This document shows, piece by piece, positions 1-64,000 of a stretch of DNA of 64,000 nucleotides. Position numbers and translations under genes: made by a program. The number at the start of each line of letters is the position of its first letter. The stretch's first letter is position 1. Below the pieces are notes generated by a model. That model ran no database searches, was not told where the DNA came from, and saw only the letters and a list, made by a program, of their open reading frames with translations. This DNA is from Tubulanus polymorphus (taxonomy: Eukaryota > Nemertea > Palaeonemertea > Tubulaniformes > Tubulanidae): the NCBI RefSeq assembly GCF_964204645.1, contig NC_134025.1, forward strand, positions 27,992,001 through 28,056,000, given 5' to 3'.

Positions 1-2210
1 GGTTGGATCTCACCGTCTTTCGTGGAGAAGAAAGAAGGTTTGGGATTTGTTGATAAACGAACGAGTAAAGAAGTATTCAGAGAAGAGGTTATCCAGTGTA
101 CAAATAAAAAACAAGAATCGCTAATAAAACGAAGGTAAAACCAAACCAATCGCCTGTTGAACTACCTGCTCGTTAGAGTACCTTATATTCTGGAAAGAAA
201 TATTGTTGTTTCTTTGGGTATTTTTCAGGTATGCGTTGACTGAGTTATTGGAAACAGAGAGAGATTATATAAAAGAACTTGCATCGATTCTCGAGGAATT
301 CAGTCCAATTTTCGAGGATAAAAATCTACCCGAATCATTGCAAGGCCGAAAAGATTTGATTTTGGCTAATCTAGCCGATATCTTTAAATTTCACAATGAG
401 TAAGTAAATTGGTTTTTCACGAAAAAAAAAACGGATCTTGGAATCGTTATTCAAATAATACTATGTTTTGCAGTATTTTTCTGTCTGAGCTGATGAATTG
501 TACATCAGATCCCGGGACTATCGGAGATATCTTCCTCACATGGGTAAGCATACCGTTAATCCTCATATCACGACTTTTATGTCTGGTCTTAGTCGTTGAT
601 AACAGAAGTCGGAACAAACGGTAATTGTATCAATTGCGCTCATTACGCTCTGAACCTCGTAGTAAAACAGTATTACATCACATGATAAGTCGATAACAGA
701 AATACATAAAGTTATTTGTGATAATAATATAAGTTTTGATAACTCGGGAATGCTGCTATCCTTTATCGTTAACTATTTGGTATAGTGACGTAGTTTTTCG
801 TATCAGTGAATTCTGTTGGGGAAGTTGTTTCTAGCTGTATGGTATAGTCTTTCTTGACAGACCGCACGCGCATTTATATTTACTATCAACTGATTATAAG
901 AAATTAATGTAACGTATTCTACGATATATGGCTGATGCGAAATTTCTGTCGTCTTGTAGGAAAATAAATTTGAGGAGTACATTGACTTTTTAAAACGCAG
1001 ACCAGAAGCAGATTTACTGTTAACGCTTTCGTCAAACACCAGCTATCTGAAGGTATGCTAACATATTTTTAGAATTTTTCTTTTGTAATGTCAAGAGTGA
1101 GAAAACATAACTTATATAAAAGTTCTGATATTTACGTTTCTATGCGTCTCTTTCGATTTTAGGATTATAAACGGAAAAATAATTTGGAAAAGTCGCTGTT
1201 CGAATATCTGGACGCACCGTATAAACATCTCAAAAAGTCGGAATCACTTTTGAAAGATTTCCTGAAATATTCAAGTCGGGCTAAAGCGGATAACAAAGCC
1301 TTGATACAAGCGATCGCTATGTTAGCTCGTATTGTAAAAACCTCTGAGGATAAAGTGCATCTGGATAATATTGAAGGATATCCCGGTGATATCAACTCAT
1401 TAGGACCAGTTGTTCGACATGTAATTAGATATCTTCGTTGTCGTAATATGATTCATGATTCCTAAATAATTGATAAAAAGTGATTTTTTCGTGTTTCGCT
1501 GTAGGATGATTTCTCACAGTGGGACGCCGCCGACAAGAGTGGTCGCGGTAAGGATCGTCACTGTTTCCTGTTTAATGATAAGTTGCTGATCACTAAACCT
1601 AAACGTGTGGATGACCCCATGAATCTACCTACGTATATATTCAAGGGAGTCGTAGATGTAAGTAGAATATCGCCATTCCCTCTCAATTCAAGTTCTGAAG
1701 TGAGCGTCCGTGTCGAATATAGGCTCCAACTTAATGCAGATATATCGTATCTTTTCTGTGGTTCATGGTTTATATTATTGTTTCAGTTAACCAATGTCCA
1801 AATTAATGAGTTGGTTCTGGACGAAGATAAGTTTGAATTGTGGTACGCTCAGCCGGACTGTGAAAAGATAACCTTCCAGGCCCGTGATGTTTACGCAAAG
1901 AAGGCCTGGGTCCACGATATCAGAGAAAAACTTAAAGAAATGGGTACATACAAAATGATATATCTAATTGTAAAATATATACAGAAACTCGCCATACCGT
2001 GTTTTATGTTGGTTGTAGGTATCGAAGAAACCGATTTGCCTTTGGATAAAGTTCCCGATGTCGGGAAAACAAAAACGAATAAATCTTCTCCTCCGTTATT
2101 GAAAAGAAAATCATCGCAAGACGCATCGAGCAACAGAAAGTTACAAACAGACCAAGATGAAAACCAGCCGCGCGGAACAGGGGAATTTACAACTGATACA
2201 GAATCGAAAC
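1..2210 (+). other. unc-89: SH3 end, RhoGEF (DH) and PH domain exons of the obscurin gene
   Basis: Exons 1-95, 229-399, 474-543, 960-1052, 1163-1420, 1505-1657, 1787-1943 and 2019-2210. The first exon opens with GWISPSFVE, the usual last strand of an SH3 domain, which shows the gene continues upstream. The DH domain starts with the conserved region ALTELLETERDYIKEL, and a later helix reads LFEYLDAPYKHLKKSESLLKD in the place of the family's QR-and-kinetics helix. The PH domain includes the strand FLFNDKLLITKP and the closing helix AKKAWVHDIREKLKEM. Such DH-PH pairs activate Rho GTPases. Exon 8 ends with a Lys/Ser/Pro-rich disordered linker. All junction phases agree. Confidence 0.9.
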
Positions 2211-5200
2211 GTATGTAAAGCCAGTAACTATCCTTAGTACACAGCCGATAGTCAAACAACCGTATTGATTATAGATTAGCAAAACTATAGAAGAAAACGT
2301 TAGATCAAAAACAATTTATTCGTTGAACTGGTTTCAGAGTATATTACTGCTGAGGATGAAAGTGAGACGTACGATACTGCTCCAGAAGTTGAGGATGGAT
2401 ACGCTAAACCCATCATTTTAAAAAAGATCATCGCTTCTCAAGTCAAAGGCAAGTATGATGTAGCTAGACACTTTACAAACATATATAATAGACTTATGAT
2501 TGAATTGATACGAATATTCTACCCATAACAGAAGGCGAGGTTGCAGTCTTTGAGTGTACAGTTCTCGGACAACCTACACCAACGATCACGTGGCTAAAGG
2601 ACGATTCTCCTGTGGTTGAATCTCCACGGTTTACAAAAGAAAATACAACCACTGACGAATACAGGCTGAAAATCGAGGAAACCAGGGAGGATGATACGGG
2701 AGTTTATACGATCCAGGCGAGTAATGATCTTGGGAGGACTGAATGTAGCGCTAATCTCACTGTTAAAAAAGGTAAGAACAGAGAAGCATGGTTCGAGTTC
2801 TTCTTGAATTGACTCCTTATGCTTATCAACATTTTATATGGTATGTATATTTGCTGTATTTCTGAAAAAATAGATGAGAAAAAAGCAAAAGATCACGCAC
2901 CTAAGATAACCGAAGAACCAACAAAGTCATGTGAAACCTTAGCTGGTTCTGAAGTCAAAGTAACAGCCAAAATATCCTCAAACCCGAAACCAGATGTAAA
3001 ATGGCTGAAAGATGGAAAAGAGCTGAAAGCGAATGATCCGCATTATACATTTGTAAATGAAGGTGACGAATATTCATTGATAATTTCATCTGCTGATTTG
3101 AAAGATAGCGCCACCTATGCACTACAGGCTAAGAATAAACTAGGAAAAGTTGAAGCTAAAACACAAGTACAAATCAAAGGTAACTTAAGGTCAGAAATCA
3201 TTTCATCTGTGTGTTTGAAAATATGTACACACAGCATTTATGTTGAATTTCTAATACAGAAAAGGAAAAGGCGCCAAAAGTAGTTAAAGAACTATCTAAG
3301 AAACAGGAAGCAGAAGCCGGTTCTGAGGTGAAAGTAACTGCTAAAATATCATCGAATCCAAAACCAGATGTAAAATGGCTGCAAGATGGAAAAGAGCTGA
3401 AAGCGAATGATCCGCATTATACATTTGTAAATGAAGGTGACGAATATTCATTGATAATTTCATCCGCTGATGTGAAAGATAGTGCCACTTATACACTACA
3501 GGCAGAAAATAAATTGGGGAAAGTTGAAACTAAGACACAAGTAGAAATTAGGGGTAAGTTAAGAACTCATTTTAGTTATTTAGAGTATGTGTGGTCGAAT
3601 TGTATTGTTTATTTCCTTTGTAGAGAAGGAGAAGGCGCCTATAGTAGTTGTAGAACCACCAAAGAACCAGAAAGGAGAGGCTGGTTCAGAAGTCAAAGTC
3701 ACTGCAAAAATATCATCAAACCCTAAACCAGATGTAAAATGGCTGAAAGATGGAAAAGAGTTGAAAGCGAATGATCCGCATTGTAAATCTGTGAATAAAG
3801 GTGACGAATATTCATTGATTATTTCATCAGCCGAGGTGAAAGATAGCGCCACCTATACACTACAGGCTAAGAATAAACTCGGAAAAGTTGAAGCTAAAAC
3901 ACAAGTACAAATCAAAGGTTAGTTTCATTTCATCTCAGTGACTACAGTGTACGCGGTATCCAGTATCCTGTATCCAGTATCCAGTATTGTTTTCTCATTC
4001 CTTTTGTAGAAAAAGAAAAGGCGCCTACATTAGTTAAAGAACCATCAAAGAAACAAGAAACACAGGCTGGTTCTGAAGTCAAAGTGACTGCTAAAATATC
4101 CTCGAATCCAAAACCAGATGTAAAATGGCTGAAAGATGGAAAAGAGCTGAAAGCGAATGATCCGCATTATACATTTGTAAATGAAGGTGAAGAATTTTCA
4201 TTGATTATTTCATCTGCTGATGTGAAAGATAGCGCCACTTATACACTACAGGCTAAGAATAATCTCGGAAAAGTTGAAGCTAAAACACAAGTACAAATCA
4301 AAGGTAACTTAAGGTCAGAATTCATTTCATCTTCCAATCTTAAGTATGTACAGGTGGCATTTAGTTTGAATTTCTAATACAGAAAAGGAACAGGCGCCAA
4401 GGGTAGTTAAAGAACTATCTAAGAAACAGGAAGCAGAAGCCGGTTCTGATGTCAAAGTGACAGCGAAGATATCCTCAAACCCGAAACCAGATGTAAAATG
4501 GCTGAAAGATGGAAAGGAGCTGAAAGTGAATGACTCGCATTATAAAGTCGTAAATGAAGGCGACGAATATTCATTGACTATTTCATCAGCTGAGGTGAAA
4601 GATAGCGCCACCTATACAGTACAGGCTAAGAATAAATTAGGAAAAGTCGAAGCTAAAACACAAGTACAAATCAAAGGCAAGTTCAAGATTCTTTTCATGT
4701 GTCTGATTCCATTTATGTACACTTGACATTTATTCTAAATTTCTTATATAGAAAAGGAACAGGCGCCAATAGCAATTGAAGAACTATCTAAGAAACAGGA
4801 AGCAAAAGTCGGTTCTGAGGTGAAAGTGACTGCTAAAATATCATCAAACCCGAAACCAGATGTAAAATGGCTGAAAGATGGCAAAGAGCTGAAAGCGAAT
4901 GATACGCATTATACATTTATAAATGAAGGTGAAGAATGTTCATTGATAATTTCATCCGCTGATGTGAAAGATAGCGCCACTTATACACTACAGGCAGAAA
5001 ATAAATTGGGGAAAGTTGAAACTAAGACGCAAGTAGAAATTAGGGGTAAGTTAAAAACTCGTTTTAGTCGCTTAGAGTATGCGCGGTCTATGTCGAGTTG
5101 TATCGTTCGTTTCCTTTGTAGAGAATGAGAAAGCGCCGAAGGTAGTTGAAGAACCACCAAAGAACCAGAAAGGAGAGGCTGGTTCAGAAGTCAAAGTGAC

Positions 5201-8200
5201 TGCCAAAATATCGTCAAACCCCAAACCAGATGTAAAATGGCTGAAAGATGGAAAAGAGTTGATGGCGACTGATCATTATAAATTTGTAAATGAGGGCGAC
5301 GAATATTCATTGATCATTTCATCAGCAGAAGAGAAAGATAGTGCCACCTATACACTACAGGCTAAGAATAAACTAGGAAATATAGATATTAAAACACAAG
5401 TGGAAATTAAAGGTGACTAATGGGCGTTTTAAAAGTTAAGAAAGCGTCATCTTTACGTTTAGCAATCTGAATGTTTACCTCTGCATGTTTGTATATCCTA
5501 TAAAAATCCTATAGCTCGTGATTAGAATTTTCTGTAAAGATGTTGCAATAATAACACACTCAGAACCCAAGCTTAATCTATTATCTCCAAGCTTAATTTA
5601 TCTTAATTTATCGATGTCGTTGTCACCATAACCTCTATTCTTGTAAAATTTTTATTCTCTAGTTTATTCTCTGCTTCCAACCCTGTTCGTTAATTTTGCT
5701 TTCTATGTATACGTGTTGTTATAGACAAAGCCGCCAAAGACAAATCCACAAAACAAGAGCCTCCTAAATTCAAAACCAAACTTGAAAATATAATCTCAAT
5801 CGAAGGAGAACCGCTGTCATTAGAAGTCAAAGTCACCGCTAATCCAGAACCAGCTATTACCTGGTTTGTTGACGGTCATAAATTAAAGCCTTCCGATGAT
5901 ATTTCTATGTCATATGATGGCGAAACGGCGATATTTATGATCAATGAAGCGTTTCCTGAAGACACGGGACTTTATACCTGCCGAGCCTTGAATGCTTTTG
6001 GTAAGGGTATAGAAAAATTATGCGACACTAGAGACATTCAACCATATCAAATTAAGATTTTATATTTAATTTCAAGAAAATGGTAATCGCTTAACGGTTG
6101 CATGGGTTTTTCTATAATAGGGGAAGTCGAAACAGACGCTGAAGTTATAGTCGAAGAAAGACCCCGAGCTGGAGCTACAACTGCTCCAAAATTATGGATA
6201 CCGCTCGAGGATCTAAAAATCAAAGAAAAGAAAGTTGCTTGTTTTGAATGCAGTGTAACTAGTTCAACACCACCAGAAATAGTATGGCTTCACAATGATA
6301 AACCCGTGGAAGTAAGTATCAGCCGATTTACTAATAATCATCAACTAAACAGTTTTTAATCGACATAATCGTTTCAGCCATCTGATCGAATTGAGATGTA
6401 CGAAGATGGAGACTTCATTGGTATCAATATCTTGTGCACATCGGAAAAAGATTCGGGAAAATACACCTGTATCGTTCGGAATAAACAAGGAGAGGTTTCT
6501 TCGTCCGCGGAACTTATCGTTGAAAGTGTCAAGTAAGTAAGAAGTTTAATGTTTCCCATATAAGGGGAAATATTTGAATAATTTGAAGTTTACGGTATTG
6601 TGTGAATCACAGGAAGGAAATCGTGGGTTATGCCCCGCTTATGACGTGGCGGCTGAAAGACCAAGAGGCGGTCACAAAGGAAACTGTAAGATTTGACTGT
6701 AGGTGCACATCCGATCCGGAACCGGAAATCAAGTGGTAAGTACTAATGGAATGGGTATGTCGTTATATTTTTAACCTTTGTGAACTAAAAGAACGATATA
6801 TTCTCAAGGTTTTCGGGGGTAATCATTGATGAGTATATCAATGATTCGCGACAGCACATAGAACAGATCTCGACTGCTCATCCCCAGCACATAATTGATA
6901 CAAATGAGTTTAATATTGAATGTTTTGTTATCCTCTGATAAAGGTTTAAAGACGGAGAAGAGTTGAAAGTGGATGAAAAGTATGCTGTTGAACAGAAAGA
7001 AGGAAATTTTGCATTAATCATTCACGATCTAATTTCTGAAGACGAGGGAGTTTATAAATGCACAGTTACGAATGCGCTTGGCACAGTGTCTAGTTCAGCC
7101 ACTCTGATCATTGATGGTGAGTTGTCGTGTAAACACAATAAATACAACCTTTTTGAATGATACTTAACCATTCCTTGTCTCACAAAATAGAAAGGGGTTT
7201 ATTCGATAAAAGTCACAGTCCAGCCGTTGGCGTAGACCTTTACGTTACATATCTTAAACATTTCATTTAGAGTTATACTAGTATGTAACAATGATTATTT
7301 AGTTGAACTGGGTATCAACAACGAGAGGCTTTGGATTATTGGCACCTAGTAATACGCACGTTTGATGTTTGTGATAAAACACGAGGCTCTGACATTGAAT
7401 TAGCCCCGTGCCCCCTATTCACTGACTACCTGTCGATTGAAAACAGATGAGTGTGTATTTTTACTGTTGATGTAATTGATGAGATACATGAACTTCTCAA
7501 TCAGGTTGTATATTTATAACTACTTTACATCAGCCACGTAACGTCAGTATGTCTGTCGAACTTTCTTCTACAGAAGCGCCAATAAACAATAGTAAATCTC
7601 CAGAACCAGAAACTACTATTTTGCCACGACGGGAAAGTGTATCGCCTGAGAGTAGGAAGGTACTCAAAGCTCAAGCTAAAGAAAAAGAAAAACAAAAACA
7701 AAAGGCAAAACTCAAGAAGGTGAGATAACATTTCATGTCAGACTTTCGTGATACCAAAGTTTTGAAGCGAACAAAAAATGTTGATTATCCCTACTAGGAA
7801 AAATCTAGTGAATTGAAATCGGTTGATCCCACGATGACAAGTAAAGGTAAGCAGGATCAAAAGCCTGAAACGGAGGAAGCATATGAGGAAGACCTTGACG
7901 AGGCTGACACAGGTGTTCCACGTAAGTACTTTTTAATGTATTCTTGTGATTCTATCTAGCAATTGAGCACGTTTTCTTTAAAATCTACCTTTATCCTTTA
8001 TATTAGTTGCACCTCGTGCAATAAATGATGCCCCGATTGTACACGACATGGCAGAGGATTCTCTTACTCTATCGTGGCCGGAAAGTGTGATGCCATCATA
8101 CGCTAAACAGGTGCCGATTCTGTATGACGTAGAGGTCCGCGAACTACCTGGCAAAGATTGGAAACCGATCGTCAGAAATCTGGACGACACGGTGTATCAC

Positions 8201-11200
8201 ATTACAGGAATGAAACCCGATCGAGAATACATGTATAGAGTACGGGCCGTAAACGATCTGGGAATTAGTGATCCAAGTTTGTCAACAACTGTACACAAAC
8301 GAGCTGGTAGGTATAGTGGATGATTGTAGCCGATTTAATATCCTTTTGCGATAAAACTCATTTTTAAAACACCACAGGACCCCCGGAATTACCTTCCGCT
8401 AAACCAACCTTCAAAGTATTGGCACCAGAAGAAATTGAATTATCCTGGAAAAAAGCAACAGTAGCAAAAGGGCATTTGGATACTGACATAGCTTATAACG
8501 TAGAGATCAGGTATATACGATAAAACTATAGAATACTATAGAATTCATACTTGTCATTTTACAAAGGTTTATTTACAAAAGTTTGAATTTATCATATATT
8601 TTCAAAGGGAACCACCATCCAAAGAGTGGAAAATTCTGGCTTCAAATATCTCTGATAATCGACTAAAAACGTATATGCATCCAGGCCGAGATTACCAGGT
8701 GAAGGTAACGGCCCTCAATCAATGGGGGATGAGTGAACCAACTATGGCTGTCATGGTCCCTCGTAGAGATGGTGTGTATATTTGTCTTTTCGTTGAATAC
8801 GGAGAGATGAATATTCTATGATATCGTATGATTTTTCAGATAAATTCATGCCTGAAATGCCTCGAACAAAACCACACTACGAAATGAAAGACGCTTCGAC
8901 GTTGGTACTTAATTGGGAAGCTGCCAGACTTCCACCTGGGGGACCACCGGGTGTAAAAGTATCGTACATTATTGAAGGCAGTGAATTTCCAAGTTATGAC
9001 TTTAAAACTATTGCGACTGATCTCTTGGATACTGAATATACCCTGAATGATTTGAAACAAGATAAAGATTATATGTTCAGAGTGTTGGCTACAACAAAAT
9101 ATGCTATAAGCGATCCTTCGCCGTCAGTATCAGTTCACAGAACGGCCGGTAAGTTATCAATAACCACATTCATAAAGTAATAAACTTTCTGTGTGGCACT
9201 GTAAATTTCGTCCGCCATTACTGATTGCACCATACTTTTACAATTTGCGACGCATAAACAGCAATTCAAATCGCTAGCTTGCATGGCCCATGTCTACTGT
9301 TCAGCATTCACTTCATTTATTCAAATTTATCTATTTAATCAATTTGGGCGCTGCGAAACAAGAACATGTATTAATGTCTAAATGAACGCTTGCGCTTATA
9401 TGTGTTTGCACACAATTCATTTTACAGCTAAAAATGCACCAATTCCACCTAAAGAAATTCCTACAATGTCCGCGGTAGGAGCAGATGCTATCTATCTAAG
9501 TTGGCACCCTGCATATTTACCGCCTGGTGTCGATACCGGTATCACATATAACGTATACCAACGTGAATTACCCAGTGAAGAGTGGCACAAAATAGCCAAC
9601 GAGCTTCCAGATACAGCTTGCACAGTGCGAGGATTACATCCAGACACTGATTACATGTTTCGTATTTATGGTGTCAATGAATATGGTATCAGTGACCCAT
9701 ATCCACCTTTCGCGTTATACCAGAAGTCCGGTTATGATGATGGTAAGATGATACCATAGATAGCCGTAGATAAGTAGCTAGGATAGAACGTAGCTAGTTT
9801 TTCTCAGTTATATTCGTTCATACTTTTGCGTTTCCTAACCCGATGCCCACCATTTCCAAACTCCGGCATATTGCGCGCGTACCTCAAATCCATGCACCTC
9901 ATTCTTTGCAATGGCAACGTTTCCGCACTGCATGTCCAGACTGCAAAGCGCAAAAGTATGAACCAAAATATAGTCCGCGTACTTTGGGTTATCAAAAATA
10001 CATCTTTACATACAGCACGTTAACTCGTACAAATGAACACGTATCAGATGTATGAATCAGTGTTAGTGGTACATTTTATTTGTCAATAGTCATTTCTTGA
10101 AACATTGATGAAATCTTGTTCTTTTCCGATTTAGTTGCACGCAAACAACCGGAAAATATTGTCGTTAAGCCTAAGGTAGAAGAATTAGACGGTGACAGTA
10201 TACGTTTATCTTGGCCGGCATCGAAACCTCCTGGTGGGGCTAAAGCACCGGTCTGGTATACTGTAGAGGAAAGTGAACCTAACACAAATGAATGGAGAAA
10301 ACTTGCAGAGAAACTAGATGTTACAACTTATGTAGTAAAGGAACTTACTAATGATCGGGATTACTCGTTCAGAATAAGAGCTGAGAATGACTATGGTACA
10401 AGTGATCCATCTCCATCGGTCAATGTATTTAGAACTGGAGGTATACATTTTAATTCATTTACCAAAAGCACACGCTTATTGTCGTCACATAGTAGTAGTG
10501 GTTGTCATTATTTTCGTTGTAGCACCTAGAATATTACCGGTGGCTGTACAAGAGAAGCCTTCCGTATCAGCAGTTAATCCAACGACGCTAAAATTATCCT
10601 GGTGGGCCCCGTACTGTCGTACTGTCGAAGCTGAACCACAGTCATATGCGATTGAGATAAACAACTCCGGTTCAAAAAATGGCCCTTGGGATGTTATTGC
10701 TTCTGGTATCAATGACACAAAGTTCACCCTCAACGAGCTTGATCCGAAAGTGGAATATATGTTCCGGATTGTTTCTGAGAATGATACTGGCGTCAGTAAA
10801 CCATCACCTGAAACCAAGTTCAAACAGAATCTAGGTTTGTTGAAGTTTTTACATTTGTACCAATGACTTCAACAACAGTTTATTGTCTAAGTACATGTAG
10901 CATCTTTATATCATGTATGGTATTTCAGATACATTCTTACCGGGCGCAGTTCGGGAAAAGCCCAAAGTTACAGATGTCGATCCTACTACTGTCAAACTAT
11001 TATGGATGGCACCGTATACATCATCAAGAGCACCACCACCTACGTCATATCGTCTTGAAATCTCTGATTCACCAGATTCTGGATGGGATGCACTGGTTGA
11101 TCACATCAGAGAAACGTCATTTACATTGGACGATCTCCTCCCAGACACTCCTTATTACTTACGAATCGTGTCTCAGAATGAATACGGTTCCAGTGATCCT

Positions 11201-14200
11201 TCTCCTGCTGCTAAAGTTTACAAGAAATCTTGTCAGTATTCATTTTCAAGTTGTGTATGCAAAAAATATTCGTCAAGTACATTTGTCAGATATTCTCATA
11301 TTGTCATTGCAGCATCTTTCTTGCCTGAAGGCATTCTTGAGAAACCAAGAATAACGGAAATAAGTCCAACCTCTGCTCGGGTTGTTTGGTTACCCCCGCG
11401 TATGTCCCCCAGTGCACCAACATACACCTACGCCGTTGAATGCAGGGAGGGTCGAAAAGGTGAATGGAGACGTATTGAGGGTGGTTTGGAGGAACATGTG
11501 ACGTCATTTACAGCAGTAGATCTGCGACCAGAAAGTGACTACGCGTTCAGAATTATTGTAGAGAATAGTTATGGTTCTGGAGAACCATCACCCCTAGCTA
11601 TTCGTTCAGCTTCCTTGGGTAAAATATACTCCGAATATGTAACACCATTGGCCAACGTTATAGAATTATGATATTTTTCATGATGCGGATTTTTTTTATA
11701 GATTTGGTACCCAGTGGAATTAAAGGTAAACTTTCGATGAAGGATGTCGGTCCAGGGTCAGTGCAACTTCATTGGGATAAACCTAGAGTTCCTCCAATTG
11801 GAAGATACACATACTTGATCGAGTATCGAGATCCACATACCAACGAATGGAAAAAACTGATCGGTGATTTATCAGATCAGACATATGTTATAGATAATCT
11901 TCGTCCTGAATTGGATTATATGTATAGAATAGTTGTACAGAATGAATATGGCAATAGTAACCCTTCAGCTACTGTTACTAGATTTGGTGAACGCGGTTAG
12001 TAGATAATGAGAGTTTCTAAGCGCCTTCCTTATCAACCAATGCTATTTACGTATACATTAGATTCATTTGTTATCCTAGATGCATTGTTACCTTTGATGC
12101 CCAAGGATAAACCGATGATAATGGAGCTGGGGCCGTCTGCAGTCGAATTGTCGTGGAAAGAAGCTAAATCTAAGACATCGACAGACGAAGCCATCACATA
12201 CATACTCGAGATGAAGGAAGGTTCTAGTGGGCAATGGAAGGAATACAAAACCGATCTCACTGAAACACACTTAAGAATTGCTAATCTTGGTTACGATAAA
12301 GATTACATGTTCCGAGTTCGAGCAAAGAATGAGCACGGAGTTAGTGATCCGACTCATTCTATTACCGCTCACAGATCGAAGTGTAAGTTAATATTTTCTG
12401 TGTTAACGAATAGGAAATTAAGCGCATGTTTCGTTATTTGTAATAAATGCATTCACAGGTCGCCTGGTTTTAAATGAAATCATCATCAGTCAACAAATAA
12501 ACTACACATTGGGTAGAATCTCCAAAACGATATCTGAAATTATCTATCAATGATCATCAATTATTTATCAACTCGCCAATCATAAAATCAAAATCAAGTA
12601 AAATCTTCTTTTCAAGTGATCTTATATTTGTAATTCATCCATGATTTGCCTCTCTCTCTTTCCGTTTAGCTGCCTTTTTCCCCAATCAAATCCATGACAA
12701 ACCACAGCTATCTGTTCTTTCTCGCGATTCGGCGGTTCTTTCCTGGTCCGTACCCTCCCAACCCTCACACCTCAGAGATCTACCATTCATGTACGTGATC
12801 GAGGCTCGGGAACATCCCAGTCGAGATTGGAAAGAAATAGCTCAGGATATTGAAGATCCGACATTTGATCTCAACAAGCTGTCTCGTGATAAAGAATATT
12901 CATTCCGTGTTCTGGTAGAGAATGAATATGGATTAAGTGAACCTTCACCGAGTGTCACATTATCGAGGAAAGAAGGTATGGATGAAGTCAACTCAAATAT
13001 TAGTGGTTTCAGATACTGATCTCTTCGAGTAACCAAAATGATTTTATGAATTCTGTTTATCTTCGTTTTCAAGCCGACTACGTACCGCGAACACCGACAG
13101 ATAAACCTCGGCTTTCTGATGTAAAGGCTGAAACGCTCAGACTTAGCTGGGATGAAGTGGAACCGCCGCCGATGGCTACAGATTCTCCTGTGACGTATAT
13201 AATCGAAACACGAGATTCTAAATATAACTGGACGACATACGTAGACGGTAATATTCCTGAGATTTTCGCCCGGGTTCCCAGTGAAGATCTTGCTCACTCA
13301 AGTTTTTATTTTCTAGATATAAAAACTACGTCTCATGAAGTGAAGGCAGCGCCAGATATCGAACATGCCTTCCGTATTAGAGCAAAAAATATATTCGGGA
13401 GAAGTGATCCATCACGACAAGTAACCGTTCCGAAACGACAGGGTACGTGCGTGCCATAACCTTCAATATTAGACCTTCCTTTATGGTTACGATTTTCCGC
13501 TATGAATTTGATATCATTTCTTTTTACAGTATTCCCCGATCCAATTTCCGATAAACCATTTTTGATGGAACTAACGCCGGATACAGTGAAATTGTCGTGG
13601 AGAAGTCCCCGCGCTGCCTTCATGTCCGAGCTACCATCATCTGCATACTCCTACATATTAGAGTATCGCCAACCACCCAGTGATAAATGGAAAAAATTGA
13701 TCGGTGGATTAAAGGAAACTTCATTTACGATAAGAGATCTTGAAAAGGATAAAGAGTACATGTTCAGAGTTCGAACACAGAATGATTTCGGCACTAGTGA
13801 ACCTTCAGCCCCAGTATTGAGAGCAAAACTTCCGGGTAAAAATCCTAAAATGTTCTTATATTCAGAATTTACCTGATTATATGTAATTATCAAAAAGTTA
13901 TCTGTTGTTTTACTTTGCTAAGATCACGCAGCTATTCGAAGAAGCAGAAGTAGAAGTCGTGAACCATCTCCATGGCGCCTCCCATCGGATGTCAGCACAG
14001 GTAAGATAGAATCACTAGTATTTAAGAAATAGACGTTGATAATGAAAAGGAAAATATTCACTGCGTTTCGTCTTTCAGATGTGGCTCCTGAATTCACAAA
14101 TGTTGAGCAAAATGTTGTCTACGGTGTTCAAGGACAACCCGTCAAATTAAATGCCAGTTTGAAGGCCTATCCTGAACCTAAAATCATGTGGTTCCACAAT

Positions 14201-17200
14201 GAAGATAAAATAGATTTAGGTATGAGAATACACTAATAACTCTTACTTGATTATTTTTGACAAAAATATGTCTAAGATATAACCATAAATTCTAGGTGGA
14301 CGTTGTAATTCGTATAAGTCAGCTAATGGTCAGTACAGTTTAGAGATCGAAAAGATGACGTCATCTGACGTTGGAGCTTATCGGATATATGCAGAGAATT
14401 CTCAGGGTATTGCAGAACATACATTTAAACTCGAATTAGCTGGTAAGTTTAGTTCGTTCAAATCGAGATGTTGTAGCTGATGTATCATAGAAAATGCCTA
14501 ATTCTTGATATTTTTAACAGATCCACCGATTTTCTTGGAGCCTATGAAAAATACCGATCTCCGTGTTTGGACCTACGGTAAACTGGATTGCCGGATTGAC
14601 GGATTGCCGTACCCGGAGGTGAAATTCTTCAAGGACTGGCACCCATTGACTCAAACAGCTAGGGTCAAGGCCAATAGAACGGATTATGATTATTGGTCGT
14701 TAAATTTTGATAATACGATTTTACTGGATGAAGGGATGTATATTTGTGTTGCTGAGAATATAGCCGGTAAAGCGTATTGTGTAGCAAATCTAGTTATCGA
14801 AGGTAAAATACCAGTTACTTTTCATACCGGGGTATCTTAAGCTAAATTGCTTGTCTCGTCACAAGGCTAGTGTATTCTAATTCTATTTCGCAGAGAAACC
14901 ACCACTTATCGATGTAAAGTTCAAACCGACGCATATTTCTGATTTCTACTACGTTTTAGATGAAATTGAAAGGTTCGTAATTCTTTTTATTTATAAGCAT
15001 TTACAAGCTTGCCAATACTAAAAACCTGTAATTTCTTGTTAGATTTCTTTTTATTAACGTCTTTTCGAATCGTTATTCGTATATAGGGGTTCTCACGGTG
15101 TAATTAGGCGTGTTGTTGAGAAGAGCACCGGAGTCGAGTTTGCGGCTAAGTTTTTACGAGCTCGTGACGAGAATCAGAAAAACGAACTGAAACAGGAAGG
15201 AGACGTGATGTCTTTACTGTCACACCGTCACGTGGTCAGACTTACCGACGCGTACGAGATGAAAAAGAACATCGTTTTAGTCATGGAGTTGTATCCTTTT
15301 CATCGTATCAACCCGCAATAGTTGATAGAAAACATTAATTCCGAAATTTTTTTATATCAATTTTGAAAATGTGCACTGAATAATGACGCGTTATGGCATT
15401 ATGTAGGGCTGTTGGTGATTCATTTACCTTGACCAAATGTGCAGATTGACCGGCGAAGAATTACTAGACTGCATTATTGATAAAGACAGGCTGACCGAGA
15501 GCGAAGTGGCTTACTATATACGCCAGGTTTTAGAGGCGCTACAACATTTACATTCTAAAGGAGTAGTTCATCTAGATGTTAAGGTAAATCGCGATAATTG
15601 GCCTTTTTAATCGTTCAGTTATTCAGCGTTATTACCCATATTATTATCACCATCGTATTCAATCTTTAGCCTGAGAATCTACGTTTGTCGACACCCGGAG
15701 CTGATGACAACATCAAACTGATTGATTTCGGATTTTCTCGTCGTATTTACAAAAATAAGGAAACGTTTGTCGATCTTGGAACACCGGAATTTGTTTCTCC
15801 GGAGATTCTTCGCCAGGAACCAGTAACGCACGTAGCTGATACCTGGAGTGTAGGTGTACTCACATATATACTGTAAGTTACATTCAAAAATTTATTGCAT
15901 CCGATGACGTGTATGCACTTTGGTTAGATATATCCTAGTTGTTTTTGCCCTCAGGTTAAGTGGTATTTCACCGTTTTTGGCGAGCAGTGACCGTGAAACC
16001 CTACTCCGAATTAAAGACGGTCAATGGTCATTCGATGAAACTGCTTTCGAAAATATTACAGACGAAGCGAAAGATTTTATCGATAAATTATTAGTCTCGA
16101 AACCGAAGTAAGTGATACACCTTTTCATTTGAACATTCATATAAAGATGATTTTCTTACTTCAATGACAGCTTCTTCGATTCCAACTTTCTAGATCTCGT
16201 ATGACAGTAAAGCAGTGTTTTGAACACCCGTGGTTACAAGTATCCAAACAAAGAGGACAAGGAATAAAGATAAATACTGAACGACACAAAGTCTTCAGCA
16301 GTCGTAGGAAGTTCGAGGTAATGTAAAAAAAGGGTTTGAGAATAATATCAATATGAATCTAAATCGGGATGATGACTTTTACTTTTTATTCTTCCATTAC
16401 AGTGCTCACAACATCAAGTGAACACAATCGTTTTCCATCGTAAAATGTCGCTTCTAATGGTGGAACTTCCAAAATTACAAATACCTTCTATCGAGGTTTT
16501 CGATGAACCAGAAGATAGAAGACCGCAATTGATAAACAATGTGAATGCTTCATTCAACGGTCTTATGCCGGGTAGTCCCACTGGTATAATTCTAAGTCCA
16601 GGAACATCCCGGGCAAGTTCAGTTGAGCCTTCTGAATTCGGGGATTCCGAATCCACAGATCCAGGCTTCGATGACGAATGTCTAATGGAAGATTGGATAC
16701 ACCAATATGGTCCAATACCTCATAAACAAAAACATAAGCTTGACGACCTCAAATTTGATGACTTTTTCGGAAAACAGCTCGGGGTTGAAAAACCGATAAA
16801 TCCACCCACGTCTCCTGGTAAAAAGAGAATGAGAAAGATTAGTTTCAACAACGAACCACCACCTATCGGCGATACTGGTAAGCGTGCTGAATGGAAGAAG
16901 CATGTTCATGCTGATTACTGCTACAAAATGACTGTCTTTGAAAGAAATCAACTAGCAGCTGAGAATGAAAATGCTTTGTCAATGTTGTTATTTTTGCATG
17001 AGAATGGTACGAGCCTTCTAGAAGGTCCTCCCACTGCGAAAAAATCCCCGCCAGTTCCAAGGCGTTTTTCAGATTACGATTGTTCATTTGATCTCGATCA
17101 AAATTCGAACATCTGCCCCAAACGGAAACTACAGCCTACATTAAGTTCTATCACTAAATTACTACTGATGCATAAAACGAAACAAGTTGTTCATTTAATG

Positions 17201-20094
17201 GAGAAATGTCAGTCTCAATCCCCTGAGAAACGTAAAATTTCGATCGATTGTTCCCATTCAGAATCAAAAAGGTCTCCGGATTTAAGCCATTCTTCCTCAT
17301 GGTTGACCGTTGTAAAAGCAGCTATGCTTTTTCGTCGTAAGAGCTTACACTCTGGGGCTTTTGAGCGATTATTCGATACCCCTCGGCATTTACCACCACT
17401 TTCTAAGCCCGAAAGATACTGCAGGGAAACGTTTGCTCTGCTCGGGGGTCTCATTGTTGGTATAGTACTGGCTTTACTTTACCGTGCAGCCCAGTACATT
17501 CTCTTTAGCTAATTCCCGTGCCTGGTGCCACTGAGAATATGCATGCGAATTTATATTTTTCTAAGAAAATCTGATGAATATTCAAATAAAGATTGCATGT
17601 TGCTTGATTTTGTTTTTAGTTATTGCATGTTATCAGGATATCAAACTGTTTTCATTCTAATCTTAACGTAAGTTTTTTCCACGACTTTTTTCGAATTACT
17701 CTTTGAGCCGAATCCACACGTTATTGAAGTATCTATCGACAGTCATTTTCAAAATTACAGTTGAGGCACCCGTATTCAAAGAAACTATCAAAGACAAAGC
17801 CTACGATGTCGGTGAAAATGTGACGTTGCACTGTCAAGTTATCGGAAAACCAGCCCCGACTGTTTACTGGTATCGTAATGATGAACCATTATGGGACGGT
17901 GAACGCATCCGAATACAACATTCCAAAGATACCGGGCATACATCATTAACAATACTGAACACACTTCCTCATGATTATGGCATCTATAAATGCGTGGCTA
18001 GTTGTGCTGGAACGAGAGCTGTAACAAAAGGCAGACTGTTCCTCGGGGGTAATCAAATATCTTTTTCGGAAAATGAACAAGAAAATTGGTTAATACTCGT
18101 CGGCTTCATCTCCATGAATCAATTTGTTTTTTGTTTTAGATGTTCCTGGTCGCCCCGGTAGACCTGTAGTGCAACAAGTTTCGTCAAGCCAGGCTTTGAT
18201 TATTTGGGAGGAGCCAGATCATGACGGCAACGGTCACATATTGAACTATCGGGTCGATTACCGAATCAATGTTGGTAAGACCATCCGAGTTGTCTTTAAC
18301 TTTAGAACTAAGCAATTACAAATTCTAAGGCTTTGGGCCTCATTTGGATCGTCTGATTTTTCAGGTCAGGATAAATGGTCGATCGCCACGTACACGATTG
18401 ACGAATGCGCACTCGTCAGTGGTCTACGTCCAAATACAGTTTACAGGTTCAGAGTCTGTGGCCGTAACAGATTCGGTGTCAGTCCATACAGCTGGGCCTC
18501 GATTGAGGTTCGAACTAAATCTAAAGGTAATGTTAATCTTGCAATCTTGTTTATGATTTCACAATAAAAATGAATAGTGATGCTTTTTTATCGTACTCTT
18601 TATTATCACGTACAGGCTCCTCCAAATTGAAGATGGACCGGGAAACGAAACGAATAATTCTACGATCACAGCGAGCGAAACTAGATGATTCGGATGGAGA
18701 TGACGAAGATGACGTGACTCCGACGGCGAGTAGAAGAGGGTCGACTGACAGCATTGAAAATAACGTACCGGCTACAGATGTCGCATTACAGGAAACCGAT
18801 CCCAAAAAGCATTACGATATTGAAGGACAAATTGAAGGGTTAGTTGATAATGAGATTGAATCCCCCAATGGGTCCCTTTCTGTGCATTTCCATTAGTTTT
18901 AAATCCTTTATCATTTTAGTGGACATTTCAACGTTGTTGTTAATTGTCGATCAAAAACGAAGAACAAAGAATATATTGCCAAAATTCTTGGTTATAACGT
19001 CGATACTAAAGATTCGATTCTGAGGGAGTATCACATCCTGAAAGCTCTGAATCATCATCGAGTCGTTCAACTTTTCGAAGCTTATATCACCGATAAACAG
19101 CTTGTTTTGATCTTCGAGAAACTGCAGGGTGAAGAGGTCACCCGCGCAATCTCGTTTAAGACGAGATATAACGAAGAAACTGTTTGTAGAATAATACGAC
19201 AAGTGGTAGCCGCACTGCAGTACCTCCACAGTTATGGAATAGTTCATTTGAATATTCAACCGGGAAATATAATGCTGTGCAGCAGGAGACGTCTGGATCT
19301 GAAAATCATCGATTTCACTTGTGCTCGTGCAATAACCGACGAAGAGGGAGAAACATTCGGAAAACTTGGAATGCCAGAATTTATGGGTAATTTCCAACAA
19401 CAAACCTAGAACAATCACCATTAAGTATCTCTACATTTAGATATAAATATATTTGATTTACTTCCAGCCCCAGAAATGATATCTAATAGACTAGTTGGTT
19501 GTGCCGCCGATATTTGGAATGTGGGCATTCTAACGTACATAATGTAAGCTGTCAGAGAGTTCATTACGTTTTCTATTGGAGGAATAAATTTTTAAATCTT
19601 TAAATCTATGTTTATTTGCCAGGTTAAGCGGAGAATCGCCATTGTTAGGAACTGACGATGAGTCTACGTTTGATAATATTACGCGACTGAGATATGATGC
19701 CGATCAATTGTACGGACATATAACCAAGGCGGCATTGAAATTCATGTATAACATCCTTAAAGTTAATCCAAGGTACGACGAATGATACCTCAATTTTCAT
19801 AATGGAATATAAAGTAGGCTATTCGCTAAAGATTTTGTTGATTTCATATTTTACAGCGAACGGTTATCGCTTGATGACTGTGTAGAATCAAGATGGCTGA
19901 GTCTCTCGGAAAATATGGTGAAAAGACGCCGGGCGAATAAATTCATTACGTCTAAACTCAGGCATTTCCAGGAGGTTTATACCGCTCGTCGCAGAGCGTT
20001 GGGCAAACCTTCGGAAGAGCTGCTTGGTTCATACGCCCATATCAAACGAGCCTCGTCAGTTGATTCGGACACAGAAACTGACTTCACTTTATAG
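1..20094 (+). CDS. unc-89: Obscurin/UNC-89-like giant muscle protein (5' partial, 58 exons)
   Basis: Giant sarcomeric signalling and scaffold protein of the titin-like kinase family; in animals it links M-bands to the sarcoplasmic reticulum and signals through a RhoGEF and two kinases. Spliced by eye from protein continuity, splice sites and phase; the coding exons sum to 12516 nt, an exact multiple of three, giving 4171 residues from the window edge to TAG at 20092-20094. Order: SH3 end (1-12), DH (about 31-229), PH (230-335), Ig1-11 (420-1508), charged linker, FN3 1-13 (1599-2917), Ig12-13, kinase 1 (3135-3434), linker, Ig14, FN3-14, kinase 2 (about 3850-4110). The N-terminal SH3-DH-PH matches invertebrate UNC-89 rather than vertebrate obscurin, where it lies near the C-terminus. 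The 5' part is outside the window. Nearly all domain exons are phase 1-1. Family call very confident; individual splice sites mostly confident. Confidence 0.95.
2338..7116 (+). other. unc-89: Ig domains 1-11 of obscurin, including a tandem run of near-identical Ig exons
   Basis: Exons 2338-2448, 2532-2771 (Ig1), 2874-3179 (Ig2), 3260-3553 (Ig3), 3624-3917 (Ig4), 4010-4303 (Ig5), 4383-4676 (Ig6), 4752-5045 (Ig7), 5122-5412 (Ig8), 5725-6000 (Ig9), 6121-6311 plus 6378-6532 (Ig10), 6613-6735 plus 6944-7116 (Ig11). Ig2-Ig8 each sit in one phase 1-1 exon; five are exactly 294 nt. They share KISSNPKPDVKW and KDSATYxLQAxNKLG, the I-set Trp and Tyr core positions, but the usual Cys pair is replaced (Ala in VTAKIS, Leu or Val in the YTLQA strand), so these units lack the intradomain disulphide, as is common in intracellular muscle Ig domains. 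Ig1, Ig10 and Ig11 keep one or both Cys. Such arrays act as spacers and binding sites along the filament. Confidence 0.92.
2874..5412 (+). repeat. Tandem exon-plus-intron duplication, seven Ig units of about 0.36 kb
   Basis: Seven consecutive units, each one Ig exon of 291-306 nt plus an intron of 70-92 nt. Similarity extends into introns: those after Ig2 (3180-3259) and Ig5 (4304-4382) both begin gtaacttaaggtcagaa and end tgaatttctaatacag; those after Ig3 (3554-3623) and Ig7 (5046-5121) share their first bases and a tagagtatg block. Exon starts agree: KELSKKQEAEAGS in Ig3 and Ig6, PPKNQKGEAGSEV in Ig4 and Ig8. So at least two overlapping duplications, one offset by three units and one by four, are visible. 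Confidence 0.9.
7574..7921 (+). other. unc-89: Charged Lys/Gln/Glu-rich linker exons of obscurin
   Basis: Two exons, 7574-7719 and 7798-7921, join the Ig array to the FN3 array. The first ends with a run of alternating Lys, Glu and Gln (KEKEKQKQKAKLKK) that could form a single helix or coiled coil; the second is acidic (EEAYEEDLDEADTG). No fold is recognised. Phases fit both neighbours (in phase 1, out phase 1). Confidence 0.8.
8007..13835 (+). other. unc-89: Array of 13 consecutive fibronectin type III domains in obscurin
   Basis: Exons: 8007-8306, 8378-8510 plus 8608-8771, 8840-9148, 9428-9742, 10135-10440, 10523-10834, 10929-11231, 11313-11618, 11702-11995, 12080-12382, 12670-12975, 13074-13247 plus 13317-13442, 13530-13835. 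Each has the FN3 signatures: a Leu-Ser-Trp strand, a Tyr-containing strand (YxIE), Glu-Trp-Lys, and YxFRVxAxNxYGxSDPSPS. Eleven domains are single phase 1-1 exons of about 294-315 nt; domains 2 and 12 are split by an intron near the middle. UNC-89/obscurin proteins that I know of carry only a few FN3 domains beside many Ig, so this block is unusually large; titin- and twitchin-like proteins are where long FN3 runs are normally seen. Confidence 0.92.
13923..14000 (+). other. unc-89: Short Arg/Ser-rich linker exon of obscurin
   Basis: A 78-nt phase 1-1 exon encoding a basic linker with alternating Arg and Ser (RRSRSRSREPSPWR), between FN3-13 and Ig12. The RS repeats and SP motif are plausible phosphorylation sites. 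Being symmetric, it could be skipped without changing frame. Confidence 0.75.
14079..16317 (+). other. unc-89: Ig12, Ig13 and kinase domain 1 (all catalytic motifs present)
   Basis: Ig12 14079-14219 plus 14296-14442; Ig13 14521-14802; kinase 14894-14972, 15087-15290, 15445-15583, 15670-15872, 15955-16107, 16194-16317. Kinase motifs in order: ERGSHGVIRRV glycine loop (two glycines of three), FAAKFL lysine, QEGDVMSLLSH (alpha-C Glu), HLDVKPEN catalytic loop with Asp at 15575-15577 and Lys at 15581-15583, DFGFSR with Asp at 15724-15726, TPEFVSPE activation-segment end, and FEHPWL at the C-lobe end. By motif it is an active Ser/Thr kinase of the titin/MLCK-like group. The donor after 15290 (GTATCC) is weak, but the protein reads continuously (VMELLTGEELLD). 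Confidence 0.92.
16403..16877 (+). other. unc-89: Inter-kinase linker exon of obscurin (spliced form)
   Basis: Follows kinase 1 and encodes about 158 residues of a Ser/Pro-rich, acidic, disordered linker with SPGTSR, SPTG and TSPGKKR sites. A strong donor (G|GTAAGC, 16877/16878) in phase 1 joins to the phase-1 Ig14 exon at 17761. The reading frame remains open across this donor for another 211 codons (see next entry). Confidence 0.85.
16403..17512 (+). CDS. unc-89: Alternative terminal exon of obscurin: 211-residue tail ending in a transmembrane helix
   Basis: If the donor at 16878 is not used, the frame continues to TAG at 17510-17512. The extra tail (16877-17509) is basic and Ser-rich, contains a class II SH3 ligand (SPPVPRR, about 17050), and ends with a hydrophobic stretch of about 20 residues, FALLGGLIVGIVLALLYRAA (about 17429-17488), followed by only six residues. 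AATAAA lies at 17585-17590, 73 bases past the stop. The layout is that of a composite terminal exon with intronic polyadenylation. The product would be a 3803-residue (in-window) protein with only kinase 1 and a tail-anchor-like C-terminus. Seen in sequence: open frame, hydrophobic segment, poly(A) signal. Inferred: that it is expressed and inserts in ER/SR membrane. A chance open frame of 211 codons in AT-rich intron is unlikely. Confidence 0.65.
   Translation, partial: CSQHQVNTIVFHRKMSLLMVELPKLQIPSIEVFDEPEDRRPQLINNVNASFNGLMPGSPTGIILSPGTSRASSVEPSEFGDSESTDPGFDDECLMEDWIHQYGPIPHKQKHKLDDLKFDDFFGKQLGVEKPINPPTSPGKKRMRKISFNNEPPPIGDTGKRAEWKKHVHADYCYKMTVFERNQLAAENENALSMLLFLHENGTSLLEGPPTAKKSPPVPRRFSDYDCSFDLDQNSNICPKRKLQPTLSSITKLLLMHKTKQVVHLMEKCQSQSPEKRKISIDCSHSESKRSPDLSHSSSWLTVVKAAMLFRRKSLHSGAFERLFDTPRHLPPLSKPERYCRETFALLGGLIVGIVLALLYRAAQYILFS
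17585..17590 (+). terminator. Poly(A) signal AATAAA for the short (kinase-1, membrane-tail) obscurin form
   Basis: Canonical AATAAA 73 bases after the alternative stop and within what is otherwise the intron 16878-17760. Its position supports a real 3' end here. Confidence 0.55.
17761..18526 (+). other. unc-89: Ig14 and FN3-14 between the two kinases of obscurin
   Basis: Ig14 in exon 17761-18048, with both Cys (LHCQVIG and YKCVAS) and the core Trp (VYWYRND). FN3-14 in exons 18140-18274 and 18365-18526, starting PGRPGRPVVQQV and ending YRFRVCGRNRFGVSPYS. An Ig-FN3 pair just before the last kinase is the standard arrangement in UNC-89 and obscurin. All junctions are phase 1. Confidence 0.92.
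18616..20094 (+). other. unc-89: Kinase domain 2 (predicted pseudokinase) and C-terminus of obscurin
   Basis: Exons 18616-18838 (acidic linker and start of the kinase), 18920-19386, 19468-19543, 19623-19772, 19857-20094. The kinase fold is clear: GHFNVVV, YIAKIL (Lys kept), LREYHIL (alpha-C Glu kept), YLHSYGIVHLNIQPGN, LKIIDFTCAR, GMPEFMAPEM. The HRD Asp is Asn (codon 19251-19253), the Lys two residues on is Gln (19257-19259), and DFG is DFT (19311-19319). Loss of the catalytic base predicts no phosphotransfer; nucleotide binding may remain. The tail is basic (VKRRRANKF) and then Ser/Thr/Asp-rich, ending DFTL. Confidence 0.9.
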
Positions 20095-20189
20095 AAAGGA
20101 TCGACCTCCGGTTTTAAGCGCGCTCGTTGTTTTTATCTCGTTTGTTATGATATGAAATTATTAAGTTCAAACTGAACATGCAAAAATTA

Positions 20190-20195
20190 AATAAA
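20190..20195 (+). terminator. Poly(A) signal AATAAA of the full-length obscurin transcript
   Basis: AATAAA about 95 bases after the stop at 20094; a second AATAAA is at 20308-20313. Either could set the 3' end. Confidence 0.6.
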
Positions 20196-20416
20196 TCACC
20201 TCTGAAAATTGATTAGGATATGTAGCCAAATTTGAAAAAGAAAAACCAATGAAGTAATGTTGACTTTATTTCCCTGTAGTTATTTGCTGTGTTTATTTTG
20301 CATTTTGAATAAATATGATGTACGTACCTAAAAATTGAAGTTTGTTTATCTAACATATAATCTCCCATGGATCAATTCTTGCGCGTGATAAGGCAAGTTG
20401 AGGACATGTTCGATGT

Positions 20417-20609
20417 CGGGCGAATAAATTCATTACGAATTATTATTTTCAAAACTCAGACATTTCCAGGAAGTTTATACCGCTCGTCGCAGAGCGTTGG
20501 GCAAACCTTCGGAAGAACTGCTTGGATCATACGCCCATATCAAACGAGCCTCGTCAGTTGATTCGGACACAGAAACTGACTTCACTTTATAGAAAGGATC
20601 GACCTCCGG
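20417..20609 (+). repeat. Near-identical copy of the obscurin last-exon segment (possible alternative terminal exon)
   Basis: 20417-20609 repeats 19930-20111, including the stop codon and the first bases of 3' UTR, with one replaced or inserted stretch near 20437-20450. In the shared coding part the only substitutions I find are four, all at third codon positions and synonymous (Arg, Glu, Glu, Gly). The copy has an in-frame acceptor (CTCAG|A, exon start 20460) whose phase matches the end of exon 57 at 19772, and stops at 20590-20592. It would give a C-terminus lacking about 36 residues. No AATAAA is seen soon after it. Alternatives: an unexpressed recent tandem duplication. Confidence 0.8.
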
Positions 20610-22729
20610 TAATATCGCATTTCGTCTGAAATTCGGAACGAACACCCGAGACACGATTATTCTAAATGAGTGAATTTCTCTTGTCAAATCAGATATGATT
20701 TTCTTAAGTAATAATTGCTGGGGGTCTTATAGGCTAATCAAATATATCTTACGTAATGCCTGGTGCAATGGGACGTTACTTAGAAATTCTACATCTCAAA
20801 TACTGTTTTTAGGACACGAGCAAAAGACGGCTTTACGTTAACAAAAACGAATCAGTCGATAATGAATTAGATGATTATCTGATATTTTGCTAGAAATAAC
20901 TGAATCAATCAATCGATAATAACTTGTTTGTTGACCGCTATAGTAATCATCGCACTTTACAATAGTAATACATGAAACCACAAAATTATTTGAAATACCA
21001 TTGCAATACAAGAACATAAAACTGTAAGAGACATTATTCAATGGCAAAAGCTTCAAGCTTTCCTAAAAAATTGTTTTGAGCGGGTTGGCGTTTAAAAGCG
21101 TCGACGGATTCCCGAATACGGTAAAACATTCCATCCAGTGATCGTTATATTCGCCGGCCTCTTCAGGAACCTACCAAATGCGTTCATCATTTGACTCGAA
21201 ATTTACGTTCAATCAAGTTGGTTGATATTTTTTTGGTACTTAAGCGATTATTTACATACATCAGTGAATTGATAGCGCTTTTCGAAAAATGGGCCCGGTT
21301 AGACAGCTTAAAGTAACTTCAAGATGATGCGGTAGTATCCAGGATGAAAAAGAGGTCCCCCATAAATGTTGCCATAGTTCTACTTCATGAATACCGTAAT
21401 TCGCCACCTGTGACTGAATAATGATGAAATAAGGGAATATTTTTTATTAACGGTCCCAAACACGTCGGGGATTCCCTTAAGCACTTGCATACCTCTGGGA
21501 TCCTACGGAAGCCCCTCCTTTCTAAAGGTTTGATTATTCTAAAGTTAGGTTGGGTATATCGGGCGAAAACCACTTCAATACGTAGCTAAGATGCTGATCT
21601 AACACCCAAAGCAGGGTTTCCCGCCGATTTTCCGCGGTCATATATGAACTAAACGCTCGAATTTCTTGTTTTTACTATGGGATGTAGAAGATTTTGGAAC
21701 GGTTGTCTGAAGTCGTTTACGTAGATGTTAGATGTATAGTAACGCTATTGCGGTTAAGTATTCTTAACCAGCCGCTGAACGAGAAATAATCTATAGTTCC
21801 TTTGAATATCCCCAGGAAAATGTATCACACTCATTGAGAGCTGTTTGCTATAAAAAAAACATATTTACGCTTATATGTGCTAATACGTATCATAGGAATT
21901 ATGTACGTTTTGGCTCGACAGTAATTAATGCATTTTTATGGAGATAATTAAAAGGAAAACATGCATTCCAGAGTTACTAACATAAAGGTTACCAGTTGGG
22001 TTGGGAAAATTACTGCAGATTCAGACAAAATTAAAAATAAGATGCAAGCACTAAACAATCATGTATAAATAAACTTCGATGTTTACCAAGAAATTCTAGC
22101 TGGTTTGTACATCAATGAATGGATAAGCTTTTTATAGTCTGGTACTAGTATCATATGTAGAAGGTTATATATGTATATGTATATATAATTATTCCGATGG
22201 TTGAATATGTTGGGTAGAGGGTAGCGGTACGCGTGCGTGTTTTGCAGCATGTGTACCGTCTGTAGTACTCGGTACTGATCATCCGTCTGCGCACAACAGT
22301 AAACCGTCGGTTTCCATATAACGATCGAACGCAAGCCATCGATTTTATCAATTGATTTCTAGGGAGCTATCGAGTAGGAGAATACGACGGAATCAGCGAC
22401 AATTTCGCTTTATAGAACGTTCTGAGGAAACCTTCGTTAGTCTTCGTCTTGATACAGGCGTATGATATATGTTACACGCGAATCTGGATTACTTGGAAAA
22501 ACCACCTCACGAAATATTCGTCCTAGAATCTTGTGTCGTGTTCGAATATCACAAACGTGTTATTACTGCATGGCGCTGAATAGTACTCTATCTAATTTGG
22601 GATTCAGTGTTCAGATGATGCGACCAAGCTGGCGCGTCGCCTATTTCGAGATCGTTAGCGCTGTAGTTACCATAGAAACTTGAAGACGATTGTCAGTCGA
22701 CTGGTCGAATCAGTTGGATAATTTGCGAA
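20610..22729. other. Intergenic region between obscurin and the SLC10 gene
   Basis: No gene supported on either strand; open frames are short and lack splice or protein features. A (TA/GTATA)n microsatellite lies near 22169-22188. The last few hundred bases presumably contain the SLC10 promoter and 5' UTR, but no clear core-promoter element is seen. Confidence 0.6.
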
Positions 22730-24603
22730 ATGCGTGTCGTGCCAACAAGTATCATGAGAATGTTATACTGTCTTTTTACATTATTGTGCATTTCGCGGTT
22801 TTCTATGTGCATTGAGTCGTCGGAAAATGCAACATCTTACAGCGATGGTCGGTTATCCCTGAAGGTGGAGCCACCGGAATTGAACAATCTATCCATGTGG
22901 AACGGTATCGCTGTAATAACTATCAATTATCAATTGAACAGCGAAAATCCCTGGAAGTTGAAGACTATCCCAGAAGATGATGAATTGGTAACCATTGCTG
23001 GTAGCGGACAATTTCTGCTCAATGGAACGAATGACCTCTCTGGGACAAAATTCAGTGGATCCATTAATTTGACTCTAAGCGGGCATTTCATAGGATTTAC
23101 GAATCTCAAGTTCTACATTAGTAACGATTCAAAAGTATTATCTGATAGCAACAGTACTTGGTACAGTTTACCGGTGGAATATTTAGTTACAGTAATTCGT
23201 CCGGATAGAGTCGTCGACATCATATTCAGAGTTACCATATCAATATTGGTGGTTATCAGTATGATACTAATGGGAACCAAAGTCGACCTTGATGTGGTGA
23301 AAGAAGTACTCAAACGACCTTATTCCCCTGCAATTGGATTCTTTTGTCAAGTTCTTATAATGCCTTCCGTACGTATATACACATGTCCATTCTTTTATAT
23401 TCATCCAATAGACTCTAATGGGGGATTCGGTTTAGGGTCCATGAATCATCAAAATGCAAACGGTTTCAGTTTATTCCTCATTTCCGCCTACTTAAATTCA
23501 TTGATCAATGAATTTAAGTATGATCATGATCATTATATATTGAAAAACGTGTTCATTATTTCTCATGTAAATTTTATTATAATTGTGACATATAATATTG
23601 TAGTTGGCATATGGCATATCAAGGATGTTGCGGCTGAATCCTAGCCAGGCGCTGGGTATATTTGCAACAGGCTGTGCTCCCGGTGGTGGGCTCAGCAACA
23701 CGTATACATACCTGTTGGATGGTGACTTATCGCTCAGTATTACTATGACAGTTATATCAACGATAGCTTCACTAGGCAAGTAATTACCACTGTGAATGCA
23801 TTTAGCACTGTGAGAATTAATTACCTGTCATTATTTTTCCTGCTTATCTGATCGTGTGCGTTGGATTTTTTTCAAACGACAGAATCAATCGACGGGTTGT
23901 GTGGAAGCCTTGATCCGAATTTCTTTTTCGTTTTTTTCCAGGTACTATACCCCTTTGGATGTTCACTGTAGGGCGGCTTATTATTGAAGATATTCCTAAT
24001 AAACAAATGAAGATTCCATATAAGAATATATTCATAACTTTAGTTATGATAGTAATACCCGTTGGTATCGGATTATTGTTACAGAAGAAAGCTCCCAAGT
24101 GGACAAAGATGTTGAGTAAATGTATGCGGCCTTTCCTCATAGTCCTCATACTATTCATTGCTTCATTTGGCATCTGGGTCAATGTTCACATGTTTAAGCT
24201 GTTTACCCCAAAGGTCGTAGGTGCGGGTATGTTACTTCCTTGGACGGGTTTCGCGCTGGGGGCCTTAATACCTTTTATATTCCGCCGTCCCATTACACGT
24301 GTCTTTACCATTGCTATAGAGATCGGCATCCAGAATACTGGCGTGCCCATATTACTATTATTACTATCCCTAGAGGCTCCTCTCGGTGATTTAGCTATCA
24401 TCGGTCCAGTAGCTGTTGCTTCTTTCACTCCGTTCCCGTTACTAATCGCCATAGCTTTCGTTGAAATTCGTAAAAGATGGTGCAATCGTGGCGAGCGCCA
24501 GCTGGCTGTCGATGACGATAAAGGCGAATACATGAACGGAGATGCGACCAGAGAAGATGCAGATTTTGTGAACATTCAACTAACGAATGGAGTAACGGAT
24601 TAG
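22730..24603 (+). CDS. SLC10-family sodium/bile-acid symporter-like transporter (P3-protein-like), three exons
   Basis: Multi-pass plasma-membrane or organelle transporter of the SLC10 family, which couples sodium to uptake of bile acids, steroid sulphates or other organic anions. Exons 22730-23368, 23604-23775, 23942-24603; 490 residues. A signal peptide-like start (LYCLFTLLCI) is followed by an ectodomain of about 140 residues with six N-X-S/T sites, then the transporter core from about residue 163. Family motifs: GTKVDL after TM1, GCAPGGGLSN, SITMTVISTIASLG, and EIGIQNTGVP (Glu and Gln of the sodium site). The long N-terminal domain is like SLC10A3/P3 or SLC10A5 rather than ASBT/NTCP. Intron 2 uses a GC donor (G|GCAAGT). 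The start at 22730 could instead be 22754. Substrate not predictable. Confidence 0.9.
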
Positions 24604-24894
24604 AAACTCTTTTTCCCTGATTTTTATCATGAGTTTTTTAAGATTTATTTAGATTTTTCCACTTATCGCGTGAAATCCCAATCTCTCATATTGAACAAGT
24701 TTTGTAATGGTTTTCTTACATAATTTTTGTTGGTGATGGGTGCGTTGTTCACATACCTGATCGAGTCACCATCTACCATTAGTAAACCTATACATATATA
24801 TTTTGTATGTATGATATACAATATCTTCTTATATTGTAATGAGACTTTTACTCACATGACCGTATAAAACTATTCATAATTATACGAAGTTGAC

Positions 24895-24900
24895 AATAAA
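24895..24900 (+). terminator. Poly(A) signal AATAAA of the SLC10 gene
   Basis: Canonical hexamer about 290 bases after the stop at 24603; the first AATAAA in the downstream region. Confidence 0.5.
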
Positions 24901-24903
24901 TGC

Positions 24904-27900
24904 TTCAGCGCATCATAGTATATGATCTTGCTATATATAAGAAAATACGAGTTGTTTGTCTTATTCTATTTTAGATATCTTAACTCTGGTTGGGATAAAA
25001 TAACGGCGTCAAAGCGACATGAAGGAAATAAAGAAACGACTGTGAGACTTGATATTCGGAGGAGATGTATGAGTCTGACTGTAATGTAATGTAATTTAGA
25101 TAAGATTTTTGAAAAAAGAATCTCGAGACTATGTTGTGATACTGACTCGCGATTCAAGAAACCTAGCCAAACGGTAATTAGTTAGTTAGAATAAGTACAC
25201 ATCCGTTTCTCTTTACCAGACCGAGCACGATTTGTCCGATTCAAAAAGAGCGCTAGCCATTTAGAACAGGATTTCCTTCAGCATGAAAATGCCATTAATG
25301 TCCAGATTGGTTTTGCGGCATCAATTTCCGCATGAATGAAAAGTAGTGGAATTCAAATTTGGCCGCCAATTCCAGTCAAGATACCTATATATACAATTAT
25401 ACACGTACGTAAAATCTATCAGATAAAATGTGCTAAGACTTAAGTTACATTCGATATTCAAGAAATATGGTGAACACCTCTCTATGAGATATTGAATTGA
25501 ACTATCTATGATGTTCAGTTTCTGAAATACCGATCAACTAATTACTGATATCTCATGACAGACCAAACTGAAACCATTCGGTTTTATCCAAAACTAAGAA
25601 AATCATAAATCCAACGATCGATGTACAAAATACATGCAACTGATGCAAAACATATACACGTACTAAAACCTATCAAATCAAAAAAAAACAATCAAATGAA
25701 ATTTCTATCCTAGAAACCATTCATGTATATCATGATATTGTGTATATTTTCTACTATCAGATATACAGTATAATGTTTCGTTGATGATTAGAACAGTTGG
25801 TGAAAACCGTAACTTATTTATATCTCAGCTCCGGTCGGTAGTTAGTTTGAAAGGTCAGTAATTCACCACCTAAACACGCTTACGAAATAAACTATTGAGT
25901 GTCTACAGGATCGAGTTCACTATCACCTAGTATCATCCTATTCAAGAGCTGGAAAGCGAAAATCCCTGTGACCTGGTCACCTGTCAGTCATCTGACATTT
26001 ACAGATACGACCGCCTTAATAACTTAACCGGAAATTGTCCGGTTTTTCTTTGACGTCAAATGCTGAGTAGTAACAGCGATCACGTCAAATGTGATTATAC
26101 GGTTGCGATGAGAAGAAACTCGTAGCGAATACAAACGCCGATTCCACCTAAATCACGAAGTTGATTACACCGCGTGACTGCCTACGAAATTACTGATTGT
26201 AATTGTATAATGATAGTTCAAAACGTGTATTAATACGAACAGACAGAGTTTTATTAGCCCTACTTCTTACAAAGAGAACAGGAAATTGCCGCTACATCTC
26301 CTGAGGTGGCCAAGACTTCATAACAGTTATTCAATAATATTACCATCACGGTATTGCAAACGTTTCCTTTGCCATCAATACTCAGTACTTTTTATTGTTT
26401 ACAATCTATCTCTATTTTTAGTTGGCAGTTTCATCCGAACAAAATCAAAGGTTCGCGAATTTTCTGCTGACAAAAAAACCTACATACAGCATAAATACCC
26501 AGAGAATTTATCGGATGTCTATCTTTAGACATAAGCTTCTATTATTCATTTTCATCTTTCGCCTAGATGTAAGATAATCTCTGTAACCGTAATAAGTAGC
26601 AGTTCATCTTGCGAAATCTAAATCTAAATCTTTTATTTAGTTTAGCCGGAAAGATCATTATCTATACACTTCAAGCATTTTAACAAAATGGTACTTAAAC
26701 GTGAATAATTTAAGTTCTGTAGCGTATTAGCAAAAATAAAAATATACGGTAGTAAAAAATCAGTGGATCCTGAACAATACCAACTTGACCAGAATTCGAC
26801 CCTTACAATTTATGAGATCATTTTTACGACAAATAATCAGCAGCGTCAGATTATTAGCATTGTTAGTTGCTTGTCTATGAAGCCGTTAGATGTTTTGTTA
26901 ACGTGATTATTTGGTCAACAGATTTGACATCATCTTCCAACATGACATTCGCCACTAAGGCTTCCTCGCTGCGAGTGTAAATCATACATGTCGGCGGCAG
27001 TTTTCCAGCGGTTTTTTGCTGCATTGATCAGATCACGTTTAATCATGTCGAATGATATAGTGTACTCTATCTACTGTCTCGACAACCGTCGTCTATGAAT
27101 GTTTTGTTTTATCAGGTAGTTTTTCCGTATACATAGCTTGGTGTCTACCGTACATTGTCAATTTTAAAGATGCACATACGCATGCTATCCAAACCAAGAT
27201 AGATGATATTGTTGATATCGTCAACAGCGACTTAAAAAAAGGTGTTTGATAAAAACTCTGCTGTGTTAGCGGTATGTGAACGCCACGCAACATGTAACCC
27301 GATAGAATTGGCTCTCACAACACGCATCGTTTTAAACCATTCAAATAAAATCCTCAAACAACTACTGACACGGAATTTAATTATTTTCACCGTTGAATAT
27401 TTTCAGACAGCAGTTATTTAATTTCCTTTGATTTTGTGACTAGAATTCATCACATCCCGAGACTGAGATTCGCTGTTGGGGGAATGATCGCTGAATTACT
27501 TCGAATACTAAATAAACATCAATATAATTTGCCTCTTTGCTAGTAGATAAAAATACATAAGCTTCAATTTTTACTTAAGCATCGTCGTTACTTTTTCACA
27601 GAAATACTTGGGAACTAGTGCAGCTAATGATTTGAGAGCAGTGGAAATAAACTGTCAGGAGCGAACTACGAGAACAATGCGCCTATCTCAAAAATGTTAA
27701 TGAAGACAAATATTTCTACCATACACGATTCTAAAGCTACGGCCTAAATCAGTGTTCAGCCGTCGCTAACACAAATCATACATCATTATTAGAGACAGGA
27801 AACTGTTACTGCAATAGATCGTATTTCTGTAAATTTTCGCAAGACGTCCCGACTTTTGTTAAAGAAAGAAGATATCCCGGTTTTAGTTACCATCACTGTA

Positions 27901-30900
27901 AACACGTCAAATCCCGTGGCAGAAATTTAAATCTGTTGAGCAAGCTGAAATCCCATTCAATCGTTAAGTTGAATTGGATCCCGATTTTAAAGGAAAAATC
28001 CTGGAAGCAAAGCATCGCATACATCATATACATAAATACTTTATTCACGTGAAGTACAGCCTCAACATAAGTCACTTCAAAAGTTTCGGCCGCGAAAAAA
28101 AGTCTTGTGTGTATTCATTAAAGGTGTGAATGCAAGATGGCCAGTGGTTGAAGTAGATCATTATACATCTAACACACAACTACCTGAGCTGCGCAAAGTG
28201 GTTGCCGTATAGAGAGTAATCTCCAATTCTTTACCTGTCAATTATTGTTCCTGGACCAATTAATATACGAACAAATGGAGACTTATTTCCGTTAAGTACG
28301 CGTCGTACAGATTCTGTGAAGTATGGCCAATCCACTAAGGCGACTATGATATATTGATACTATGCCAAAAACAAGCTTAGCCCTCTCGCATAACTTATTT
28401 CTTCCACCTATTTCGTTTCCAGGGAAATCGTTTTCGGGATATCATTTCCTACTTTCGAAAATTGTAATTAAATCATAACTTTTGAAGTAAATACGCACAA
28501 TAAAAAGAATCGTAAATAAAAAGACTCTTCGAGAATTTCTAAATCATTTTACGCATTCATATGACTTCATACATAGATTTCCTTCCAACTCGAAAACGTA
28601 TTAAGTTTAGGATGACTTTCAAAAGAGATTGCTTTCACATTACTACACCAGTACACTGCACAGCAGCGGCATCTAAATTTGATAATTCGAAATCAAATAT
28701 GACAGGATCAATTTCAGATTATTGCCCGAAATCAAATCACTGTTATTACTTGGTTATATCAATTCGGTTGGAAGACCGAAATTAAATCGGAAATAGGTGA
28801 TCATGATTTGATCTTCAGTCAGGAAGCGAAATCAAATCAAGCTATAATCAATTTTGATTCGTACACGGGTACTTAAATATATTTATGTATTTTCTTAGTA
28901 GTCGAAACGAAACACAAATACATTAATGTTTACAATAAATTTACCGAGTATGATAAGTTTTGGCATGTGACGCCGGACTTGCTCAATGTTGTCAAATATG
29001 AGATGGTAAATGGAGTTTACGATATTGCGGATATCTCTGATCAAACGTCTAATATCGAGAAACGAAAATCTGATCGATGGTATAGTTTATACCAACGACA
29101 TAAAACAAGTGAGTTTATGTTATCATCTTGTCTCCGGATTCGCGTACACTTCTAAAACATACGTTTGTAATAAGCCGTTTATATAAAATATAGCCTCTAT
29201 TACCAATATTCTCGACTACGTGGAACCCGTTAAATGATGTATTCGCCCATATCAGTTGGCTGGCCGATGGGATTACTGGGATGGGACTTTTGCAAATGCG
29301 CTTCGTTCTATTATAGTGTTACTTTAGCTAACTCGTGTTAAAGAACCTAACATCCGAAACTTGAAACTGACCTCGTGGGAATGACTTTTTGCAATGTGCT
29401 GTAAGAAAAATTTTCCAGCGTTTGCATTTTCGGAGTAGAATATCTAGGTCTCTTCGTGTCCTGTTCTCATTACAGGTTATGAAAGAAACATGAACGATGA
29501 ACACGACACGAGGTATACAACCATTGTCTCACTGAATGAATAAATCCTATCGTTGAATATGAATCCCCAAAATATTCGTTAACGTAACTTGTAATTCGAT
29601 TCATCCCTTAGGCCGCAGAATAAATAAATGAATAGTAGGCTCTTGAAGATGGAAAAGTTCGTTTGAATTTAGTTATGGATATAAGAAATAATTCAAACCC
29701 TGTCAGCGAGCTTATTCTAGCGAGGCGCTTTGCGTGGAATATCTATATTTGATTCCGATTTGTATTTTCTCCTGAGTTTATATTTTCATCTATTCTTCTA
29801 GTGAACGTATGATATCGGTGTTATTTATTTATGAACGAAGGTAAGTTTTCGTCATAGTTTCAGTTTCAACATATGCTATGTTTGCAAAAAAAAGAATGTG
29901 GAACGAAATCATTTCGAAATACAAGAGTTTTTGTAAAGAAATGTTTTCTAAGGAATGATTGTCATTTTACATCCGTCAATGCATACAATCCATCAACGCA
30001 TTTCTGCAAATGAATGCACACGATTTTGGACAGAGGCCCGGATTCTGCGAGCACAATCACTTTGTTGTACTTGACATAATCTTCCCAGATCTAGTGTGGG
30101 ACAGATCCCGAAAACAGCCGTCTGCAAAAGACTGAAAGAGCGATTATAGAACGCCGACCAAAGCACTCAATCGAAAGCTTAAGCTGGTTTAGAGTTTCAG
30201 TCGTCCCCAAGTCTCCAGTCACTTGCCAATAGTCAGCTATTTCTCACAATAACTGATGTGCAAAGAAAGATTTTTCCATGCGACATTCGGTGTTTGTCTC
30301 TAAAACACAACATCATGCGAAGTATTGACATTCACTCGACGGAAGATTTTTGGATGAATGATAAACTATCTGCGGATGGGCATTCGATTCCTCTACTCGT
30401 CTGGGTGAAGAAGGGCCGCACTACTGCAGCCGCTCTCCTCGGTTGCATAAGTGTTGTTGTTTTTTCTAGTAAGCTGCCTTGTAATCAAAGTTAGGGCTAA
30501 GGAATTATTGAAGTGTCAGTTTAAGATATTTATCGTTGAAATGAATTGCTCGAAGGATTGAAAGATCGTAAGATAGTCAAGCGTGTTTATCACATGACAA
30601 ATTACCAGTTTTTCTCGATATAGTCGTGTCAGTTAGTCCGTTGGGGATACGCAGTCATCGTTCTCATATTCTCATCCTTGAATACCAGTCCATAAATTTT
30701 GGGAATTCAAATCCGATGCTAAACGCATTGCCTAAAGCGAAATTACGATTATTTTCAATTTGTCTGCTAAGAATTAATTTGAATTTTTCTGTTAGAGTTA
30801 TTATGTTGGCAACAAACGCGAATATGAAGGCCTTTAATCGCCAAAGGCTGCTACTTTTCATCGGAGATTTTTCATTGATGATTTCGAATATAAAACTACG

Positions 30901-33900
30901 TCGATGAATGGATAATTAGTTGGATTTGAAACGAAATTTATATTCGTTTCATAGGTTCCATTGGTCACAGTGTTTTTCTCATTGTAAGGATGCTGACTTA
31001 AGTCTCATATGTGCAGTGAATACATATCCCCCTTTTGCTGATAGCTTAACACGCAACTCATTGATATCCTTGAGAAGACAACTAAACTAATGACAAGCAC
31101 GCAATGGTCGAGTGACCCCGTCGTTTTAGCACTACCGAACTAACGTGTGTCATCTTAACTGCATTGCATCCAACACACCGGACATATTCAGGAGCTGGTT
31201 CCACTTCAATTAAATGAATTTTGGCTTTAAATGCAAATTTATCTAGCGACTCGGGAAGAAGATTATTCAATCAGATTGTTCAAATATCGAAGATGTTTAC
31301 AAATTGATTGGAAATCGAATTCCACGTCGCTGTATTTCAAACCGGGCTATTATGACACACAATGCGTGATGTATTCGGACTTTTTTGCGCCGACAATTCA
31401 ACGCGAAACAACGTAAAGCAAAGGTTTACCGAACGTTTGATTTGTATTAATCTTAGCAGCAGATACCCGGGCATATTTGTCGACAGAACTTTCAGGTCTA
31501 TAAATTTGAGCGTACGGTGACTATAACGTTACGCACGGTGTGCTGCTTCTGCTGTTACGAACCGCACGCAGTTCCAAGCATCGGAGGGAGAACTATTGCC
31601 TCGACGCCGCTCAAATAAATCACAAGTTTGTCTTCGGGATTCTACTCAAATAACGATTTAGATTCAGAACTAAGTTCGTTCGAGTTTTAATAGAAGATTA
31701 GTTTCAATCAGTATAACAGACAACACTGGGATTCGGATGTCTCAATTTGGGTAGGTCACATGTTTCTCAATCACCGATTATTTTTTCTGATCAAATCTAT
31801 CGAAATATGTTTTATATTTTAATCAATTACTTGTGTTTACTCACCAAGATTGATAATATTTTGCAATAAAAAAGAAATCGTTTTATTCGTACAAGTACAA
31901 GCAGTTTATCATTCTAAATCAATCCTTCGTTGAAATGATACCCTGCCTACATCGGCACCGACGAAAAAGCAGCTAGTATGAATTTTAATTGACAGAAAAA
32001 TTTATGTTACTTTTTCTTGATAACAGCTATTTGTGATAAAAGTACGTCTCCGTGAGGCCAGGTGCCTTTGTTATGTATTTTGCTGAGTTGTGTTGAAATG
32101 CAGGTGTAAAAGTTTTAAAACTAGAATTGCAGTCTCTTAGTTATCAATACATACACATTTACTCACATCACATCAGGTCATCTTCAATTCACCAATTCAA
32201 TTAAGTATTTGATGAAGACACATTTAGTTGTTCGCTGATTATCAAATTTTGGGAGTCCTTCATTTCGCCGCGTCAAAAATTGTCTCGGGCATTGTTAGAA
32301 AGTTTACTAGCCCTGATAACTAGCCGATCAAAAGATTTATTGCAGGCCAGAAATGAGCTCATTTGATTCAGTGAACACCCCGGGAGTGGCTTCCCATCTC
32401 GAATACTAATATCAGTTGTGAACATCGATGAACTTTTGCTATTGACTCACCTTGCAAAAGTCATTTTCTGTGTGTGTTTTTGTTTCTAAATTGTAAAATA
32501 CAATTCTGTTTAGTTCCGTCAGGTAGAATTCTTACGTTTGGAAGCATTTTCGTATCGACTCTATCGAAATCTGTTTTTAAATATTTTTTAAAATATATTT
32601 ACGCATGAAATTGATAAGGTCAGAACGAAGGAAGTCAGATGTACGTGACCGCCGTAGAACGTGATCTTTCATAATGTGTATTAAAAACTATTGTAAATTG
32701 ACGTCAGCGTTCTGACGCGACATGCCCCTGAAAACGTGACTTTTTCCTGATGTAGAATAAAATTATCTGCACGGGTTTCAATAATATTTGAAAAATGTTA
32801 TCAGTATTTCTTCATATCAGTAACTTTGTGCCAAGCTTACTAAATTGGTAGATGGGTTTTCGATCTAGATGATATTTGATTTCAACCACGGTCGATGGAA
32901 ACTAAGCGCTGAATGTAATTAACGATTAACAGTTGCACATTTAGCTTTAGACATTGAAGGGAGTGAGGGCTGACCAACACGTCATATTTATAACTTAACT
33001 AATTACTCACAAGTGTTCATAGAATTCATCTATAGATTTATATCATCATCGAATAGAAAATGGTCAAGGGAATTTTACAGAAACGAGATGTTGAATTTTG
33101 ATTCCCGATTAAATCATTAAATTCAAACATTGAGACTTCTTCGAAATTGCTAGCTGAATAATCGTTTTTGTCTACTCTGTCTACCTATATGTAAATTTTT
33201 CAATAATGTGTTGATCAAGTTTTTTAAAATGTTCGGGATGTTCACTCCGTCTGAGTGTGAATGGTGCTTAAAGTAACTTTTGTAGAAATAGTTGTATGAA
33301 TTAGTCAGTGAATCTGTTTCGGTTCATCTGAAATAATTGGTTACTCGGAATGTTCTTCGTGGTATCATTTACCACTCTTGTGCAGCTTGTGTAATTATTA
33401 ACACAGCAATTACCGCTTTTCAGGGATATCTCCCATTTAACTTCGCGTATATTTGAAAGCGTCCCGACCAATTTTAGAAAATATTTTCACTTAGTTTAAC
33501 TCAATTGTTGATCAGAGTACAACATAACATATCAACTCCCGCGGCGCGGCTACTCCATTTCTGGAGCATTTTCATCAGCAGTTGATGCACATTTTGTAGT
33601 CGTCACCCCATGGAATGTCGTTCGTCAAACACACATAATGTTTTCTACGTAAGAAATGAGCTTGGTTCCTATTGAGGAACTTGGGGCAGTTTCCTACCAT
33701 GTGCATCGCTAATTGCAAAATCTAATTAATGCATCTCCCGCTAATTGTTTATTTTCACACGTTGAAACGACTCCCCGAACCACTGGAATTGAGCGAGATA
33801 TACAGGCAACTCACGTTCCTAATTTCGGCTATAGGAAAGATACACTCTCAGGAGAAGAATTCTTCGTTTATCATATTAACCCGGCTAGGCTATATTGTTT

Positions 33901-36900
33901 GATTTGATCTCAAGTCAGCCGGTGATGACAAGACCTGTCGCATTCACAGGAGCGCAAATGATATATTTTCAACATTTTCATTTCATTTTTTGCTGAAATA
34001 ATTGAAGTTCGAACTCATTTTCTGCTTTTATGTATTCATGAGAGAATTTTGATTATCAAAAACATACTTTTTTTGCTGTTAAATACTTTAGAGGAAAAGA
34101 ATAAGATATGATTGAGGTTATCAGCCGCAATGTTATATATCGAGACCCGTAGATTCCTGATCTATCCGTAGGCTAAATTGAAGGTTGAAATATTTATAAA
34201 GCAATTCGTCATCTTACATAGCGTATATGACAGATATCCTCCCTCGATACACGTTTTCTATATTACCATCTTATGTTTTTTATGGTCTGTTAAGCTAACC
34301 ACCAAGGTCTGTCGATTTTGAAGGTAAAAGACGGTCATCGGATATGGTGCAGATATCCACACTTGGATATAACATATTATAGCAGTTGATTATGGTAACA
34401 AAGTAATAAAACTGTCTCGCGATGGTATATTTAACATCATCTAAAAGAATTATGATATTTAAGCGGAAACCAATAGTATAAAACTTTTTCTCCATTGGTA
34501 TGATGACGGCTTCGCGCAAGGAACTTGAAACCCAGCACGGTTTAGAGCTAAAAGCAATAATTTTTAATTAACTACGGCTCCGATTGCTTGTCGCGGCTGT
34601 CGGCTATAAGTGGGTTTTAGTATCGTCGAGGAATCCTCCGTTTAACCATCATTCTATGCATACACAATGAAAGAATACCCTTAATTGGTTATTTTATTAG
34701 CCGGACTCCCGGACTCGGTCGTTTTCCTGACAAACAAGCCGATCTTTCATCGCGCTATTTATCGATTTGAAAGTACAAAAATTGTACCCTATCAGCATGT
34801 TTATTTTTAAAGCGATGTCATCGAAAAACTACGTATTGTTGTAGTACAGTAATAAAAAAAGAAGAATTAAATGTCACAGAAAACTTTAGATTGATGAAGT
34901 TTTAGTTCTGTAATTTATAAGCTATAAAAACTGTCCCGATCTGCATATTGTTATCTATTTTATCGTGCACTGGAGCTTAGCCAGAATTGGATTCGGAATT
35001 CTAATTGTAGAGATGCGTGAAGTCTAGATTTTGTACGTCGTCATCTTCCTACATTTAAAGATCATTATCACTTTCTCTCTCACCCATCTCCTTTAAGATA
35101 TCCCCACTTCGGAAAGCATTTCGTTGGCCGGAGCCGCAGCTGGAAATATAACAATATACACATCAGGGCAAACAGTTGACGTGGGTCATTATTAGGGTGT
35201 TTTCTCCGGGCAAATATACTTCGCTTCGAATGAGTAGCCGTGGTTCAACGCTCTAACTCTATCACCGCCGAATCGATCCGTTATAATGTTAGTTTTTCCT
35301 CGATTTCGTCGACGAAAGGGATTTTAAATCAAATTTGAATCGTCGAAGGTCACATATGTAAACTGGTTATGATCCATATTAATCAGAAATGAGATATCCC
35401 CTGGGAACACGTGCTTCATAATCACGCATTTTCACACGTCAACTGTGAATTCCTCTGAATACCATCATTTCGCGCCATGATATTTTATGAGAATTTGGAA
35501 AGTCCTGATATCAGAAAACAGCGATTTTATTAAGATGTAGAACAGATTATGATGATTTATAGTTTATGAAGTTCGGAGTTCGGAAAAAAGTGTCTCTGAT
35601 TGAAAAAGACAAATTCCAAAATCATACGTTGCGTATTAAATTCTTCTTTTGAGATATTCCTCATCAGATCAAACCACAGGGAGACTGCGGGAAAGAGATG
35701 TCTAGACTGACTTAGGTCGGATTTGTAGAGAATTAATTATAGATTTATTCAGTTTGGAGTCTAATGATCGTGAACGTCAGAAAGAACGATCGAATCATGA
35801 AACACATTTTACCATTGAAGATTTTGAAGCTCATTATTTATCAGTGATTCTGTTGTCAAAGTCTTAGTCGAGATATTGATGATTCTGATGATTTCTGTAA
35901 AGCTATTATGTTTACCTACATATGTTAACCCCCTACTATACAGTCTATTATTTACTGACATTATTTACTTTTTGTTGTTAATCGTAGATATTTTTTATGT
36001 ATGTTATACGTTGACTTTGTAGACTTCGACTAGTTTTTATTGATTTCGGTTCACCATCGAATATTCAGATAATTTGAATATTTTGTAATAAACTAAAAAA
36101 AGCTAATTTAATCACGCAAACGAACGATGTCGCATGTCAGGACACCTGTGGTTTAAATCTTCATTCTGCTCACGACGTTTTGCCTTTCATCTCAACGCAT
36201 AATTTCTGAATGAATCAATTTAATCAAAGTAATTGCTGTCAGATGCATTTTGAAATTGAAATCATTTTCATCCCACATTTCATGATGTGATCACGTTTTG
36301 GAGATTATCATCTTATGTTATTGTCATTCTCGTGTTACACGAAAAGTACAGAATTCTCTACAAAATTCATGAAACATGTTATATGTTCTATTGTTGACAG
36401 GTTGATAGCTTGTTTCGTGTATGAAACTAGATTCAGTTTTACAGATGAATTTGAACATTAGCTGCAATTTAATGAAAAAAAAGATGCTCCCCGAAATCTT
36501 GATTCATCGTGAATGGTCCCCAATAAAACCACTCACGCACGCAGAGGCATTTCGTTTCAGGTCTTAAACAGCTCGAACCATAAGTCGAAACTATTCTCTT
36601 GGTGGGCTTTGAAAAATTTTGCTTTAAATCTAAATTTTAGTCAAATCAAGTAAGTCACTGATAACGGAAATAGTTTATTCACATAATAAGTCGAAACTAA
36701 AATCAAATTTATGAATATGGCATATTTGAAACGCAACCTAATTCGGGGCTACATCTTACTTGACGGTAAATCAAATGATGTTTCAAACTCAATCGTATAA
36801 ATCTTTTTGAATGACTCCTAATGATCAGAGATTTATGTTTACAGACAAACACCGAGTATTCCACAATCTCTTAGTAATCAGGTTCTTCAACTTCTTGACT

Positions 36901-39900
36901 TTTTGATGGATTAGCTACTTTTTCTATTAATTTATCACGAATTCGCATTGAGATTTTCGCTGTCGTCGTGTGGTTATTCTCTTAAAGCCCGTATTAATTG
37001 TTATGCGCCGTTGATTTCCGTTTCGAGAGAAATGAACTGAAGTCAGGTGAAAACTCAATGCCGCGTCTGTCTCACGCCGTTAACGTCACCAGCTATAGCA
37101 TCGTCCAAAGAGACCGAGAACGTGACGAGAAGGGGTAATTTCAATTGAGTTACCCAATACGTGTCGCGTGTTAATAAAACCACAGTTTAATGAAATGAAA
37201 CGGAGAAAGAAACGAAACCGCATCGAAACCTGCATACAATTGAAATAGAACGATTCACCCGTTCGTACGTACATCTGTTAGTTTGATTAAGTTGGAACAC
37301 TGTCACTAGATTCGGTTATGTTTACGGGATGTCGGGCCAAGTCCGTTGCATATATCCAATTAACCCTGTTATTAAGGCTTGTTTTGACAGTTAGTCACCG
37401 AGCTATGTCAGCAAAGTACCGTGATTATACGCCCAGCGTGCATTTTCTATACTCTGACGTAATAAAGTCGATGTTTGCATTTCTACGGATGATTTCTCGT
37501 TAAGTTCCACTAAGAATTTTTTCCACATTTTCGCTGATAATCAGTTTGCGATCGCAGCTCTATTCATGAGCTGCGGTATTATCACTCGGCTCAACTGTGT
37601 CACAACCAAATCTCCCTGGCGCCGTTTCGTTACACCGTGTTGACACGAGTTCTTGTTTTGTACGGCAAAAACGTCGGCTGTAAACTTCAGTAATTATCGA
37701 GTATTTGTGAGTCAATCTCTGTTGTCCAGGACAAAAAGTATAAAGGTCGCAAAAGGGCATTAATGAATCTGCCAAAATACAAAATCGTTGGAATTCAGAT
37801 AATTGGTTAATTGGATTGATACACTTATTGAACTTTTCAACCCGCCAGTGATTATCTTGACGACTACTCTTTCGCCAGTCCCACATCCTACCCATGAGAT
37901 CAGAAGAACAGATAATTTGTTAAAAGAAACTGGTATCTCTTCAAGAGCACGAAGCCGGGCATTTTTTGCTGACGTATCAAATGAGATTCGTACCTGTTCA
38001 ATCGGGTTTTTATTTCATATACTGATCAGTTCTATTATGACAAGCTAAAGTAGACTTCTTCTTCGCGTCATAATTGAATCAATGCGCCAATAATACGCCA
38101 ATATACCATTAGCGTCGTGGTGTATGGTGGGTGAGATGCGATTAGATGCGTATAGTCTGCTTTAGTTAGCTCTGAAAGTTTGACGATAGTCCAGTATTTC
38201 ACACGTCAAATTTCCGGTACTTCTGCTACAGAGAGTAATTCTCGAGAGTCTACAGGATACAACAGCGCAAAATTGCCAGTATTGTGACAAAAAAATGCTG
38301 TCTATTTGACATTCTCACGGGGCAAATTAAACAACTAAAGTCGATCAAGAAAAAACTCCCCAAACATCCTTCACTTAGAATTTTTACCATCGACCTGTGT
38401 CCTTGGCATTGATGCGAATAAAACTGCCGAATCAAAAGAACTAGAAAATGCTTTTAAAATGAACAAATAACCTCGACTTCTGATCCAACAAAAAAAACTT
38501 TTTGGGGAGTAAGAGGGAAATATTTTCCGTTTTTTTTTCATATTCTATGGCCATCAATAAAGTTTTTAAGTTGCTTTCCATGTATTCTTACTTTAAAGAA
38601 ATAACGAGTGTCTGCCCGGTAGGTGTAATTACCAAATAGACCGTTTATACCGTTGATGAATAGTTAGTATTCTAGACGGTTTTAGATCAATCCCTTTGAG
38701 AGTCTGTCGAGACAGGTTCAACCAGACAACAATATTTCATTCGCTTTCCAAATTTAGAGAACAACGGAGACTAACCATTTCTTCTGATAAGGCGAATCTA
38801 TTGAAAAAGCTTTTCGACAATATCTTTTGATACTTTAATTCAATTCACATTTTGTTTCACAAGTTAACCGCTATTCCTTGAGATTTATGAGATGTCGAAA
38901 TGTGTATATTCATATCATAAAAGCAATTACTCGATGAAATGGTTAACACCCTTGATTGTATTTCACGTCGAAGTCACGTAATTCACGTAGAAAATCCGCC
39001 AAACCCTTTCGTCAAAGGTCGAATACTTTTGGTAGCGGGCGGGCCCACTGTGAACAAGGTGATCGCTGAATCGTGGGCGTACAGATAGAACAAAATGCCT
39101 TTGATCACTTTTTCGATTTAAGAATAGAACAGTCGAATATTCGGAGAACGAGTAATATCTGTTATCACGCCGCAGATAAATTGGCAACATACGTTGAAGA
39201 TTGAATTATAGGAGATCGATTACATCATTCGGAATTGCATCAAATGAATTCGCTCTGAAAATGCACTAAATTTATGTTGATTCTAGACACGCGATTTGGT
39301 AATAATGGGCTATTTTATGATAATTGATGCACTTCGAGTCATTTCCCGTGTATAGTATAGACTGGTTTAATGGATTCACCTTTCACTCTTCATGTTCTAA
39401 TTGGTCGCCCGGGTGACTATCTCCTCGTCTTTCTCTTACCCTCGGTTTAACCGATGGATGATTGCTGATTGACAAAAGTTGCAATGCAAACTTCACGCTT
39501 GTCAAAATAATTATGTCGGGAATGATATTGGAAATGTCACTAAGTGACCTGGAATGATATAGACTTATTCGTCGTCGTTATTCCGATCATAATCGATTTG
39601 CATCAACGTAGAAATAAAAATCCTCTATCCTCTAAAATGTACACCAATTTCAACAAAAAGCGGAAAAAACAAATCATATATGTCAATCATTATTTAGAAT
39701 GAAAACATCTACTTGTTCGCTTTTTGTGTCTTAAAGAAACTCTGATCATAGGTCTACCGTATTTGTCGGAAGTTGTTGCATCATGATCGCAGATCAGACT
39801 CGTAAACCATGGGTGTGTTTTTAAACGGCGCATCTAGGCTATTCATTTTATATCTTTTGGAAATTGGTTGATGTATGAAAATGCATTTTTGTAATAATAG

Positions 39901-41225
39901 GCATACGTAATTATTATCTTGTCGATTATTCTATTAGTCTTTCGTGTTCTAGTGTCACTTATTCTCATTTCATGTTCGTATATAGTTGACAGCAGTATCA
40001 TATAACGCCCCATTAGTGTACATAGTCATCGTTTTACCAATTCAGCGGAACTTAAACTCGGAATGAATTGACAGAAAAGACAAATTTAATGGGACTTTTT
40101 TATGAAATCGAGTAAAAATCGAGGGATTAGTTCGTGTATCGGTTGATAGATTTGACAGTTTCCGGGCGTATAATCCTCTAACGTTGTTCGAACAACTTCA
40201 AGTTAAAGCAGTGAGTATATCTATATATAAGACTTCGTTTTTTAATTTGGAACGCATAGCACTCATATTACATTTCTAACCGCTTTCCGCAAATCACAGT
40301 AAACCCGACGCCCTGTAATCATTGAAATTACTGTAATTATCTGTGCAATTAACGTTTTTTCATCATTATTATAATAACAATTTCCTATAACGTGCAAAAA
40401 CACAGGAATCCATCTGTCATTTCCTGGGAAACGTATTTCTGAAAGAGATATCTTATTTCAAGTGTTGAATTTCAGGAATACTGGTCCCGAATGCTGATTG
40501 TTTATGCCAGAAAAAAAAACGACCAAACGCATCGTTGAAATTAATCGACAAACGATCCGCATTGCAATTCGATATCTGTTTAAAACATAAATGAAACAGC
40601 TGAAAAAAAGCATATTTTTCAACTATTTAACTATTTCATTCGAAACAAATTTTTGTAACTACCATCACAGTAGAACTAAAATCTAGTGTGATACTGTCAC
40701 TGTCGGTACTTTTAATTCAAATTCGTATAGTAGATTTTTTTCCTTGACTAAGCGACAAGCTGCCACAGTACTGACAATAATTGTGTCCATCAAAAGGTGA
40801 TTAAACGTGTTATTTCGCGTGTATAAAGCGACATCAAAGATGTAGTACATTACAATCGTATACACTGCTTTAAAGATCAACATTTCGTGTTGCAGGATAA
40901 TTTCTGGTATTAGCGGCGACCTTGTCTGGGACGCGTAAAAAGTTCGACGTATTGGTTACATCCGTTTCAATTTGATACGGAGTTCTTTAATCAGCGACCG
41001 ACTATGAATTAGCGAGAGGACACGTGCGTCGATGTCATAGCTGTGGGGAATCAAAAACCTATCTCATCAGATAACTCTCCGTTACCTGTGAAGTGTGAGC
41101 GGTCCATGAAATCGACAGCCATCAAATAAATTCTCGATTTTAATGAGGCACAACACGCGAACGTGAAAATAGCGAAACGATTTTCGTGATAAATAAGTGA
41201 TAAGATCAGATCAGAAAACGCTACG
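24904..41225. other. Long gene-poor region
   Basis: About 16 kb of AT-rich sequence without a supported gene. Open frames are all under 95 codons and scattered over both strands. One stretch (28902-29108) has exon-like features and is listed separately. Three similar cgaaatcaaat segments (28688-28840) form a short dispersed repeat. A TGACGTCA octamer is at 26051-26058. It may hold distal regulatory DNA or upstream 5' UTR exons of the downstream receptor, which cannot be told from sequence alone. Confidence 0.5.
28902..29108 (+). other. Possible orphan coding exon (unassigned)
   Basis: A 207-nt stretch open in one frame (68 codons), preceded by a pyrimidine-rich acceptor (tttcttagtag) and followed by a strong donor (A|GTGAGT), symmetric phase 1-1. 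The peptide has an ordinary soluble-protein composition (KFWHVTPDLLNVVKYEMVNG). No family recognised and no partner exons found nearby. A stretch this long will occur by chance several times in 16 kb. Confidence 0.2.
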
Positions 41226-44200
41226 ATGACGACAATAGTTGAGGGTGTAGACACAACGACAATGATACCTACAGGGACAGATTCCAACTTGAATTATGGG
41301 ATTACAGAAATATTTAATTCTACTCTATCAGGCAACGACAGTTTGAATGACAGCAATGCAACAAAACGACCCGGAGTAGAATTTTATCAGGTAAAGTAAT
41401 GTTAATTTTAATTCAACAATTTCATTCAAATGAGTTTATATATGTTTATTTAGTTTGAAATTCAGATGTTCGAGCCAGACACGTTTTAGAATTAAGCCCT
41501 ACGATTCATCATTTTTCTGATTTTAAAGTTGATAACGTTGGGCATTTATTAGTCTACTTTCGCTATCGCTTTTTCCACGGATCGAATTTCCTGTAAAGTG
41601 AAGCCTCTTTCTATTCTGATCGTTCGTCGTTCTAAAGAACATGTTTATTAGAATCGGCTTGTAGATAGCTGTAACGTGAAAATAAGATTTGTCGACTGCG
41701 AAGTAGCTCGTTTTATCTCGCAAATTTGGTTATTTGCGTGAAAAGTGAGAGCTGGTAAACCGAGTTAGCGCCACGCACGTTTTATCCCATGCCATGCGAT
41801 CCTCTCAATGCAAGTGTCGCCTAGCAGCCGACACGGAAACGTATTAACACCATATTTCATCAACGATAGGACAATTGTTATTCTACCCTCCTAAGACGAT
41901 TTATATTTAATAACGGTTAGAATTTCGCATGCGTAAGACGAAGAACGCTTCCATTTCGCACGCCCGGCCAAACACTTTTTATGCCATGAATATTTATGTG
42001 TTCGGTCGAAAAATCTCTGATCTCATATGTCAAAAAATATGATACTACATTTTGACGGTAGATTCGACGGAAAAAATAGATTAGCCTTGAGTAAAGCGAT
42101 ATAAGACGAACTGTAATTATCGATTTACCATTAAAAACCTATTTATCCTGATCATAAATCCAATATCTCATTTATGTATCCATCATGGTCCAACTGACCG
42201 ATCAACTGACCTGCGGGCAATTTCAGATTATACTTATACGTCACACGAACTGTCCATCAGAAAGTGTATACAAAATTACATTCGCCAAACAGAAATCATC
42301 GATTGAATATGAAATTTGAATAATACTGGGGGTAATCTTTGATTGAAATTTTAAGAAAATCCATTCGCTGATAAGGCACCATTACTGTGCAAACGACGCG
42401 TGCTACGAGCATTCTATCTGAACTCCTTGAAGATACATTACCTACATTAACCAATGACAGATAAAATAAAACATTTTGTCAGATCCATCTTCTTAGCCGG
42501 AAAACAACAGTAGGATTCAGGCCTACGAATAAATCAAAATTGTCACACGGGTTCGCTTTGATGTAGAGAGCGCTACTGAAAACCTACCAAAAGCTTAGTC
42601 GTAATGTGCGCATTCTCCAGCGATTAGTGGTGCATTTTGTGCGTTTTTCATGTTTATCAAACGGCAGTATAGGGTTTCCTCCAGTCTGTACACGCAGGGT
42701 ATGTTTTCATAATGAGCTGGCACTGAAGGCCAGAAGAAAAATATATAGAATTTCAGAAAACTTATTTTCTCAAGAACATTCCCTGTAATACAAAATGGTC
42801 TTCGTTTTTATGAGAACGGTGTCGCGTCATAACTCTTATTATATCATTGAATGTCCCGAACTCTTCGTAAAAATGATGTTATAAGCGACGGTTCTGTGTT
42901 TCTCTGCGAGGTTTCTTACCAATAAAACCACACCACGTAATAACGCGTCATGCTATCATTGTTTTCTATTTCAGACAGCTCAGGTGACGTTCCTATTCAT
43001 TCTGTTTATACTGATTGTAATCGGTAATAGCACTGTGTTGATTGCCCTCAGTGCTCAGAAATCAACTCGCAGATCAAGAATGAATATCTTCATCATGAAC
43101 CTTGCTTTGGCCGGTAAGTATATATATATATATATGTATATATATGTTCTTCCCTCTCACAACTGATTCGCCAATTGTTAAGGAGTAGCGGAGAAACCCA
43201 ATGGCAATGTTCAGGTTCCAGTCAGCTCTTCCGAGATACAGATTTGTTACTATTGCTTAGTAAAATGGGCCCGATGCTTGACCCTTGGCCAAAAACTCAA
43301 CACGATAGAATTGTGCAAATCAGACTTACAATCGGTCCATATCGATGTTTTATCAATTCGCAGACTAGATTTTTCATCGACGCCATGTTTTAGTAAAACA
43401 GCTCGCATGTATTCCATCGAGTTGGGATAAATACTCTTCCAGACATTCGAGTGCGCCTTAGTCGGATTCACTTATACGGATAAAGCATATGCCATTTTCC
43501 CTGTTTGTAAACCGAACAAGTGGGTGGATTATTTGAACGAATATCTCTCCTTCAATTTATCCGGGGTAACTCCGTCTTCTGGGTCGATAACTTAACTATT
43601 GTTTCCTCGGACATGACCAGTTGCTTGAATCTAGTAAATACAGATCTTTTGCATATTAAATAATGAAGAATGTCCACGTCCATTTGCCCCGTCTTTCATC
43701 ATACTGATCAAGTTAAACCACGATGTCCAATGACACTCTATGAACTTGTTCCAACACTTTGACAACTTCATCGGCTGTATGTCTGCTTGGATTACTGGAT
43801 TATTTTCCTGGACATTATCGGACAGTTTGGATTTCGGGTTTTTGCTCAAATTACCATACGTGTCAGAATGTCTATCAATTTTCAATGATTATCTACGCAA
43901 ACTCTCTAGACTCTAGACAGGCCGTTTCGTTCGTTTCAAACCGATAGCTTCGTCAGTTCTCGCGAGAAGCTTTTACAGGATAAGAGGAGACCGACTAGAA
44001 AAATACGGACGCAGCAGCGACAAGCGAGAATTGGCTTTACAGTTCAGAAAAGTAATGCGTGTCATCACAAATTCGTACAACGTCGGTGTCAGGCAAACCA
44101 TTAGTAATTGCATGAATTGTATTCAATTTTCAAAACCAATTAATCTGTCCTCCATAGAAAATGTATCCAATGTTATTGATAAGAACCGGTTTAAGGAACA

Positions 44201-47200
44201 GTCAACGTCGCTTTGTATCCGTATGAATTCATTACGTATTTGTACTAGTTTATACGAGTGTTAATCCGTATCTCTTGATAAGGTATCGTGTCGCAAAATG
44301 GTACAGATATCAATCCCTGGACTAAATGCTAAATTACGCCACCACAAGAGTGAAAACCCAAGCAGGCTCTCGAGGCTAGTCGCCTCTTCGTTATCGCTGG
44401 TCCGGTTGGAGTCTCCATTCTTCGTTATCAAGCACCGTTCACAAAATCGTATATCTATTTCACTGGGCTGAGATCAGATAGATTTTGTTACGTATCACCT
44501 CTAATTGAATGTAAGCGATATTTATTATGCTTCTAGTATGTACGTCGCCGATTGCAAACTAGAACCGGAATAAACTCGATTCTCAGAAAATCACCTGGCC
44601 TTCTTGCGTGGTTTGTTATATGAATGGTAGATCTGGTGATAATGAACCCACGCATAAACACGTTAATCAAAATAGGAGACCTTTAATAGAAGTTCCTTTG
44701 AAATAATGCGAAATTTAAGAAATTGAATTTTCCTTTTCATCCTATCTTATTGAAGCAAAAGAAAATGCACAGAATACGGTTAAGACAGGATTTCCCTTCA
44801 GATATAATCATTACTATTCGTTTTATCCCTTAAATGAATTTTCAAATTAAAAACGATTTTTTCTTTTCGTTAAATCTAATGAGGTGCAAAAATCATATTT
44901 GCAGTAAATTCATCATCTTCAATTGAAACTCCCTGCCATAAATTAATGAAGAATGGCATCTTTAATTCATTGAAATCCGTTAATCCGATTCAGATCCATA
45001 AGCGATTGTGAAGTTGGTCTGATCTTTGTCGCATACTGTAGTTACGTGTTGAATCGAGTCATCTTTGTTATGAATTACCCCCATAATTGATGCGCCACAA
45101 ACGTTCATGTTACGACACTGATCTTCTCGAATGATGGACGCTTGAAAAATTACATTCATAATACAAAAGACGGAATATAACGCTGACATTCATTAGACTA
45201 CTTTGTCAATTGCGAGACAAATCGTAATCATCGGATGCAATGAAATTGAATTAAAACCCCTTAATTTTCCTCATGTTGTCACAGGATTGATTGATGTTTA
45301 GTTTATCTCGAGGTTACTGCGTCTTCTTAATCATTATAAATGACTTTTCTATTCCATCGCTATAGTTGCTTATTTACACAATCAACTTTTTGAAGTGAAC
45401 CGAATTTTAAACTATATTAGACTTATCAAGGGCTAAGTCTTCCTGATAATCCCTTTCTGTCCGTCTCTACAAGCCATGCTCCGTTGGAAGAGTGGCTTTT
45501 TTTGCTTTCGTCTTTGCGCAAACTGCTCGATCATCGTTGTAAGGTTTCCTTATCGTTGTAGTAGCTCGCTGGACATCAACGGTGATGACCACGACAATCG
45601 ACTTAGATTAAGTACACCGCCATTTTTACTTATCATCCTTCTGTATTTTCAGATATGGCTAATGGATTCTTCAACGTATTACCCGATGCAATATGGAGGA
45701 TTACGGTTATTTGGTACGCGGGATCGGTTGGATGCAAGATATTCAAATATCTCCAGGTAAATTACATACACTAGACTACACAACGCGTTGCGATATAATA
45801 TTCGGGTTATGTCAACATTTGCCTACTGATCCTCTTTACTATCGAGAGATAGTTTCGTTATGTAATTCTGTAAATGAAGATTCAGAAGCAACATGCAGCA
45901 GGCGAATGTACATATATACAAAAGCTTGGGAGTTTCTTCAGAAAAATATTTCTCGTGAGTTGTTCAAGCAAATGTGAGAACTAGAGTCTTTTCATGTCGC
46001 CGGAAGATTTTTCGCATCACAAATGCAAAAACGCACAAGTAAAGTAATGAGAGAAAAACAAGGAGAATTTGTCGATTCGTAAATAAAAGTGATCAATCAT
46101 TTTTTTGAGAAAGAGCACTTTTTTCACCTGTAGTTTCATCTCTCACATTGCTCTCGTCTCTGTGTTTTTAAGTGTGAATTTTGGGATATTTAATTAAAAG
46201 TATTTTTCTCAGAAAACTGTATAATTCATAGCCTAAAAATGATAGTTTCGTATATAAACTCGTCGAACGAACTCGCTCTCCAGACAATGCTTCGCTTCAA
46301 GCTCGAATCGACCATTGTGATTCATCGCGACTCGGCATAACCAAAAATTGATGTTGGTCACATCTGGACCAAAACTACAAATTGCCAATAACCACAATAT
46401 AATAAGATTCACCGAAGGTTGCAAGTCATACACAGGTCCTGTTCAATCATATTATCATCGTTTGAATGCTCGGTCATGTACAGCCTTTACTTACTAATGA
46501 TTGAGCCTGCTCGCTATAAAAAGAACAGTAACGACGGGCAAATGTGGTATGTTACCCACCTAATAAAACCAATCAAAGTCGACATTTTCCACACATTCCA
46601 TGACATTCATTACCATCGAAAACTTGGGAATCATATATTATTCATCCTATACTGTTATATGTCGAATGTTATTCGTAACAACAAGAAAAGACTCGGGAAC
46701 TTATTTGGAAGCTTGACATGATGTCTGAAAGTCGGTGATGGACGGAATTTCGTAGCGTTCAGAAGAAAAATGGAAGTAAATATTGGATAAAGTAAAATGT
46801 GATCACTCACCACCCCGTCAACAGTCAGTCAATGTGCACGGATTATAGATGAGATTAATGTGTATTTACACTTGGAATCAGACTCAAGATGCTTCAACTT
46901 CTTGTACTCGTGTTTCCGCGTAATCATCAGAAGAATGACCGTGCATTATAAAAGTATGTTTAACTTGAAAAGTACTCAAAACTCTTCATATTTTGCGCAT
47001 CCGGTAACAACCCACACGCGAACAAGTGTATGTCGGTGTTTACATCTATCTTGAGGTCACTCTACGCTGTTTTCACGACAAGCCGCTTAGACAAATAAAC
47101 GCCAATTCTTTCAAACACGGTTTTGCCGTCGTCGGATGCTTTTAATACGACGACGAAGGTCCTTGTCTAAAAGGGCCGAGATCAATAATGCCACAGGCAG

Positions 47201-50200
47201 GAGCAGTAATACGAGTAAAGAAAATCTGAAATCATTTCTTAACGAATCATGATGTGAAAAAAGGTTCTTGAATGACATAAAAATCTGAAAGTGATAGATC
47301 AATGATCATAAATGTGTGTTTAATATGCGTATGCACCCAATAAACTACGATTCTCATTTCTCATCGATAATAGATTAGAATTTAGTCGAGATTACCTAAA
47401 GGAAATTAGCAAATACACACAGCGTTCATTGCAGCTAGTCTCCCTATTGCCATAAACCGTGACGAGTGAGGACAAAAGTGACGGAAGCAGGCCTGTTTTA
47501 CGAGCCACTTTGACACCAAGTGGCTCATTCTACAAGTATCTAGAATGCATAAATTTCTCATGAACTATCTCGGGATTCCGGAATTTATCCCCGGGTGGAC
47601 AAGTAAAATACTTCCCCAGCGTCAGACACTATTCCCATAAAATCATCTGCACTATCACACAAGTACTGACTTCTGACATGTTAATGGCATGTGCGTGATC
47701 GGTAACTTAGCCTAGTATAAATGACCCCTGCCCGGGGGTAACTAATTGTTAGCGCGAGACCAAGGCGATGGTGAATTTTTCTTGCGTGTGTCGCATCGGA
47801 ACAATTTCTGACGACTTGATACAGTTCGCTCCTCGCGACAAGACTAATGCGTATCGGAACTCGGCCAAACATGGCGAACTAGTCATGCAACAAGACATGG
47901 GACATTGATAGTCTGTAATGTCTGTTTACATTACCACTTGATGATTATCACCCTACACAACACGAAGTAATGGTACTTAATTTTAATAAGATAGTTTTTT
48001 GCATGTTGCCACTTCTAGTTTATCTGGATTTTTCGAGTTTTCGGTGAACCTGGAACCACAGAGATATTCGGTGGATGTCTTTTTGTATGACTTCGTCCCC
48101 AGCTAGCTGATTGGCCTGTTCATCAAAAAGCCATTTCTCGACAATCTGGCGGAAACTAGATAATAAAATTGTTAATCTTTCAATGTCATGATTTGCTAGA
48201 ATCGATAGTCCATCATATCAACTACGCTTAAAAATCGCCTTTAAAAATAGACGACTTCATTACTTTTCTCGAATTGAAAATATCGATACAGAAACGATTC
48301 ATTAACATCAGGTCATAAAAACACATCACTTAATCAGTGACTCTTTATAAGCATATTATCACATTCATATTTTGACAGGAGAAAGAATATCAATTTAACC
48401 GTTCAATAAGAGCCGTGAATATTCTTACCGGCGGCAAGATCACAGTTCTAACGAATGACTTTCGTATTCTGGATAGCGTTTGTTTAACGATCGCTTGTCT
48501 TATCTCGTCAGCTCTCCGATACCTTCGTTAACACTAGCCAGCGGCCATTATATTTCGTGCAATCGTCTATCAATGAAGAAAAACTGAGCAAATGAATTCT
48601 TATGAGAAGTTTGTTATCATTTCATCTATCAAAAATGAACATGTATTTTCCGTAAAAGCTGGACATTTTCATGTTATTTTACAAAGAAACTATGAACCAT
48701 TGTATACAGCTTCAGAAAATCGTTTATTGTCTTAGATATCTCAAAGCAACGCGATTAATTCGTCTTCCCTGGTGAAATCTTTTTAATTTTACGGTAAATA
48801 AATTATATCTTGTATCTGTTTTAGTTCGTAGTGACGTATGCATCTACTTACGCTTTGGTGGCCTTGAGTTTGGATCGGTTAGACGCGATTGCAAGGCCTC
48901 TCAGCTTTTCCGGATATTGTAAGTTTCATCGAATAAAAAATATTTTGTGGATTTTTCACAGTTCATTGAGCTCAACGTAACTTGATTATCTGTTTGAATT
49001 CCAATCCCTACTAGGCCCATATAAGTGACGAAAAAAAATGATTTTTAGATGAATTACGTTTTACAAATAATGCATTACAGGGCTACGAGCGAAGATACTG
49101 ATTGGATTATGCTGGGGCTGCTCATTCCTCTTCTCAATCCCGGGTCTGATATTTTACAATGACGTGCAATTACCGGATGGTACTCCCAGTTGTTGGATGT
49201 TGCTGGCTTTACCGGTCCATTGGAAGGTAATTTCTCTCAATTCAAGCCTCAAAACCAGAATCGATGAAACCTGATTATTTTCGACAAGTTTTTAGTCGAC
49301 TGAGCCGGAAATTAATCTAATTAAGATTGTTTCTTTGTAATACCGGGAAATGATTTATAAGAATCAATTAGCAATGATCGGTTTCATACTCAAACTGCTT
49401 CGATCTATGAAATGTGTGTGTACTTGCCGTTGTTAGTTACACATGAGTGAAGGTGTCCGATACTGTCATCGTTTTTATGAAGCTATTTCTCACAGCTAGC
49501 CGACTACAATTAATCCTAGGACAGGATAAGCCAGGCGCGGGTTTATTTCCTGAGGAGGAAAATGAGAACTGTTTTAACCGTTAAGCAACAGGACGCCTAT
49601 GAATAGCTATTGACTTTCTGTGGAGAGTATCGAGGCACTGTCTCGTTAGTTAAAAAAAACTGCATGATTGAATGTATACCTTTCTGGATATTCAGAGAAT
49701 GTCAAACTACCAGCGACCGAAGTGCCATTATATGCTTGCTTTCGGTTTCATCGAGTATCTTTGGTGGCTCGATGTCGTATGCCGGAAACGTCTTTGTTTA
49801 TTTCCCCTGATATCGAATTGACCGAACTGTTTTCTTATACAGTTTTTTCAACGCTTTCTATACACACAAGATGAATCGAATAATCTGTAGATCGGACCTA
49901 TATCAAACAGGCTAAGATTATAAGATTTAGATTCAGATTTATCGTTCTAGCAAAAATGATGATATTTTGCTCAGCCTCGAAGAAGATAAAATACATTACA
50001 TGATATAGCAAGGTCGCGTTTTACAAAAACTAATACAATATTCTAATAATTGATATCATAGACACTAAACCCTAGAAAAACGATTTTTAAATGCGTTGCT
50101 GATATTTCACAGATTTATATTATGCTGATTGGTGTTGGAATATTCATTATCCCGACGGGCATCATAACGATGTGTTATACTATAATCATCTTCATCGTAT

Positions 50201-53200
50201 GGGGTAAATCGCAAACATTATCGACAGGAACCTGCAGCAAACGACGTAAAACAACCAGATCTAACGGTAAGATAACTTAATCGAGATGATGAAATTTAAG
50301 GATATTAACGATAGTACAACTTATATTATATAACTGTCACCTATGCGAGAGTAATATGATGACTACAGAAACCAGACGCGTTTAAAATCGGCGAATCCCT
50401 CTTTCCGCCTTAAAAGCCTCCATCAACGACCATTAAATAGAAGTGAGAAGAGCAACAGCTTTAATACTGCTGAATGTCGTGACTTCGCCTTCCAGCGTTC
50501 ATCAGTCAATACAGTGCTATAAGGCGATAAGACCGTTTGAAGATGATAAGACAAAAACCCACTATCTAAAAATTAAAAGAAATCTAAAATCGAGAATTTA
50601 TTTATTGAAGCAATATAAAATATAAGAACACGACGTTTCGATCTCACACTAGAGATCATCGTCAGGTGTTTGTTTCAATAGATAAATTCTCGATTTTAGA
50701 TTTCTTTTAATTTTCAAATAGTGGGTTTTTATCTTATCATCTGATTCACCACGTTTGAGTGTGGTTATCGTACCACCGTTTGAAGAAATCGTTAGTGGAA
50801 AATGAAACATGAAAGTGGTTCCATATCCGATCTTATTTGGTTCCATATCCGATATATCCGTAATTTTTCGGTCAACGGGTACTGAACTCAGCAGTTTTAA
50901 AGATAGAATCACAGATTTTATATTATATTTTGAACTTTAGGTTCTTCTGATGTAAGTCCAGTTGATCAGGAAAGTAATCGAGCCAGTTCAAGAGGTATCA
51001 TTCCACAAGCTAAAATCCGCACCATAAAGATGACCCTTATCATAGTGATCGGTAGGTTTTCAACTCAAATTATCAAAAATCTAAATTGAACTATTTTCTA
51101 GGAATGTATTTCTTGGTCGTTTCTATCAAGCCTCCATTGATTTAAAAAGAAATATATGACGGCATTTTTTTGCGTGAAGTGTGAAATCTGCAGAGCTTTC
51201 GGCATCACACATTATCCCATTAACATGCACATTAATTGGTGTAGAGAAGCTTTGCGGTTGTGTTTCGTAGTAGATAACACCACAATATGCCTGAAATTCT
51301 ACGTGGAATCATGGAAAACAAACATCAATTACAGAAGTAGATGGAATGAGAAATTGGATATATTTTTCAGCTCGGTTGGTCTCCTGTATCGGCATTCGCC
51401 GGAACTAACAATAACACGCGAGCAATGAACGCATGGACAATTTAATTTTCTAATAGAATCTCCTAGAACTGTCGTAAATTCCCGTTATGGCATGCAACAC
51501 AGATGCTAGAAATCTGTTGGGTTTTCTCTAAAGTGCAATGAATTATTTCTATATTTCAGTATTCGTTCTATGTTGGAGTCCATATTTTGTGTTTGATTTC
51601 CTCGATGTGTACGGACATATTCCTCAATCACAAGTCAAACTGAAAATCACAATATTCGTACAAAGTTTAGCGCCTTTAAACAGTGCCGTGAACCCCCTCA
51701 TTTATGGTATATTCAGTACAAGGATATGTAGAAATCTTAGGTACGTATGAAGAAAACAGCTCCAATCAATAATCTAATCAATCCTGAATCATACAAAGGT
51801 TTAATTAAATTTGTAAATCGGAATTATCACCCATAATTTGGTTGAAAATGTATTTATCCATCATTATATGTGAATGTTTGCTACATGTCATGTCTTGTAC
51901 ACTAGCCTCACTGCCTGAAGTTTGACTCTGGCAGGGGAGGATTGTATATTTGATTTCAGCGTCCTGTATGGCTGTAAGGTTGCAATCGTTGTTATATTTG
52001 ATACACCCATTTCTTTAGCATGGCACCGCTAATCTAACAAATCTCCGCCGCTTTCAAAGACCATTCTAACACATTCTTCAATTAATTTTCAATCAAAGAT
52101 ATTGGGACATAAAATCTTAATCTCACATGTCTTAATATATACTGCTTACAATTAATGGTCATTTTTAGGGGGGAATTTTTAAATGTGTAGATACGTCGTA
52201 AGTTTTTCTTAATTTCTCTCGGATTGTTTCTTTTCTTTCTTAAGTGTTTTTTGTGTAAAATGCCTTGAGTTTTGTTCCGTGTCAGATCCAGTCGTGCAGT
52301 TGGTAATGTTTGACGCATCAATGTGTTTGAATATCATCATACAATTTGTTATCTGTTTATTTCAATATTAGATATATAGATCCATTATAGATACCACGGC
52401 ATTTTTCAGACCTTAATGCCGTACCAGGGTCCAAATCAACGGTTGTAAGCCGATACTTACAGTTTTCTTTTGAGAAAAACATGTAGGCAGAGTCAGGTTT
52501 CGAGGAAAATTGCTTCATCTCGCGACGTTTCATGTATCATTTCATACGATACGTCGCTGCCGTGATTATCACCAATTTTTTCTTTCGTTATGCCTCATTA
52601 TACAATCCCTTAGAATTATCGTGGCCTTGCTTGGCATAACGAAAAATGTAAGGCATATTTATACTTTACCTTGGTAAACAGCACTCGTGATAAAACACGC
52701 GTGAGAGTGTATTCAAAACGTTTTTAGAATAACGAGCACAACAGAATGCGTTATACCGATGTTTAGGTGATGTGAAAGTTATAAGCTGTAGAGAAAGTCT
52801 CCTTGCCGAAGCTTGACGACGAAGTTATTCTTCTGGAATAGATTAGCCAAAATAAAAGTGGAATCGGTCCACAGTATTGAGCTCGTTTACGTTCGTTTCG
52901 TGTTCATGAAAATTCCGCTTTCTGTCTCACGCTTTTTTCTACGTATGCTTATTTCCGTGAAAGAACGTAATTCTCTCCAGCCACACCGTCGCGGCGACGG
53001 TGATCTAGTTTGCTCAAAGACAGTTGCCAAGTAGGTTGTCAGTCATAATTGGCGAATTCAGTCTCAATCGAGAGTGAAAAATGTTTCCTGTCGTTGCTCG
53101 GATTTTTAGATTTACAGTTCGCTGGCTTATCTAATAGTTCAATATCCCATCACCCTTATTGTACTGAGAGAGAGAGGGAGAGAGGGAGGGAGAGAGAGGA

Positions 53201-53612
53201 TTGCGTTCGAATTCTTTGTGCCATATCATTGATGTGTTTGATTATAATATAGATTATTTTATGTCATCCCATTGTCCATTTATAAATGCTACTTTACAGA
53301 CGTATCGAACTTTGCGATCGCATTCTGCGGATGATATGTTGCTGCTGTCCGTGCATGAAACAACCTTTACAGCCATACAGACAAGCGACCAATTGCTCAT
53401 CAACTGTTGTAACTGATTTCTCTGTCACAGAGGATGGAGAGGTCAAGTCCAAAATCAAGCACGTCCACGAATCCCAGCGTCGTTTGGTAGCGCCCCCATA
53501 CGGCAGAGATGGGTATCAGGTTCGGCCGGAGCGACGTTCTCTAATCAGGGCAAACATGGCAGTGGAGGACGACCCAATTACAATAGGCAAGCAAATGGAA
53601 ACTATAGCCTAG
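41226..53612 (+). CDS. Rhodopsin-class neuropeptide GPCR, CCAP-receptor/NPS-receptor-like, nine exons
   Basis: Seven-transmembrane G-protein-coupled receptor at the neuronal or endocrine cell surface. Exons 41226-41390, 42975-43113, 45653-45756, 48825-48918, 49081-49226, 50113-50266, 50941-51051, 51560-51740, 53300-53612; 468 residues, phases consistent. The N-terminus has NST, NDS and NAT sites. TM1 GNSTVL; TM2-ECL1-TM3 NVLPDAIWRITVIWYAGSVGCK; TM3 end SLDRLDAIARPLSF (DRL in place of DRY); ECL2 Cys in TPSCWM; TM5-ICL3 MCYTIIIFIVWGKSQ; TM6 VLCWSPYFVFD; TM7 NSAVNPLIYG. The C-tail has a CCCCPC palmitoylation-type cluster. The NVLPDxxWRIT and VWYAGxVGCK blocks are characteristic of the crustacean cardioactive peptide receptor and its vertebrate relative NPSR1. 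GPCR certain; subfamily likely. Confidence 0.88.
43121..43145. repeat. (TA)n microsatellite in GPCR intron 2
   Basis: Alternating TA with one G interruption just after the donor of exon 2. Confidence 0.85.
50542..50741. repeat. Inverted repeat with about 71-bp arms in GPCR intron 6
   Basis: Left arm 50542-50612 and right arm 50671-50741 are near-perfect reverse complements (a few mismatches); each contains the complement-related block aatctaaaatcgagaattta. The 58-bp spacer holds a hammerhead-ribozyme-like motif on the minus strand. The same short peptide appears as an open frame on opposite strands in the two arms, as expected for an inverted copy. Probably a mobile-element remnant. Confidence 0.85.
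50627..50670 (-). ncRNA. Type-I hammerhead-ribozyme-like motif (Penelope-like element relic)
   Basis: Read on the minus strand: stem I AACAC (50670-50666) pairs with GTGTT (50631-50627); core CTGACGA (50665-50659); one extra T (50658); stem II GATCTC (50657-50652), loop TAGTGT, GAGATC (50645-50640); core GAAA (50639-50636); C; then GTC (50634-50632) as the cleavage triplet. Stem III is only ACGT, self-complementary, so it would need to pair between two molecules. Minimal hammerheads of this form, with almost no stem III, are known in Penelope-like retroelements. The extra T before stem II is unusual in the canonical model. No reverse transcriptase is nearby. Confidence 0.6.
53166..53199. repeat. 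(GA)n / GAGG microsatellite in GPCR intron 8
   Basis: A purine-rich run of GA repeats interrupted by GGG, about 100 bases before the last GPCR exon. Confidence 0.85.
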
Positions 53613-53768
53613 TCTCCAAGGTTGTATCGTGAGAAATATTGAGGACTGGTTGTATTGTTTATATTGAGAGATGTGACACGCCCATTACGGGCACATGACT
53701 TGTGACGTCACAGTTTTCGTACTTAGAAGAGTGCGGATAGATACTATAATCTCACGTGTATATATCAA

Positions 53769-53774
53769 AATAAA
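53769..53774 (+). terminator. Poly(A) signal AATAAA of the GPCR gene
   Basis: Canonical hexamer about 157 bases after the stop at 53612. Confidence 0.55.
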
Positions 53775-55441
53775 AGAACCATTTATGGCTTTATACTTCG
53801 TATAGAGTTTTAACTTATTCGTATATCAAACAGATTTGTTGAAAATAATTTAATGACGTATGTAGACTATAGTTGAATAATGTCGTTTCAGTTCTTATTG
53901 TTTTATATCGTCAATTGTATTTCATAAAAAATATACATATTATGAATAATTTATTGACCCTAATTACATGTAGTAAATCAGTAGCGTGGTATGTAAATCG
54001 TTATCTGGTGTATGTAGGTAGAAGATTCGAAACCGATGCTTGGTTCTGACAATCGTTTGAGGTACCGGTACATTCTGTTGCGTCATTACTGGAAAGATGC
54101 TTTGTAAGTAAGCGCTGTTAGAATTCGCTGTTTTATCGGCTAAATACATTTTTTCCTGTAGTATCACGTAACTACTACTTCATGTGTTCTGTCACAATTA
54201 TCTGGCAATTTGCGTGTTTTCTGGGTGAATTTCCATTAGAACAGAAAATCATCGAGGAGTAGAACTGATATTCGTAATTTACTGGCAATCGATTTATTGT
54301 ATAACTTATCTAATGGTCTCCTACACTTATCCTCACTCACCTCACAGCCATCTGGACACTTCGTACGTTTTACTGATAAATCCATAGAATTATCATCGCC
54401 CATACATTAACCAGAGATTTTATGATATTTAATTTGATGTAATACCTCGAAGAATTAATCCGTTGAAAATGTATTTCACATCATTCGCCTCCGGGTTACA
54501 ATTCTAATGAGGTATTTAATCGCGTATATGTTCATAAACAATAAATCGAGATATTTAAGATGATCGTCTCCAGTTTGGTAATGTTCATTATCTATTGTAT
54601 CATTTGCTGGTAAGATAGTGTGCGTAATATACTAGTGACCATTTTGTGAAAGCAAGGAGTTAACCAATAAGACAATTACTGGTAACACTTGTCCACGAGG
54701 CTGCTACGGATTGTATATATGGTTCTATTATGTAAATTTGTTTCTTATCCTATGTAGGAGTTGTTTATTGTTGTTGAAAATATATTTCGTAATTTACACA
54801 TTACTTCTGATTGTTTATCCACCATGGATGGTGACACGGGCGAATGTTTTCCGTCACAATGGGGTACCGACATGCCAGTTATCCCGTCAATTGGCGCCAA
54901 TGAATATCAGATGTATTTCCCCTCCACATATTCATCGTATGTTTTTTTATCATATTTCATCTTACAAACATCTTACATTTTTTTATTACATTTAACTCAA
55001 ATTCCGGCCTTGCAATCGAAAAATTAGGCAAATCCTGTATTTAAATAAATTCGGATCAATCCTGAGCTCAGGTGGCACGATTTTCGTATGTCATACATAG
55101 ATGCTGGGAAATAATCGTGTTACATTTTAATTGAGTTAAAGAAGTCCATCGTCCTACTAACTGTGCACTACCGAACCAAGCGGTATTTCGCTTGTGACAG
55201 TAACCGGTAACGTTGCCGATACCCCATTCAACGACTGCTGGACGTATTTAGGAGAACGGTGTTCCTTAATTCATCTTTCCTTAGTTTGTTAGATACGAGA
55301 AAATAAATATTGCTTACGCACTCGGCAATAATACGCTGCAAACGAATATCCTCAGTGGAAAATGAACGCATGACAAAACCGTTTATCTGCCGACGATAAA
55401 AAAAAGAACAACGGAATATAAATAATATTTTAGGGTCCATT
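53775..55441. other. Intergenic region between the convergent GPCR and mannosidase genes
   Basis: No gene supported. A short plus-strand open frame with a good Kozak context (CCACCATGG, near 54821) runs to a GTATGT at 54938, but nothing downstream continues it. Confidence 0.5.
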
Positions 55442-55447
55442 TTTATT
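55442..55447 (-). terminator. Poly(A) signal AATAAA (minus strand) of the mannosidase gene
   Basis: TTTATT on the plus strand about 510 bases below the mannosidase stop; consistent with a 3' UTR of about 0.5 kb. Confidence 0.45.
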
Positions 55448-55954
55448 GCATCTTGAAAGAGTTAAAGATCTACCTAACATCTGTACAACATTCCTAATTA
55501 AAATTTTATACACGTCTCAATTATAACATTTTCCGAAATATACATTTGTGTAGATGTAGGTATATAATTTTTGTTGGTCGAAATATCCAGACGTGTTTTG
55601 ATTATACAGAGTAAAATAAATGCAGTCAGCATAGCGACTATATTTTAAAGACAGTTAGGATATATTCCAAGAAAAAATTCAAGCAATCTCATAACTATCA
55701 AAATATGAAAGAATCGTAATACCTTCGTCTAATATACATTGTAAAAGGCACGTGAGTAAACATGATTTCTGATTTAACAACACACACGCACAATTTCTAA
55801 AAACATTTTTAAACCGTCGTAAGATGAGTATTAAACTTGCTATAATTGTACATACTACTTCATCCTATACCGTATAATAAGAAGCACATCAATTTTGAAC
55901 GCAACCTCTCAATAATAGTACCGCATAAATTCCGACAAATTATACACTAAATAT

Positions 55955-58900
55955 TCAGATTTTCATGAGGTACATAGCTATTTCCATAGGATCCAAGTGT
56001 AAAACTTGATCAACGGCTAGAACTCTTTTTTCATACATCAATGAAATGGTCATCTCATTAATTTCGGATATTTTGATGTCGGTGAATAACGTTTTTAAAT
56101 CGACCCGGCCTAAACTGGTTTTACAATTCATGTTACCCAGAGGATAGTTACATTCGTAGCCGATTCTATTCAGGAGAAATACAATGCCGTTAATACCCGT
56201 TCCGTAATTCCTTAACGTTTTCAAGTGAAGAAGGTTAATATCGCAAGGTAATGCTACTTTTAAAGGCGAGAAACTCGCGCGGAATGAACGAGCCGTCATC
56301 ATTTGTATGAAATTCACAATCGGATGTTGAAGCGCGTTTTGAAGACTATGCGCCAACAGCGAAGGATGTGAAATGGTTGGCATTCGATTTTGGGGAGCTC
56401 GCGATTCGTGTCGTTCTAACAGTAAAATGAATTTACTCAGAGTTAACTGATTATCATAGACGCCCTCGCCGAGACCTCGATTGTCGTCGTACATCAACTT
56501 GCGGTCTAACATCACTTCCATCCAACCTTTCTCAAGGCTAGCGACTCCGTGTGATTGTCCGGCCAGAATACTGAGCCTAGTAGAAACATCTTCGATATAC
56601 ATCATAGATGTCATCGGATAGTAATTACCCCGACTATGTAAATGCTTTAAATACTTTCGCTTCATCATTTGAAAGCCGTTCATATCCGTATAGAATATTT
56701 GTTCGTTATCGATATTTGTGGTCAATCTCATTATGATTTCTTTGTCGTTTATCGAAACTTTTCGATTTTCGTTACCGATATCGATGAAGTTACGTATTTC
56801 GAGGGCTTCGCTTTGAAGAATGGGCGAATGAATTATTCGAACGACGTGCTTCAAAGCGGGATATACGACGTGTATTTCCGTTCGGACGTTTCCGCTGATT
56901 ACGCGAATTTCAGGCGTTCTATAAAAATCCAAATTCTCGGCAGGTCCCATCGGGTAAAATAGATACGCGCCACTGCCCTGGGAAATATAGGTGAGGAATT
57001 GTATTTTAACTAGCGTCAAAAGACCGTCGCGTTTAGTTGTAATAGACTGCAATAAACCCGTTTTCGGAGAAAATGATGCGAGGATAAAATTGTTTTCTAA
57101 AACCAATTCATCGTTAGGATTGATTTTATGCAGTGTAAATGCGCCCAAATTCCGATATTTGGCCTTTTTTTTATTCGTAAGTATCGAGGAAATCTTGGCT
57201 AGATTACCGACTGGTGGCTCATTTTCAAAACACCGAATGGTATAACGACTAAAACCTAACGCTTCAATTTCAACTTGAAATATCAATTCATACTCGGTTT
57301 CGGATACGGGTAAAATTTCCGATTCTACCCAAATGGGGCTGATTTGACTTTTCACCGGTTTCGAAAATGAATCAACGACTAAAATATTCAGATTTCTACT
57401 AACTATTTGCAAACGAACGATTTCCTGACGTTTCTTAGCGACAGAATTGAAAAAGAATACATTCGTTCCGAGAGAAGTGATGAATACTGATTTTTGTCCA
57501 GGAAAAGGATCGTCGACGCCTCTCGCGTCATCGATATCTAAAAACAGTCCGGAGCTTTCGATTTTTCTGGTGCCTTCCTCTTCTTGTTGTTCGCCGTTCG
57601 ACAGCAGGAAACTCGCCGAAGTTATCTTCACAGCATTCGATAACCCTTTAGCTTCCCACAGTTTTAACAGGTAATCGTCGATCGTCTCCGGTTTCGAAGT
57701 TCCGGTGATCGCGTCGTGATGCTGAAACAACGCTAAATTCTCCCTACACGAGGTTAATCGTTGCGCGTTGTGAATCTCTGACGTGAAGATCTTTTCGTGG
57801 ACGCTCGAATACGCGACGGCTAACGAATTCAATATCTCCGCATCGCGAACATTCGATTCTAATTCGCGCGCTAGCTGTTTATAAAACGGCCGCGTAGTAA
57901 AGTAACCAGTCCAATAATCGGCCTCTCGATCCGTGTACGGAAAAAAATCTCCGCTGAGAATCGGAATTTTAGATTTTTCGAGCAATTGATTCGATTCGAT
58001 TCGTTCGTGTAAAACGTTGAAATAATCGGTTAACGTGCCGAAATGAACCTCAATATTCAGCGATGGTCGAGCGTTGATGTACTGCATTAATTTCATGAAG
58101 TTCGTATATTGTTGAGACCATTCTTCCGGTCGGTCGTAGCGGAAATCGTCGCCTAACGGCATAAATATCACGTTCGCCTTGTAATTTTCGGCTTTACGGC
58201 GGAATTGGTCGACTAAACGATTCGAGTAAAGTTTCACATTTTCCGGCGTTATCGTCGTAGCCATGCTTTCCGTGTATTCGCCGTTGACCTTACGAAAATC
58301 GAACATCAGACAAATAAACGGAGTCGGACCGCACGAATACTTCACGCTGTATAACATGTAAGGCATCATATGACACAATGTCTGCGAATCGCCTTTACTG
58401 TCCCAAATTTGACGCCATTGGAATTCTAGATTCTGTCGTTCTCTCAACATATCTTTCACGTCTTCGTGCACGCGTAGAACGACCATGTTACGAACACCGG
58501 CGCGGTTTAATAAATAGGGTACAGTCGCCGAATAACCGAATGGATCGGGCGACCAATTGACTTTCGGTCGAACGCCGAGGTTTTTCATCACCCACTGATG
58601 TCCTTCGATCATTACGTCGATAAACGAAGTGAACGTGGTCGACGCTTCGTCGGGCGCCACCCAACCACCGTTTACTATTTCCAGACGACCTTCTTTGATC
58701 AACGATTTAAACCGAGATTTCGTTTTCTCGTCGATGTCGTTCCACCACATCGCCAGAAACACCGTTTCGCCCCAGATAAACGTCATATTCTTATAAATAT
58801 GCATCTGTTGAACGAGGTTATCGAGAATCGGTTTCGTTTGTTCCTGGTAGTAATCGTCGATCGTACGAATCCAGCCGGGGTCCGTATGAGAATGAGGTAT

Positions 58901-59251
58901 CACGAACACTTTCAATTTCGTCGCATTATTCACGACCGGTTTTTGTTTAGGTCCGACTAATAAAACGCGCGGGTCACGAGGGTGACTGGCAACTTCATCA
59001 TTCACCCGTTCTAATATGTAATGAGTATTTAGTCCGCCGATCGGTTCCGATTTCTGCCCAAATACGCATTCGCTCTTCCGATCCTTAATGATCGGTGCAT
59101 GTCCTTTAATCGGCCCGAAATGTGATTCGACTAGTTTTGATCTGCGCAAATTATTTCTACGCTCAAACACAAATTTGTCATGAAATATATACACTATCAA
59201 CAATACAATTAGCAGAAATGCCAAAGAAGCAATTCTGTGAGAGAATTTCAT
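55955..59251 (-). CDS. MAN2A: Alpha-mannosidase II-like GH38 glycosidase, single-exon gene
   Basis: Golgi type II membrane enzyme of glycoside hydrolase family 38; alpha-mannosidase II trims two mannoses from GlcNAcMan5GlcNAc2 in complex N-glycan synthesis. A 1098-residue uninterrupted frame, the normal family length. Short cytoplasmic MKFSHR, signal-anchor IASLAFLLIVLLIVYIF (residues 7-23), stem, then catalytic domain from about 112. Zinc and catalytic motifs: HSHTDPGW, WSPDPFGYS (nucleophile Asp), LRVHED, MMPYMLYSVKYSCGP, LGDDFRYD, SGDFFPYTD, DYWTGYFTTRPFYK, FQHHDAITGTS. The usual PFGHS is PFGYS here. No introns, although its neighbours have many, so it may be an old retrocopy; the frame is intact and motifs are kept, arguing for function. 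Could be MAN2A2-type or a lineage-specific paralogue. Confidence 0.93.
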   Translation of the reverse strand: MKFSHRIASLAFLLIVLLIVYIFHDKFVFERRNNLRRSKLVESHFGPIKGHAPIIKDRKSECVFGQKSEPIGGLNTHYILERVNDEVASHPRDPRVLLVGPKQKPVVNNATKLKVFVIPHSHTDPGWIRTIDDYYQEQTKPILDNLVQQMHIYKNMTFIWGETVFLAMWWNDIDEKTKSRFKSLIKEGRLEIVNGGWVAPDEASTTFTSFIDVMIEGHQWVMKNLGVRPKVNWSPDPFGYSATVPYLLNRAGVRNMVVLRVHEDVKDMLRERQNLEFQWRQIWDSKGDSQTLCHMMPYMLYSVKYSCGPTPFICLMFDFRKVNGEYTESMATTITPENVKLYSNRLVDQFRRKAENYKANVIFMPLGDDFRYDRPEEWSQQYTNFMKLMQYINARPSLNIEVHFGTLTDYFNVLHERIESNQLLEKSKIPILSGDFFPYTDREADYWTGYFTTRPFYKQLARELESNVRDAEILNSLAVAYSSVHEKIFTSEIHNAQRLTSCRENLALFQHHDAITGTSKPETIDDYLLKLWEAKGLSNAVKITSASFLLSNGEQQEEEGTRKIESSGLFLDIDDARGVDDPFPGQKSVFITSLGTNVFFFNSVAKKRQEIVRLQIVSRNLNILVVDSFSKPVKSQISPIWVESEILPVSETEYELIFQVEIEALGFSRYTIRCFENEPPVGNLAKISSILTNKKKAKYRNLGAFTLHKINPNDELVLENNFILASFSPKTGLLQSITTKRDGLLTLVKIQFLTYISQGSGAYLFYPMGPAENLDFYRTPEIRVISGNVRTEIHVVYPALKHVVRIIHSPILQSEALEIRNFIDIGNENRKVSINDKEIIMRLTTNIDNEQIFYTDMNGFQMMKRKYLKHLHSRGNYYPMTSMMYIEDVSTRLSILAGQSHGVASLEKGWMEVMLDRKLMYDDNRGLGEGVYDNQLTLSKFILLLERHESRAPQNRMPTISHPSLLAHSLQNALQHPIVNFIQMMTARSFRASFSPLKVALPCDINLLHLKTLRNYGTGINGIVFLLNRIGYECNYPLGNMNCKTSLGRVDLKTLFTDIKISEINEMTISLMYEKRVLAVDQVLHLDPMEIAMYLMKI

Positions 59252-59945
59252 AGTTTTATCTGAAGCTAGCCAGTATCCAAACTATCCAGTTGATCACAGT
59301 ATATAGAACACATTAATTGTTCGGTACTCAGAGCACAGTTCGACTTCATCATTCCATGGATCACAGATCACTCGGTTGGAAGAATGACCAATCCTGTCAA
59401 ATGAAAGAAAGATACCATACCGGTATTATCATTAAGTAAACTTTCGCTGTTATCTGTTAAACATGATGAATGTGATTTTACTCTGAACAAATGCCGGAGG
59501 ATACAAACCGTTCAGAAAGCAAACATCGGAGCAACTGCATTTAATGGTGGTAGTGTCTCTATAACCCACACAAAAATTTCTGGCACATGTTCTGAACCTC
59601 AATCTATGTGAGACTCGTAGTATCCAAAAACATGTTAGAAAATTGCTAGGTAAAAGCATTGATGTCTAGTCTGAATACCAGATAATCTGGGGGACAACGA
59701 GACTTGATTGAGGTCGTAAAAAATACTCCCTATAATTGCTTTTTGTTTGTTTTTGTTGCCAGCATCCATGTTAACACTGCTGGCTGGTTGCCAAAAACCC
59801 AACGTATTAATAGGCAGTCCTTATGACAGTGACATACATTTTGAATGACTAATATTGATGAACCAAACATCCAACATTCATTATTGGTTTCTAAATGAAT
59901 CCAGATTATTTGTGGTGTATTTGGTACTTACAGGGAATAATTTAC

Positions 59946-59946
<1 letters not shown>

Positions 59947-59976
<30 letters not shown>

Positions 59977-59980
59977 GGTT
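59947..59980. repeat. (AAT)n microsatellite
   Basis: About eleven AAT triplets in a row between the two minus-strand genes. Confidence 0.95.
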
Positions 59981-60297
59981 GCCTGTATGAAAATATAGGA
60001 ATATAGGTCCTTCTTCAGTCCTAACCAATTTACAACATACGCGCATACACTATGTCAACAATGGCATCGATCCCATGACCATAAGTTTTACTTCCGGGTT
60101 TTAGTTAGTTAGGTTTTAAAAGCCGATTTCGTCGCTTTTATGCACATATCCTTGTGATACCGAATTCTTTGGAAAGTAACTTATCATAGAAATATATTCA
60201 CCTCCAACCTCAGTTCAAATGCCTCACCAGAAAAAGAGAACTTCGGAGCAAATCAACGCAAAGAAATCGTCAAGATTGGAGATTGTCACATATTTAC

Positions 60298-60468
60298 ATT
60301 TCAGGTCATCGTAAAACGCGTACGACGGACTCATTACAGGAACTGAAGAATGTTGATTTGAATTGTGTAGGAAGTTACTCGAACCACTTGGGACAGGGGC
60401 AGCGGACTCATTCCACACCGGACTGATTTTATGCGGCGGGTGTAGCGATGGCGATGTCTTCTTCGGAT
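60298..60468 (-). other. Possible orphan exon, Ser/Pro-rich (unassigned)
   Basis: 171 nt, open for 57 codons in one frame, flanked by AG at 60470-60469 and a GTAAAT donor at 60297, symmetric phase 1-1. The peptide is disordered-protein-like (SPVWNESAAPVPSGSSNF). It lies 330 bases below the FIG4 stop, so it is not part of the standard FIG4 product. The acceptor has a weak pyrimidine tract. Could be a chance frame in the FIG4 3' UTR. Confidence 0.25.
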
Positions 60469-60800
60469 CTTATTCCTCACCAAAATACCAAAAGAATCCG
60501 AGAACTAAAACCATATACTTTCTATAGAAATATTCTGTATTTGCTTACAGTCTGAAACCAATTATAATCTTCAAATATATTTAACAAATAAGTTTTTTTC
60601 AATGAAAATTAATCACCATAATAGATAATAAAGATAAGACCGACCGACTACTAGTAGTTCTTCTCACCACACCTTGCGGCAGCTAATCTGACAGAGCTAT
60701 ATATCACAGTTTTCGACTAGATTCAACCGTTTCAATGCCAACTTCCTTCCAGCCCACATGAATTTGCGCTATATACCAATACATGTTGTATATGATTAAA

Positions 60801-63800
60801 TCACATATATTTGTTGCGGACATACTGTTGGTATAATGCCATGTTTCTTTTGCTAGGATTCTTTGGTCCATTAATTCCGATCATTAAATAGTCATTATAA
60901 ACATCCTTTGATTGTCTCGATACGGTCGGTGGGGTGACATGATATATGCTATCCATTGGAAATGTACTTTTGTGGATTCTGCAAATATAGAAATGATATT
61001 TTCTTCAATTAGTTATTGACCTGGGGTTTATATTATTCACCATTATTTGTCTGATATTACTCACAATGTGGTTCCCTTTGAAGCAACTTTTTTCCCGTTT
61101 CTTTCTTCAGGTTCCACGACGGCACTTACACCAATCTGATAATGTCTTTTATAGAGGATGACGTCTTGTTTATGCGGCTCTGCTATTTCCACTCCATACG
61201 TTTCCTTCATCGTCGGGAACAAATCCTAGAAAAAAAATTTAATTTAATTAAAATATTGATTTTAACAATAAAAGTCGTTGGATATCGTAGAAACTTGTCC
61301 CACCTTTAATGATATGTAACCTGCGGGAGATGCAGTCTTGTCTGGGAGCCAATCATTAGGAATATCTATATCCCCCTCTACATCGGACTCAGCACTGCTA
61401 CTTGTGCTTCCATCAGATCCTTGAGATGTAAGACTCTCCTTACCGGATAGATTAGGGTTAACTTCAACAGGTCCACCACTAAAAACAATGAAGATTAATA
61501 TTCATTCAGATCAGAACTGATAAATTCATCAGAAAACTGAAGTGCTTCAAGAATATTTTTTCGAAATTTAAAAGCAAGAAAAGATCAAACAGTTTCATTG
61601 TGCCTTATTAGAATGAAAAGAAACCAATCACCAAAGGGACCATTCTTAAAGTAACTACACAATTGCAGTCAATTGAAATTCAGATGCACAATTTTGCGTG
61701 TGTACTTTAACAGTCCCTTGTACACAGATTCCGAAACCCAAGTGCACTTCATTCAATAACAAAACAAACGATCATATCAGGATATTACTTTGAAAAAAGA
61801 ATTTGCATATTGTAGGTAGAACTATTACCGGATGTATATTCATAATGCAGGATCGGTTTAAAACTTTGAAACAAATATCTATAACCATTTGAAAAAGATG
61901 CAAATACTGAATACACAAGCGAACTAACATACTACAAAATACGTCATGCTGTAAGCTTATAGTCACTGCATTAGTAAAACCAGTTTCAACAAGATCTGGT
62001 TGTATCTAGATACAGCAAAAATAACAAACCTAAATACACTCGTAGCCAGTAAACTCATGTAAGCATAATATCTGCAGAAACCACAAAATGTACATAATAT
62101 AATCATAATTAACTAAGGATTAATACCGGGTTGAATATAAGTCAAATAAAAAACATAGGTTACGATTCGAACTGAAGGAGAAAACAAATTTTAATCACGT
62201 CGAGATCGTAATTGATTTACGCTCTTTATCTGACTAGTGCTAACATCATACATTTATGTGATATAGATTAAACATGAATAAGTGTTTGATATTTTGTTAA
62301 AACAAGTAATCTATGAACATTCATCATATTCGTGCAGTGATATATATATATATATATATTCAAACCCTTACCCTGTCTCCTCCTGTCTCCTACCGGGTTG
62401 AGCTCGCACCGCAAATGGACTTTCATCAAGAGAATACTTGGGCTTAAAATCCCTAAAAAATTTTCATTGCTTATAATTAGTAACAGTATAAAGAGAATGT
62501 TGGGTGTGTTCTATAAACGAGGTCTAGTACTTGACGAGTGAAACAAACCTAATGGAAGACGTCATATGACAGCAATATAGATCTTTCAATGTTGTCAGTT
62601 CATACGGTTTATAATAATCCCAGAATTGATTCACTCTTTCATCATCTTTATGCGCGTGAATTAAAAGCTGTACATTTTCTGCGCTCTTGTTGGCTAGAAT
62701 CATACATACATACATACATACATACATATAGAAAACTATGATTATTCGATAACAAAAAACTGTTGACCTCTTTACTTAATGAATATGATATCAAAAAGAT
62801 AAGAATGGAAATCCATGACCAACAGTTTATTAAGTGCAGCTACATTATACATACTCTCTTCAGCGGACCAAGGCAATGATTCAATTGATTCTTCATCCCA
62901 CCATTGTGAATATCTATAAAAATAATCAATTACTTTCTTCGCGATCATTATAGATAAAACTTCAAGCTGGGTGAACACCTAATGCTGCCGGAACTCACAG
63001 TTTTCGAGATTTAGGTAATTTTCCCATGGCTGCAGGATTATGTAAGTAATAATCCGTAGATAATTCCCAGATATTCTGCTTCATATGCTTTGGATCGAAT
63101 ATGCCGAGGAATAAGTTGATCGCTTGTTGTTTGTCAGAGTCTGAAATTTGAAAAAAAAATTTTAGTTTAGTCTTAAAGTTTATTTCTTTGATATGTTTTC
63201 AATTCATTTTGATGCTAATAAATGTTTCTATCACCTCCGAATGTGTTACTGTAATAACGAGACAGCGTTTGCATGATATCTCTTGAATGAGACGTCCACG
63301 GAGCTATTTTTCGATATGTCTGTATTCTATGAACGAGTTGTGAACCTCCGTATTGTAAAGCCAACGTGTCACCTTGATCTTCATATAACTCCTCTAACAT
63401 ACGAACGCAATCAGTGTCGAATTCTAGTGATGGACTTTTCAAAATTCCTAGAGCATGCAACTGAAAGAAAACGTTAAAATCCACACAAGATTTATGATTT
63501 GAAGGTTTTAAAATGATTTTTCATCAATTTATTATTTCATTCAGACAATACGTTCAGCTAACCTGAAATGCCAGAGCACATTTTCCAATCGCAAACTGCG
63601 CTGTATTTGTTCTATCCAAACAATCGACACAATTTGTTCTAATAACACCGTGTTGTCTTCGAATGGTTTCCGAGAATCCTAAACCCGCACATCTGTCAAA
63701 GAGGCATGAAATAATAGTTTATACAAGATTGAAAAACCTCCTTTAATACATACTCTATTCAGTGGATGATACACACTTGAGATTAGGAGAGATTTTCTGA

Positions 63801-64000
63801 CAATACAGATCCGGAGATGTGTGAAAGAATCCAACTTTCTTCACACAAATTTCAGCGATATCAGCAAGACGAGACAGAACATTCGCATTTTTACTGAAAT
63901 TGAAATTTTCATTCATAAGAAATTCGTGAAGTCAGATACCAGTACGTCAATAAGCAATGTTTCTAAACAAACCTTTTATTTAGTCTTGCCATATCGAATC
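60801..64000 (-). CDS. FIG4: FIG4 SAC-domain polyphosphoinositide 5-phosphatase (5' partial, 11 exons in window)
   Basis: FIG4/Sac3 acts with VAC14 and PIKFYVE on endolysosomal membranes to control PI(3,5)P2. Exons on the minus strand: 64000-63973, 63893-63777, 63692-63563, 63460-63235, 63140-62999, 62913-62855, 62693-62549, 62452-62372, 61478-61304, 61225-61065, 60978-60801; 479 residues with consistent phases, stop TGA at 60803-60801. The SAC catalytic CX5R motif is intact ([16 protein letters not shown]), followed by FIG4-typical [22 protein letters not shown] and [23 protein letters not shown]. The C-terminal region keeps [22 protein letters not shown] and the end YVRNKY. The N-terminal half lies beyond the window. 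The donor of the 59-nt exon (62855) has an alternative reading, but the chosen one keeps frame and the family spacing. Confidence 0.95.
62339..62359. repeat. (TA)n microsatellite in a FIG4 intron
   Basis: About ten TA units, 12 bases past the donor of exon 62452-62372. Confidence 0.9.
62702..62728. repeat. (CATA)n microsatellite in a FIG4 intron
   Basis: About six CATA units immediately upstream (minus-strand sense) of the acceptor at 62694-62696, so it forms part of the branch/pyrimidine region of that intron. Confidence 0.9.

Follow-up and report, generated by a model that had tools for sequence, protein, structure and literature searches.

Can an obscurin gene, by failing to splice out one of its own introns, make a protein that carries its own membrane anchor? 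This question is raised by the interkinase region of a gene found in a window of 64,000 nucleotides, the whole stretch of DNA analysed here, from a genome of 268 Mb in 77 contigs. The gene lies on the + strand, runs in from the left edge of the window and stops near 20.1 kb. We show below that a long open reading frame continues past a strong splice donor in this region, and that it ends in a hydrophobic segment followed by a polyadenylation signal. The explanation that we favour, with a probability of roughly 0.6, is a composite terminal exon that would yield a one-kinase, tail-anchored obscurin.

Judged by its domain architecture, the host gene is a homologue of obscurin/UNC-89. Profile matches give the exon-encoded order as RhoGEF-PH, an Ig block, tandem fn3, Ig, PK1, linker, Ig, Fn3 and PK2, and the arrangement by which members of this family are recognised, two MLCK-like kinase domains with a linker and an Ig-Fn3 pair in between, is present. 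The RhoGEF match at 161-400 scores 28.6 bits against a cut-off of 27.6, a second RhoGEF piece (1163-1462) falls under the cut-off with 17.9 bits, and the PH-type match at 1505-2215 reaches 60.4 bits. Ig domains are also present upstream of the window, as is a weak SH3-like ORF (L008, 5201-5401; 14.3 bits, with a cut-off of 22.8). The I-set profile is above cut-off in all four of the Ig ORFs given for the tandem block, and in two close to the kinases. Between the Ig block and PK1 lies a tandem fn3 array (7982-13873) with eleven matches in ten ORFs, one ORF hosting two. Two further ORFs, at 13004-13456 and 8504-8818, have no match above cut-off. The fn3 profile is also above cut-off in 18118-18564, giving at least 12 matches in the gene, compared with two Fn3 domains in UNC-89 (PMC3388081). 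The wider organisation is shared with C. elegans UNC-89 and Drosophila obscurin, which likewise have RhoGEF-PH, Ig, Fn3, PK1, linker, Ig-Fn3 and PK2 and come in multiple isoforms.

The two kinases differ in their catalytic residues. PK1 aligns to the twitchin kinase (5.6e-67) and keeps the catalytic-loop HLDVKPEN, the DFG and the AAK lysine; by eye, the first glycine of its nucleotide loop is replaced. PK2 aligns to DAPK2 (3e-44), its catalytic loop reads HLNIQPGN, so the HRD aspartate is gone, and its DFG has become DFT. The segment RRKFECSQHQVNTI, which follows PK1 and straddles the boundary between the exon that ends at 16317 and the linker exon, resembles calmodulin-binding sequences in its MLCK-type spacing. 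In the fly and worm obscurins PK1 is described as a pseudokinase and PK2 as the probable active enzyme, whereas both kinases of mammalian obscurin are active in vitro (PMC10129394). As far as catalytic residues can tell, the state of PK1 and PK2 here is the opposite of that in fly and worm, and the short form proposed below would hold the only kinase of the gene with a complete catalytic loop. Such a swap hints that activity may be retained by either member of the tandem.

Table 1. Frame, hydrophobic end, poly(A) signal, splice sites, domain order and catalytic residues as read from the window
Feature	Position	Strand	Basis
PK1 kinase domain, five exons	15087..16317	+	HLDVKPEN, DFG
PK1 exons	15087-15290, 15445-15583, 15670-15872, 15955-16107, 16194-16317	+	first two borders by eye
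Interkinase-linker exon, common to both forms	16403..16877	+	sequence
Read-through tail, 211 codons and TAA, in frame with the shared exon	16877..17512	+	translation
Alternative phase-1 intron (883 bp), spliced out to give the two-kinase form	16878..17760	+	splice sites
KKSPPVPRR within the tail, a proline-rich motif resembling SH3 ligands	17039..17065	+	pattern match only
WLTVVKAAMLFRRKS, amphipathic basic helix whose 1-5-10 spacing is calmodulin-like	17300..17344	+	pattern match only; helix low-confidence
Predicted C-terminal membrane anchor FALLGGLIVGIVLALLY, then RAAQYILFS and stop	17432..17482	+	hydrophobicity, model
AATAAA poly(A) signal, 73 bases past the stop	17585..17590	+	sequence
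T/G-rich stretch behind the signal (20-60 nt, counted from its first base)	17605..17644	+	sequence
Ig-domain exon that follows in the two-kinase form	17761..18048	+	profile match, splice sites
Kinase-like domain PK2, with which the long form ends	18920..20094	+	HLNIQPGN, DFT

The original prediction had read a strong phase-1 donor at 16878, followed by an open read-through of 211 codons, and both are borne out. By consensus weights the donor (CTG/GTAAGC at 16877/16878, phase 1) scores highest of the ten that we checked, and among the 344 GTs from 14 to 20.1 kb it comes third. If it is passed over, the frame runs from GGT (from 16877) to AGC (17507-17509) and stops with the TAA at 17510-17512. 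No frame on the + strand of the window is longer than the enclosing one, which spans 378 codons from stop to stop. Reading through the nine other donors gives 1, 1, 2, 7, 8, 13, 19, 37 and 97 codons, and in a background region (25001-50000) the longest open stretch is 115 codons on the forward and 119 on the reverse strand. Second-order shuffles with the composition of the tail remain open for at least 211 codons in 2 of 20,000 cases (a fraction of 0.0001), and shuffles with the composition of the intron in none of 20,000. The openness of the tail exceeds chance.

Does this frame look like a coding sequence? The in-frame codon score of the tail is the highest of the six frames, and is matched by 0.14% of 5,000 background stretches. 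Per codon it amounts to -0.07, compared with 0.07 for the shared linker and 0.17-0.43 for ten domain-exon chunks that were also the training set for the score (4 of 29 stretches gave no frame in training and were left out). Codon periodicity over the whole tail is reached by 1.2% of the background and 2.5% of shuffles, and is absent from the second, anchor-bearing half (0.74). The synonymous codon bias of the tail carries no coding signal, with 23% of the background equally high; this measure is uninformative for the gene, the shared linker included. There is no match to the tail in Pfam, there are two chance-level matches in the PDB (E 1.2 and 1.7), and in the own genome, as DNA and as protein and wherever the assembly does not read N, the tail finds itself only and no second copy. 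Besides the two motifs in Table 1, the tail has three R[RK]xS sites by pattern match and five in-frame ATGs. We judge the feature to be real, and the tail to be coding, very probably.

At the end of the tail a hydrophobic helix of about 20 residues had been predicted, six residues from the stop. We find 17-20 residues, with nine or six left depending on how the helix is counted: the core (residues 186-202) leaves nine residues to the stop, a 20-residue helix leaves six. The hydrophobic peak covers tail residues 186-204, with a Kyte-Doolittle (KD) value of 2.18 over 19 residues, and the GRAVY of the core is 2.4-2.6. Crudely estimated with mid-membrane values, dG is -1.0 over the best 19 residues and -1.4 over the 17-residue core. 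The scan covered the tail, where by the same estimate the best 19 residues before residue 170 come to +5.1. AlphaFold2, run without an alignment, gives the tail a mean pLDDT of 44 and has low confidence outside the C-terminal helix, which is predicted at 178-210 and has 23 residues with a pLDDT of at least 90. C-terminal segments equally hydrophobic are found at 10 of the 853 reading-frame ends in the window, counting that of the tail itself (all six frames, frames of less than 35 residues dropped). When the residues of the tail are shuffled, such a hydrophobic C-terminus is reached in 9 of 20,000 trials.

Tail anchors are marked by one hydrophobic segment lying no more than about 30-40 residues from the C-terminus, and this is what the tail has. 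The net charge after the core is +1, from a single Arg in residues 203-211. In tail anchors, high hydrophobicity combined with a low tail charge favours the ER (Costello et al. 2017, PMC5450235). The mean tail charge is given as 0.21 for the ER and 1.12 for mitochondria, for a rule derived from mammalian proteins with yeast compared (PMC5450235). By this rule the hydrophobic core and the low tail charge make the ER or sarcoplasmic reticulum (SR) the first guess, and the most likely membrane address, with mitochondria the second. Two other endings, KASH-type (PPPx) and KKxx, were considered and are absent from the tail.

The AATAAA foreseen 73 bases after the stop is where it was said to be. 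This hexamer has a density of 1.23 per kb on the + strand, therefore the signal alone is weak evidence. The T+G content of the stretch behind it, however, ranks first among the 79 AATAAA sites on the same strand of the window. The intron that hosts both is about ten times longer than the nine other introns checked (81-91 bp, from 15.58 to 19.47 kb), and the next intron upstream (15291-15444) is 154 bp by eye. Of the ten acceptors compared, that of the long intron, at 17761, is the least pyrimidine-rich (9 of 16, vs 10-14 in the others), and it is outscored by acceptor-like sites in or just behind the tail, at 17262, 17490, 17495, 17509 and 17620. The best donor within the tail scores 1.75, compared with 5.77 for the donor at 16878. 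A strong donor, a long intron and a modest acceptor would leave room for competition between splicing and cleavage. The sequence marks of a composite terminal exon are all found here, i.e. a donor that could be passed over, an in-frame extension, and a poly(A) signal with a T/G-rich element. A candidate 48-nt exon (17620-17667), between the acceptor-like site at 17620 and a donor at 17668, would by eye add an in-frame stop, and we take it as chance. The stretch bracketed by these two sites may alternatively be part of the T/G-rich element.

Other explanations deserve consideration. The tail could be non-functional, for instance a chance-open intron or a disused former exon, in which the hydrophobic end and the AATAAA would both be fortuitous. 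This would fit a codon score under that of the exons of the gene, a synonymous bias that says nothing, a second half without periodicity and a tail that has no match in Pfam and none but itself in the own genome. It would also fit the AATAAA density (1.23 per kb) and the 6.9% of frame ends that have a C-terminal segment with a KD of at least 1.6. That said, just 2 of 20,000 shuffles are this open and the background maximum is 119 codons, an anchor of this strength is seen in 10 of 853 frame ends, the T/G rank is 1 of 79, and the length of the intron is an outlier. On balance we consider a non-functional tail unlikely. Could the tail instead be coding, but without extending the giant protein? 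With an internal promoter, or a nested transcript in the linker or tail (starting, for example, at Met18, 16928), the product would then be a small protein, tail-anchored and lacking most or all of the kinase. The unc-89 gene of C. elegans is reported to have three promoters (PMC12812942), and any of five ATGs within the tail is in frame. However, the frame of the shared exon carries on past the donor with no interruption, a continuity that a nested gene would show by chance about once in three, and we give the nested transcript low odds.

It is also conceivable that the short form is the main product of the gene, in which case the PK2 part would belong to a separate or rare transcript and the 883-bp ‘intron’ would be the usual last exon in most tissues. 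The anatomy of a terminal exon is complete, and the acceptor at 17761 is the poorest in pyrimidines of the ten, as this reading would have it. Set against this, none of the ten donors scores above that at 16878, the phases match, and the reading frame is kept through the joined Ig, Fn3 and PK2 exons, all of which makes a dominant short form improbable.

We therefore return to the composite terminal exon, for which the transcript, the membrane insertion, the address and the function, as we infer them, would be as follows. The obscurin gene would have two competing 3′ ends. With splicing at 16878 the 883-bp intron would be removed, and the product would continue from PK1 through the linker, Ig and Fn3 to PK2. 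If this donor is ignored and cleavage takes place behind the AATAAA at 17585, near 17600, the exon would gain 211 codons, and the short protein would stop after PK1 and the linker with the hydrophobic helix at its end. This C-terminus would be inserted post-translationally as a tail anchor, leaving the remaining domains in the cytosol. With the Ig/Fn3 rod on the contractile apparatus and the anchor on the membrane, the SR would be tethered, and the kinase-competent PK1 would be displayed at its surface. A wider proposal, which we hold only tentatively and would place somewhat below even odds, is that obscurin, in an invertebrate, would be a membrane protein in its own right. A single giant chain would reach from the contractile apparatus to its own anchor in the SR membrane, in place of the obscurin-ankyrin bridge that vertebrates have, and would bring the gene's only catalytically intact kinase, PK1 (possibly under calmodulin control), to the calcium store. 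With its other 3′ end the gene would encode a soluble form with PK1 and the pseudokinase PK2.

How does the proposed form compare with known relatives? Vertebrate obscurin-A is not known to have a membrane segment of its own. An alternative, non-modular C-terminus of this protein binds small ankyrin-1 (sAnk1) of the SR (PMC12812942). Obscurin-A is similar to the form proposed here in that both are alternative C-terminal ends of an obscurin gene, without PK2 and devoted to the SR (here by hypothesis); it differs in that it lacks both kinases and binds an SR protein, sAnk1, whereas here PK1 is kept and the predicted anchor lies in the chain (PMC12812942). Single-kinase obscurins, with SK1 only, have been described in mammals (Borisov 2008, as cited in PMC12812942). 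Like the form proposed here these have PK1 and are missing PK2, but a membrane anchor is not among the features described for them in the accessible parts of that source (PMC12812942). Since SK1-only obscurins are already known in mammals, only the anchor would be new. The original prediction of a one-kinase, membrane-anchored obscurin is borne out in part: the family, donor, coding-like tail, predicted anchor, poly(A) signal with its T/G-rich element and outlying intron are all to be found in the sequence.

The anchor also has a precedent of a kind. DMPK belongs to a different kinase family from the obscurin kinases and is not known to have an Ig/Fn3 rod. Its forms A-D are variants of a muscle Ser/Thr kinase with alternative C-termini that are tail anchors for the ER or the mitochondrial outer membrane (PMC2778554). 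The likeness is a muscle Ser/Thr kinase with a C-terminal tail anchor, and the difference is that the DMPK tails are reported to come from alternative splicing (PMC2778554), where intron read-through is proposed here. One-kinase obscurins and tail-anchored muscle kinases are each known, and their combination was not found in the literature searched. In that search, which covered titles and starts of abstracts of the papers listed, we found neither a tail-anchored obscurin nor an obscurin form made by intronic polyadenylation. Likewise, an anchored form of UNC-89 or fly obscurin did not appear in the literature searched, and the word ‘transmembrane’ has zero occurrences in the accessible text of the obscurin/UNC-89 papers queried.

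Work on the nematode bears on the proposal from both sides. UNC-89 and fly obscurin are reported to have no ankyrin-binding region (PMC12812942), yet the SR is disordered in unc-89 mutants and UNC-89 is needed for SR organisation (PMC3388081), which we count in favour of an anchored form. On the other hand, RNAi of the kinase forms of UNC-89 in C. elegans left SERCA placement normal, and the large Ig-rich forms were the ones required; direct binding of UNC-89 to SERCA or RyR was judged unlikely by the authors (PMC3388081). That the kinase forms are dispensable for SERCA placement argues against a general role of a kinase-bearing anchored form in nematodes. If the proposal is true, a self-anchored form would answer, for at least one lineage, how an obscurin can serve SR order without the ankyrin-binding region. 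It would also be a direct link between obscurin and the SR in this lineage, and a novel way for muscle filaments to be held on an internal membrane store. Two different SR links would then have arisen at the same kind of place, the alternative 3′ end of an obscurin gene.

Some observations concern the surroundings of the gene. A 162-nt direct repeat, 97% identical, occupies 19951-20112 and 20449-20610, a copy of the last part of the PK2 coding region lying just beyond the end of the gene. Open frames for a polytopic membrane protein, SLC10-like by eye, adjoin the obscurin gene on the + strand at 22676-24603. The longest open frame of the window, of 1108 codons, is on the − strand at 55957-59281, and a comparison of the whole window with Rfam gave nothing at the gathering threshold. 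Against the PDB, a 91-residue myosin exon from elsewhere in the genome scores 144 and 139 bits with squid and scallop entries, up to 131 with vertebrate entries and about 110 with fly entries, and by this one exon the animal is probably a lophotrochozoan. COX1 gave no match, nor did mollusc haemocyanin, for which the controls were silent too. The genome also has a muscle-type myosin gene (G000 C4:4117275-4130387). It has four separate matches to one part of the head (profile positions 112-121 to 152), which is the pattern of genes with alternative exons.
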